In this document: positions 1-44,500 of the stretch, one piece after another
Layout of the letters: each line of letters begins with the position of its first letter
Numbering within the stretch: position 1 is the stretch's first letter
Origin: a virus
Virus record (IMG/VR): IMGVR_UViG_3300048113_000558
Span: 1-44,500 of that record
Length of the DNA: 44,500 bases
Reading direction: 5' to 3' (one strand)
The notes under the pieces: model-generated
The model's database searches: none
Seen by the model: the letters and a program-made list of their open reading frames with translations, nothing else
What the model was told of the DNA's origin: nothing
Made by a program: the position numbers and the translations under genes

Positions 1-127
1 ACGCTGAACCAGGATGCAGTGACCCGTGACCAGGTGGAAGCCGAGCTGGCCGAGCAGGCTGGTGATGACCGCAGCCTGTTCGATGATGCCGAGTGGCAGT
101 CCTTCGTCGATGAGGAGCTGGCAAAGC
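1..127. repeat. 127-bp terminal direct repeat, left copy
   Basis: Bases 1-127 are identical to 44374-44500. The repeat lies in the middle of an open reading frame that continues in phase through it, so it reads as an overlap left by assembly of a circular or permuted molecule rather than as a physical phage end. Confidence 0.95.
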
Positions 128-3100
128 GCCAGCCGCAAGCGCCAGCTCAGCCAGGCAGCATCCAGCAGGCGCGCGAGCTCTCTGCCAGCCTTGAGCAGCA
201 GTTCCCCGGCCTGACGCTCAATCTTGGCGGGCGTGATGGAAAGATCACTATCGACCGCATAGAGCTGCGCGGCGACCTGCGAGAATCCGGCACCGGCACG
301 CAGGTGATGAATGCCATCACCGGCTGGGCTGATGAGTCGGGCGTCACGCTTGGGCTTACTCCGTCAGATTCATTCGGCGGCAACGTAAAGCGGCTGAAGC
401 AGTTCTACAAGCGAAGCGGGTTCGTCGAGAACAAGGGCGCGGCGAAGGATTTCGAGATCAGCGAAACAATGATCCGCGAGCCGGTCGAGTCGCTGGAGCA
501 GGGCGGCCGCCAGCCGCGCGGGCGCATCAGCTTCCCGCAGTCCCGCAAGTTCTTCAACATCGAGCTGCTCGAGCAGGCCAACCTGTCGACGTTCATCCAT
601 GAGTCTGGGCACCTGTACCTTGAGATTCTGGGCGACCTTGCCGGGCGCGAGAACGCGCCGCAGCAGCTGGTGGGCGATTACCAGAAAGTGCTCGATTGGT
701 TCGGTGTGGACTCCGCCGACGCCATTGGGGTTGAGCAGCATGAGCAGTGGGCTCGCGGCTTCGAGGCCTACGTGATGGAGGGCAAGTCGCCGAGCAGCGC
801 CATGCGCGAAGCCTTCGCCCGCTTCAAGGCCTGGATGGTGGCCATCTATCGCACGGTGGCAAACCTGGATGTCGAGCTGACCGACGAGGTGCGCGGCGTC
901 ATGGATCGCCTGGTCGCCACTGATCAAGAGATCAGCGAGGCTGCGCTTGAGTCCGGGTATCAGCCGATATTCACCGACGCCACGGCTGCCGGCATGAGCG
1001 AGGCCGAGTATCAAGCCTATCAGGCTGCTGCGCAGCGGGCCCGCGAGGGCGCCGAGGAAAGCCTTTCTCGCAAGGTGATGACTGAATACCAGCGCGAGAC
1101 GAAGAAGTGGTGGAAGAACGCCAAGGCCGAGATGACCGCCGAGGTCGCCGCTGAGGTGAACCAGCAGCCGGCCTATGTCGCGATGGCCGTCATGGGTCGC
1201 GGCAAGCTGCCGGACGGGTCGCCGCTGCCGGAAGGAATGGAGCCGTTCAAGCTGAGCAAGTCGTCGCTGGTCGAGTCCTACGGTGAGCCCTTCTTGAAGC
1301 GCCTGCCGCGCCCGTACATCTATTCGCGCGAGGGTGGCATCCATCAAGACATGGCTGCCGAGTTGTTCGGATATTCGTCTGGCGACGAGATGATCCAGGA
1401 CATCGTGAACGCGCGCCCGCGCCGGAAGCTGATCGAGTCAGAGGTCGATGTCCGCATGCGCGAGCAGTACGGCGACATGCTCAACGACGGCAGCATGGCA
1501 GACTCTGCACTCGAGGCCGTTCACAACGACATGCGCAGCAACGTCATGCAGGCCGAGCTTCGCACGCTGGCGCGCCGCTCCGGTGGTCGTCAGTCCCCGG
1601 TGTCGATCATCAAGGACGCTGCCCAGCGCATCATGGGCGAGAAGCGAGTCCGCGATATCAAGCCGGGCTTGTACCTACGCGCCGAGCAGAAGGCTGGTCG
1701 TGAGGCGTTCGCTGCCGCGGCTGACGGCGACTACGCCAAGGCGACCGAGGCGAAGCAGCGCCAGCTGCTTAATCATCATCTGTACCGCGAGGCGACCCGC
1801 GCCAGGGACGACGCCGACAGCGTGCAGTCCTACATGACGCGCTTCAACAAGAAGCCCACACGGACGCGCATTGCCAAGGCTGGCCAGGAGTACATCGACC
1901 AGATCGACGCACTGCTGACCCGGTACGAGTTCAAGCGCACAAGCATTCGCCGCATTGACCGTCGCCGGTCGCTCGAGGCGTGGATCGCCGAGCAGCAAGG
2001 TGAAGGCTTCACTATCGACGTGCCTGATGCAGTGATGGATGACTCCCGGGTCGTCAACTGGCGCGAGGTCAGTATCGACGAGCTGCGCGGCATGCGTGAC
2101 GCCGTGAAGCAGATCGAGCATCTGGCCCGCACGAAGAATCGCCTGCTGGCCGAGAAGGATAAGCGCGACTTCGAGGCGCAAGTCGATACCGTGGTGTCCG
2201 CCATCGAGGCGAACCACACGCGCACGGAGCGGTCTGTCCCGCTGCACGAGTCCATGCGGGAGAAAGTCGGCAACTGGGCCAGCAATGCGCATGCTTGGCA
2301 CACCAAGCCTGAGTTCCTGTTTCGCTGGCTGGACGGTGATGCCGAGGTCGGGCCGGTCTGGCAGGCGCTGTTCAAGCCGCTGGCTGATGCCGAGGCTGTG
2401 GAGCAGCGGATGCAAGAAAAGTCCACGAAGGAGCTGCAGCGCATCCTGGGTGCCTACACGCGCGAGGAGCGAGCCAAGTGGTACGTCGAGAAGCACTATG
2501 TGCAGCAGGTAGGCCAGAGCATCGACAAGGCGCGCATGATGGCCATCGCCCTCAACTGGGGTAACGAGTACAACCGCGAAGTGCTGATGGAAGGCTACGG
2601 ATGGAATGCCGGACAGGTCGACGCAATCCTGTCGTACCTGACTGAGCGAGACTGGCTGGTCGTGCAGGAGCTGTGGGACTTCATCGACGGCTTCTGGCCA
2701 GACATCAAGCAGATGGAGGAGGACTTGAACGGCATCGCGCCGAAGAAGGTCGAGGCAGCCGGGCTCGAGACGCCGGCAGGCACGCTGCGCGGTGGCTATT
2801 ACCCAATCAAGTACGACACGCGCACCAGCTACAAGGCGTTCCAGCGCGAAGAGAAGGCCGGGGCAAGCCTGTTCGAGAACTCATTCACTCGCCCGGCGAC
2901 GCGCACCGGCCACACCAAGGAGCGCCAGGGTAGCGGTGGCCAGAAGCTGCGACTCGACATTGACGTGCTGTCTGAGCACGTTGGTCAGGTCATCCACGAC
3001 TTGAGCCATCGCCGTGCAGTCATCGACGTGAACCGCCTTGCCAGCAATGACCAGGTGCGATCTGCCATCGAGGAGACGGCGGGGACTGAGATGTATCGCC

Positions 3101-4251
3101 AGATTCGCCCGTGGCTGCAGTCGATCGCCAACGAGGTGAACCAGCCTGAATCCTACTGGGAGAAGCTGATCGGCCAGGCGCGCGTGGGCGCGACCGTGGT
3201 CAACATGGGCCTGAAGGTCACGACGGCCATCGTCCAGCCGCTGGGCTACCTGAACAGCATCGACATGCTGGGCGCCAAGTACGCATGGGCTGGCCTGACC
3301 AACTTCTTTGGATCGCATGGCGGGGGTCGCTCATACGCAACGTGGTCGAATATGAAGCACGCGACTGCGTTTGTGCATGAGCGCAGCACCATGATGGCCA
3401 ACCGCCAGAAGACATTCGACCGCGACGTGCGGGACTCGCTTCAGCGACTGACCAAGGACTCCCGTCTGCAGGACTGGCAGCGCAGTTTCTTCTACTTCAC
3501 CGGGCTGATGGATATGGCCGTGTCCGTGCCGACATGGATTGGTGCGTACCAGAAGGCGATGGATGGCCAGGTGTCAGAGATCGAGCTGGGCGATGAGGCG
3601 CGCGCGGCAGACTATGCCGACAGCATCGTGCGCCAGACGCAATCGGCGGGCGGCGTGAAAGACCTTGCGCAGATTCAGCGCGGCGGGCAGGTGCGCCGAT
3701 CGTTCGTCATGTTCTACTCGTACTTCAGCGTCCTGTATAACCAGTTCTCGCGCCAGATCAGCAACTATAAGCAGGGCAATATCAGCTTGCCGCAGCTGGC
3801 GTCGTCCGCCTTCTTCCTGTGGTTCGCTCCGTCGATCTTGGGCGAGCTGATCGCCGGGCGCGGGCCTGACGATGAGGATGAGTGGGCAGAGTGGGCTGCG
3901 CGCCAGGGCATCCTTTACCCAATGGGGGCCGTGGTCGGCCTGCGCGATGTCGGCAGCGCCGTGCTGACGCCGTTCGGGTATGGGGCAAGTCCCGCATTCG
4001 ACGCCTTCGAGATGACCGCCAGGACGGCAGCAATCCCGCTGAAGGCGATCGACGAAGATCAGGAGCTGGGGCGCAGCGACGTGAAGGCCGCCGTGCTGAC
4101 TGCCGGATACTGGGGCAAGCTGCCGAGCCGCCAGGCGTGGATTACTGGCGAATACATGTACGACGTGATGACGGGCGAAGCCAAGCCTGACAACCCCGGT
4201 GAGTTCGTGCGCGATCTCTTCTTCGCTCGCCCGGCTGACGAGCGCAATTGA
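1..4251 (+). CDS. Giant internal virion (ejection) protein, C-terminal part
   Basis: This is the 3' part of a gene that starts at 41665; the frame is open from base 1 and in phase across the assembly junction, so the GTG at 19 is not a real start. The joined protein would be 2,319 aa. In this part, joined residues about 973-1059 look like a GNAT acetyltransferase fold (a stretch around GSGTQVMNAI-like residues, then FYKRSGFVENKG). A zinc-protease-type HESGH motif lies at joined residues 1103-1107 (bases 598-612). Long charged helical stretches follow, and hydrophobic segments occur near the C-terminus (about 3700-3960). This pattern fits the large polyvalent proteins encoded last in the ejection-protein cluster of podoviruses, functionally comparable to T7 gp16. 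Position after a transglycosylase gene and before the tail fibre supports a role in DNA ejection. Enzymatic activity of either motif is inference. Confidence 0.85.
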   Translation, partial: TLNQDAVTRDQVEAELAEQAGDDRSLFDDAEWQSFVDEELAKRQPQAPAQPGSIQQARELSASLEQQFPGLTLNLGGRDGKITIDRIELRGDLRESGTGTQVMNAITGWADESGVTLGLTPSDSFGGNVKRLKQFYKRSGFVENKGAAKDFEISETMIREPVESLEQGGRQPRGRISFPQSRKFFNIELLEQANLSTFIHESGHLYLEILGDLAGRENAPQQLVGDYQKVLDWFGVDSADAIGVEQHEQWARGFEAYVMEGKSPSSAMREAFARFKAWMVAIYRTVANLDVELTDEVRGVMDRLVATDQEISEAALESGYQPIFTDATAAGMSEAEYQAYQAAAQRAREGAEESLSRKVMTEYQRETKKWWKNAKAEMTAEVAAEVNQQPAYVAMAVMGRGKLPDGSPLPEGMEPFKLSKSSLVESYGEPFLKRLPRPYIYSREGGIHQDMAAELFGYSSGDEMIQDIVNARPRRKLIESEVDVRMREQYGDMLNDGSMADSALEAVHNDMRSNVMQAELRTLARRSGGRQSPVSIIKDAAQRIMGEKRVRDIKPGLYLRAEQKAGREAFAAAADGDYAKATEAKQRQLLNHHLYREATRARDDADSVQSYMTRFNKKPTRTRIAKAGQEYIDQIDALLTRYEFKRTSIRRIDRRRSLEAWIAEQQGEGFTIDVPDAVMDDSRVVNWREVSIDELRGMRDAVKQIEHLARTKNRLLAEKDKRDFEAQVDTVVSAIEANHTRTERSVPLHESMREKVGNWASNAHAWHTKPEFLFRWLDGDAEVGPVWQALFKPLADAEAVEQRMQEKSTKELQRILGAYTREERAKWYVEKHYVQQVGQSIDKARMMAIALNWGNEYNREVLMEGYGWNAGQVDAILSYLTERDWLVVQELWDFIDGFWPDIKQMEEDLNGIAPKKVEAAGLETPAGTLRGGYYPIKYDTRTSYKAFQREEKAGASLFENSFTRPATRTGHTKERQGSGGQKLRLDIDVLSEHVGQVIHDLSHRRAVIDVNRLASNDQVRSAIEETAGTEMYRQIRPWLQSIANEVNQPESYWEKLIGQARVGATVVNMGLKVTTAIVQPLGYLNSIDMLGAKYAWAGLTNFFGSHGGGRSYATWSNMKHATAFVHERSTMMANRQKTFDRDVRDSLQRLTKDSRLQDWQRSFFYFTGLMDMAVSVPTWIGAYQKAMDGQVSEIELGDEARAADYADSIVRQTQSAGGVKDLAQIQRGGQVRRSFVMFYSYFSVLYNQFSRQISNYKQGNISLPQLASSAFFLWFAPSILGELIAGRGPDDEDEWAEWAARQGILYPMGAVVGLRDVGSAVLTPFGYGASPAFDAFEMTARTAAIPLKAIDEDQELGRSDVKAAVLTAGYWGKLPSRQAWITGEYMYDVMTGEAKPDNPGEFVRDLFFARPADERN

Positions 4252-4260
4252 CCAGTTGGT

Positions 4261-4291
4261 GCGGCATTCTGTGCGATGCGCAGCGTGCCGC
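4261..4291 (+). other. Strong intergenic hairpin between giant protein and tail-fibre gene
   Basis: In the 83-bp gap before the tail-fibre gene, outer arms GCGGCA/TGCCGC and inner arms CTGTGC/GCGCAG (one G-T pair) flank a GAT loop, with a 2-by-2 internal loop between them. No T-run follows, so it is not a standard intrinsic terminator. TACAAT at 4294 could be a -10 box but has no convincing -35. It may be an RNA processing or stability element; its function is unknown. Confidence 0.45.
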
Positions 4292-4334
4292 GCTACAATG
4301 CGAGCAGTCGCAAACTTGACCAAGGTGGCCATAG

Positions 4335-5282
4335 ATGACAGTCCCAACGAATGACAACCGCGAGCAGTACCAGGGCAATGACTCTGCCACTGTCTTCCCG
4401 TATGCCTTCCGCATCTTCGACAGCGCCGACCTGCAGGTCTATCTGACTGAAGAGGACGGCATGCAGTCGCTTCTGGTCGAGGGCACCGACTACACGGTGA
4501 GCGGCGCGGGCGATGAGGACGGCGGGAATGTAACCTATCCAGTGTCTGGCGACCCGCTGGCGAACGGCGAGATGATTACCATCCTGCGGGTCATCAATAT
4601 CACCCAGGAAACAGACCTCCGCAACCAGGGTGCTTATTATCCAGAAGTGGTCGAGGATGCTCTTGATCGGGGGCGGATGATTGACCAGCAGCTACAGGAA
4701 CAGCTTGATCGGTCGCTCCAGCAGCCAGAAGCGTCGGGGGGATACGATGCTGAGGGTGTGAGGATTTCCAATATCGGGGATGCTACAGACCCGCAGGACG
4801 CCGTATCCAAGCATCAGATGGACGAACGGTTCGATAATGATGTAATCACAAAGACTTCTGGGCAATGGGATGCAAAGGGCAAAAGGCTGACAAACCTGTC
4901 TCCCCCTGCCCAGGGCAGCGATGCTGCGACCAAGGATTCATCGACTGGATACACGGATGATCAGGTTGCTGCAGAGAAATCCCGCATAGACGCAGCTCTT
5001 GAGATCGAATCAAAAACAAGGGCTGATGCTGACTCCAATGAGTCTCGCGCCAGAGCTGACGGCGATGCAAACCTGCAAGCGCAGATAAGCGGATCAGTCC
5101 CTCTTGAGGCTTCAGCCTTTAGCCCTATCTCGTGGCATGAGCAGGTCGTGGGAAATAGCGTGACAATTCCGCCAGGAAAGAACGCATGGTCTTTTGGGCC
5201 ATTCATGTCAGTTAATCCAGGTTCGACTGTCATGATAGGTGAAGGGTCGTTTTGGACAATCGCCAATGGGGAACAGCAATGA
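4335..5282 (+). CDS. Tail fibre / anchor protein with T7 gp17-like N-terminus
   Basis: The 315-aa product begins with about 140 residues of the T7 tail-fibre N-terminal type: an opening NDNREQYQGN-like stretch, FPYAFRIFDSADL, a GTDYTV strand, and a turn ending in ILRVINITQ. This domain attaches fibres to the tail in T7-like phages. Residues about 215-250 form a repetitive Ala/Asp/Arg-rich helical shaft, followed by a compact C-terminal domain. It is too short to be a complete receptor-binding fibre. Its stop overlaps the start of the tailspike gene (ATGA), suggesting that this protein is the adaptor and the next one the receptor-binding module. ATG 4335 follows an AAGGTGG ribosome site. Confidence 0.85.
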   Translation: MTVPTNDNREQYQGNDSATVFPYAFRIFDSADLQVYLTEEDGMQSLLVEGTDYTVSGAGDEDGGNVTYPVSGDPLANGEMITILRVINITQETDLRNQGAYYPEVVEDALDRGRMIDQQLQEQLDRSLQQPEASGGYDAEGVRISNIGDATDPQDAVSKHQMDERFDNDVITKTSGQWDAKGKRLTNLSPPAQGSDAATKDSSTGYTDDQVAAEKSRIDAALEIESKTRADADSNESRARADGDANLQAQISGSVPLEASAFSPISWHEQVVGNSVTIPPGKNAWSFGPFMSVNPGSTVMIGEGSFWTIANGEQQ

Positions 5283-6946
5283 GCGAGCTTCGCGTAAACA
5301 GCATAAATGATCTTGAGGGCAACCCACTGGATTACTCGGCGGGGCGAGCCAAGGCACCCTACGGAATAGATAAATCCATTGAGGAGTGGGTTGGCAGTAT
5401 CTACATCACACACCCTAAAACGTCTGACATGATATCAGATGTCGATCTAGTAGAAGGCATTACGGTGGAGTGCTCAGGCGACCTTTCCGCTGGTGGCGAG
5501 GGTGGCGGTCGTTATCTTATTGTTCAAAGAGTTCCAGGAAGAAGTTATGGCTTCGCCTATGAGCAGTTAGACAACGGGTTAGATGCAAAGATCGTTTCTG
5601 GAAGAATTGGTTCTAGCCAGACTGTCAAAATCCCGTCTGACTTTGGGACTCTCCAGGAAGCCGTAGACTCGCTATCCTTTGTTGTTTCCAATAAGGGCGC
5701 TGTTATTGATCTTTTGATTGAGTCTGGCCACTCCCCCAGCTCCGGTATTTCTGTTTCCAATGGGTCATATAGCAGATTTCAGGTTAGCTCTGAGGATGCC
5801 GAAGTCCTGATAGCGACGGGCTTTGGTAAGTCAACGCCATTCATTACCGGCGATAACGCAGAGATGCCAATCCTAAACTGCTTGGTTGATGGTAATGCTG
5901 GAGAATTAGGCTTTGGATATTACGCCCAGAACAACGCTGTCGGATATGTAAATCCCGGCTGCGGTGTCAAAAATGCGTGGCAGGATGGCTGCGCCGCGCG
6001 TAGAGCTTCGCGGATATTTGCTGATGACACAGTATTCTCTGGCAATGCTGTCAATGCTGGCACATCCTCCAATATTCACGCGATTTCTTCTCAGATCAGT
6101 GCGGATCGAGCTATCGCCACTGGGTCTAATTACTACGGCGTGCAGTCAACTTCAGGCGGCGTTATCTCATTTCGCTTTGGCAACGCCAGTGGGGCATCTC
6201 GCTACGGCATACGTGTGCGAGATCAAGGTCGCGTGGATGCCGAATCAGCCAACTGCGATGGGTGCGGGTCAGATGGTGTTCGTGCATTTATAGCGGGCTA
6301 TGTGAACTTCCGACTTGGCACCGCCAACAACTGCGGAAACTACGGAATCTCTTGCACTCGCGGCTCTATTGTTGCAGCCAACGAGGCCACGCTTAACGAC
6401 TCGGGCGGTTGGGGTGCCTACATTTCTCAGGGTGCGTCCTGCGACTTGGGGGAAGCAACCATACTTAGATCAGTCGAGGCAGGGGTTGAATGCGCGAACT
6501 CAACGGCATCAGTTGCAGGTGCCAACATCTCAGACGGAGCCTCCATAGGGCTACTCGCAAGGGGTGCAAGTAATGTGGTGGCAACCTCAGCAACAATAAA
6601 CGACAACGCCACTAGCGGCATATCTTGTCAGGCGTCCCGAGTGGACGCTGGAGGGGCCACCATCAATGGTCAGGTTATCGGTGTAACATGTTACGACGGC
6701 GGCTTTGTCAACGTCACAGACGCCAACTGTGAAGGCAATAGCCAGCGGGGGATTTACGCATACAATGGAGGTCATATCTCTGCAATCAATACGCTGTGCC
6801 GCAAGGTTGATGGAGTAGACTCGGGGGGAACAAATAACTCTGATATAACTTGCCTGAAGGGTGGTTATATAGCTGCAAGTGGCGCGCAAGGCGGGGTAAG
6901 CAAGGTTGTCAACTCTGTCACTGCTGACGGAACAATACTTCGGTAG
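5279..6946 (+). CDS. Tailspike with right-handed beta-helix fold
   Basis: ATG 5279 overlaps the preceding stop by four bases and has a GGGGAA ribosome site. A TTG at 5252 would also be in frame but lies inside the upstream gene. The 555-aa product has a short N-terminal segment (SELRVNSINDLEGNP) and then many short Gly/Asn/Ala/Ser-rich rungs of about 20-25 residues typical of parallel beta-helix tailspikes. Such proteins bind and often cut surface polysaccharide. No catalytic residues can be assigned by eye. The gene is visibly richer in A+T than its neighbours, which suggests acquisition by transfer, common for receptor-binding modules. It lies between the anchor fibre and the lysis genes. 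Confidence 0.8.
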   Translation: MSELRVNSINDLEGNPLDYSAGRAKAPYGIDKSIEEWVGSIYITHPKTSDMISDVDLVEGITVECSGDLSAGGEGGGRYLIVQRVPGRSYGFAYEQLDNGLDAKIVSGRIGSSQTVKIPSDFGTLQEAVDSLSFVVSNKGAVIDLLIESGHSPSSGISVSNGSYSRFQVSSEDAEVLIATGFGKSTPFITGDNAEMPILNCLVDGNAGELGFGYYAQNNAVGYVNPGCGVKNAWQDGCAARRASRIFADDTVFSGNAVNAGTSSNIHAISSQISADRAIATGSNYYGVQSTSGGVISFRFGNASGASRYGIRVRDQGRVDAESANCDGCGSDGVRAFIAGYVNFRLGTANNCGNYGISCTRGSIVAANEATLNDSGGWGAYISQGASCDLGEATILRSVEAGVECANSTASVAGANISDGASIGLLARGASNVVATSATINDNATSGISCQASRVDAGGATINGQVIGVTCYDGGFVNVTDANCEGNSQRGIYAYNGGHISAINTLCRKVDGVDSGGTNNSDITCLKGGYIAASGAQGGVSKVVNSVTADGTILR

Positions 6947-6982
6947 TAATTAATCATCGTCACTCAGTGCAGGGGGGGGAAG

Positions 6983-7381
6983 ATGCAGGAAGAGTCAAGC
7001 GGGCACCGCATAACTATTCTTGAGCAGCAGGTTTCTCACCTACTGCCATCCATGAAAGAACACATGGAGAAGAGTGAAGACAAACTCGATCGCCTGACTA
7101 CGCTGGTGATCGAGCTGGCCGAGCAGTCGAAGCGACTGCCGCACATCGACGGGGAGGTGCAGCAGATCAAGAACGACATGCACAAGATGGAGTTGCGTAT
7201 GGCGGTAACTGACCGCAGGCAGGGCGATATTGAGGGTACGGTCAAATCCTTGGCAGGCCTGCGGGATGATGTGATGAGCAACAACATGACAAAGAGAATG
7301 ACGCACTGGGCTGTGGGTGTGGTCTTTACAGGGTTTATAGGGACACTCTTCTTTCTACTTAGAGAGGCCTTGAGCCGATGA
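6983..7381 (+). CDS. Coiled-coil protein with C-terminal membrane segment (lysis region)
   Basis: The 132-aa product begins at ATG 6983 after a G-rich ribosome site. Residues 1-100 are charged and heptad-like, suggesting coiled coil, and residues about 108-126 (WAVGVVFTGFIGTLFFLL) form one membrane helix close to the C-terminus. This architecture resembles XhlA-type holin accessory proteins, but no specific motif proves it. Its stop overlaps the start of the next membrane protein (ATGA), so the two are probably translated together and act in lysis. A spanin-like role is less likely because the membrane segment is C-terminal. Confidence 0.6.
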   Translation: MQEESSGHRITILEQQVSHLLPSMKEHMEKSEDKLDRLTTLVIELAEQSKRLPHIDGEVQQIKNDMHKMELRMAVTDRRQGDIEGTVKSLAGLRDDVMSNNMTKRMTHWAVGVVFTGFIGTLFFLLREALSR

Positions 7382-7710
7382 CCTACTCATATCTTTTCAC
7401 TGCACTGCTGTTTGTCCCCGTCGTCGTCGGCGGGGTGTATCTGGCCTGGCTGGCGTCACGGGTACCCTGCGGGTTCACCCGGTGGCTGAAGCTGGGCGGC
7501 ATCATGGCCTCGCTGCTCGGTGTCAGCATGATCATCTTCCGTCTGACTCATGCGGTCGAGGGGCGAGGGTACAGTAACGAAGGGATGGCGTGGCTGATCT
7601 TCGACAACACGCTGTCGGCATACATGATTCTGACGCTGCTGTGCGGCGCGGTGTACCTGCACCGTGTCCGCGCTGGCGGCTGGAGGCGACACAGTGACCG
7701 AGTGGATTGA
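7378..7710 (+). CDS. Holin-like membrane protein (three predicted TM segments)
   Basis: The 110-aa product has hydrophobic segments at about residues 5-26, 36-56 and 71-95, a short charged C-terminus, and no recognisable enzymatic motif. Small size, three membrane passes and position directly before the amidase gene (whose start lies inside this gene at 7694) are what one expects of a class I holin. The assignment rests on topology and context only. Its start overlaps the previous stop by four bases. Confidence 0.55.
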   Translation: MTYSYLFTALLFVPVVVGGVYLAWLASRVPCGFTRWLKLGGIMASLLGVSMIIFRLTHAVEGRGYSNEGMAWLIFDNTLSAYMILTLLCGAVYLHRVRAGGWRRHSDRVD

Positions 7711-8245
7711 TCGCACCGCTGCGCAGAAGCGCACGGTATTCGTCAGTGCCGGGCATAGCGACACTGATTCCGGGGCCGCGGCGAACGGAATCACCGAGGC
7801 CGACATCGTGCTCGAGCTGCGCGACCTGGTGTGCGCCCAGCTGGAGGGCCGCATCCTGTTCTCGCGCGACGGTGCCGAGAACGTCAATATGTCGCTGAGC
7901 TCGGCGACCAAGATGGCCGCTGCCGCCGACATCGCCGTCGAGTTTCACTGCAATGCTGCCACGCCGGCAGCCACTGGGGTGGAGACGCTGAGCAAGCGAG
8001 AAGACTTCCCGCTGGCCAGCAAGTTCCTGAAGGCGACTGTCGATGCGCTTGGGCTGCGCAATCGCGGGGCCAAGCCTGAGAATGCCGGGCAGCACTCCCG
8101 CCTGGCGTTCGTCTCTGACGGCGGCGGCATCATCCTTGAGCTCTTCTTCCTCACCAATGTCGGTGATGTCGAGGCCTATCAACAGAACAAGAACGCACTG
8201 GCCGCTGCACTGGACGACGTTCTCATCGAAGAAGCCTGCCGATAA
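7694..8245 (+). CDS. N-acetylmuramoyl-L-alanine amidase endolysin (Amidase_3)
   Basis: GTG 7694 is chosen because GGAGG lies just upstream; an earlier in-frame GTG at 7664 has no such site. The 183-aa product shows the Amidase_3 layout: FVSAGHSDTDSGA with zinc ligand H21, E35, H85 in EFHCNAA, and the catalytic-type glutamate E149 in IILELFFLTN. It cleaves the amide bond between muramic acid and the stem peptide. There is no signal peptide, so it would depend on a holin, consistent with the membrane-protein genes before it. The catalytic residues look complete and the length is normal for a single-domain phage amidase. Confidence 0.9.
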   Translation: MTEWIDRTAAQKRTVFVSAGHSDTDSGAAANGITEADIVLELRDLVCAQLEGRILFSRDGAENVNMSLSSATKMAAAADIAVEFHCNAATPAATGVETLSKREDFPLASKFLKATVDALGLRNRGAKPENAGQHSRLAFVSDGGGIILELFFLTNVGDVEAYQQNKNALAAALDDVLIEEACR

Positions 8246-8270
8246 CGGCGGGCCACACTGGAGAAAAACC

Positions 8271-8705
8271 ATGCGCAAGATGATCGGCTATATCGTGGCG
8301 TCCGTGCTGGCGCTGTCACTGTCGGCCTGCTCGACCGTATCGGGAATCACTGCTGGCGTTGGCGCTGAGGCTGAGCTGCCCGTGAAGTATGCGGTGGCCA
8401 AGGTGATTGGCGAGTCTGATAGCGTGACTGGGCAAGGCGTCATGGACGTGACGGCCAAGGTGCGGGGCTACGTCGAGTCGGATGGCGAGCTTGTGCTTGA
8501 TGACCTGATGACGCAGGCCGCCGGCGAGATTGACTTTGCCAGCATGGAGCCGGCTGATGCGATGCTGGTGCAGGCGCTGCTGGTGCAGATCGAGCACACC
8601 ATTTCGGTGGACATGCCGGCCCTGCCGGAAGAACGGCGTGTCCGCATCCTGACACTGCTGGACTGGATCGACGAAGCGGCTGCGCTCTATGCAGATCGTA
8701 ATTGA
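8271..8705 (+). CDS. Putative lipoprotein in lysis region
   Basis: The 144-aa product starts with a basic, hydrophobic signal peptide ending in the lipobox LSAC (residues about 17-20), so it should be lipidated and exported. The rest is acidic and mainly helical, without the proline-rich composition of Rz1-type outer-membrane spanins. It could nevertheless serve in outer-membrane disruption or superinfection exclusion. ATG 8271 follows a GAGA-type weak ribosome site; longer upstream in-frame starts would run through the amidase gene. Its 3' end overlaps the DUF1353 gene. Confidence 0.7.
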   Translation: MRKMIGYIVASVLALSLSACSTVSGITAGVGAEAELPVKYAVAKVIGESDSVTGQGVMDVTAKVRGYVESDGELVLDDLMTQAAGEIDFASMEPADAMLVQALLVQIEHTISVDMPALPEERRVRILTLLDWIDEAAALYADRN

Positions 8706-9081
8706 GCAACAGCCATTACTGATCGAGGTGCCGCGTAGCGCTTGGGCGCCGTGGTTGGCCCCAGGCGTGCGCCGCTTCGATCTTGTGCGAGACTTCGAGG
8801 TGTGGGTTGATGGCGTGCTGTACGTGGTGCCGGCAGGGTACCGCACGGACAAGGCGTCGATTCCCAAGTGGCTTCACTGGCTGTTCTCGCCAGACTACAA
8901 ACCGTCTCTGTGCGCCTCGATCCTGCACGACTACTGCTATTCACACCTGTACCGGGCAATGACCAAGGAGCGTGCCGATATGATGTTCCGTGCCGTCATG
9001 CTCGACCAGGGCGCAAGCAAGACAGTGGCGTGCATGTTCTATCGCGCGGTATCGACATTCGGTAAAGGGGGTTGGGCATGA
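8689..9081 (+). CDS. DUF1353 family protein
   Basis: The 130-aa product carries the features I associate with DUF1353: VPAGYRTDKASIPKWLHWLF in the middle, followed by a helical SILHDYCYSH motif with conserved His-Asp. The biochemical role of the family is unknown, though it is frequent in phage lysis and tail regions. It overlaps the lipoprotein gene by 17 bases and the next gene by four, placing it firmly in the lysis operon. Confidence 0.75.
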   Translation: MQIVIEQQPLLIEVPRSAWAPWLAPGVRRFDLVRDFEVWVDGVLYVVPAGYRTDKASIPKWLHWLFSPDYKPSLCASILHDYCYSHLYRAMTKERADMMFRAVMLDQGASKTVACMFYRAVSTFGKGGWA

Positions 9082-9263
9082 ATGAGAAGAAGGAAGGCAG
9101 CGTGAAGCGGGCAACGAAGGATAACGCCGACACGGCTGGCATCAGCCTTGGAGTGATCCTGGCCTGGGCAATCCCGACGTTTACGGGCATCGACATTCCC
9201 ATTGAGGTCGCCACTGCTGCCGGTGGCATCCTTGGCGCCGTTGGTGCACGACTGCGGGACTGA
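9078..9263 (+). CDS. Small membrane protein at end of late operon
   Basis: The 61-aa product begins at ATG 9078 (a TTG at 9072 is also in frame but AAAGGGGG fits the ATG). It has a charged N-terminus, a hydrophobic helix at about residues 22-40 and a second, glycine/alanine-rich one at about 45-58. This could be a holin, antiholin or pinholin; two hydrophobic helices and a small size fit a class II holin. It is the last rightward gene before the convergent leftward operon. Confidence 0.5.
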   Translation: MNEKKEGSVKRATKDNADTAGISLGVILAWAIPTFTGIDIPIEVATAAGGILGAVGARLRD

Positions 9264-9274
9264 ATCCCAGGCAC

Positions 9275-9301
9275 AAAAAAACCGGCCCCTGACAGGCCGG
9301 T
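9275..9301 (-). terminator. Intrinsic terminator of the leftward recombination operon
   Basis: Arms ACCGGCC (9281-9287) and GGCCGGT (9295-9301) enclose a 7-base loop. On the minus strand the stem is followed by a T-run (A-run at 9275-9280 on the plus strand). In the rightward direction no T-run follows, so it mainly stops leftward transcription, though the stem may also slow rightward polymerase. Confidence 0.85.
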
Positions 9302-9337
9302 CGCTCAAAGACACAACGCTACACCCCTGTAGCCTGA

Positions 9338-9544
9338 TCAATGTAGCCTGTATTCAGCGCACCTGCAAACCTCCCCCCAGCGGTTCTTCGTCTCTATCAT
9401 CGTGCGCTCGATGTTGTGGCCGCGGGCGCGCAGATCATTCACCCTGGCTGCGAGCCTGTAGATGCCCAGCTCGCTCCACGCTTCCATTGGGCTGATGCTG
9501 CGGCCTGTCTTCAGGTAGCTGAGCAGTCGGTCGTACTGCGCCAT
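9338..9544 (-). CDS. Small helix-turn-helix protein
   Basis: ATG at 9544-9542 follows GGAGGG on the minus strand. The 68-aa product has a region SPMEAWSELGIYRLAARVNDLR typical of the short winged-helix/HTH domains found in phage proteins (HTH_39-like), followed by a basic beta segment. It probably binds DNA and may regulate the leftward operon or the late genes. It is the distal gene of the leftward operon, and its 5' half overlaps the end of the preceding frame by about 110 bases. Confidence 0.65.
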   Translation of the reverse strand: MAQYDRLLSYLKTGRSISPMEAWSELGIYRLAARVNDLRARGHNIERTMIETKNRWGEVCRCAEYRLH

Positions 9545-10103
9545 GTTCTTCCCTCCGCTGTCTGTTGAGCTTCGCGAATCCGCCTCTGCCTTCCTGGTAC
9601 ACCTTGCGGTGCGCTTCCGATCGGCGCTCTGGCGCATGCCTGATCCATAGCCGGTGGATGGCGCGACGCTTGTTGATGTGATGAAGGATTGTCTGCTTGG
9701 CTGCGCCTGTCTCTGCCGAGATGTCGGCCAGTGCTGCGCCGGCACACGCCATCACGATGACCTTCTCGAGCTGATCCTTCTTGATGATGTGCAACGGCGA
9801 GCGCGTCGTGGCAATCCCGATATGATAGGCCTTCGCCTTGATGCAGTTGCGCGGAAGGCCCAGGGCATCACCGACCTCCTTGGCCGTCATGTCGACTAGG
9901 TAGTGGTCGTCAAGAAACTGGGTCTCCTCCCGCGTCCAGTCGTGGCCTGTCTTCGCCCGCTTCACCTTGCCTCTGGCGAACTTGTAAACTGTCGTTCTCG
10001 ATACGCCAGTCTGCTTGATGATCTCGGTTGATGTGCAGCCGGCCTCGGCCAACTGCACAATCCTGTCGATCATCTCGGGTGGCGTTGCGGTTCTAGCTGG
10101 CAT
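9435..10103 (-). CDS. Multi-HTH DNA-binding regulator
   Basis: The 222-aa product contains three helix-turn-helix-like units: residues about 10-45 (AEAGCTSTEIIKQTGVSRTT), a SANT/GcrA-like DWTREETQFLDDHYL unit at about 55-95, and a third at about 115-155 (ADISAETGAAKQTILHHIN). This suggests a transcriptional regulator with several DNA contacts. ATG 10103 has GAGG six bases upstream; a GTG at 10106 is too close. The last 36 or so residues lie over the next gene in another frame and look like non-coding composition, so either the overlap is real or the protein once ended earlier. Confidence 0.65.
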   Translation of the reverse strand: MPARTATPPEMIDRIVQLAEAGCTSTEIIKQTGVSRTTVYKFARGKVKRAKTGHDWTREETQFLDDHYLVDMTAKEVGDALGLPRNCIKAKAYHIGIATTRSPLHIIKKDQLEKVIVMACAGAALADISAETGAAKQTILHHINKRRAIHRLWIRHAPERRSEAHRKVYQEGRGGFAKLNRQRREEHGAVRPTAQLPEDRPQHQPNGSVERAGHLQARSQGE

Positions 10104-10386
10104 CACTTGCCTCGATCATGTGAAGGATGGCGGCGTCCACGCACAGCGCCGCGTCGGCCAGGTTCTCGAGCAGCATGCGATCCTTCGGGCCGTGGCTGCG
10201 CGCCTTCTGGAAGACCATCTCGACTGGCACGGGGAATGGCGGCGTCATGTCACTGGTGATGACGAAGATCATGCGTTCGCCATTCACCGGCACCGTGATG
10301 CGCGGGCTCTCCGGCGTCAGGTCGAGACAAACCATGCCCGGGTACCATTCTGTACGCTCGCACTTGAGCTGCTGTCGAGTCGTCAT
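10093..10386 (-). CDS. Hypothetical protein of the recombination operon
   Basis: This 97-aa protein is unrecognised. It begins at ATG 10386, overlapping the clamp-like gene by four bases, with GGAGG upstream. It alternates beta-like hydrophobic strands (ITVPVNGERMIFVITSDM) with a C-terminal helix. Its start and stop are embedded in the clamp/regulator gene pair, so it is co-translated with DNA-metabolism genes. No function is assigned. Confidence 0.7.
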   Translation of the reverse strand: MTTRQQLKCERTEWYPGMVCLDLTPESPRITVPVNGERMIFVITSDMTPPFPVPVEMVFQKARSHGPKDRMLLENLADAALCVDAAILHMIEASDAS

Positions 10387-11111
10387 GACTGATCCTCCAC
10401 CTTGCCGCCTGCAACGACGCGGATTCGCTTCTTGGGCTTGAGCTCTGGCTTGCGCTCCGCCAGCCATTCACTGCTAAATTCCGGCAGGGCGTCAACGGAC
10501 ATACCCATGATGAGCACGGCGGCTTGAACTGCTGGATCACTGCACCGGGCAAGTATCTTGTTTTCGCCTGATCGAATGTCGACCGCAGTGTGAGTCCTGC
10601 TGCTGAGCCTGGAGAACGTCGACTTGAGCTGAGCAATATAGTCCTCGTTCACAATGATCGGCTTGTTCGTCTCAGCAAACCCGCCAATCACTCTGGCAGC
10701 ATCGGGGAACTTCCCGTCGATCAGCTTGAGAGTGCCGAGCGCGGTTGTCTCGGTGGGTGATTCCGACTGCCGGGATGCGACTTCACCCTGAGTTAGATCA
10801 GCGTCTGATGACTGGATGCTGTCGATCACCATGCCCGTCCCGTTGTCAGCCACCACGAACAGGCCGGCAGACTTCTTGCGCGCCGCGGATAGTAGCGCCT
10901 TGCAGGGGGCGATGATCATCTCTTCGCTGCACCATCCGTCCGGGTCGCGGCACACGAAGATTGCATGTCCATTGGTCGCGGCGATAATCACCCCGCCATC
11001 CACGGCGGGGCGCACGTTGACGCCATTCAGGTAGTAGCGAACGTCGGTGGTGCCGGCGAACGTGTGAGCTGATGCGAGCATTGCTGCGCTGAAGTGTGCG
11101 ATCGGCTTCAT
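10383..11111 (-). CDS. Short beta-sliding-clamp-like protein
   Basis: The 242-aa product contains stretches that match the middle domain of bacterial DNA polymerase III beta: TTDVRYYLNGV, IIAATNGHAIFV and LIDGKFPDAARVI, and it ends with a VLIMGM segment comparable to the VMPM strand of the last domain. Bacterial clamps have about 366 residues in three domains; here the segment equivalent to domain 1 is missing, leaving two. It could form a ring of different stoichiometry, or act as a decoy or adaptor for the host polymerase. It lies in a RecE/RecT operon with four-base overlaps on both sides. The family call is fairly secure, the mode of action is inference. Confidence 0.75.
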   Translation of the reverse strand: MKPIAHFSAAMLASAHTFAGTTDVRYYLNGVNVRPAVDGGVIIAATNGHAIFVCRDPDGWCSEEMIIAPCKALLSAARKKSAGLFVVADNGTGMVIDSIQSSDADLTQGEVASRQSESPTETTALGTLKLIDGKFPDAARVIGGFAETNKPIIVNEDYIAQLKSTFSRLSSRTHTAVDIRSGENKILARCSDPAVQAAVLIMGMSVDALPEFSSEWLAERKPELKPKKRIRVVAGGKVEDQS

Positions 11112-11944
11112 GCCTCACCCTCCTGTGCCGCCTGGTACTGGTTGATCGGCGTGCCATCGCTGAACGGCACGTCGTCCTGCTTCGGGCCTGACAGCACATC
11201 GCTGAGCGCCTGCGGCCCTTGGCGTGGCGTGATGTCGCGCGCGTTGCGGTAGTCGTACAACTCTTCGTCGCGATTGACCACTGTGACCAGCTCGCTGCTG
11301 AGCGGCAGGCGCTTCGCCAGGCGGTGCAGCACCGACTTCTTGGCCATCTGCTCATACCAGTCTACCCAAGGGCCGCGGTCTTTCGACTTGCTGGCGTTGC
11401 GAACCTTGGCGATGTCCTCTGGCGTCATGATCTCGACGTACAGGGAGCCGTCCTTGGTCTTGGCCATCGCGTACACCAGCGTCATGTTGCCGCGCTGCCC
11501 GCCGAATGCCGGGCGGTGCATGATGTGCTCGCCGTCATCGTCGACGTAATAGTCGAACTGGTCGGCTTCATGCACGACGTTGGCGTTGATCGTGGCCAGC
11601 TCGCCAGACTGGCGAATCTTCTTGAGGACGCCGCCGATCATGGGCATCCACTGCACCTTCTTCACCCACTGCTGCGTGGCGCGATCCTTCGTGCTGAAGA
11701 TGATCAGCGCGCCTTCGCGACCGTCCGGCAGCAGGCCGTCCTGGGCTGCCTTCATGACACTGCTGAACAGTGACTGCCGGTCTGCCATCAGCAGGTCAGG
11801 GCTGGTCTGAATGGCCGTCATGGCGACGCGCTGGAACTGCTCGGGGGTGATGTGCTCCGGCAGTACCGACTTGAGCTCCGGCGCCATCTTGGTCATCTGG
11901 CTGCGCAGCTGCGTGATGGGGGTGACTTGCTGCTGTTGTGTCAT
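11108..11944 (-). CDS. recT: RecT-family single-strand annealing recombinase
   Basis: ATG 11944 follows AAGGAT. The 278-aa product has the RecT layout: an N-terminal VLPEHITPEQFQRVAMTAI segment, SLFSSVMKAAQDGLLPDGRE, a QWMPMIGGVLKK strand, and DRGPWVDWYEQMAKKSVLHR near residue 210, with a low-complexity acidic tail. RecT anneals complementary single strands and invades duplexes. It lies 29 bp downstream of the RecE-like exonuclease, the usual operon partner. Length and motifs look complete. Confidence 0.92.
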   Translation of the reverse strand: MTQQQQVTPITQLRSQMTKMAPELKSVLPEHITPEQFQRVAMTAIQTSPDLLMADRQSLFSSVMKAAQDGLLPDGREGALIIFSTKDRATQQWVKKVQWMPMIGGVLKKIRQSGELATINANVVHEADQFDYYVDDDGEHIMHRPAFGGQRGNMTLVYAMAKTKDGSLYVEIMTPEDIAKVRNASKSKDRGPWVDWYEQMAKKSVLHRLAKRLPLSSELVTVVNRDEELYDYRNARDITPRQGPQALSDVLSGPKQDDVPFSDGTPINQYQAAQEGEA

Positions 11945-11973
11945 GGTCTGATCCTTGTTGTGAGGGGGGGTGG

Positions 11974-12783
11974 TTACTTGGTGGCCCATGCTGGAAGGCT
12001 GAGCTCTTCGACGCCGGGCCAGACGCCTGACTCCATGCACTCGGCGTAGGTGCGCAGGTTGGCCTGGTAGGCATAACGACCGATCGTCTTGGCCTCCTGA
12101 TCCAGCTGGAAGATGCGCACCGGGTAGCGGCCGCACTCGATGGCGGTGCTGATGAACAGAAACAGGAAGCCGTTGGTGGCCTCGCCTGATGCGTTGGCAT
12201 AGCCATCAGAATAGAACGCATCCTGCACATGGTACCGGTAGTCAAAGACTGAGCGCGCCACCTTGCTCATGTCGCCGGTCGTCTTCACGTCGACGATAAA
12301 TCCAGCCTTGGTGATCAGCTTGTCGGGTCGGCACCGGCACTTCACGCCTGTCTCTGGGTCGATCCAGTACGCGCTGGCCTCGGCCTCGCCTTCTGCTTCC
12401 ATCAGCTGTCGCGCCTCGGGGTGCGCCATGACTGACTCGCGCATCAGGTTCAGCTTGCGCGCTTCCTCGCCGGTGATGACCATCTTTCCCGACGCCTTGC
12501 ACGCCGCTTCAAACTCTTCTGCCTGCTGCTTGCCGGCGTTGGTGCGGCGGTTGATCGCCGGCTCAATGACGAACTGGTCGGTGAACTTCTCCGGCTCCAG
12601 CAGCATGGTGTGCATGGCGGTGCCGACATTCAGCGCCGTCTTCTTACTGCTGTCTTCCGGCGCGCTACGCGACCACTGGAGAAGCGCCGGTGCCTTGTTG
12701 AGCATATCCAGGTTGGACTTGCTGACGCCTTCGCCGGCGTGGTACGCCGCATTGCTGATGTCGCTATAGATACCTGGCTTCAT
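11974..12783 (-). CDS. RecE/exonuclease VIII-like PD-(D/E)XK nuclease
   Basis: The 269-aa product starts at ATG 12783 with KPGIYSDISNAAYHAGEG, followed by GTAMHTMLLEPEKF, KCRCRPDKL, the catalytic-type FIVDVKTTGD (Asp-x-Lys) and YHVQDAFYSDGY (Gln). This corresponds to the C-terminal nuclease half of RecE. It degrades the 5' strand at duplex ends and hands 3' overhangs to RecT. An extension to 12900 is in frame, but it would cover the promoter region and lacks a ribosome site. It is the first gene of the leftward operon. Confidence 0.88.
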   Translation of the reverse strand: MKPGIYSDISNAAYHAGEGVSKSNLDMLNKAPALLQWSRSAPEDSSKKTALNVGTAMHTMLLEPEKFTDQFVIEPAINRRTNAGKQQAEEFEAACKASGKMVITGEEARKLNLMRESVMAHPEARQLMEAEGEAEASAYWIDPETGVKCRCRPDKLITKAGFIVDVKTTGDMSKVARSVFDYRYHVQDAFYSDGYANASGEATNGFLFLFISTAIECGRYPVRIFQLDQEAKTIGRYAYQANLRTYAECMESGVWPGVEELSLPAWATK

Positions 12784-12813
12784 TTCAGGGTGCCTCGCTG
12801 TGGGTGTGTGGAA

Positions 12814-12842
12814 ATAATAACCACGGCTTTGTGAATCCGCAA
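12814..12842 (-). promoter_or_regulatory. Leftward sigma70-type promoter of the recombination operon
   Basis: On the minus strand TTGCGG (12842-12837) is separated by exactly 17 bp from TATTAT (12819-12814), about 30 bp upstream of the RecE-like start. The -10 is near consensus, the -35 is moderate. It lies back to back with the rightward promoter at 12886. Confidence 0.6.
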
Positions 12843-12884
12843 GTATGACTTTCGTGGTGCGAAGAGATATTTTTACCATCAGGG

Positions 12885-12914
12885 GTTGAACAAAGTACAA
12901 CGGTGGTAAATACT
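12885..12914 (+). promoter_or_regulatory. Rightward early promoter 1 with operator over -35
   Basis: TTGAAC (12886-12891), 17 bp, AATACT (12909-12914). The 17-mer at 12885-12901, GTTGAACAAAGTACAAC, is a near-palindrome covering the -35. The same sequence logic recurs at 16855 and 20955. It drives the HTH gene at 12940, whose product is the simplest candidate for the binding protein. Confidence 0.65.
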
Positions 12915-12939
12915 GCAGTCACACAACAGGAGGCAGCAC

Positions 12940-13191
12940 ATGCACAATGCAACATCACCAGGAGCACTGGTCATCAAGCGCTTCGGTGGCATCCGACCAC
13001 TGGCCCGCAAGCTGACTGATGCCGGCATGAAGACCGACCCGAGCAGTGTTGCGCGCTGGAAGAAAAGCCGCGGCATGCTGGGGACTGGCGGCCAGATTCC
13101 GGCCAAGTATCACGGGGCGCTTCTCGATCTGGCCAAGCGCGAAAACATCTACCTGACTGCGGAGGAGCTGATTCGTGGAAGTGATTCCTAG
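12940..13191 (+). CDS. Small HTH protein, candidate Cro/repressor-type regulator
   Basis: ATG 12940 has a strong AGGAGG site. The 83-aa product contains KRFGGIRPLARKLTDAG (first helices) and SSVARWKKSRGML (recognition helix), the pattern of single-domain phage HTH proteins in the Cro/YdaS style, then a conserved IPAKYHGALLDLAKR helix. It lies immediately after the divergent promoter region that contains a near-palindromic operator, the classical position of an autoregulating switch protein. Whether it is a lysogeny repressor or an early-to-late switch cannot be decided; no integrase accompanies it. Confidence 0.7.
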   Translation: MHNATSPGALVIKRFGGIRPLARKLTDAGMKTDPSSVARWKKSRGMLGTGGQIPAKYHGALLDLAKRENIYLTAEELIRGSDS

Positions 13192-13585
13192 ACCGGCGCC
13201 CAAGCGTCGCAAGCGCCGCAAGCCTTCTTCCGATCGGGAGCGCCTCGAGCAAGAAGCACTGTTCCGCTGGGCGCGCCTGCCGGCAACCAAGTCCGTCTAT
13301 CCCGGCATCGACCTTATGAGCTGTTCACTGAATGGCGTGAAGCTCAGCAAGCTGCAGGCGATCAAGGCGAAGAATGGCGGCATGCTGAAGGGCGAGCACG
13401 ACATCAAGATTCCCGCGGCGCGGCACGGACGTATCGGCCTGTCGATCGAGATGAAGGCCGGCAAGAACAAGCCGACTCCCGAGCAACTGTGGTATGGCGA
13501 GCGGCTTACCGAGGAAGGGTGGCGAGTCTGCTACTGCTGGAGCTGGAAGGACGCGCAGCAAGAGATCATCAACTACCTGTCATGA
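13175..13585 (+). CDS. VRR-NUC domain nuclease
   Basis: GTG 13175 is preceded by GGAGGAG and overlaps the HTH gene by 17 bases. The 136-aa product has a basic N-terminus, then LEQEALFRWARL, GEHDIKIPAARHGRIGLSIEMKAGKNKPTPEQL and a Trp-rich C-terminal helix. The Asp...Glu-x-Lys arrangement (HDI...IEMKAG) is that of VRR-NUC nucleases of the PD-(D/E)XK superfamily, which include stand-alone phage structure-specific nucleases. It may trim branched DNA during replication or recombination. Confidence 0.82.
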   Translation: MEVIPRPAPKRRKRRKPSSDRERLEQEALFRWARLPATKSVYPGIDLMSCSLNGVKLSKLQAIKAKNGGMLKGEHDIKIPAARHGRIGLSIEMKAGKNKPTPEQLWYGERLTEEGWRVCYCWSWKDAQQEIINYLS

Positions 13586-13593
13586 GGCACACT

Positions 13594-13827
13594 ATGGGCA
13601 ACGAAGCAGAGTTCAACGTGACCATTCAGGGGATTGACTGCGTGTGTGTGGTCGATCACTACCTGCCGGCAATACCTGACACGCATGACGATGCCGGCGC
13701 CGAGGAAGAATTCTATTTCCGCCTGCTGACCCACGAAGGGCATGAGTTGGACGCCTTGGCAAACCGCATGGACGGCGATGACATCCAGCACATACATGAC
13801 CGCTACGTACAGGAGATGACGCAATGA
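13594..13827 (+). CDS. Hypothetical acidic protein
   Basis: This 77-aa protein is unrecognised and rich in Asp, Glu and His. An ATG at 13582 overlaps the previous stop, but 13594 has a better spaced AGG-type site; either may be used. It seems to form a beta sheet followed by a helix. Its stop overlaps the next start by four bases. Confidence 0.6.
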   Translation: MGNEAEFNVTIQGIDCVCVVDHYLPAIPDTHDDAGAEEEFYFRLLTHEGHELDALANRMDGDDIQHIHDRYVQEMTQ

Positions 13828-14738
13828 CAGACAGCAAGCTCGACACGCTCGCAAGAGGGATGGATAAGTGGCCGGACGACCTGCCGCGTCTGCCCGACAA
13901 GATGGAAGGCCATTACTGGGCCGCCTATGGGGATGGTGGCGAGGTTGTTATGCGCCGACCACTCGGCCCGTCATACACTCGCAAGGACTGGGAGCGTCGC
14001 CGCAACGAACTGGGCCTAAACTCGCCGCTGGTTATGGCGCCATTTTTCGTTGGGGCCGAGCCGGTGAGCACGAAACGCCATGCTCTCGATTGCGTGATCA
14101 AGCAGCTGGATGGCTGTCGGTGGCCGCCGGATGGCTTCGACATCACCGTGCTGGATATTCCTGGCGCGTATGGGTGGCGGTGGCGGAACTTCGCCCAGTT
14201 TGGCACTAGAAGCGCATGGGATGTCTATTGCATCGAGCGTGGTGAAAATGAAGACCACATCACAATGAATGACTGGAACAGCGAGATGAAGAATCGAGGC
14301 GTCAAGTGCCCAGTCGATGGAGGCAACCCCGTCCACCTGGTCGGCAAACCTGGCGCCGCGCCAGCCACTACCGTCTATAAGGTCACCGACCTGGACATGA
14401 TCGACTGGCAAGGTGGCGAGGTGCTGAAGGACTTCATCAGCGCCGCCAAGAAGCCCGAGCACCACTATCACGTTCTGGCTAGCGTGCTGCTGCGCGCCTA
14501 TGAGCGGGCGGTATTCGGCAAGGGGAAGGGGTGCCACGCTCAAGACTTGCCGTTCGGTGAGCAACCCATGCAGCAGATCAGTCGCCTTGCCGGCAGCCAT
14601 GACGGGCTGGTGTATCAGGCCATCAAGAAGATTCAAGAGTCGCAGCGCCTGGATCACGACGCCGCAATCCGTGAGCTGCTGGGCGCGATCGTCTACACCG
14701 CTGGCAATATCGTATACCAAGAAGGAGAAGTGTCATGA
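13824..14738 (+). CDS. Hypothetical protein, 304 aa, upstream of RdgC
   Basis: The protein is unrecognised as a whole. Residues 1-185 are rich in Trp, Arg and Gly (YWAAYGDGGEVVMRRPLGPS, AYGWRWRNFAQFGTRSAWDV). Residues about 210-304 form a helical domain with KGCHAQDLPFGEQPMQQISR and AIRELLGAIVYTAGNIVY, a pattern I have only a vague impression of seeing in phage nucleotide-metabolism proteins, so no function is given. It starts four bases inside the previous gene and ends four bases inside RdgC. Confidence 0.65.
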   Translation: MTDSKLDTLARGMDKWPDDLPRLPDKMEGHYWAAYGDGGEVVMRRPLGPSYTRKDWERRRNELGLNSPLVMAPFFVGAEPVSTKRHALDCVIKQLDGCRWPPDGFDITVLDIPGAYGWRWRNFAQFGTRSAWDVYCIERGENEDHITMNDWNSEMKNRGVKCPVDGGNPVHLVGKPGAAPATTVYKVTDLDMIDWQGGEVLKDFISAAKKPEHHYHVLASVLLRAYERAVFGKGKGCHAQDLPFGEQPMQQISRLAGSHDGLVYQAIKKIQESQRLDHDAAIRELLGAIVYTAGNIVYQEGEVS

Positions 14739-15670
14739 TGTTCAAGAACCTGCACCTGTATCGCTTGCACGACATGTCAGTCATTGAAGGGCTGTCTATG
14801 CCTGCGCAGCACGACGATGCTATGGCGCGCGACCTGACCGGCATCCAGTCCAGGCATATCGGCTGGATCAACCCCTTCGGCACCGATGACTGCCGTCGCG
14901 TACTGGTCATGGGCCATCATCGCCTGCTGAGCGCGCTGCACCAGGAAAAGATTCTCCCGTCGTGCGTCGTCAATGATGATGTCAACGAGCGCGTCGATAC
15001 CATCGAGGCTGCCGAGGGGCGCACGCTGCGCCGCCGTGAGCGCCTGACAATCAAGGAGCAGGTGTTCGAGGAACTGCTGCCGCGCGCCTTCATTCGTCGC
15101 AAGCGCGTCGACATCTGGATCGACATCGAGCACGGCATCATCGCCGTCAACTGCACCACGCCGACAATGGCCGAGCGCGTTCTTGATCTGCTGCGCCATA
15201 CGCTGGGCTCGCTCAAGGTCACGCCGCTGTCCGTGGCGGTGCCGCCGACTCAGGTGATGACCACCTGGCTCAAGTCCGGAGAGATTCCCGAGGGCGTCGC
15301 GCTTGGCGAATCCGCCACACTGTCGGCGCCGGGCGGTGAAGACGGCACGATGAGCGTGAAGGACTTCGACCTGCAGGGCGAGGAAGTCTCGACGGCGCTG
15401 GATCATGGCCGTCTGGTGACGGTGCTGGAGATGGGCATCGAGGGCGTGGCCAGCTTCAAGCTGCACGACGACATGTCCATCAAGCGCCTGTCGTTCGCTG
15501 ACGCGATAATCGACGAAGCTGAGTCGGCAGACGACGAAGAAGACGCGAAGCTGCGCCTCGAGTCAGACTTTGCCATCATGGCGCAGGCGATGGCGCCGGC
15601 AATCCAGCAACTGATCAGCTACATGGGCGGCGAAGCGCAGCCGGCCACCACTACTACCGAGGGGAAATAA
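14735..15670 (+). CDS. rdgC: RdgC-like recombination-associated protein
   Basis: The 311-aa product starts [11 protein letters not shown], the signature N-terminus of RdgC (the MxFKNL pattern supports ATG 14735 over 14738), and keeps the family length of about 300. It contains [18 protein letters not shown] in the first third and an acidic C-terminal region. RdgC forms a ring dimer around duplex DNA and inhibits RecA-mediated exchange in bacteria. Phage copies may modulate recombination during replication. It follows immediately upon its neighbour with four-base overlap and precedes SSB by two bases, so the genes are co-expressed. Confidence 0.88.
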
Positions 15671-15672
15671 TC

Positions 15673-16251
15673 ATGGCACGCGGAGTCAACAAGGTGATCC
15701 TGATCGGCAACGTCGGGCAAGACCCTGAAGTGCGCTTCACCCCAGGCGGTGATGCGGTCGCCAATCTGAGCATTGCAACCACTGAGTCATGGACTGACAA
15801 ACAGTCCGGGCAGAAGCAGGAGAAGACCGAGTGGCATCGGCTGGTCGCGTTCAAGAAGCTGGCCGAGATCATTCAGCAGTACGTCGGCAAGGGTGCGCGA
15901 ATCTACATCGAGGGCAAGCTGCAGACTCGCAAGTGGCAAGATCAGAACGGACAGGATCGCTATAGCACCGAGATTCTGATCAACGACATGCAGATGCTTG
16001 GCGGCAATCAGCAGCATGGCGGCCAACAAGGTGGCCAGCAGCAGGGCGCAGGGTACCAGCAGCAGGGTGGCCAACAGATGGCGCACCAGCCTACCACGCC
16101 AGCCAGTCACGGAAACAACGCCTATGCCGCTGCCCAGCAGGGTGTGGCACCGCCGCAGCAAGGTGGATACCATCAGCAGGGTCAGCAGCCGCAGCAGGGT
16201 CAGCAAGGGGGCGGCCAGTACGGCAACCAGGGTTTCAATCAGGGGTGGTGA
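15673..16251 (+). CDS. ssb: Single-stranded DNA-binding protein, in-frame form lacks acidic tip
   Basis: The 192-aa product has a full OB-fold domain ([47 protein letters not shown], residues about 1-110) and a long Gln/Gly-rich linker. It stops at TGA 16249-16251 with NQGW and lacks the acidic tip that binds partner proteins. The tip is encoded directly downstream in the -1 frame (see 16245-16316). A run of four G at 16242-16245 lies just before the stop. Either ribosomes slip, or one G was lost by mutation or assembly error. With the shift the protein would be 214 aa. Confidence 0.93.
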
Positions 16252-16316
16252 GCCAGAACGGTTTGCCGCCCGCGGGTAGCTTCGATGACTTCGACGATGA
16301 AATCCCTTTTAACTAA
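16245..16316 (+). other. Out-of-frame SSB acidic C-terminal tail
   Basis: Read from 16245 (one base back relative to ssb) the sequence encodes a short Val/Ser/Gln/Gly/Pro link and then SFDDFDDEIPFN before TAA at 16314-16316. This is an almost canonical SSB C-terminal tip, normally DDxIPF at the very end; here one extra Asn follows. Its preservation immediately after the in-frame stop shows it belongs to this gene. Confidence 0.85.
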
Positions 16317-16345
16317 GACCTTTTTAAAGCACTGATTGGGTGCTA

Positions 16346-16375
16346 CCCTGTTTAGGTCGTTAAATTTAAACAGGG
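16346..16375 (+). promoter_or_regulatory. Hairpin that covers the ribosome site of the HNH-like gene
   Basis: Perfect 9-bp arms CCCTGTTTA (16346-16354) and TAAACAGGG (16367-16375) flank a 12-base loop. The 3' arm contains the only Shine-Dalgarno-like AGGG ahead of ATG 16383, so long transcripts from upstream should translate the gene poorly. Confidence 0.55.
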
Positions 16376-16382
16376 TTTCCGA

Positions 16383-16811
16383 ATGAAAAAATGCTTCAGA
16401 TGCGGGGAGATCAAACCGCTGACGGAATTCTACAAGCACAAAGGGATGGCTGACGGCCATGTAAACAAGTGCAAGGCGTGCAACAAGCAGGACGTGAGGA
16501 AAAATCGCGCATCCAAGATTGATTATTACCAGGAATATGATCGAGCCAGGGGCAATCGCCTCCCGAAAGGCTACTGCAAGAAGTGGCGCAAGGAGAATCC
16601 GATAAAGCACTTGGCGCAGACGATTGTCGGCAACAAGATAAGGAGCGGCGAGATAATTCGCGCAAGCTCTTGCGAGCAGTGCGGGGCATCAAGCCAAACA
16701 ACACATGGGCACCACGACGACTACGCCAAGCCGCTGGACGTTAGATGGCTCTGCCCTTCATGCCACCGCAAGTGGCATCAAGAGCATGGCGAGGGAGCGA
16801 ATGCCCATTGA
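16383..16811 (+). CDS. HNH-like zinc-binding protein, putative homing endonuclease
   Basis: The 142-aa product has an N-terminal zinc knuckle with C4, C7, C30 and C33, a basic middle (DVRKNRASKIDYY), and a C-terminal cluster C97, C100, H108, H110, H111, D112, C124, C127, H128, H132, H135 around HGHHDDYAKPLDVRWLCPSC. This arrangement is common in phage HNH-type proteins, but the central Asn is not clear, so activity is uncertain. The gene is AT-richer than its neighbours, sits alone behind the ssb 3' end, and has its ribosome site in a hairpin, as is typical of mobile endonuclease genes. Confidence 0.65.
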   Translation: MKKCFRCGEIKPLTEFYKHKGMADGHVNKCKACNKQDVRKNRASKIDYYQEYDRARGNRLPKGYCKKWRKENPIKHLAQTIVGNKIRSGEIIRASSCEQCGASSQTTHGHHDDYAKPLDVRWLCPSCHRKWHQEHGEGANAH

Positions 16812-16816
16812 GCAAT

Positions 16817-16846
16817 AGCCTCGACTAAGGTCGGGGCTTTTTCTTC
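16817..16846 (+). terminator. Intrinsic terminator ending the first early block
   Basis: Arms AGCCTCGAC (16817-16825) and GTCGGGGCT (16830-16838) pair over nine positions with one G-T pair, four-base loop, followed by TTTTTCTT. Rightward. It lies six bases after the HNH-like gene and just before promoter 2. Confidence 0.88.
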
Positions 16847-16854
16847 CCTATGGT

Positions 16855-16884
16855 GTTGAACAATCTTCAACAGCAGTCTATGCT
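16855..16884 (+). promoter_or_regulatory. Rightward early promoter 2 with operator over -35
   Basis: TTGAAC (16856-16861), 17 bp, TATGCT (16879-16884). GTTGAACAATCTTCAAC (16855-16871) has perfect 6-bp inverted arms GTTGAA/TTCAAC around five bases and overlaps the -35 exactly as at 12885 and 20955. It directly follows a terminator. Confidence 0.72.
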
Positions 16885-16933
16885 GTGACTGTCGATTCAA
16901 GACACGATCACCCCACCTGGAAAGGACGTGACC

Positions 16934-17305
16934 ATGAGCGATAAACCTGAAGTCCATCGCGCCGACCTGCGCATCGCATACTTGAAGCTGGTAGGCCTGG
17001 CGGTCGACCTGAAAGGGCACGGGCACATGGCCGTGAGCGTCGAGTATTACGCCAATAGCGATGACGTTTACGTGCGCGCGCACCCGAAGCGTCAGGGCCG
17101 AGCCAGCACGAAAGATTACCGTATGACGGTATGCCTGAGCCCGATCGGGTATTCGCTGAACGCTGCGCTGATGCGCCTCGAGAATTCCATCGAAGAGATC
17201 GGCTTCCTGAATGACCGCGAGGAGATGCTGCACGGGAAGAAGATCGAATCGCCGGATTCATTTCACCCGAAGGACTGGGCCAAGATCACCGGTCGCAAGG
17301 CCTGA
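16934..17305 (+). CDS. Hypothetical protein
   Basis: This 123-aa protein is unrecognised. ATG 16934 is chosen over GTG 16928 because AAGGA is seven bases before the ATG. Strand-rich N-terminus (HMAVSVEYYANSDDVYVRAH) and a helical C-terminus with LNAALMRLENSIEEIGFL. It is the first gene behind promoter 2. Confidence 0.7.
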   Translation: MSDKPEVHRADLRIAYLKLVGLAVDLKGHGHMAVSVEYYANSDDVYVRAHPKRQGRASTKDYRMTVCLSPIGYSLNAALMRLENSIEEIGFLNDREEMLHGKKIESPDSFHPKDWAKITGRKA

Positions 17306-17308
17306 GTC

Positions 17309-17455
17309 ATGACGCATCGGGATTCATCTAAACGCCACTGCCCGAGCTGCCTTCGCTGGAAGGCGGCTGGCAGCTTCAAGTATTACGACGGCAGGACGTG
17401 GGTTGAGCTGAGCAAGTGCAAGGCCTGCCACAACCCCAGAAGGAAGATCACATGA
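17309..17455 (+). CDS. Zinc-ribbon microprotein, 48 aa
   Basis: A short gene with two CxxC pairs: CPSC (C11, C14) and CKAC (C37, C40), separated by an aromatic strand region (FKYYDGRTWVEL). This spacing fits a zinc ribbon. ATG 17309 lies four bases after the previous stop. Its TGA overlaps the next ATG (ATGA), which supports real translation. Function unknown; such proteins often bind nucleic acid or host enzymes. Confidence 0.6.
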   Translation: MTHRDSSKRHCPSCLRWKAAGSFKYYDGRTWVELSKCKACHNPRRKIT

Positions 17456-17703
17456 CAGACCGCGCAGAGGTAGTCGTCGACAAGGCTCACCAAATACTGC
17501 ACGAAGCCTTTGAAAAGCACAGAGACCCCAGGCTTGATGAGTGCCGTTGGTGTATCGGGGTTGAGTGGAAGGCGCGCCTTCACAATTACGCCTCTGCGTA
17601 TCACCCGCTAGTGAGCACGGGCGCTAATCAAGAAAGGTTTCTGGGAATCCCTGTGTTGTGGGTTCTTGGTGATGAAGAAATTTCCCTGATGAGGAAGGTG
17701 TGA
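17452..17703 (+). CDS. Hypothetical protein
   Basis: This 83-aa protein is unrecognised; ATG 17452 has AAGGAAG upstream and overlaps the zinc-ribbon gene by four bases. It has an acidic helical start, then a CRWC pair and a hydrophobic FLGIPVLWVLG strand. One base separates it from the next gene. Confidence 0.62.
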   Translation: MTDRAEVVVDKAHQILHEAFEKHRDPRLDECRWCIGVEWKARLHNYASAYHPLVSTGANQERFLGIPVLWVLGDEEISLMRKV

Positions 17704-17704
17704 A

Positions 17705-18751
17705 ATGACAGACACAGCAGCGGTTGAAGCCACCAAGGAAACCGGCCTGATCACGGTTCCCGCGAAGGAAACCATCCTCGAGGTGTTCAAGTCAGATGGC
17801 GGGCTTGATCCCTATCTGGCCGAGATTCGCAAGGAGGTGGATGCGTTCCTCGCCAATCCGCCGGGCGTCGATACCGCGAAGGGGCGCAAGCAGTACGCCT
17901 CGATGGGAAACAAGATCGCGCGCAGCAAGACCGCCATTGACGGTCTGGGTAAGGAGCTTGTCGCCGAGCTGAAGGAGCTGCCGAAGAAGATCGACGCCTC
18001 GCGCAAGCAGTGGCGCGACACACTGGATGAATGGAAGGCTGAGGTGACGCAGCCGGCGACTGAGTGGAAGGCTGCCGATGATGCGCGCATTGCCGACCTG
18101 CAGGCCAAGGTGGCCTGGCTGAACGACCAGTGGCAGACCGGTCTGGATGACCTGGACGCTGCGCAGATTCAGTCCCGGCTGGATGCGGTGCAGGCGTTCG
18201 ATACCAGCCAGCTGGAAGAGTTCACCGAGATGGGCGTGATGGCCAAGAGCATGGCGATGACCACTCTCCCGCCGCGTATCGCCAAGCAACTGAAGGCTGA
18301 GGCTGAGGCCAAGGAGCTGGAGCGACTGCGTGCTGAGGCCGAGGAGCAGAAGCGCCAGGCTGAGCTCCAGCGTATCGAGCAAGAGGCTGCCGAGCGTGCG
18401 CGCCGCGAAGCCGAGCAGGCCGCTGCCGACAAGATCGAGCAACAACAGCGTGAGCATGAGGCTGCGCTGGCCGAGGCTGACCGCAAGGCGCGTGAGCTGG
18501 AAGAAGCGCACAAGCGCGCCCAGGAGCAGGATCGGCTTGCTGCTGAGCAGGAGGCTGCACGACTGGCCAAGGTCGAGGCTGACGCCAAGGCTGAGGCTGA
18601 GCGCCGGGCTGCTGACAAGGCACACCGCGGCCGCATCAATCGCACTGCGGCTGACGCACTGATCGAGCGGGGGCTGCCGGAGTCTGATGCGCGCCACGTC
18701 ATCACGCTGATCGCCCAGGGCAAGGTGCCCGGCGTGACCATCAACTACTGA
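17705..18751 (+). CDS. Long coiled-coil phage protein
   Basis: The 348-aa product has an N-terminal helical domain (YLAEIRKEVDAFLANPPG, with GNKIARSKTAIDGLGKELV), a 70-100 residue Ala/Glu/Arg/Gln-rich coiled coil (about 195-310), and a C-terminal domain ending ARHVITLIAQGKVPGVTINY. This kind of protein recurs near RecE/RecT-type genes in phages and is often mislabelled TolA because of its composition. The C-terminal domain looks like a small DNA- or protein-binding module. No enzymatic motif is visible. Role in replication or recombination is inferred from position. Confidence 0.75.
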   Translation: MTDTAAVEATKETGLITVPAKETILEVFKSDGGLDPYLAEIRKEVDAFLANPPGVDTAKGRKQYASMGNKIARSKTAIDGLGKELVAELKELPKKIDASRKQWRDTLDEWKAEVTQPATEWKAADDARIADLQAKVAWLNDQWQTGLDDLDAAQIQSRLDAVQAFDTSQLEEFTEMGVMAKSMAMTTLPPRIAKQLKAEAEAKELERLRAEAEEQKRQAELQRIEQEAAERARREAEQAAADKIEQQQREHEAALAEADRKARELEEAHKRAQEQDRLAAEQEAARLAKVEADAKAEAERRAADKAHRGRINRTAADALIERGLPESDARHVITLIAQGKVPGVTINY

Positions 18752-18760
18752 GGTGCTGTC

Positions 18761-19081
18761 ATGAGCAATGAAGATCGGAAGGTGGAATGGGATGGCGAGG
18801 GTCTGCCTCCAGTGGGGGCGAGGGTTAAGTTTCCGACAGGGGTGGGTGTGGTGATGCTGCCGCCGGATACTAACGAGGTTGTTATTGTAGCAGTGACAGA
18901 GGATAACCAAGGGGGCAAGGAGTATTGCGGTGAGTATCGTCGCGTCTCCGCGTGTGCGTGCGAGCCCATCCGCTCCGAGCGCGAGAAGGCGGTGGCAGCG
19001 ATGGTCGCCGTGACTGACGAGCACCTATCGCCGGAAGACACCTGCCGCGCACTGTACCGCGCTGGATACCGCAAGCAATGA
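18761..19081 (+). CDS. Hypothetical protein
   Basis: This 106-aa protein is unrecognised; GAGGTG precedes ATG 18761. The N-terminal part (PVGARVKFPTGVGVVMLPPD) looks like a small beta barrel, with EYRRVSACACEPIRSEREKA and a C-terminal helix with a DTCRALYRAGYRK motif common in phage ORFs of this type. It is the last gene before a terminator. Confidence 0.65.
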   Translation: MSNEDRKVEWDGEGLPPVGARVKFPTGVGVVMLPPDTNEVVIVAVTEDNQGGKEYCGEYRRVSACACEPIRSEREKAVAAMVAVTDEHLSPEDTCRALYRAGYRKQ

Positions 19082-19088
19082 AGTAGAG

Positions 19089-19110
19089 CCCCGCTGCGCG
19101 CGGGGTTTCT
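19089..19110 (+). terminator. Intrinsic terminator ending the second early block
   Basis: CCCCGC (19089-19094), five-base loop, GCGGGG (19100-19105), followed by TTTCT. Rightward, eight bases after the preceding stop. Confidence 0.75.
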
Positions 19111-19115
19111 ATGGC

Positions 19116-19144
19116 TTGCAAATATCACAATCATCACATAGCAT
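19116..19144 (+). promoter_or_regulatory. Putative promoter of the replication genes
   Basis: TTGCAA (19116-19121), 17 bp, TAGCAT (19139-19144), in a locally AT-rich gap of 93 bp between a terminator and the excisionase-like HTH gene. It lacks the palindrome seen at the other three early promoters. Confidence 0.5.
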
Positions 19145-19174
19145 TACAAATCAACTCAGCACCAGGGTAACGAC

Positions 19175-19387
19175 ATGGCGACACGCATCAGTGAGGCGAT
19201 GAACACCAAGCAGGCGATGACCACCAAGGAAGCCACCGACTACCTGGGGGTGAGCCCCACAACCTTGGCCGTCTGGCGGTCGCGCGACAAGGGGCCGCGC
19301 TATTACCGCATGGGCGGATTCATCCGATACCGCAAGGAAGACCTTGACGCTTTTGTCGAGGCAGTGGAGCCGCAAGGGGGTAAGTGA
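19175..19387 (+). CDS. Excisionase/AlpA-like HTH protein
   Basis: The 70-aa product contains TTKEATDYLGVSPTTLAVWR followed by PRYYRMGGFIRYRKEDLDAFV, the winged-helix MerR/Xis-type pattern (HTH_17). Such proteins bend or bind DNA as regulators or excisionases. Since no integrase is present, a regulatory role is more likely. The stop TGA shares its A with the ATG of the next gene. Confidence 0.8.
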   Translation: MATRISEAMNTKQAMTTKEATDYLGVSPTTLAVWRSRDKGPRYYRMGGFIRYRKEDLDAFVEAVEPQGGK

Positions 19388-20271
19388 TGGCTGGCGACTG
19401 GATCAAGATGCGCAGCAACTTGTGGGACGATCCGCGAGTCGCTCGCCTGTGTGACCTGACTGATTGCGGTGAAGCGACAATCATCGGCGGTCTGTACTGG
19501 CTATGGGCTGCTGCCGATCAGCATACGGAAGATGGATTCATGGCGGGGCTGTCCGCTGCCCAGGTAAATCGCAAGACGGGCATCGCAAAGTTTGCCGAAA
19601 GTTTGGAGGCGATTGGCTGGATAGTTTCAAAAGAAGACGGGATTTTGATCGTAAACTTCAACGACCACAACGGTGTCTCTGCTAAGCGACGGGCCTCTGA
19701 GGCCAGGCGGAAAGCGGGCGCGCGCAAAACGTCCGCAAGCGATGCGGACACATCGCGGACAAAAAGCGGACACCATGCGGAGCTAGAGGTTAGAGAAGAG
19801 TTAGAGAAGAGAAGAGAGTCTTTAGAACCATCGTCAGATTCCAAGGAATCCGACGCCGACTTGCTGACCAGTCAGGCGCCTGATCTCGATGAGCAGCCAG
19901 ACCTGCCGCGCAGGGTGTTCGATCACTGGCGCAGCAGGATGAATCACCCAAGGGCAAAGCTGGACGAGAAGCGCCGCAAGCTGATCCGCAAGGCGACCAA
20001 CCTGGGGTACACGGAAACCGATCTGATCAGCGCGATCGACGGCTGCGCGGCATCCGATTTTCACATGGGCCGAGAGCCGGGCAAGACGAGCGTGCATGAC
20101 GGGCTTGATCTGATACTGCGTGACGCAGCTCACATCGACCGCTTTCTCGGGATACTCGCCAGCTCGATGCAGGGCAGCTACGGCCAGGACAGCGCCGAGA
20201 TGCAGGAATGGCTGGGCAGCGACGCGGGCGGCGCCTTCGGGCAGACAACACTGCAAGGGGAATGGCAATGA
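19387..20271 (+). CDS. Lambda-O-like replication initiator
   Basis: The 294-aa product starts at ATG 19387 (GGGGG upstream). Residues 1-100 form a winged-helix-like DNA-binding domain (DWIKMRSNLWDDPRVARL, AQVNRKTGIAKFAESLEAIG), as in phage replication O-type proteins. A hydrophilic linker (about 100-170) follows, encoded by the repeat-rich DNA described at 19731. The C-terminal domain (VFDHWRSRMNHPRAKLDEKR, AIDGCAASDFHMG, LDLILRDAAHIDRFL) is typical of this family and would contact the loader. The next gene is a P-like partner overlapping by four bases. Initiation from an origin inside its own gene is inferred by analogy with lambda. Confidence 0.82.
   Translation: MAGDWIKMRSNLWDDPRVARLCDLTDCGEATIIGGLYWLWAAADQHTEDGFMAGLSAAQVNRKTGIAKFAESLEAIGWIVSKEDGILIVNFNDHNGVSAKRRASEARRKAGARKTSASDADTSRTKSGHHAELEVREELEKRRESLEPSSDSKESDADLLTSQAPDLDEQPDLPRRVFDHWRSRMNHPRAKLDEKRRKLIRKATNLGYTETDLISAIDGCAASDFHMGREPGKTSVHDGLDLILRDAAHIDRFLGILASSMQGSYGQDSAEMQEWLGSDAGGAFGQTTLQGEWQ
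19731..19815. repeat. Candidate replication origin: iterons and purine-rich repeat inside the O-like gene
   Basis: GCGGACA occurs at 19744, 19755 and 19766 and as GCGGAGC at 19777, each exactly 11 bp apart; an inverted copy GTCCGC lies at 19731-19736. Directly downstream TTAGAGAAGAG is repeated in tandem (19790-19800, 19801-19811), then an AAGAGAG stretch, giving an AT- and purine-rich tract. An 11-bp period is not a multiple of three and the encoded linker is not repetitive, so the repeats are conserved as DNA. This mirrors lambda ori (iterons plus AT-rich purine strand within gene O). Confidence 0.72.
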
Positions 20272-20951
20272 CGGCCAACGACAAACAAGAGTTCTGGGCG
20301 CTGCTCAAGGCGACGTTCGAGCTGTATTCCAAGCCGGTACCCAGCAAGACGATGGCGATGATGTACTGGGGCGTCCTCGAGCAGTACGACATGGCTGCCG
20401 TGCGGTACGCGCTCAACGCCTGGATGCACAACCCGGACGAAGGCAAGTTCTACCCGAAGCCGGGCGACCTGGTGAAGATGATCGAGGGCAGCACCGAGGA
20501 CGCCGCCATGCGTGCATGGTCTTCCGTGGCTCGCGCCATCCGCACCGTGGGCGGGTATGCCAGCGTCTGCTTCGACGACGGGACGATTCACAAGGTCATC
20601 GACGAGATGGGTGGCTGGATTCATTTGACCGAGACGCCGACCGATGAAGACCTGAAGTTCCGCGGGCACGAGTTCGTTCGCCGCTATCGTGCCTACAAGC
20701 TCGCAGGCGGGGCGAAAGAGTTCCCCCAGTACCTGATTGGGGTGACGGAGGGAACGAACCGTGGCAGGGGCGTGCAGGGCCGAGAATCGGTAACGATGAT
20801 TGGTGACGCCAACCGATGCCAGCAGGTAATGCGTGCAGGGACAGGGCATGGCGGCCTGAAGATCACCAAGGCAAGCGGCGACCTGGTGGCCAGTGCGATC
20901 GGGCATATCACCGGAGACGCGACGAAAGGCTTAGGGCATCAGCAAAAGTAA
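20268..20951 (+). CDS. Lambda-P-like replication partner (DUF6475-like)
   Basis: ATG 20268 overlaps the initiator stop by four bases; AAGGGGA is better spaced for it than for ATG 20262. The 227-aa product begins with FWALLKATFELYSKPVPSKT and continues with FYPKPGDLVKMIEG, a pattern of small phage proteins encoded after O-like initiators (I associate it with DUF6475). Its helical N-terminus and position suggest that it loads the host DnaB helicase. No Walker motif is visible, so it would be a P-type rather than DnaC-type loader. Confidence 0.7.
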   Translation: MTANDKQEFWALLKATFELYSKPVPSKTMAMMYWGVLEQYDMAAVRYALNAWMHNPDEGKFYPKPGDLVKMIEGSTEDAAMRAWSSVARAIRTVGGYASVCFDDGTIHKVIDEMGGWIHLTETPTDEDLKFRGHEFVRRYRAYKLAGGAKEFPQYLIGVTEGTNRGRGVQGRESVTMIGDANRCQQVMRAGTGHGGLKITKASGDLVASAIGHITGDATKGLGHQQK

Positions 20952-20954
20952 AGT

Positions 20955-20984
20955 GTTGAACTTTCTTCCACGACGGTCTATTGT
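20955..20984 (+). promoter_or_regulatory. Rightward early promoter 3 with operator over -35
   Basis: TTGAAC (20956-20961), 17 bp, TATTGT (20979-20984). GTTGAACTTTCTTCCAC (20955-20971) is a degenerate version of the palindrome at 12885 and 16855 in the same position relative to the -35. It starts four bases after the P-like gene and drives the accessory run from 21032. Confidence 0.65.
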
Positions 20985-21031
20985 CTGGATATGCCAACAC
21001 GGCAGCACAACACACCCCGAGGATACCCATC

Positions 21032-21268
21032 ATGAACGTCTGGCCCGATCAAATCGCAAACGAGATTGTCCAGCAGCACGGCATCATGGACGCGAAGCTG
21101 CAGGCAACCATCACCTACTTCACTCTGCTGGGCTGGATCGTTGCCTATCTTGCCTGCGCCGCTGTCGCTGCAGGCACCTGTTACCTGGTCTTCCTCGCCG
21201 TGCGCGCCGCCTTCCGCTGGGTCTGCGCTGGTGTCGATAGCGTGCTCGAGGAGGACATCCGCCAATGA
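21032..21268 (+). CDS. Small membrane protein
   Basis: This 78-aa protein has one long or two short hydrophobic helices (about residues 27-58, YFTLLGWIVAYLACAAVAAG) and charged ends. GAGGAT precedes ATG 21032; an in-frame start at 20981 would include promoter 3. First gene behind promoter 3. No family recognised. Confidence 0.6.
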   Translation: MNVWPDQIANEIVQQHGIMDAKLQATITYFTLLGWIVAYLACAAVAAGTCYLVFLAVRAAFRWVCAGVDSVLEEDIRQ

Positions 21269-21417
21269 TTGATCTGATCATGAAGCTGAGCGCCTTCGAC
21301 GCGACCGTCGCGCTCCTAAGTGTTGGCCTGTACGCCGTCGGCCTGGCCGGCATGGTGCTGACCGGTGCCGAGGATGAAAGCAAGGCCGAGGACACTGGCC
21401 GGGGGTGCGGGGAGTGA
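21265..21417 (+). CDS. Single-pass membrane microprotein, 50 aa
   Basis: ATG 21265 overlaps the previous stop (ATGA). Residues about 12-34 (ATVALLSVGLYAVGLAGMVL) form a membrane helix, followed by an acidic tail. Its stop overlaps the GTG of the next gene. Function unknown. Confidence 0.55.
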   Translation: MIDLIMKLSAFDATVALLSVGLYAVGLAGMVLTGAEDESKAEDTGRGCGE

Positions 21418-21584
21418 GCAAGCCAACCACCAAGCAGTGCCAGTGCGGATCAACCCGCCTGGTGGAGATGACCAGCCTGAGCCTGAAGTGGTGCGGCGAT
21501 TGCGGGCGTTGGATTGAGTGGCAGCGCGACGAGGATCAGCCGCCGCTGGTCGGGCCGGCGCGAAAAGTGAAAGGGGGCAAGTGA
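21414..21584 (+). CDS. Zinc-ribbon microprotein, 56 aa
   Basis: GTG 21414 overlaps the previous stop and has GGGG upstream. Cysteines CQC (C9, C11) and CGDC (C27, C30) with aromatic spacing fit a zinc ribbon; the C-terminus is basic (ARKVKGGK). Its TGA shares a base with the next ATG. It resembles the 48-aa protein at 17309 only in type. Confidence 0.58.
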   Translation: MSKPTTKQCQCGSTRLVEMTSLSLKWCGDCGRWIEWQRDEDQPPLVGPARKVKGGK

Positions 21585-21910
21585 TGTCATCAAAAGAATG
21601 GACAACCTGGCAGGTGAAGACGCTGCGCAAAATGTACGCAGACGGCGCCAGTGTCGAGGACGTGGCCGCGCGCATCGGCAAGACGCAGCTGGCCTGCTAC
21701 AAGAAGGCCGGTCGCCTGAGCATCAAGGTCGCTCGCGGCAATGAGGGTGAGGCATACGACAGGGGCTATGCAGCGCGCATAGCGGGGCTCGAGAAGCGGC
21801 CGCCATACTCGATTAGCCTTGGCTACTGGCGCTGGCTGGCGGGCTGGCATGACGCCGACATGGCGAAGGGTGTGAGCTACATCGAACAACTCAGGAGCAG
21901 GACAGCATGA
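21584..21910 (+). CDS. HTH protein fused to a ribosome-modulation-factor-like domain
   Basis: The 108-aa product starts at ATG 21584 (AAGGGGGC upstream). Residues about 5-48 (WTTWQVKTLRKMYADGASVE, then ARIGKT) look like a SANT/GcrA-type helix-turn-helix. Residues about 56-96 read AYDRGYAARIAGLEKRPPYS, then WRWLAGWHDADM. Compared with E. coli RMF, the pattern A..RGY.A.IAG, then PY, then WL.GW..A is kept. RMF binds 30S ribosomes and causes 100S dimers; the Rmf/CrpP family also occurs on mobile elements. A phage copy could silence or retune host translation. The fusion of DNA-binding and RMF-like parts is unusual. Function is inferred. Confidence 0.68.
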   Translation: MSSKEWTTWQVKTLRKMYADGASVEDVAARIGKTQLACYKKAGRLSIKVARGNEGEAYDRGYAARIAGLEKRPPYSISLGYWRWLAGWHDADMAKGVSYIEQLRSRTA

Positions 21911-22452
21911 ACCATTTGCAGACAGAGACACTGATCGCCGCATGGCGCGACGACGCCGAGACGGCACGCAAGACCGGGCATGAGCAGACTGCCCGCGAGA
22001 TCGAGGCTGCCGCTGGACTGTTCGAGCGCCAGGCCGCTGAGATCAAGACGCTGCGCCAGAACAACGAAGCGCTGCAGGCCGAGCTTGATGATGGGCACGC
22101 CGAGCTGCGGGATGAGCGGGATGCGCTGGCGGTCAACCTGAAGCACATGCGTGACCATGCAGAATACTGGATCAATGCAGCCATGCCTGGGTCGCAGCCA
22201 TCAAAGCAGGAATACGAGACATGGCTGGCAACAGGCCATCACGCGCCAATCATGCAGGCTAAGCCTCGCGACATGCTCGCCCGCCGCGATCGCGCCACCA
22301 CTGCACGGGCGACGCGGCACGCAGCAAGTCTGGCAGAAAGCGAAGCCAGCTCCAGTGCCGGCGAGTGGCAGGATGCGATGCACGCCTTCGCAGACAGGCT
22401 GGATGAGGTGGCCAGTATGCAAGAGTCAGGCGACAACGGAGATGCCGAATAA
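21907..22452 (+). CDS. Hypothetical coiled-coil protein
   Basis: This 181-aa protein is unrecognised. Residues 30-80 form an Ala/Glu/Leu-rich coiled coil (AAEIKTLRQNNEALQAELDD), the rest is hydrophilic and probably helical. It overlaps both neighbours (ATGA at the start, TAATG at the end), so it belongs to the accessory operon behind promoter 3. Confidence 0.65.
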   Translation: MNHLQTETLIAAWRDDAETARKTGHEQTAREIEAAAGLFERQAAEIKTLRQNNEALQAELDDGHAELRDERDALAVNLKHMRDHAEYWINAAMPGSQPSKQEYETWLATGHHAPIMQAKPRDMLARRDRATTARATRHAASLAESEASSSAGEWQDAMHAFADRLDEVASMQESGDNGDAE

Positions 22453-22961
22453 TGAGCTTTCAACGAGAAGAGCGGTACATCGTGCTGAAGCTGAAACACA
22501 TGAGCGAAGCCGATGAATGCTCGCTGCGCGAGTTCCTGCAATTCCGCGAGATGCCGACAGTCGAGTGCGTCGTCGTCGAAAGCAAATGGGACAACCACAC
22601 TGAGGCGTGGGAGTCGGTGCAGCGGCTGGCGGAGGGCCGCGAATCGCTGATGGATGAGATTGCTCGCTTGAGCGGTGAGCGGGATGCGCTGGCGGCATCA
22701 CTGGGTGTAGCGAAGAGCTTGATGAGCAGGCTTATAGATACTCCTGCGTACAGGGGCGGGCCAAGGCCAGTGATTGTGCAGGAGTTTATCGACTGGGCGC
22801 AGGGTGGGGATATTCACCTCGCCAACCGCGACGCCCGCATGAAGGCTGAGGCGCTGGATTCGATGGCAGAAAACGCGCCGATGAAATATAGCGGCCCGAC
22901 ATGGCAGGAGCTAAAGCTGGAGGCCCAAAAATACCGCCGGCTAGCGGAGGGTGAATCATGA
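22452..22961 (+). CDS. Hypothetical protein with coiled-coil middle
   Basis: This 169-aa protein is unrecognised. It has a strand-rich N-terminus (RYIVLKLKHMSEADECSLRE), a helical SLMDEIARLSGERDALAASL segment similar in style to the previous protein (both contain an ERDALA stretch), and a C-terminal helix. The shared stretch hints at recombination or duplication between the two genes. TAATG links it to the upstream gene. Confidence 0.65.
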   Translation: MSFQREERYIVLKLKHMSEADECSLREFLQFREMPTVECVVVESKWDNHTEAWESVQRLAEGRESLMDEIARLSGERDALAASLGVAKSLMSRLIDTPAYRGGPRPVIVQEFIDWAQGGDIHLANRDARMKAEALDSMAENAPMKYSGPTWQELKLEAQKYRRLAEGES

Positions 22962-23212
22962 GCAACATCAAGAAAATCAAGGTCGGGCTGAATCCGGCAG
23001 TCCTGCAACAGACGTTCTCCAACATGGTGAGTCCGCTGATAGAGGCTCACGTATCTGGCGACAAGAGTGCTCCTGTTGCGTGCGAGGCCATCGTTGGCCG
23101 TTCTGGACACCTGGTAGTAAAGCTGGTCGTTGAGCCTGCGGGTGATTTCTGTGGCGATCTGGCTGAGCATGAGGAGGTCAATGCAATTGGTATCACGGAG
23201 TTTTCGTCATGA
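22958..23212 (+). CDS. Hypothetical protein
   Basis: This 84-aa protein is unrecognised; starts four bases inside the previous gene. It appears to be a small alpha/beta protein with a strand pair CEAIVGRSGHLVVKLVVEPA. Its stop overlaps the next start. Confidence 0.6.
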   Translation: MSNIKKIKVGLNPAVLQQTFSNMVSPLIEAHVSGDKSAPVACEAIVGRSGHLVVKLVVEPAGDFCGDLAEHEEVNAIGITEFSS

Positions 23213-23517
23213 CACGCACAGAACAGAGACTCAAGCGAATGCTCGGCTACCTGCAGGCGTCCTATCACGCCGAGCCGGGCAAGGAATCTGTCAGCGATGA
23301 GGTGCGGGCGCGCAAGGGTGCAGCGGCAATCGGCCGGCAGGCGCTCTATGCTGAGGTAGATCGGCACAGTGTCCGCCATCGCGACGACGTGTCCGACATG
23401 GCTGAGCTGGAGTCGGCGACCGGGGTGAGTGTGGCCGTGAAGCGCAAGACGCCGTGGAAGATCGGCATGTTCCGGTATGGCCAGGGGAGGGTGGATCATG
23501 ATCGGCAGGAAACCTGA
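23209..23517 (+). CDS. Hypothetical protein
   Basis: This 102-aa protein is unrecognised, basic and mostly helical (TEQRLKRMLGYLQASYHAEP; then VRARKGAAAIGRQALYAEVD). Linked to both neighbours by overlaps (4 and 20 bases). Confidence 0.6.
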   Translation: MTRTEQRLKRMLGYLQASYHAEPGKESVSDEVRARKGAAAIGRQALYAEVDRHSVRHRDDVSDMAELESATGVSVAVKRKTPWKIGMFRYGQGRVDHDRQET

Positions 23518-23779
23518 GTTCACGCCAGACAAGGCGCCGACATCCGTCCTCGCCAGCGACTTCTGTGTGCCGGCACTGCCCGTCAGCTTTGTTGAGCTTC
23601 CTGTGGCTGAGCATGGATTCCTCGATGCCTACCAGTGCCTCTCCTTGGGGTGGTCTCGGTTGCAGGCTCGCAAGGCGCAAGCGGTGCGCAACGAAGCCAT
23701 CCGTCTGCGCCACATGTATTTCGGGATATTCCGCGAACGGCTGGAGGAGGTAATCGGCAATGATCATGGTATCCAGTGA
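23498..23779 (+). CDS. Hypothetical protein
   Basis: This 93-aa protein is unrecognised; ATG 23498 is chosen because GGGGAGGG lies just upstream, whereas ATG 23477 has none. C-terminal helices (QARKAQAVRNEAIRLRHMYF) look like a protein-binding bundle. It overlaps both neighbours by 20 bases. Confidence 0.58.
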   Translation: MIGRKPEFTPDKAPTSVLASDFCVPALPVSFVELPVAEHGFLDAYQCLSLGWSRLQARKAQAVRNEAIRLRHMYFGIFRERLEEVIGNDHGIQ

Positions 23780-23963
23780 AGGGGCACGGGCACTGGCAAA
23801 GGCCCGGCACGAACACAAGACGGCGCGTGAGACTCATCGGCGCGCCGGCGACCAGTACAGCAAGGGGTTGTCGATGGCTGCCTGGAGCGACTTCCTAGAT
23901 GCCGCTGAGGCGCTGGCGGACGAGATCATCGCTGAGGGCCATCATCTGGCCGAGGGGGATTGA
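23760..23963 (+). CDS. Hypothetical small helical protein
   Basis: This 67-aa protein is unrecognised, helical and rich in Ala, His, Arg and Glu (ALAKARHEHKTARETHRRAG). ATG 23760 or 23766 may be used. Its stop TGA shares a base with the next ATG. Confidence 0.55.
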   Translation: MIMVSSEGARALAKARHEHKTARETHRRAGDQYSKGLSMAAWSDFLDAAEALADEIIAEGHHLAEGD

Positions 23964-24253
23964 TGAACTTCTGGCTGGCATACGCACTGCTGGTCTACCT
24001 GTCCCCGCTGATCTTCATGGCGGGGCTGGTGGTATGCTGGGCGTCAACAACGATTGCGAGGTGGTGTCATGGTGAAGGAGATAGTCGGGTGCCTGCGTCG
24101 CCGGGTGATGCGGGCAATGTCCAAGGCATGGGCCCAGGTGTGGCTGGCCACGCAAAGCATGCCTCGCTGGGTTGGCGCGGTGGTCATGGTGGCCATTACC
24201 CTGCTGCTGATGCCGATCGCGATGGTGGCTGCGATGATCGAGGCGGGGCTTAA
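23963..24253 (+). CDS. Membrane protein whose 3' half overlaps the next membrane-protein gene
   Basis: The 96-aa product starts with a strong hydrophobic segment (FWLAYALLVYLSPLIFMAGL, residues 3-28) and then becomes Gly/His/Asp-rich. The second half lies over the gene at 24069 in another frame for 185 bases and has the composition of a shadow frame. Either a true long overlap exists or a once shorter protein has lost its stop. The N-terminal membrane segment is likely real. Confidence 0.45.
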   Translation: MNFWLAYALLVYLSPLIFMAGLVVCWASTTIARWCHGEGDSRVPASPGDAGNVQGMGPGVAGHAKHASLGWRGGHGGHYPAADADRDGGCDDRGGA

Positions 24254-24323
24254 AGAAGCCTGCCTGTGGCTACGTGAGCTGCGCAGCTGGATGTTAACAA
24301 CCTATGGCAAGGGAGGTGAGTGA
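24069..24323 (+). CDS. Small membrane protein
   Basis: ATG 24069 has GAGG upstream. The 84-aa product has a basic amphipathic N-terminus and one long hydrophobic segment (about 37-62, WVGAVVMVAITLLLMPIAMV). It ends on the base that begins TerS. Could be a late-operon lead protein or antiholin; nothing decides this. Confidence 0.55.
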   Translation: MVKEIVGCLRRRVMRAMSKAWAQVWLATQSMPRWVGAVVMVAITLLLMPIAMVAAMIEAGLKEACLWLRELRSWMLTTYGKGGE

Positions 24324-24880
24324 TGGGGACGCCTCTTGATGACCGGCAGGAATCGTTCTGTCGAAACTATCTAATTGATTTTAATGCAACAAAAGCGGCT
24401 ATTGCCGCAGGGTATGCAAAGCGGTCTGCTGGACAACAGGCATGCCGGTTGCTGAAAAACGATAAAATCAAGACGAGATTGATCGAATTGAAGGAAGAGC
24501 GAAACAAGCGCTTGGAGGTGAATGCCGACTGGGTGCTTGAGATGGCCATGCTGATGGCGTCATTCGACATCACTACCATCTTGGATGAGCAGGGCAACGT
24601 CATGCCGGTGAGCGAGTGGCCGCGGGGCGCAGGCCTGGCCATTGCCGGCATGGATGTGTCCGAACTCGACATGGAGGGCGCGCCGCCATCCATCTTCAAG
24701 AAGATCAAGCGGGTTGATCCTCTGCGCGCGCTGGAGATGGTCGGGCGTCACGTCCAGATTCAGGCGTTCAAGGATAAGGTCGAGCATGAGATCACCGACA
24801 ACGCCGCCAGTCGCCTGCTGTCCGGGCGCGAGCGGGCACGACAGCAGATCAAGGAGGCTGATGATGACAGTGAATCCTAA
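24323..24880 (+). CDS. terS: Terminase small subunit (Terminase_2 type)
   Basis: ATG 24323 follows GGGAGG. The 185-aa product starts with LDDRQESFCRNYLIDFNATKAA, then AGYAKRSAGQQACRLLKNDKI, the typical DNA-binding N-terminus of Terminase_2 proteins (helix-turn-helix), and continues with the oligomerisation region. It recognises the packaging start site, usually in or near its own gene, and delivers DNA to TerL. The N-terminal coding part is noticeably AT-richer. Length is normal. Confidence 0.88.
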   Translation: MGTPLDDRQESFCRNYLIDFNATKAAIAAGYAKRSAGQQACRLLKNDKIKTRLIELKEERNKRLEVNADWVLEMAMLMASFDITTILDEQGNVMPVSEWPRGAGLAIAGMDVSELDMEGAPPSIFKKIKRVDPLRALEMVGRHVQIQAFKDKVEHEITDNAASRLLSGRERARQQIKEADDDSES

Positions 24881-25175
24881 GCGACCGAGCGCCGCTAGCG
24901 TTGCGTGGCGTAGTCTGGTTCGCCTGATGGATTGGGTGGTGCCGCGCTTCACGACTGAAGACGTGGCCGGAATCGTGGATGTCGAACACGGGGATATTGT
25001 CCCCGTCCTTCCGATGAGTGAGTGGATTCCCGCCATCGATGGAGAGCCGGATTATGTCGTGTCGATGCGCGGATTCAGCTTCTTCGGCAAGTCGTACTGC
25101 AATCGACCGGTCGGCGATACGCTGACGTATCAAGAATGGAAGTCCCGAAAGGAGGCTGACGATGACGCCAGCTGA
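24864..25175 (+). CDS. Hypothetical protein between terminase genes
   Basis: ATG 24864 is six bases after AAGGAGG. The 103-aa product is unrecognised. It has an amphipathic start (SVAWRSLVRLMDWVVPRFTT) and a strand-rich acidic middle (GIVDVEHGDIVPVLPMSEWI). It overlaps TerS by 17 and TerL by 14 bases, so it is translationally tied to packaging. Confidence 0.65.
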   Translation: MTVNPKRPSAASVAWRSLVRLMDWVVPRFTTEDVAGIVDVEHGDIVPVLPMSEWIPAIDGEPDYVVSMRGFSFFGKSYCNRPVGDTLTYQEWKSRKEADDDAS

Positions 25176-27675
25176 GTTCGAGGAGGCGCTGGCAGATGAT
25201 GTCGGCGGCTTCTTCTATGATCCGCTGGGCTTCGTGCTGTATGCCTTCCACTGGGGGGAAGATGACCTCAAGGGCCACGACGGGCCGGATGAATGGCAGC
25301 GCGAGTTCCTGACCGACTGGGGTAAGGCCATCCGTGCGAATGACTTCAATGGCGTTGATCCTGTTGATGCGTACCGTGATGCCACATCATCAGGCCACGG
25401 CATAGGAAAAGGCAGCCCCTGCAATATGTTTGTTTACTGTCCTGTGCCCGTGATAGATTCTTCTTCTCACAAGAAGGAGTTTTCTATGCAGCAGAAGAAA
25501 TGGGGTGATCAGAAGGTAGGCGACTACGTGTTCGGCGCGGACGGCACGCCAACCCGCATCATTGGCACCAACCGTTACCGCCGCGAGCACTTCCGCGTGA
25601 CGTTCGATGACGGCAGCAGCACTATCGTGTCGGGTGAGCACGAGTGGAATGTGCGTGGCCGCCAGGAGCGGCGCAAGAAGTCTGATGCCTGGCGAACCAT
25701 CGAAACCCAGGAGATCATTGCGCTGGGCGTGAAGCGGGCGAACGGGAAGGCGCAGGCTCGCCAGTGGGAGATACCCGTGCAGGGCGCGGCCCAATTCTCC
25801 ACGTCGCATGGCTTGCCGCTTGATCCTTATGTGATGGGTGTCTGGCTTAGCGACGGGAGCGGGCCAAAGGTGTCCAAGTCGAGCCAGGCCGTCCGCATGA
25901 AGATTCAGGATCGCCACCATTCGAGCATCAGGATTCTTGATCAAAAGCATATCTACCTGCACAAACTGGATCGGTCGCTAGACCCGGTGTTCGCATGCAG
26001 GAGCTGGGAGAAGTACATTCCTGAGCGGTACAAGTTCGCCAGCGTAGAGCAGCGCCAGTCACTATTCGAAGGGCTCATGGATGGTGATGGCGAGGTGAAC
26101 AAGTCTGGGTCGTGCGGGTATAGCAGCTCCAGCGAGAAGCTGGTCGATGATGTGATATGGCTTGCCCGAAGCCTTGGCTACAAGGCGATGAAGCAGCCGA
26201 CAGTCAAGAAACCCACGTACACATACAAGGGCGAGAAGCTGGACGGCAGGCATTCGTATCGCGCAACCATCAACACGCCGACCAACCCGTTTACGCACGA
26301 GTCTCGGCGCGCAGCATGGAAGCCATCGGAGCCCCGCTACCTGTCGCGCTGGATCGAGAGCATCGAGTCTGTCGGTATGATGGATGGCATGTGCATCACT
26401 GTTGAGGCTGAAGATCATCTGTACCAAGCGAATGACTTCATCGTCACTCACAACAGCGCACTGTCCTCCTGGGTGATCATCTTCATCATGGCGACGCGGC
26501 CGCACAGCAAGGGCGTGGTCACGGCCAACACGAGTGAGCAGCTGAAGACGAAGACCTGGGGTGAGCTGGGCAAGTGGCTGAAGCGGTGCATCTGCGGGCA
26601 CTGGTTCACTTACAATAACGGCAAGGGCAACATGAACCTGTATCACCCCGAGTTCCCCGAGAGCTGGCGGGTGGATGGGCAGACGTGCCGCGAGGAGAAC
26701 AGCGAATCCTTCGCCGGCCTGCACGCTGCCAACTCTTCGCCGTGGTACCTGTTCGATGAGGCCTCCGCGGTGCCCGACAAGATATGGGAGGTGGCCGAAG
26801 GCGGCCTTACCGATGGCGAGCCCTTCTGGTTCGTGTTCGGCAACCCGACCCGTAACACCGGGCGCTTCCGCGAGTGCTTCCGCAAGTACAAGCACCGCTG
26901 GAACACGCGCCAGGTCGACAGCCGCCAGGCGCGGATGACCAACAAGAAGCTGATCAAGCAATGGGAAGACGACTACGGCGCCAACTCTGACTTCTTCAAG
27001 GTGCGCGTGCGTGGCCTGTTCCCGTCGGCGTCCGAGCTCCAGTTCGTGCCGCAGCACCTGGTCGATGATGCAATGGGTCGCACCATCCTTGAGGGCCAGA
27101 TCAAGCACGCTCCTGTCATCCTGGGTGTCGATCCTGCATGGTCGGGCACCGATGAGATGGCCATCTACATGAGGCAAGGCCTGTTCTCCAAGCTGATCGG
27201 CACGTATGAGAAGACAGACGACGACGTGCGCATGGCCAGCGTCGTGGCCAACCTGCAAGACGAGTGGGACGCTGACGCCGTATTTATTGACTTCGGGTAT
27301 GGCACCGGCATGAAGAGTGTCGGCGACAGCTGGGGCCGGCGCTGGCAGCTGGTCAGCTTCGGCGGGAAGAGTGTCGACCCGCAGATGCTCAACAAGCGCG
27401 GCGAGATGTGGAACAGCTTGAAGAAGTGGCTGGGCGAGGGTGGCGCGATCGACGACCAGCCGACAGCAGACGAGATCACTGCGCCCGAGTACCGGGTGAA
27501 GCTGGACGGCAAGATCGTGCTCGAGAGCAAGGACGACATGAAGCGCCGCGGCGTGCCATCGCCTAACCGGGCTGATGCGTTGGCCCTGACGTTCGCGCAT
27601 CCTGTGGCGCCAAGGGCTACAATGAGAGGGCAGCAGCAACCCAAAGCACAAACCGAGTTCAACCCCTGGGAGTGA
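25162..27675 (+). CDS. terL: Terminase large subunit interrupted by an intein
   Basis: The 837-aa precursor holds an N-terminal ATPase and a C-terminal RNase H-like nuclease. Walker A is SGHGIGK (77-83) followed, after removal of residues 84-431, by SALSSW (432-437), restoring GHGIGKS. Walker B is WYLFDEAS (D532, E533). Nuclease acids are D657 in LGVDPAWSG, D710 in VFIDFG and D805 in NRADAL. The spliced product is 489 aa, normal for this TerL family. Without splicing the P-loop is split and packaging should fail. AAAGGAGG precedes ATG 25162. Confidence 0.93.
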   Translation: MTPAEFEEALADDVGGFFYDPLGFVLYAFHWGEDDLKGHDGPDEWQREFLTDWGKAIRANDFNGVDPVDAYRDATSSGHGIGKGSPCNMFVYCPVPVIDSSSHKKEFSMQQKKWGDQKVGDYVFGADGTPTRIIGTNRYRREHFRVTFDDGSSTIVSGEHEWNVRGRQERRKKSDAWRTIETQEIIALGVKRANGKAQARQWEIPVQGAAQFSTSHGLPLDPYVMGVWLSDGSGPKVSKSSQAVRMKIQDRHHSSIRILDQKHIYLHKLDRSLDPVFACRSWEKYIPERYKFASVEQRQSLFEGLMDGDGEVNKSGSCGYSSSSEKLVDDVIWLARSLGYKAMKQPTVKKPTYTYKGEKLDGRHSYRATINTPTNPFTHESRRAAWKPSEPRYLSRWIESIESVGMMDGMCITVEAEDHLYQANDFIVTHNSALSSWVIIFIMATRPHSKGVVTANTSEQLKTKTWGELGKWLKRCICGHWFTYNNGKGNMNLYHPEFPESWRVDGQTCREENSESFAGLHAANSSPWYLFDEASAVPDKIWEVAEGGLTDGEPFWFVFGNPTRNTGRFRECFRKYKHRWNTRQVDSRQARMTNKKLIKQWEDDYGANSDFFKVRVRGLFPSASELQFVPQHLVDDAMGRTILEGQIKHAPVILGVDPAWSGTDEMAIYMRQGLFSKLIGTYEKTDDDVRMASVVANLQDEWDADAVFIDFGYGTGMKSVGDSWGRRWQLVSFGGKSVDPQMLNKRGEMWNSLKKWLGEGGAIDDQPTADEITAPEYRVKLDGKIVLESKDDMKRRGVPSPNRADALALTFAHPVAPRATMRGQQQPKAQTEFNPWE
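25411..26454 (+). mobile_element. Class 3-like intein with LAGLIDADG endonuclease in TerL Walker A
   Basis: Residues 84-431 (348 aa) form the intein. Block B is GSSTIVSGEH (G151-H160) with Trp162 at B:12. Block F has Cys411 (F:4) in MCITVEAEDH. Block G is FIVTHN with Thr429 (G:5), His430, Asn431, followed by Ser432 as +1. Trp/Cys/Thr at these positions is the class 3 signature; such inteins need no N-terminal nucleophile, and here the first residue is Gly. The endonuclease motifs are YVMGVWLSDG (D231) and LFEGLMDGDG (D309), both with their catalytic Asp, so homing activity may be intact. The insertion falls between Walker A Lys and Ser. The segment about 88-110 looks longer than usual before the KVGDYVFG strand. 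Confidence 0.88.
25460..25488 (+). promoter_or_regulatory. Internal ribosome site and hairpin inside the intein
   Basis: AAGGAG (25474-25479) lies six bases ahead of an in-frame ATG (25486, residue 109). Arms CTTCTT (25460-25465) and AAGAAG (25471-25476) can pair and partly hide the site. Initiation here would give an intein fragment lacking the N-terminal splice region, with the endonuclease and C-extein. Confidence 0.4.
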
Positions 27676-27678
27676 CAT

Positions 27679-28056
27679 ATGACGCAGTACCGCAAGAAGC
27701 CCGTCGTTATCGATGCCGAGCAGTGGCACAAGAACGGCGATCACTCGCTTGACTACGCGAGTGCTGTTGAGGGGTTTAGTGATGGAGTGCTTGTCTCCTT
27801 TTCCCCTGAGCATCAGAAGACTCTTGGCTGGGAGGGGCAGGTGGTTCGCTATTACCGGAACCCAGAAGATGACGGCGCTGGCCTCTGCCACCATTGCCTA
27901 GCAAAGAAGCATGATCATGGCTGGATCGATACGCTGGAGGGTGGCCATATCGTGTGCCCAGGCGACTGGATCATCCGTGGCGTGCAGGGGGAGTTCTACC
28001 CGTGCAAGCCTGACATCTTCGAAGCAACTTATGAGGTGGCACATGAATCATCTTGA
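27679..28056 (+). CDS. Conserved phage protein of unknown function
   Basis: The 125-aa product begins MTQYRKKPVVIDAEQW and ends with PGDWIIRGVQGEFYPCKPDI followed by FEATYE. This beginning and end define a widespread small phage family of unknown role. A CHHC group in the middle (GLCHHCLAKKHDH) may bind metal. It starts three bases after TerL. Confidence 0.8.
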   Translation: MTQYRKKPVVIDAEQWHKNGDHSLDYASAVEGFSDGVLVSFSPEHQKTLGWEGQVVRYYRNPEDDGAGLCHHCLAKKHDHGWIDTLEGGHIVCPGDWIIRGVQGEFYPCKPDIFEATYEVAHESS

Positions 28057-28240
28057 GATCATCTTCACCCTGATCGGCGTCGCCTTCGTCTATGCGTCGT
28101 GCCACCATGAGACGATGAAGCACGCCAAGCCTGCGAAGCGTACCGGCAAGCGCAAGGCGAGCAGCAAGCCGCCAGCAACCGTGCTGGCCATGCCGGTCGG
28201 TGGCAGCCGTTGCAAGCCGCCGAAGATCAACACATACTGA
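28043..28240 (+). CDS. Small membrane-anchored basic protein
   Basis: The 65-aa product has an N-terminal hydrophobic helix (LEIIFTLIGVAFVYASC) and a Lys/Arg/Pro-rich tail. GAGGTG precedes ATG 28043. It overlaps the previous gene and is followed by a terminator. No family recognised. Confidence 0.55.
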   Translation: MNHLEIIFTLIGVAFVYASCHHETMKHAKPAKRTGKRKASSKPPATVLAMPVGGSRCKPPKINTY

Positions 28241-28265
28241 CCGAGAGTTTTAGCGTGGTGTGCAT

Positions 28266-28291
28266 AGCCGTCCTTTCCAGGGCGGCTTTTT
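28266..28291 (+). terminator. Intrinsic terminator between packaging and head genes
   Basis: AGCCGTCC (28266-28273), loop TTTCCA, GGGCGGCT (28280-28287), followed by T-run to 28291. Rightward, 25 bases after the preceding stop. Confidence 0.85.
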
Positions 28292-28317
28292 CGTGGGCGC
28301 AGCAAAAGGCTTGCGCC

Positions 28318-28346
28318 TTGCGGCTTCCGGTGCTATCCGCAATACT
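28318..28346 (+). promoter_or_regulatory. Candidate promoter of head genes
   Basis: TTGCGG (28318-28323), 17 bp, AATACT (28341-28346), right after a terminator and 32 bases before the next gene. Its -10 equals that of promoter 1, its -35 that of the leftward promoter. No palindrome covers it. Confidence 0.45.
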
Positions 28347-28377
28347 TGCACGCGAAGCCATTACCCGAGGAATCACT

Positions 28378-28584
28378 ATGTGCGGATCATCTCCGAGCGT
28401 CCCTGAAGCGACACCGGCGCCGCCTGCGCCCGTCGCGCCGGAACAGAACGAAGAGGCCCAGGCCGCAGGGGATGACGCACGCCGTCGTCGTGCTGCAGCA
28501 GGCGGTCGATCGTCCACCATTCTCACCGGCAGCCAGGGTGCCAGTGAAAGCCAGGCGCAAGGCAAAACGCTTTTAGGTCAGTAA
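28378..28584 (+). CDS. Small conserved virion-cluster protein
   Basis: ATG 28378 has GAGGAA upstream. The 68-aa product is Pro/Ala-rich at first and ends with RRAAAGGRSSTILTGSQG, then GKTLLGQ. A GRxSTILT...KTLLG ending is common in small proteins encoded before the portal gene of podoviruses. Role unknown. Its stop overlaps the HNH gene's ATG (TAATG). Confidence 0.65.
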   Translation: MCGSSPSVPEATPAPPAPVAPEQNEEAQAAGDDARRRRAAAGGRSSTILTGSQGASESQAQGKTLLGQ

Positions 28585-29087
28585 TGATCACTCAATCGAG
28601 GCTCAAGCAACTGCTGGCGTATGATCCGGAGACTGGGGTCTTTCGTCGCGTCTGCGATCAAGGGCGCTGGAAGAAAGGCTCCATTGCTGGATCAACTGAT
28701 GATGCAAGTGGTTCATCTGGCGGCTACGTCAAGATATACGTGGATGGCCGGCGTTATCGGGCGCACCGTCTAGCCTGGATGTACATGACAGGGGCTTTTC
28801 CGTCGTCAGTTGATCACATTAACCACGACAGGTCGGACAACAGATGGCTGAACTTGCGGATGGCGTCCCAGCCCGATAACGCAAAGAACAGGAAGATGAA
28901 CTCGAATAACTCTAGTGGTTTTCGTGGGGTGTCGTGGTACAAGCCTTCAGGAAAGTGGATGGCTTACATAAACACCGCGCCGGGGAAGAGAAAGAACCTC
29001 GGCTACTTCGATACCATTCTTGATGCTGTTGCGGAGAGAGTGCGAGCGGAGAGGCACTACGAATACCATGAGAATCACGGAGCGTGA
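28584..29087 (+). CDS. HNH homing endonuclease with AP2-like DNA-binding domain
   Basis: The 167-aa product has an N-terminal NUMOD-like strand region, the HNH core YRAHRLAWMYMTG...DHINHDRSDNRWLNLR (H61, D77-H78, N80, H81, N90), and an AP2-type domain (about 111-152, SGFRGVSWYKPSGKWMAYI). Catalytic residues look complete. It is visibly AT-richer than the flanking structural genes and splits the small pre-portal gene from the portal, so it is likely a mobile endonuclease gene inserted here. Confidence 0.9.
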   Translation: MITQSRLKQLLAYDPETGVFRRVCDQGRWKKGSIAGSTDDASGSSGGYVKIYVDGRRYRAHRLAWMYMTGAFPSSVDHINHDRSDNRWLNLRMASQPDNAKNRKMNSNNSSGFRGVSWYKPSGKWMAYINTAPGKRKNLGYFDTILDAVAERVRAERHYEYHENHGA

Positions 29088-29089
29088 CC

Positions 29090-30754
29090 ATGAGCGAGAC
29101 AAAGCGGCAGCGGTACGAGAAGCGATTGAAGGCGCTGAAGACTGAGCGCTCCGGCTGGGAAGCGGAGTGGCGCAGCATCAGCTCATACGTGCAGCCGTGG
29201 CGCTCGCGGTTCTGCGTCAGTGATACCAACAAGGGCACCCGGCATAACGACTCAATGGTCGACGAGACTCCGCACCTTGCGAGTCGCACGCTGGCGTCGG
29301 GCATGATGGCCGGTATCACGTCGCCTGCACGCAAGTGGTTCAAGCTCGAGGTGCCCGACCCTGATCTAATGGAGTCCGGCGCTGTCAAGTGGTGGCTGTA
29401 TGAGGTCGAGCGCCGGATGACGGCAGCCATCGGCAAGGCCAACGCCTACAACTCTTTCCACCAGCTGTATACCGAGCTGGGCACCTTCGGCACCGGTGCC
29501 GCGTTCATCGTCGAGGATGAGGAGACCATCTTCCGCGTCATACCGATGACGGTCGGCAGCTACTATCTGGCCTGCTCGCATCGCCAGGTGGTCGACACGC
29601 TATATCGAGAGCTGCGCATGACCGTCCGCCAGCTGGTCGATCAGTTCGGTCGCAACAAGGTCAGCGAGTCGGTGAAAAACCAGTACGACAATGGCAACCT
29701 GGATCAGTGGGTTGACGTGGTTCATCTGGTCGAGCCCAACGATGAGCGCGACCCTGAGAAGCTGGACAGCAAGAACAAGCCGTTCCGCAGCTGCTATTAC
29801 GAGGTGGGCGCGAAGGGTAGCGACCTGCTGAGCGAATCAGGTTTCGATGAGTTCCCGGTGATTGCGCCGCGCTGGGATGTGCTGGGCGAGGATGTCTATG
29901 GCTACGGGCCGGGCAGCGTGGCTGTCGGTGCAAGTCGCGCACTACAGGTGATGCAGAAGCGCAAGGCGCAGGCCGTCGAGAAGATGATCAATCCGCCGAT
30001 GAACGTACCGTCTTCGTCGCGCAATGATCCTATCGACCTGCGACCTGGGGCCGTAAACTACTATGATGCGTCGACAGGAATGAATACTGCGGCGCACCCC
30101 AGCCAGAATATCAACCTGCCGATCAACTACATCCTCGAGGACATCACTGCTCACCAGGATCGCATCAATAGGGCATTCTTCGCCGACCTGTTCGCCATGA
30201 TGCAGAATGACACGCGCAGCAACATCACGGCGCGCGAGATACAGGAGCGTCACGAAGAGAAGCTGCTACAGCTGGGCCCGGTGATTGAGCGCTTGGGTAC
30301 CGAGATGCTCGATCCATTCATCGACCGCGTGTTTGGTATCATGATGCGCAGTGGCCAGCTGCCGGCGCCTCCCGAGGAGCTGCAAGGCCTTGATCTGGGC
30401 GTCGAGTACATCAGCGTCATGGCCCAGGCGCAGAAGCTGGTCGGCACCGGTGCCATCGAGCGCATCAGTTCGTTCGTCGGCAACCTCGCTGGCGCTGATC
30501 CGTCAGTGCTCGACAAGATCGACCTGGATCAGACCGTCGATCAGTACAGTCAGGCCGTCAGCGCGCCGCCTGACATCATCCGCAGTGACGACGATGTTGA
30601 GGCGATCCGCCAGCAGCGGGCCCAGGCCGAGCAGGCGCAGCAGCAGATGCAGATGGCGCAACAGGCTGCGCAAGGTGCTAAGCTACTGAGCGAAACGGAC
30701 ACGCAGACTGAAAACGGACTGACGCAGATGATGCGACAGATGGGGCTTGCATGA
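29090..30754 (+). CDS. Portal (head-tail connecting) protein
   Basis: ATG 29090 has GGAG upstream; a GTG at 29084 overlaps the HNH stop. The 554-aa product fits the podovirus head-tail connector family: RWEAEWRSISSYVQP-like start, HLASRTLASGMMAGITSPAR, FGTGAAFIVEDEETIFRVIP, and NITAREIQERHEEKLLQLGP near residue 385. It forms the dodecameric portal through which DNA enters and leaves. C-terminal Gln-rich helix. Confidence 0.92.
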   Translation: MSETKRQRYEKRLKALKTERSGWEAEWRSISSYVQPWRSRFCVSDTNKGTRHNDSMVDETPHLASRTLASGMMAGITSPARKWFKLEVPDPDLMESGAVKWWLYEVERRMTAAIGKANAYNSFHQLYTELGTFGTGAAFIVEDEETIFRVIPMTVGSYYLACSHRQVVDTLYRELRMTVRQLVDQFGRNKVSESVKNQYDNGNLDQWVDVVHLVEPNDERDPEKLDSKNKPFRSCYYEVGAKGSDLLSESGFDEFPVIAPRWDVLGEDVYGYGPGSVAVGASRALQVMQKRKAQAVEKMINPPMNVPSSSRNDPIDLRPGAVNYYDASTGMNTAAHPSQNINLPINYILEDITAHQDRINRAFFADLFAMMQNDTRSNITAREIQERHEEKLLQLGPVIERLGTEMLDPFIDRVFGIMMRSGQLPAPPEELQGLDLGVEYISVMAQAQKLVGTGAIERISSFVGNLAGADPSVLDKIDLDQTVDQYSQAVSAPPDIIRSDDDVEAIRQQRAQAEQAQQQMQMAQQAAQGAKLLSETDTQTENGLTQMMRQMGLA

Positions 30755-31062
30755 ACGAAGACATTCGTGACCGCATCCGATCCGAGATGCGCGATGACCG
30801 TGAGCGCGATCTGCGCCAGGTGATGGAGACGAAAAGCGGGCGACGATTCCTGTTCTCGCTGATGTCCGCATCAGGTACATTCGAGAAGACGTTCACCGGG
30901 AGCAGCCAGTCGTACTTCAATGAGGGCCGGCGCAGCATCGGCCTGGAGTTGTTCCATGAAGTGATGGACATGGAGCCCGACAAGTTCGTGACCATGTGGA
31001 AGGAAGACAAGCAGGCGTCCGCCGAGCGCGAGCGCCGCATCAATGAAGCAAGCGAGGATTGA
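30751..31062 (+). CDS. Bbp19-like phage protein
   Basis: The 103-aa product contains SGRRFLFSLMSASGTFEKTF and FNEGRRSIGLELFHEVM, the pattern of the family named after Bordetella phage BPP-1 Bbp19, encoded between portal and scaffold. Structural or assembly role unknown. It overlaps the portal stop by four bases. Confidence 0.75.
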   Translation: MNEDIRDRIRSEMRDDRERDLRQVMETKSGRRFLFSLMSASGTFEKTFTGSSQSYFNEGRRSIGLELFHEVMDMEPDKFVTMWKEDKQASAERERRINEASED

Positions 31063-31065
31063 TAG

Positions 31066-31764
31066 ATGGGCACTGAAACCATGATGACGGGGCAGGGTGA
31101 CACCACAACCGCAGCAGGTCAGGGTCAGGGTCAGGCAGGTGAAGCAGCGCCAGCACCGGCGACAGCACCGGAACAGTCCGGCGCGCAACCGCAGGGCGAT
31201 GCAGCACCGGCACCGACCCAGGGTGAGCAGCAGAATCAAGCTGCGCAGGGTGACAATGCTGGCAGCGAAGGTGAGAAGGGCGATGAGCAGAAGGCTGGAG
31301 CGCCTGAGAAGTACGAGTTCACTGCACCGGAAGGGTTCGAGGGCGCGCTTGATGCGGCTGCACTCGAGCAGTTCGAGCCGGTCGCGCGTGAGCTTGGGCT
31401 TACCCAGGAGCAGGCCGACAAGCTCGTCAAGCTTCATGCCGACAGCATCCAGCAGGGAGCCAAGCAACAGCGCGATAGCTATGCAGCCCAGGTGGAGACG
31501 TGGCAGAAAGAATTGCGATCCGACCCCGAGTTCGGCGGCGCCAAGTTCGACGAGAATCTTGGTTACGCGCAGAAGGCGGTGAAGCAGTTCGGCGGCGACG
31601 CCTTCATCGAAGCGTTGGAGACCACCGGCATGGGCAACCATCCGGCCTTCATCAAGGCGTTCAGCCAGGTTGGCAAGTCCATGAGTGAGGACAAGCTGCA
31701 CATTGGCGGACAATCCCAAGGGCCGCGCGACATGGCCGACATCATGTACCCGAAATCCAACTGA
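31066..31764 (+). CDS. Capsid scaffolding protein
   Basis: The 232-aa product has a long Gln/Ala/Pro/Gly-rich acidic N-terminal half and a helical C-terminal half (KYEFTAPEGFEGALDAAALE, ELGLTQEQADKLVKLHADS). This composition and the position directly before the major capsid gene define scaffolding proteins of T7-like and related phages, which direct prohead assembly and leave before packaging. No protease motif was seen. Confidence 0.82.
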   Translation: MGTETMMTGQGDTTTAAGQGQGQAGEAAPAPATAPEQSGAQPQGDAAPAPTQGEQQNQAAQGDNAGSEGEKGDEQKAGAPEKYEFTAPEGFEGALDAAALEQFEPVARELGLTQEQADKLVKLHADSIQQGAKQQRDSYAAQVETWQKELRSDPEFGGAKFDENLGYAQKAVKQFGGDAFIEALETTGMGNHPAFIKAFSQVGKSMSEDKLHIGGQSQGPRDMADIMYPKSN

Positions 31765-31781
31765 TCTGAGAGGTAGTCATC

Positions 31782-32816
31782 ATGGCTGCAATCGGCAATA
31801 CCTATCTGAATCTGGTCGATGTGTTCAAGCAGAGCGAAGGCGACGGCTCTATCACCAGCGCCATCATCGAGCTGCTGAGCGAAACCAACCCGATCCTTGA
31901 AGATATGATGACCGTCGAGTGTAACGACGGCACCAGCAACAAGACTACGGTTCGCACCGGCCTGCCTGAAGCGATCTGGCGCAAGCTGTATCAGGGCGTC
32001 CAGCCGCAGAAGTCCAGCACCGCGCAGGTGCAGGACACCACTGGCATGCTGGAAGCGCGTTCTGAGATCGACTCCGATCTGGTCGCACTGTCCGGCAACC
32101 CTGGTCAGTTCCGTCTGAATGAGGCCACTGCATTCCTGGAAGGCATGAACCAGCAGATGGCGACCACCATGTTCTATGGTGACACCAAGGAGCATCCCGA
32201 GCGCTTCATGGGCCTGGCGCCGCGATTCGACAAGTATCGCTCCCCGGCCAACCCGAAGAGTGAAGACCCGTATGATCAGGTTATCGACGCCGGCGGCACT
32301 GGCTCCGACCTGACATCCGTGTGGTTCGTGGTCTGGGGCGATCGTACTGCGCACGCACTGTACCCGAAGGGTTCCAGCGCCGGACTGAAGCGCCAGGACT
32401 TGGGCGAGATCGACGCCGACGACCCGGATGGCGGCAAGTACCGCGCGATGGCTGAAATCTTCAAGTGGCACATCGGTCTGACCGTTCGCGACTATCGCTA
32501 CGTCGTCCGCATCGCCAACATCGACGTGTCTGAGCTGAACGCCGGCAACGTCGATATCTATGCACTGATGCGCAAGGCTTACTATCGCCTGCACCAGCGT
32601 CGTGTCAGCGGTGGTCGCGCTGCGATCTACTGCAACCGCGATGTGCTGGAAGCGCTGGACGCCGGCACCACTCCGACCAAGAGCACTGCGGGCAGCACTG
32701 TTGTCCGTCTGTCGCCGATGGAAGTCGATGGCCGCGAGGTCATGGGTTATCGCGGCATGCCGGTTCGCGAGTGCGAAGCTATCCTGTCCACCGAATCTGC
32801 CGTCCCCTCTGTCTGA
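31782..32816 (+). CDS. Major capsid protein
   Basis: The 344-aa product (GAGG before ATG 31782) belongs by position and pattern to the podovirus capsid group exemplified by BPP-1: an N-terminal IGNTYLNLVDVFKQ, LPEAIWRKLYQGVQPQKSST, NEATAFLEGMNQQMATTMFY and GRAAIYCNRDVLEALD, with a P-domain end near VDGREVMGYRGMPVRECEAI. HK97-type fold is expected. It is followed by a cement-protein gene as in BPP-1. Confidence 0.9.
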   Translation: MAAIGNTYLNLVDVFKQSEGDGSITSAIIELLSETNPILEDMMTVECNDGTSNKTTVRTGLPEAIWRKLYQGVQPQKSSTAQVQDTTGMLEARSEIDSDLVALSGNPGQFRLNEATAFLEGMNQQMATTMFYGDTKEHPERFMGLAPRFDKYRSPANPKSEDPYDQVIDAGGTGSDLTSVWFVVWGDRTAHALYPKGSSAGLKRQDLGEIDADDPDGGKYRAMAEIFKWHIGLTVRDYRYVVRIANIDVSELNAGNVDIYALMRKAYYRLHQRRVSGGRAAIYCNRDVLEALDAGTTPTKSTAGSTVVRLSPMEVDGREVMGYRGMPVRECEAILSTESAVPSV

Positions 32817-32852
32817 GGGGCGGTATCAGACCATTCTGCGAGGTAACGCATC

Positions 32853-33248
32853 ATGATTCTCGATAAAGAAGCGCTGTTGAGCGATGACCAGGCGATCACT
32901 GCGTCTGCCGTATCCACCAACGTCATTGATCTGGGTGTGTCGCGGGACATTGGCAAGGGAACACCGGTGCCGGTGCTGATCCAGGTGACAGAAGACTTCG
33001 CGACTCTGACCAGCCTGACCGCTGTCCTGGAAACCTCTGAGACGCAGAACTTCGCGTCCTCCGAGACTCTGGCCACCTCCGGCGCCGTGGCGGCTGCCGA
33101 TCTGGTCGCCGGCGCGCAGCTGGGCCCGCTGTACATTCCGACCGGCGTGCAGCGCTATATCCGCATCAGCTATACCGTGGCCGGCTCCGACGCGACCGCT
33201 GGCACCGTGACCGCTGGCGTGGTCGCTGCCCATCAACAGTGGTACTGA
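32853..33248 (+). CDS. Capsid cement protein (Bbp16-like)
   Basis: The 131-aa product, MILDKEALLSDDQAIT at the start, then GTPVPVLIQVTEDFATLTSL and IPTGVQRYIRISYTVAG, is all-beta and matches the Bbp16 cementing protein of BPP-1, which forms trimers on the capsid surface. It follows the major capsid gene with GAGG before the ATG. Confidence 0.82.
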   Translation: MILDKEALLSDDQAITASAVSTNVIDLGVSRDIGKGTPVPVLIQVTEDFATLTSLTAVLETSETQNFASSETLATSGAVAAADLVAGAQLGPLYIPTGVQRYIRISYTVAGSDATAGTVTAGVVAAHQQWY

Positions 33249-33263
33249 TCAAGGGGAAGTATC

Positions 33264-33485
33264 ATGAAGGTACGCGCCAAACGCGCCGGCACGTTCAAGG
33301 GGCTCCGCAACGCGGGTGAAGTGTTCGAGTATGACGGCATCACCAGCAAGACGGTGAATGGCAAGAAGGTCGACTACTTCCCCAGCTGGATGGAGCCGCT
33401 TGAAAAGCCGGCAGCCAAGCCAGGCCGGAAACCTGCGGCGTCAAAGCAAGATGATGGCGAAGGCAGCGGCAGTCAGGCCGAGTAA
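33264..33485 (+). CDS. Hypothetical small virion-region protein
   Basis: This 73-aa protein has a short beta domain (KVRAKRAGTFKGLRNAGEVF, YFPSWMEPLE) and a disordered Lys/Ala/Pro tail. Such proteins are common after capsid genes in phages. Function unknown. Confidence 0.65.
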   Translation: MKVRAKRAGTFKGLRNAGEVFEYDGITSKTVNGKKVDYFPSWMEPLEKPAAKPGRKPAASKQDDGEGSGSQAE

Positions 33486-33490
33486 CAGGA

Positions 33491-33510
33491 GGGGGCCGCT
33501 TGGCCCCCTT
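33491..33510 (+). terminator. Weak hairpin terminator after capsid block
   Basis: GGGGGCC (33491-33497), loop GCTT, GGCCCCC (33502-33508), then TTCTC. Strong stem, short T-run; may act as partial terminator lowering expression of distal genes after the capsid block. Confidence 0.55.
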
Positions 33511-33530
33511 CTCATATCAGGAGAATGATC

Positions 33531-33809
33531 ATGGCGATTGGTGACAACACTCTTCCCCCGGCGTACAGCAACCGCGTCACGCTGTTCCCCCCGCACGCGC
33601 AGGCTGTCACGCCCAGCGACGCTGAAGTATTCGACGGCCCTGCAGCGATCTATGTTGGCGGCGATGGCGACGTGTCCGTCGTGCCGGCACTGCCCGCAGG
33701 TGCCGCGGCTGTCACGCTCACGATGACTGCCGGCGGCTTCGTGCCGTTCATGGTGCGCAAGGTCAACGCGACCGGCACCACGGCCACCAACATTCTGGCG
33801 GTCTGGTAA
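33531..33809 (+). CDS. Head spike base protein (RCAP_rcc01079-like)
   Basis: ATG 33531 is properly spaced from AGGAGA; ATG 33525 is too close. The 92-aa product (AVTPSDAEVFDGPAAIYVGG, then PFMVRKVNATGTTATNILAV) fits the spike base family first described in the Rhodobacter gene transfer agent, which sits at capsid vertices. TAATG couples it to the head-fibre gene. Confidence 0.75.
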   Translation: MAIGDNTLPPAYSNRVTLFPPHAQAVTPSDAEVFDGPAAIYVGGDGDVSVVPALPAGAAAVTLTMTAGGFVPFMVRKVNATGTTATNILAVW

Positions 33810-34990
33810 TGCTGGGCCTGGGGCTTGGCCTGGGGCGCAATCTACTGTGGGGCGGCGGCTCCGACGGTAATCTTGTCCCAGGCATCGACTTTACGACTTG
33901 GTACAACGTGCCGCTGTCGCCGATGGCGTCGACCACCACGGATACTTTCACCAACTCCGGCACCGGGTACATCCAGCTGGACATTGGCGCGGTGGCTGGC
34001 GAGGTTTACACCATCACCATCAACCAGACGCGCGGTGCAGGGACGTGTCTCATCTACCTTGCTGCTGATCAAGGCGTCACACAGGCTGATGAAGTGTGGG
34101 GGCTTGAGGGTGGCGAGGAGACAATCACCCTTGTGGCCGACGGCCCGTGGCTGACGTTCCGTGCATCGATTGGCGATACCACCACGACCGTGACTGAGCT
34201 GAGTGTGGTGAAGAAGAAGGTTGTCACGTTGGATCAGCTTATTCAGCAGCTCTACGGTGGCGGACAAGGTGGCGGCATCATCACCCCATCGATTACCTTG
34301 CTAGGCGAGCAGAATCTTTGGCAGCAGTTTGACGGTGCTATGCCCGTGTCCGCGTCAGGCGACCCCATTGGTCGCAATGATGACCAGTCGGGCAATGATT
34401 ATCACGCCATCCAGTCCGTCAGCTCCCGCCGCCCCACCTATCAGGCATCAGGTGAAATGGAATGGATGGAGGCGGACGGGTCGGATGACTTCCTTGCGCT
34501 TGATGTCAGCATCTTCCAGGGATCGCCTCAGGGCTTTGCGTGCGTATCATTCGCGGCCGACTCTCTTGGCGGCATTCAAGTTATTACCGACTTCCTAGTA
34601 AGCGAGCTCTCTACGCGCGACCTGCTCGTCATCTACCTGAGCGGATCGGAGTTACTGGTTGGTGGCAGACGCGAGGATGGCGACTCACTCCAAACGCTGA
34701 GCGCAGGAAGCATCTCGGCGGGCACACAGTACGTCATCAGCGTCTGGGTTGATTGGGCAAACGCTGAGCTGCGCTGTAGGCTGAATGGCGTTGAGACATC
34801 TAGGGTATTCCAGACGGCAGGCGTTACCGGCAGCGACACGCGCAGTGCCGCTATCGCAGCCAAGGGTGGCGGTGGCTCAAACTTCGGCGGCAACATCTAT
34901 AGCACTATTATTGTAGATGGGCCCACCACTGAGGATGCGCGTATAGCAGCAGAAGAGTACGCATCTGATCGTGCCGGAGGAGTGATGTAA
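33809..34990 (+). CDS. Head fibre with C-terminal LamG/concanavalin-like domain
   Basis: The 393-aa product starts with LGLGLGLGRNLLWGGGSDGN, then a beta domain (about 22-130) and a C-terminal region from about 165 (NLWQQFDGAMPVSASGDPIG, DDQSGNDYHAIQSVSSRRPT) typical of LamG-like jelly rolls that bind carbohydrates. Together with the spike base gene it suggests capsid-borne fibres that contact host glycans. Translationally coupled to both neighbours by TAATG. Confidence 0.7.
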   Translation: MLGLGLGLGRNLLWGGGSDGNLVPGIDFTTWYNVPLSPMASTTTDTFTNSGTGYIQLDIGAVAGEVYTITINQTRGAGTCLIYLAADQGVTQADEVWGLEGGEETITLVADGPWLTFRASIGDTTTTVTELSVVKKKVVTLDQLIQQLYGGGQGGGIITPSITLLGEQNLWQQFDGAMPVSASGDPIGRNDDQSGNDYHAIQSVSSRRPTYQASGEMEWMEADGSDDFLALDVSIFQGSPQGFACVSFAADSLGGIQVITDFLVSELSTRDLLVIYLSGSELLVGGRREDGDSLQTLSAGSISAGTQYVISVWVDWANAELRCRLNGVETSRVFQTAGVTGSDTRSAAIAAKGGGGSNFGGNIYSTIIVDGPTTEDARIAAEEYASDRAGGVM

Positions 34991-35379
34991 TGACAGATTA
35001 CACCTTGAGAGCTACCATCGCCGCCCCTGTCGCCATGCTGGCCGACTGCAACGCCCTTGCCGTATGCCTTGGCGAGTCTGCCGGCGACATCAACACGTTC
35101 ACGCAGGCAACCCACACAGACGCCGATGGCAACGATTATGCCGTGGCATCTACCGTCGCCAAGCCGCGCTTTGAAGAGATGTCGCACGAACCTATGGTTG
35201 CGCCAGCCTACGCGCCCGACGTTGACCTTGAGGCCGCCAGTCGAGCGCAGGCGCTGCTATCGGTGAATGACCGCGCCACGCCTGATCGCGTGGTGGCAAT
35301 CATCGGCGACCGTCACGAATCTGCCCAGTCGCACGTTGAGGCGCTGGGCCTCACAAGAATCGAGGTGCCTGATGCCTAG
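34990..35379 (+). CDS. Hypothetical protein
   Basis: This 129-aa protein is unrecognised. Two halves: ADCNALAVCLGESAGDINTF in the first, and a C-terminal AIIGDRHESAQSHVEALGLT. Coupled to the head fibre by TAATG and overlapping the next gene. Possibly a chaperone for the fibre or a virion component. Confidence 0.6.
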   Translation: MTDYTLRATIAAPVAMLADCNALAVCLGESAGDINTFTQATHTDADGNDYAVASTVAKPRFEEMSHEPMVAPAYAPDVDLEAASRAQALLSVNDRATPDRVVAIIGDRHESAQSHVEALGLTRIEVPDA

Positions 35380-36028
35380 CGTCGTGGATATTTGCAACCG
35401 AGCCCTGTCACACACGGGCACCGACATCACCATTGCCAGCCTGTCGGAGAAGTCCAAGGAGGCGCGGCTTTGCGCCCGCTGGTACGAATCGACGCTTGAG
35501 CAGATGCTGCGCAGCTACCAGTGGGGGTTCGCCCAGCGTCGCGTCATCCTGGCGCTGATCGGCGATGGCCCGTTCGGGTGGCGCTTCACGTATCGATACC
35601 CGACCGACGCGATGATGGTGCATGAGGTGTTCAACTCCAATGCCCGGCCTGCTGGCGAGCAGACCCACCACCGCGACATGACGCGCGCAGACTACCAGGT
35701 GGCCAGCGATGGCGAGGGTGGACGCACCATTCTGTGCAACGTCGAGGATGCGGCGTGCCGCTTCACGTCGGACATCGAAGACCCGAACCTGATGCCTGCG
35801 GACTTCTCTTCTGCGCTCGAGCTGTCACTAGCCGGCAATATCGCCATGCCGCTGACGGCCAACCCAGGGCTGGTGCAGATGCTGAACCAGTCGGCCATGA
35901 TGCGCATGAATGACGCCATCGCGCGTGACCAGGGTGAGAAGCGTGGCCCGCACGCGCAGGAAGCTGAGTGGACGCGGGCGCATATCGGCTGCGAGTGGCA
36001 CGACCGTGACGGCAGGGGGCGCTGGTAA
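35372..36028 (+). CDS. Tail tubular protein A (gp11-like adaptor)
   Basis: ATG 35372 has GAGGTG upstream. The 218-aa product starts VVDICNRALSHTG, then EKSKEARLCARWYESTLEQM and LRSYQWGFAQRRVILAL, the standard N-terminal helices of podovirus tail tubular protein A, the adaptor ring between portal and nozzle. Slightly longer than T7 gp11 (196 aa). Confidence 0.85.
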   Translation: MPSVVDICNRALSHTGTDITIASLSEKSKEARLCARWYESTLEQMLRSYQWGFAQRRVILALIGDGPFGWRFTYRYPTDAMMVHEVFNSNARPAGEQTHHRDMTRADYQVASDGEGGRTILCNVEDAACRFTSDIEDPNLMPADFSSALELSLAGNIAMPLTANPGLVQMLNQSAMMRMNDAIARDQGEKRGPHAQEAEWTRAHIGCEWHDRDGRGRW

Positions 36029-38529
36029 TGGCGAGCAATCAAGGGTGGAATCCGGCGCGTAGCTTCCTTCAGCCATCGTTCGCGGGTGGCGAGCTGTCGC
36101 CAAGCCTGCAGGGCCGCGTCGACCTGGCGCGCTACGCCATCAGCCTGAAGACGTGCCGCAACTTCATCGTCCAGCCATATGGCGGCGTCAGCAACCGGCC
36201 CGGCTTCCATTACGTGAACGCCTGCAAGACGGCGGGCAAGGCCGTGCGTCTGATCCCGTTCTCGTTCAACACCGAGCAGACCTACATCATCGAGCTGGGC
36301 GACAAGTACGCGCGCTTCCATCGCGACGGCATCACCATCGAGGACGGCGGCGTCCCGGTCGAGGTGGTCACGCCATACGGTGAGGCCGATCTATTCAAGG
36401 TGAAGTATGTTCAGTCTGCCGACGTGCTGACCTTGGTTCACCCTGATCATCAGCCGCGCCAGCTTAAAAGATTCTCTGAGTCCAACTGGCAGCTTGATAA
36501 GTACGTGTCAGAGCTCGGCCCTTATCAAGAGCAGAATGTTGACGAGAGTATCGTCGTCTCTACTGAGTTCTTTGGTCAGGGATCAGCAGGAGAGATGACA
36601 GCCACGGGTGATATATTCACGCCTTCAATGGTCGGCACTCTAGTAGAACTGAAGCAGGTTTCTACGGGGAATGTTAGGGCATGGCAGAACAGGGCGTCCG
36701 TAGATGTCGGGGCTCGCGCCTATGTCGATGAAAGGACGTATGAGGCTGTCGAGCTGTCAGCGGGTGCTGAAAACACGCTGACCGGGGACAATACGCCAGC
36801 ACACACGGAAGGCGAGCAGTGGGATGGCCCGCGATCTACGGTGCAGGGGATAACTGACACGCTAGGCGTGAAGTGGAAGTATCTTCACAGTGGGTTTGGC
36901 GTTGTGCGGATCACCGGATTCATCGACAGCAGGACGGTGACGATGAGGGTCGTGAAGCAGCTTCCTGAGTCAGTGAAAGAGGATGGAACATACAGGTGGT
37001 CGCTTTCGGCATGGGATGATTCCCGGGGCTGGCCGGGCACTGCATCCTACTATCAGCAGCGACTGGTGCTGGCTGGCTCAAGGTCAGACCCGCAGACATT
37101 CTGGATGAGTGAGGCTGGTATCTTCAATGGCTTCGAGACTTCATTCCCGATTGAGGCTGATGACGGAATCACGTTCACCCTGGCCAGCAGGCAGGTAAAT
37201 GAGATTCGCCACCTTGTGCCGCTTGGCTCGCTCCTGGCGCTGACATCCGGTGCCGAGTGGCTGATCAGCGACAACGATCAAGGTCTAGCCCCGGACACCA
37301 TCAAGGCCGAGGTGCAGAGCTATCGTGGCTCATCTGATGTCCCCCCGCTGCTCATCGGCAGCAGTGCGCTCTACATTCAGGCGCGAGGAACCATCATTCG
37401 CGACCTGGCGTACTCGTTTGAGCTGGATGGATTCACTGGCGATGACCTGACGATATTCAGCAGCCATCTATTCCAAGGGTACACGGTAAAGGATTGGGCC
37501 TACTCGCAAGAGCCTGACAGCATTGTGTGGCTGGTGCGCTCCGACGGCGCGCTTCTTTCCATGACCTACCAGCGGGAGCAGCAGGTGGTTGCATGGGCGC
37601 GTCATGACACTGTGGGCGGCGAGTTCGAGTCTGTAGCGGTGATTGCTGAAGGTAGCCGTGACGTTCCTTATGCAGTCGTGAAGCGCCAGATCAATGGGCA
37701 GACCGTCCGCTACATCGAGTACCTGGACGCGCGACGCTTCGACACCATCGAGGAATTCTTCTGTGTCGACTCCGGCTTGACGTATGACGGGCGCAGCGAT
37801 TCCGGCGTGACAGCAACGCTGACGGGCGGCACTGAGTGGAAGACAACCGAAAGCCTGACGCTCACGGCCAGCGCGGCATCGTTCTCTTCCGGCGACGTCG
37901 GCAAGCGTGTCCGCGTCTACAATGGTAGCGAGTTCGCAGACGTGGATGTTGACGCCTATGTCAGCGATACCGTCGTGACAGTGAGCCCAGTGCGCCTGGT
38001 GCCCGAGGCGATTCGTGATTACGCTGCCGAGCAATGGGGGCGCATGGCTGAAACGCTGTCAGGCCTCGATCATCTTGAGGGCGAGATGGTTTCAGTGCTG
38101 GCCGATGGCAATGTGCAGCCGCAGGTGCAGGTGGTGGGCGGCAGCATCGACCTTCAGTTCCCTGCCGCTATCGCACACGTAGGCCTGCCGATCGAGTCGG
38201 ACATCGAGACGCTTCCGATCAGTAGTGCCGGCAACACGGTGCGCGACACCTTCAAGAATGTTCCGAAGATCGCGCTGCAGGTGGATAAGTCGCGAGGTCT
38301 ATTCGCTGCGCGCAGCCGCCAGGCATTCGAGAATGACGATTTGATCGAGGTGAAGCAGCGAGACGCTGAAGCATGGGGGCAGCCAACCGGGCTGATGACC
38401 GGCCTGGCGGAGCTGGGCATCCCGACCGGCTGGGATAAGGACGGCTCTGTCTTCATTCGTCAGTCCGATCCGCTGCCACTCACCATTCTATCCATCATCC
38501 CGAGGGTGCAGACTGGTGGCAAAGGCTGA
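36028..38529 (+). CDS. Tail tubular protein B (gp12-like nozzle)
   Basis: The 833-aa product begins WNPARSFLQPSFAGGELSPS and contains RNFIVQPYGGVSNRPGFHYV, LIPFSFNTEQTYIIELGDKY and a YQQRLVLAGSRSDPQTFWMS segment near residue 345, all typical of the nozzle proteins of podovirus tails (T7 gp12, 794 aa). It forms the tail tip tube. A central part (about 36440-37000) is AT-richer and looks like a variable insertion. Confidence 0.88.
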   Translation: MASNQGWNPARSFLQPSFAGGELSPSLQGRVDLARYAISLKTCRNFIVQPYGGVSNRPGFHYVNACKTAGKAVRLIPFSFNTEQTYIIELGDKYARFHRDGITIEDGGVPVEVVTPYGEADLFKVKYVQSADVLTLVHPDHQPRQLKRFSESNWQLDKYVSELGPYQEQNVDESIVVSTEFFGQGSAGEMTATGDIFTPSMVGTLVELKQVSTGNVRAWQNRASVDVGARAYVDERTYEAVELSAGAENTLTGDNTPAHTEGEQWDGPRSTVQGITDTLGVKWKYLHSGFGVVRITGFIDSRTVTMRVVKQLPESVKEDGTYRWSLSAWDDSRGWPGTASYYQQRLVLAGSRSDPQTFWMSEAGIFNGFETSFPIEADDGITFTLASRQVNEIRHLVPLGSLLALTSGAEWLISDNDQGLAPDTIKAEVQSYRGSSDVPPLLIGSSALYIQARGTIIRDLAYSFELDGFTGDDLTIFSSHLFQGYTVKDWAYSQEPDSIVWLVRSDGALLSMTYQREQQVVAWARHDTVGGEFESVAVIAEGSRDVPYAVVKRQINGQTVRYIEYLDARRFDTIEEFFCVDSGLTYDGRSDSGVTATLTGGTEWKTTESLTLTASAASFSSGDVGKRVRVYNGSEFADVDVDAYVSDTVVTVSPVRLVPEAIRDYAAEQWGRMAETLSGLDHLEGEMVSVLADGNVQPQVQVVGGSIDLQFPAAIAHVGLPIESDIETLPISSAGNTVRDTFKNVPKIALQVDKSRGLFAARSRQAFENDDLIEVKQRDAEAWGQPTGLMTGLAELGIPTGWDKDGSVFIRQSDPLPLTILSIIPRVQTGGKG

Positions 38530-38977
38530 GGTTGTACCGGCAACGCCGGATCACGTAGAGGAGTTGTCCGGGACGATGCGCCCGGACGATGTTGCTGAGC
38601 TGTGGGCGTTCTCACTGTCGACCCCGCATGACGCGCTCACCAACGGCATCAGGTGTAGCGACCGGGCAATGACAGGCCTGCTCGATGGCAAGGTTGCGTG
38701 CATGTTCGGCGTGGCGCCGGTTTCCATGATGGGCGGCAAAGGGGCTGTCTGGATGCTGGGCAGCGACCTGATCGAATCCCACCCCAAGCACTTCCTGCGG
38801 CGCTGCCGGCGCGAGCTGTCCATCATGGCGCGCAACTACGGCGTGCTTCATAATTACGTCGATGCCCGCAACACAAAGGCTATTCGGTGGCTGAAGTGGC
38901 TAGGCTTCGACATCGGCGAGCCCGAGCCAATCGGTGCAGCCGGCCTGCCATTCAGGCACTTCGAGATGAGGACGTGA
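38516..38977 (+). CDS. T7 gp13-like internal virion / GNAT-fold protein
   Basis: GTG 38516 overlaps the nozzle gene by 14 bases. The 153-aa product (WMLGSDLIESHPKHFLRRCR, then LHNYVDARNTKAIRWLKWLG) matches the T7 gp13 / DUF2833 family, which has an acetyltransferase-like fold and helps virion assembly. Catalytic activity is not implied. Confidence 0.82.
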   Translation: MAKAEVVPATPDHVEELSGTMRPDDVAELWAFSLSTPHDALTNGIRCSDRAMTGLLDGKVACMFGVAPVSMMGGKGAVWMLGSDLIESHPKHFLRRCRRELSIMARNYGVLHNYVDARNTKAIRWLKWLGFDIGEPEPIGAAGLPFRHFEMRT

Positions 38978-38980
38978 ATC

Positions 38981-39514
38981 ATGTGCAATCCAGTAGCGGT
39001 GGTGCTTGTGGCAACGGCGGTGAGCGGCGCCGTCCAGTACCAGCAGCAGAAAGCCAGCTCCGAGTACCAGTCCAAGGTGGCCGAGCGCAATGCTGACATC
39101 CAAGAGAATCAGGCGGCTGATGCACGAGCGCGTGGCGTCCTGGCGGCGGAAGAGCGGCGCGATCAGGTGCGCCAGATGGAGGCGCAGCAGGCTGTAGGCC
39201 TGGCGGGCAACGGGCTGGACATCAGTAGCGGCACCAGCCTTGACCTGTTCGCCGAGACGGCCACGCTGGGCGAGTACGACATCCAGACCGTACAGGCAAA
39301 CGCTGCGCGCGAGGCGTTCGGGTATGACACGCAGGCGGCGAACAGCCTGATGGATGCCAAGGCCGCGCGCACGATGGGCAAGAATGCTCGCACCGGAACA
39401 TTGCTGACCACGGCGGCCAGCGTCGGCTCGCAAGGGTATGGTGCCTATGCCTCGAGCGCACCGACATCAGCGGGCACCTATGGCGGCGGTAGTGTTGGCA
39501 ACCTCTACGGATAA
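38981..39514 (+). CDS. Internal virion protein gp14-like
   Basis: The 177-aa product has a short hydrophobic N-terminus (PVAVVLVATAVSGAVQY), a Gln/Ala/Glu-rich helical body (QQQKASSEYQSKVAERNADI) and a Gly/Ser/Ala tail. Position between gp13-like and transglycosylase genes, length and composition match T7 gp14, an ejected protein that inserts in the outer membrane. Confidence 0.8.
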   Translation: MCNPVAVVLVATAVSGAVQYQQQKASSEYQSKVAERNADIQENQAADARARGVLAAEERRDQVRQMEAQQAVGLAGNGLDISSGTSLDLFAETATLGEYDIQTVQANAAREAFGYDTQAANSLMDAKAARTMGKNARTGTLLTTAASVGSQGYGAYASSAPTSAGTYGGGSVGNLYG

Positions 39515-39526
39515 GGAGACATTCTT

Positions 39527-41665
39527 ATGGCGCGCATTCCTCGCCTGAACAACCAGTCGCGCGTGCAGGTACAGGCCGCGCCCGGCGTTACCAGCTCCGG
39601 CAACCTCCCGCAGTCTGCGTTCGGTGCTGACGTGTCTGGCGCTGCCGAGGGTATCGCCAACATTGCCATGCAGTACAAGAACCGCATGGACACGGCGCGC
39701 GTCATGGAGGCCGATAGCAGCCTGACCGAGTTCGAGAATACGGCACTGTACGACCCTGAGAACGGGGCGCTCAACCTGACTGGAAAGAACGCATTCGGTG
39801 CGCCCGACAAGGTTATGGCCGACTTCGATCGCACGGCGTCCGATATTCGCCATGGGCTCAACGGCTCCCAGCAGGTCGCGTTCGACAAGATGACCGCGCA
39901 GCGCCGGCAGCAGATTCAGAAGACGATGAATCGCCACGTCGCCAATCAGGCGCAGGCATACGAGCAGGAGCAGTTGACCAGCCTGATCGCCGGAAGCCAG
40001 ATCACCGCCAGCAACTACTACAACGACCCGGGGCGCATTCAGACCGAGCTGCAGCGACAGACAGCTGCGCTGATGGCTAGTGCTCAGGATAACGGCTGGT
40101 CGCCAGAGAAGACCCAGCTGGCAATCCGAGAGGCGCGAGCCAATACGCACGGCGCCGTTCTCAACCGGCTGGCCGCGACCGACACCAATCAGGCAATGAC
40201 CTACTACGCCAAGCACGCCAACGAGATGACGCCCGCGGTGCAGGCCAAGTATGACGCCGGCATCAAGGTGATGCGTGACCGCCAGACAGCTGAGAGCGTG
40301 GTGGCTGGTATCGTTGGTGGTCAGGGCGTCGGTGCTGATGGCGTGTGGTCGCGCATGATTCAGCAGGAGAGTGGCGGCAACCAGCTGAACAAGGACGGCA
40401 CGACCGTGACATCGCCGAAGGGCGCGCGCGGTATCGCCCAGGTGATGCCGGACACCGCCAAGGAAACGGCTGCCAAGATGGGGATTCCGTGGGACGAAGA
40501 GCGCTATATGAAAGACCCCGAGTACAACATGGCGCTCGGCAAGGCCTACTACGATGAGCAGATCAAGACGTTCGGCGACCCGATGCTGGCCGCTGCCGCC
40601 TACAATGCCGGCCCAGGGTCGGTGAGCAAGTGGATCGCTGAGTATGGCGACCCGCGTACTGGCGAGATCAGCCGCCAAGAGTTCGCATCCAAGATTCCTT
40701 TCAAGGAAACCCGGGACTACGTTGCCAAGGTGGCGCCGCCGAACACGGTTGAGCCCGGCCTTCAGCTCACACGGTCGCAGCAGATGGCCGCCGTCGAGGG
40801 GCTGCCCGCCAATATCCGTGATGACGCCAAGGATCGCCTAAAGGCGCTGCACGCCGTCGAGGATCAGCAGAAGGCTGAGCTGTTCAACCAGCTGCAGCTC
40901 GAGGTCGAGCGCGGCGGTAGCTTCGATGACCTGCCGGTCGAGGCCGTCAACCAGATGGACGCGAAGCAGATGAAGGCGCTGCGCTCCCGCAGCCAGGAGT
41001 TGGCCGGCGTCGAGATCGAGACTGACTGGCGCAAGTGGACGGAGGTTTCCACGATGAGCCGCACCGAGCTTGCCGCCATCAAAGACCCGTACACTGAGCT
41101 GCGCCCGCACCTGGATGACGCGCTGTACAAGAAGGCGTTGACGATGGTGAATGAGGCCAAGGGTATCGGCACCGAGGGCGATGCGCCGGAAACCAGCAGC
41201 ACGCTGACCTTCAATCAGATGATCAAGAACAGCGCCAACCTGGTCGGCATTACACCGGCAGACAAGACTCCAGCCAAGTGGGACGAAGACGAGACGCTTG
41301 CGTATGCCCGATTCCAGAATGAGGCAGCTGCGCGGGTCGAGGCATGGGAGCGCCAGAATGGACGCAAGGCGACAGGCCAAGAGCAGCAGTCCGTCATCGA
41401 CGAGTTGCTGACCGAGACGGTGATGGTTGATGGTGGCTGGCTGGGTGGCGACGAAGAGCGCTATTCCTTCACGCTGGACGAGGATGACCTGGGCGACGCA
41501 TACGTCCCGATCGCCGACATCCCAACAGAGGATGCCGAGTTCGTGCGCAACCTTCTCCGAAGCAATGGGTTCACTGCGGAAAATGCAGTCGTGCAGCGAG
41601 CCTATGCTCAATATAAACTGGGCAACACAGAGGCATTCCAGAAGATCATCTCCGAGGGCAAATAA
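39527..41665 (+). CDS. Internal virion protein with lytic transglycosylase domain
   Basis: The 712-aa product has an N-terminal helical region and an SLT domain at about 270-390: WSRMIQQESGGN (catalytic-type E281), KGARGIAQVMPDTAKETAAK, and LAAAAYNAGPGSVSKWI. The order Glu, GxxQxMP, AAYNAG is the classical SLT signature. It should open peptidoglycan locally during DNA ejection. The C-terminal half is helical. In T7 this domain sits on gp16; here it is on the protein before the giant one. Confidence 0.92.
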   Translation: MARIPRLNNQSRVQVQAAPGVTSSGNLPQSAFGADVSGAAEGIANIAMQYKNRMDTARVMEADSSLTEFENTALYDPENGALNLTGKNAFGAPDKVMADFDRTASDIRHGLNGSQQVAFDKMTAQRRQQIQKTMNRHVANQAQAYEQEQLTSLIAGSQITASNYYNDPGRIQTELQRQTAALMASAQDNGWSPEKTQLAIREARANTHGAVLNRLAATDTNQAMTYYAKHANEMTPAVQAKYDAGIKVMRDRQTAESVVAGIVGGQGVGADGVWSRMIQQESGGNQLNKDGTTVTSPKGARGIAQVMPDTAKETAAKMGIPWDEERYMKDPEYNMALGKAYYDEQIKTFGDPMLAAAAYNAGPGSVSKWIAEYGDPRTGEISRQEFASKIPFKETRDYVAKVAPPNTVEPGLQLTRSQQMAAVEGLPANIRDDAKDRLKALHAVEDQQKAELFNQLQLEVERGGSFDDLPVEAVNQMDAKQMKALRSRSQELAGVEIETDWRKWTEVSTMSRTELAAIKDPYTELRPHLDDALYKKALTMVNEAKGIGTEGDAPETSSTLTFNQMIKNSANLVGITPADKTPAKWDEDETLAYARFQNEAAARVEAWERQNGRKATGQEQQSVIDELLTETVMVDGGWLGGDEERYSFTLDEDDLGDAYVPIADIPTEDAEFVRNLLRSNGFTAENAVVQRAYAQYKLGNTEAFQKIISEGK

Positions 41666-44500
41666 TGGCCGGCATCCAGGACTGGTATCAGAAGACGAAC
41701 CCGCTGCAAGACGCGGCACTCGGTGCGTCGAGCGAGGACGCCGGGCACAACATGAATCCGATGCCCGCACCCAAGACCGACTTCCAGAAGTGGGCGACCG
41801 GCCTGCAGGGCGAACAGAAGTTGGCGGCATCCATGCGCCAGGCGCGCCAGCAGAATCCCGAGCTCAAGGCTGAGGTCTTCAAGCTGCAAGGTCAGACCGG
41901 CCTGCCCGCCGAGCTGATCCAGCGCAACATGGATATGGTGCGTCAGCGAGTCAGCCGGCAGGACTTCGATGCCGCCAAGTTCCGCCAGGACTTCCCGAAG
42001 CTGGCCAGCGCAATGGAAGACCCTGATACGGCCAGCGTTGCCCACGATGACCTGGATAGCCTGCAGATCATGGAACGAGTGCTTTCCAGTGGTAGTGCGC
42101 CTGGCGATGGCGCGTATGGAGTCATTGACCCTGCGGCGCTTCGCCGCCAGATGCTGAATGGCGAGATCACGCCGGAGGAGTACGTCGAGCTTCACCCGAA
42201 GTACCGCCAGCCGCTTCTTCGCCAGGCGACCGTGGCAGCCAACCTGGACGCGCAAGATGCAGCTGTACAGAACGCAGCATGGCAGGCGCTGGATCGCAGC
42301 AACGCACAGGAGCGATTCGAGCAGATGGGCACGCTCGAATGGTTCACCAAGGCGCCGGTCGCGGCATGGCGCCAGGGGCGACTGGCCGAGGATCGCAACG
42401 GGCTGGCATTCCAGCAGATGATGGCCGGGGGCGACCCGTCGCTTGAAGGGCGCCTGGTCGAGATGGAGGGGCAGCTGGGCCGCAAGTTCGGCGATGAGTC
42501 GCTGGCCGGCGGTATCCTGGTGTCGGCCGCCGAGTTCGCGCCAATGACGGTATCCAGCTTGGCGGCTGGCGCCGAGACTGGCCTTACCGCTGCGCTGGCT
42601 GCCGGTGGTGTTGCCGCTGTGGCTGGCCAGGCTGGCCCGCAGATCGCATTTCCCGAAGAGGTGGTGACGGTGCCGGGCGCCGCTGCGCTTGGATTCGCTG
42701 CCGGCTCACGCACTGGTGCTGCGCAGTATTCGTTCCAGCAAGAGACGGGCGGCGCTTACCGCGAGTTCAAGGCGTTACGTGACGAAGACGGCGTACCGAT
42801 GGATAACGCCACGGCCACGGTGGCGGCGGTGGTGTCCGGCAGCGTCAACGCAGGGCTGGAGCTGTTCGGGCTCGAGACGCTGGTGAAGTCATTCCCCGGT
42901 GGCGAGAAAGTCTTGTCTGGCATCAGTCGCAATTCCATCAAGGCTGCGCTGAAGACGCCGAGCGTCCGCAAGGCTTTCGCTGACCTTGGTAAGCGCTTCG
43001 CTGGCGTGTGGTCTGTCGAGACGATGACCGAGGTGGCGCAGGAGGGTGTCGTCATCTTGGGTGGCGAGCTGGCAAAAGCATTCAGCTCGAGCGACTTCGA
43101 GGGCGTGACAGCCGAGCAAGTGGAAGAGCGCCTGACTGAGACATTCAAGATGGCCGCGCAGGGCATGGTGCTGATGTCCGCGCCCGGCCCGATGACTACG
43201 TTCGCGATGGACTACGGCAAGGCCAAGGGTGCCCAGCAGACGCAAGACCGCATGGAGGCGCTTGGGGAAGGTGCCCGGGCATCCAAGCTGCGCGAGCGCA
43301 TGCCGCAGAAATATCGCCAGATCATCGACAAGCTGCGAGATGGTGGCCCGATCGACGCCGTGCAGGTGCCGGTCGAGCGCTGGAATGAGCTGTTCCAGAA
43401 TCGCGGCATCGACCCTGCTGAGATGGCCAACGAGGTGACTGGCAATTACGACTCGTACTCCGAGGCGATGGCGTCCGGTGGCGACTTCGTGATTCCGCTG
43501 GCCGACTACGTTGAGAAGCTGGCTGCGTCAGAGTTACACGACGACATGGCCGACAATGCCCGCTTCAATCCCGGCGACATGACGCCGCGGGAAGCGCGCG
43601 AGTGGATGGCCAACGCTCCCGAGGCGACGCAATCCTACATTGACGAGATGGCCAATGCTCCAGCTGACCCGAGCGAGGCGGTATATGACGACGTGATTGG
43701 CCAGCTCACAGCTGCCGGTCGCGATCGCAGTGCTGCCGAGAATGAAGCGCGACTGACCCAGGCCGTCTTCCGCACGCTGGGCGAGCGCACTGGGCAAGAC
43801 CCTGCTGAGCTGTTCCGCCAGTACGGCATCACCATATCCCGACCGATGCCCGAGGTGCTGCGCAACGCGACGCACGACATCGACACTGAGCTTGATCCGC
43901 TGATCGACCGGCTGCGCGCCGGCGACATCCCGAGCCAGCGTGATGCATTCGGCCAGTCGCTGGTCGAGTTCCTGCGGGAGCGCGGCATTCAGGATGAGGG
44001 TGGCGAGCTTGCCGCAAGGGACGCCGACGTTGGACGAAAGGCATTCCAGCGGGCGCTGGCACGTGGTGACGGCATGACGCTTGATGACGCGGCGCAGGCG
44101 GCGGCTGAGGCCGGGTATCTGACCGGCCAGGATCGCAGCACTGTCACGCAGCAAGACTTGCTGGATGCCATCGACCGCGAGCTGGGCGGCGAGCCAGTCT
44201 ATACGCCGAGCGGTGCGAACACGCAGCAGCAGAACGTGATCGACGTTCTGACCAGCCTGGGTGACTACATCGAGGAGATGGGTGGCGACATCGACGCGAT
44301 GGATAACGCCGCAATCAAGGCGCTGATGAAAGGTGAGCCGATCGCCCAGCCAGACCAGCAGGATGACTCGACCACGCTGAACCAGGATGCAGTGACCCGT
44401 GACCAGGTGGAAGCCGAGCTGGCCGAGCAGGCTGGTGATGACCGCAGCCTGTTCGATGATGCCGAGTGGCAGTCCTTCGTCGATGAGGAGCTGGCAAAGC
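41665..44500 (+). CDS. Giant internal virion (ejection) protein, N-terminal part
   Basis: ATG 41665 overlaps the previous TAA (TAATG). The frame is open to the window end and continues in phase at base 1, giving 2,319 aa in total. This part (joined residues 1-903 before the repeat) is helical and acidic at first, has a hydrophobic Ala/Gly-rich region at about 285-350 (GLTAALAAGGVAAVAGQAGP) and a second at about 360-420, and a conserved-looking stretch MPEVLRNATHDIDTELDPLI near residue 730. The hydrophobic parts may insert in the host inner membrane during ejection. Confidence 0.85.
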   Translation, partial: MAGIQDWYQKTNPLQDAALGASSEDAGHNMNPMPAPKTDFQKWATGLQGEQKLAASMRQARQQNPELKAEVFKLQGQTGLPAELIQRNMDMVRQRVSRQDFDAAKFRQDFPKLASAMEDPDTASVAHDDLDSLQIMERVLSSGSAPGDGAYGVIDPAALRRQMLNGEITPEEYVELHPKYRQPLLRQATVAANLDAQDAAVQNAAWQALDRSNAQERFEQMGTLEWFTKAPVAAWRQGRLAEDRNGLAFQQMMAGGDPSLEGRLVEMEGQLGRKFGDESLAGGILVSAAEFAPMTVSSLAAGAETGLTAALAAGGVAAVAGQAGPQIAFPEEVVTVPGAAALGFAAGSRTGAAQYSFQQETGGAYREFKALRDEDGVPMDNATATVAAVVSGSVNAGLELFGLETLVKSFPGGEKVLSGISRNSIKAALKTPSVRKAFADLGKRFAGVWSVETMTEVAQEGVVILGGELAKAFSSSDFEGVTAEQVEERLTETFKMAAQGMVLMSAPGPMTTFAMDYGKAKGAQQTQDRMEALGEGARASKLRERMPQKYRQIIDKLRDGGPIDAVQVPVERWNELFQNRGIDPAEMANEVTGNYDSYSEAMASGGDFVIPLADYVEKLAASELHDDMADNARFNPGDMTPREAREWMANAPEATQSYIDEMANAPADPSEAVYDDVIGQLTAAGRDRSAAENEARLTQAVFRTLGERTGQDPAELFRQYGITISRPMPEVLRNATHDIDTELDPLIDRLRAGDIPSQRDAFGQSLVEFLRERGIQDEGGELAARDADVGRKAFQRALARGDGMTLDDAAQAAAEAGYLTGQDRSTVTQQDLLDAIDRELGGEPVYTPSGANTQQQNVIDVLTSLGDYIEEMGGDIDAMDNAAIKALMKGEPIAQPDQQDDSTTLNQDAVTRDQVEAELAEQAGDDRSLFDDAEWQSFVDEELAK
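44374..44500. repeat. 127-bp terminal direct repeat, right copy
   Basis: Identical to 1-127 and in the same reading frame of the giant gene. See the left copy for interpretation. Confidence 0.95.

Follow-up and report, generated by a model that had tools for sequence, protein, structure and literature searches.

A probable mobile class 3 intein within the Walker A motif of a phage large terminase

Introduction

Class 3 inteins are defined by a Trp at position 12 of block B (B:12), a Cys at position 4 of block F (F:4) and a Thr at position 5 of block G (G:5), together known as the WCT triplet, and by the absence of an N-terminal nucleophile (PMC5050341; PMC5222942). Their +1 residue is Ser or Thr and rarely Cys (PMC5222942). 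In MchDnaB1, the block B His, the block F Cys and the Thr constitute a protease-like triad (PMC7664689). The occurrence of class 3 inteins in the large terminase (TerL) of phages, their insertion between Lys and Thr of the P-loop, and the need for splicing before TerL can be active are all already published; the authors regarded splicing as a crucial step by which the active site of TerL is formed (PMC5050341). The mycobacteriophage inteins TerL1-a and TerL1-b both lie in the TerL P-loop, as does the element described here. TerL1-a separates the invariant Lys from the nucleophilic Thr, and TerL1-b (from BAKA) carries the WCT residues, splices fast and cuts intein-free terL (PMC5050341).

Here we analyse a stretch of viral DNA of 44,500 nucleotides (hereafter the window; IMG/VR record IMGVR_UViG_3300048113_000558), whose terL gene is interrupted in the codons of the Walker A motif. 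Judged from its sequence, what interrupts the gene is a class 3 intein of full length that carries a LAGLIDADG homing endonuclease of its own, a reading to which we give a probability of about 0.9.

Results

The interrupted terminase gene and its surroundings

The TerL precursor is encoded by an open reading frame of 837 codons (25162..27675, + strand), whose 837-residue product comprises the exteins plus the intein. The N-extein (residues 1–83; 25162..25410, +), delimited by alignment with intein-free TerL, ends in the Walker A sequence SSGHGIGK, and the C-extein (residues 432–837; 26455..27675, +) contains the remaining part of the ATPase domain, with the Walker B motif YLFDEAS, and the nuclease domain. 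The exteins are 80–85% identical to the annotated terminase of Cobetia phage Carin1 (80% being the tblastn value over the exteins) and 54–75% identical to the terminases of epsilon15, HB2107-3I and BIS08P22; the Carin1 TerL itself matches phrog_2, the terminase large subunit. The 5′ neighbour of terL is a TerS gene (24320-24880; Pfam Terminase_2), and a portal gene (29084-30754; Pfam Head-tail_con) and a GP7 major capsid gene lie downstream. Homology and gene context thus assign the interrupted gene to the large terminase. In a DNA search, only Carin1 emerged as a near relative beyond the conserved TerL patch.

Several other features of the window were noted. An exact direct repeat of 127 bp occupies its two ends (1-127 and 44374-44500), and the record therefore probably represents a whole genome of ~44.4 kb, either closed into a circle or permuted; a giant ORF exits at the right end (41665-44499) and apparently resumes at 19-4251 (phrog_9880). 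A homologue of bacterial RdgC, a recombination-associated protein, is encoded at 14735-15670 (+) and scores above the curated NCBIfam cut-off. Between the genes that follow terL and the portal gene there is a free-standing ORF of 167 aa with HNH_3 and AP2 endonuclease domains (28584-29087, +). The interval at this place is ~70 bp in Carin1 versus ~555 bp in the window, and the ORF looks like a second homing-type insertion adjoining terL.

Limits of the insertion

The insertion is in-frame, 348 aa long (Gly84–Asn431; 25411..26454, +), and located exactly between Walker A Lys83 and Ser432. The uninterrupted TerL of Carin1 reads GHGIGK/SALSSW, where the slash marks the corresponding site, and has 489 residues, which is the length of the precursor (837) minus that of the insertion (348). 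When the TerL genes of the viral collection were ranked by how closely they resemble the uninterrupted TerL of Carin1 (a ranking that may slightly favour empty sites), all of the top 80 had GHGxGKS without an insertion. Comparison with intein-free TerLs therefore sets the start of the intein at Gly84. A nearly constant spacing within the inteins fixes the junction independently: from the Lys/Gly start to a conserved TP motif (CP in the window) there are 10 residues, as in nearly all relatives. The first residue of 38 other distinct inteins is Ala in 26, Gly in 7, Leu in 3 and Val in 2, and never Cys, Ser or Thr. The initial annotation had claimed an insertion of this size and extent in the Walker A motif, and it proved exact in its limits and in the positions of K83, G84, H160, W162, C411, T429, H430, N431 and S432; the site is also shared by homologues. 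The Cys near the junction that it had numbered 88 is in fact Cys87.

The class 3 signature

The window intein was aligned with 34 others from the viral collection, giving an alignment of 35 sequences. His160, Trp162, Cys411, Thr429, His430, Asn431 and Asp309 are invariant in all of them, so the signature cannot be attributed to chance. His160 (B:10) and Trp162 (B:12), encoded at 25639-25647, lie in the block B region (25621..25659, +); Cys411 (26392..26394, +) takes the F:4 position, as the predicted initiating nucleophile, and the 6rix residue aligned with it is likewise the block F Cys. Thr429 takes the G:5 position and is followed by His430 and Asn431 (THN in 35/35), after which comes Ser432 (26446..26457, + for the four residues), at once the +1 nucleophile and the Walker A Ser. 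The +1 residue is Ser in 33 of the 35 inteins and Thr in the other 2. Position 1 of the window intein is Gly84, with no Cys, Ser or Thr to act from there. At intein position 10 the block A Thr, present in 29/35, is replaced by Cys in the window, a departure from most relatives. As a separate observation, the TerL intein of Vibrio phage JSF3 (L016) has the block F Cys and THN and lacks the Trp at B:12 (HINIV); it is either an exception to the WCT pattern or a decayed copy.

The best sequence matches in the PDB, as found by phmmer, are the class 3 inteins MchDnaB1 (6rix, 6riy) and DnaBi1 of M. smegmatis (6bs8), and the same class 3 DnaB inteins rank first in a profile search of the PDB (E 1e-18). 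The profile also scores the gp41-1 intein with an engineered WCT triplet higher (61.1 bits) than wild-type gp41-1 (47.7 bits). For the window intein no Pfam splicing-domain match exceeded the cut-off, with Hom_end_hint falling below it. Since the class 3 inteins of the PDB are matched by phmmer, we attribute this to divergence. The class 3 assignment made in the initial annotation is thereby supported in all features that can be tested on sequence, and these are conserved in homologues with the same site and the same ends. It is thus very probable that the intein splices by the class 3 route.

Predicted fold, endonuclease and block A extension

Both LAGLIDADG motifs can be recognized, and both aspartates that had been said to be kept are present. 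The first motif (DPYVMGVWLSDGS; 25822..25860, +) carries the catalytic Asp231 within VMGVWLSDG, the position being Asp in 31/35 inteins and Asn or Glu in the others, and the second (LFEGLMDGDGEV; 26065..26100, +) carries the catalytic Asp309, Asp in 35/35, within LFEGLMDGDG. Pfam Hom_end is matched by the window intein at 4.8e-06, above the Pfam cut-off, and by all 35 aligned members. The AlphaFold model, built from the 35 sequences, has a mean pLDDT of 90.3 and a pTM of 0.90. Its best Foldseek match is the PI-SceI intein-endonuclease (E 9.5e-17), followed by archaeal VMA inteins, the WCT-engineered gp41-1 intein, I-DmoI and class 3 DnaB inteins. Sequence and a confidently predicted fold accordingly both show an intact LAGLIDADG domain.

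The block A region (25411..25521, +) bears an extension of 12-15 aa that is specific to a subclade. In the window intein 30 residues precede the WGD motif, and in the set comprising the window, L024, L026, L027, L028 and, more distantly, L038 there are 28-31, against 16 in the other inteins. In the 359-residue model the extension appears as a longer β-hairpin (strands E13-20 and E29-36), with lower confidence at its tip, and its plain reading is a surface hairpin. It is not obviously a product of decay, since it is common to the four or five nearest relatives. No relatives of the four-member subclade alignment were found in bacterial genomes, in a search with two short patterns only and thus weak as evidence of absence.

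Mobility and selection

The inteins are much more alike than the terminases that harbour them. Identities to the window for intein and extein, respectively, are 73 and 38% for L024, 67 and 53% for L026, 65 and 27% for L027, and 64 and 26% for L028, yet no intein is present in Carin1, whose extein identity is 85%. The window, L024, L026, L027 and L028 constitute a supported group in the intein tree. When the exteins of these five, whose grouping had been chosen on intein identities in advance of the extein tree, were forced into one clade, the log-likelihood changed by -425 units (AU test, p 2.7e-54). Because intein and extein histories conflict in this way, the window intein moves horizontally; it has passed among distantly related terL genes, with identical codons as its target, and homing is the simplest route. 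In all likelihood it is still mobile by homing, or was so until recently, although the discordance itself shows past mobility and not necessarily present mobility. The GC content (57.4% in the intein, 61.6% in the extein) suggests mild compositional foreignness, which was not counted as evidence. In close pairs the dN/dS of the inteins is ~0.05-0.28, pairs with saturated or undefined dS being left out, which shows that purifying selection keeps these inteins functional.

Endonuclease domains of inteins often decay, and the window intein could accordingly be one that still splices with its endonuclease inactive, inheritance now being vertical. We consider this unlikely, given that both catalytic aspartates are kept, that Hom_end is matched above the Pfam cut-off and that the discordance between intein and extein is strong.

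Proposed splicing and its possible regulation

Studied class 3 inteins (PMC5222942; PMC7664689) suggest the following course of events. The precursor TerL would be unable to form the Walker A loop and, with this loop split, is not expected to hydrolyse ATP normally. Cys411, aided by His160 and Thr429, would attack the Lys83-Gly84 bond to give a branched thioester at block F. The acyl group would then transfer to Ser432, Asn431 would cyclise with the help of His430, and an acyl shift would join Lys83 to Ser432, restoring GHGIGKS in a TerL of 489 aa. Once released, the intein may cleave the Walker A codons of intein-free terL, and recombination may then copy it into that gene. It would persist there selfishly, in a position where imprecise deletion is not tolerated. 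A RecT-like single-strand annealing protein (phrog_148), a function relevant to the recombination needed for homing, is encoded elsewhere in the window (11108-12136, -). The suggestion that packaging ATPase activity depends on splicing is a sound one and had already been made for TerL inteins (PMC5050341).

This dependence raises the question, already touched on in the initial annotation, whether the intein serves in addition as a post-translational switch, with splicing delayed to late infection or to a redox or metal cue so as to time packaging. With its Walker A loop split, the packaging ATPase must await splicing; moreover, H2O2 blocks the splicing of the class 3 intein DnaBi1 of M. smegmatis (PMC6195587), and zinc is reported to block mycobacterial DnaB splicing (PMC7360933). 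However, the inhibitory disulfide of DnaBi1 is formed between Cys48 and the catalytic Cys (PMC6195587), and Cys48 aligns to His143 in the window and to Cys in none of the 35 inteins. The intein is also missing from all of the 80 nearest TerLs and is therefore dispensable to the phage group, and the TerL inteins that were assayed spliced fast (PMC5050341). A regulatory role of this kind is thus distinctly improbable, and the more specific proposal that delayed splicing sets the onset of the packaging motor, the block A extension acting as a sensor or as a TerL/TerS contact, is very improbable. A selfish element fits better than a needed switch because the distribution is sporadic.

Could the intein instead be degenerate, the TerL dead and the contig that of a defective virus? 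Pseudogenes do exist among class 3-type inteins elsewhere (Arsp-FB24; PMC3196547), but here the frame is open, the catalytic residues are all present and the relatives are under purifying selection, while in the exteins the motifs of Walker B and of the nuclease are retained and identity to the Carin1 TerL is 85%, which makes such decay extremely improbable. Ser85, Cys87 and Cys93 all lie near the junction, but a class 1 intein beginning at one of them and leaving a few residues in the product is scarcely credible, for Cys87 is Cys in only 3/35 inteins and Cys93 in 1/35, the Lys/Gly start preserves the 10-residue spacing, a leftover GSP would spoil GHGIGKS, and the block F residue that is Asp in class 1 is Cys here. 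Starts at Ser85 or Cys87 were rejected as the residues are not conserved, and class 1 membership was rejected on the block F Cys and the missing N-terminal nucleophile. The start at Ser85 or a Cys, without Trp/Cys/Thr conservation, that the initial annotation had named as counter-evidence is not what the homologues display: they keep the WCT residues and never start with Cys, Ser or Thr.

Discussion: comparison with known systems

One of the closest known counterparts is an insertion in the TerL of Salmonella phage PAT1 (MT261384, L007), in a gene annotated simply as terminase large subunit. It occupies the same GHGIGK/SA site and displays WCT, THN and the class 3 pattern. Its intein is 35-36% identical to that of the window, starts with Ala and has a short block A. 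The class 3 inteins of the DarB/SNF2-type helicases of the jumbo phages PhiPA3 and FishSpeaker likewise have a P-loop Lys/Thr site, WCT and LAGLIDADG; their identity to the window intein is 34-35%, and they reside in a protein other than a GHGxGKS TerL. The mycobacterial DnaB inteins (MchDnaB1, 6rix/6riy; DnaBi1, 6bs8) share with the window intein the class 3 His/Cys/Thr triad plus Trp and the P-loop insertion, but they are mini-inteins in DnaB without an endonuclease, and the redox Cys48 of DnaBi1 is His in the window.

Compared with TerL1-a and TerL1-b, the window TerL belongs to another family (GHGxGKS, of epsilon15/Carin1-like podoviruses) and another host group, the block A hairpin is longer in the window subclade, and the BAKA intein, 31.5% identical to that of the window, has its site shifted by one residue. 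A little is new here, namely the subclade with a block A hairpin extended by 12-15 residues, which widens the sequence diversity of class 3 inteins. In environmental and enterobacterial phages whose TerLs share just 26-53% identity, one class 3 intein family invades the same codons of the Walker A motif, whereas the site remains empty in the nearest relatives. The window intein and Carin1-type phages offer a natural filled/empty pair for questions of homing and of the cost and timing of packaging.
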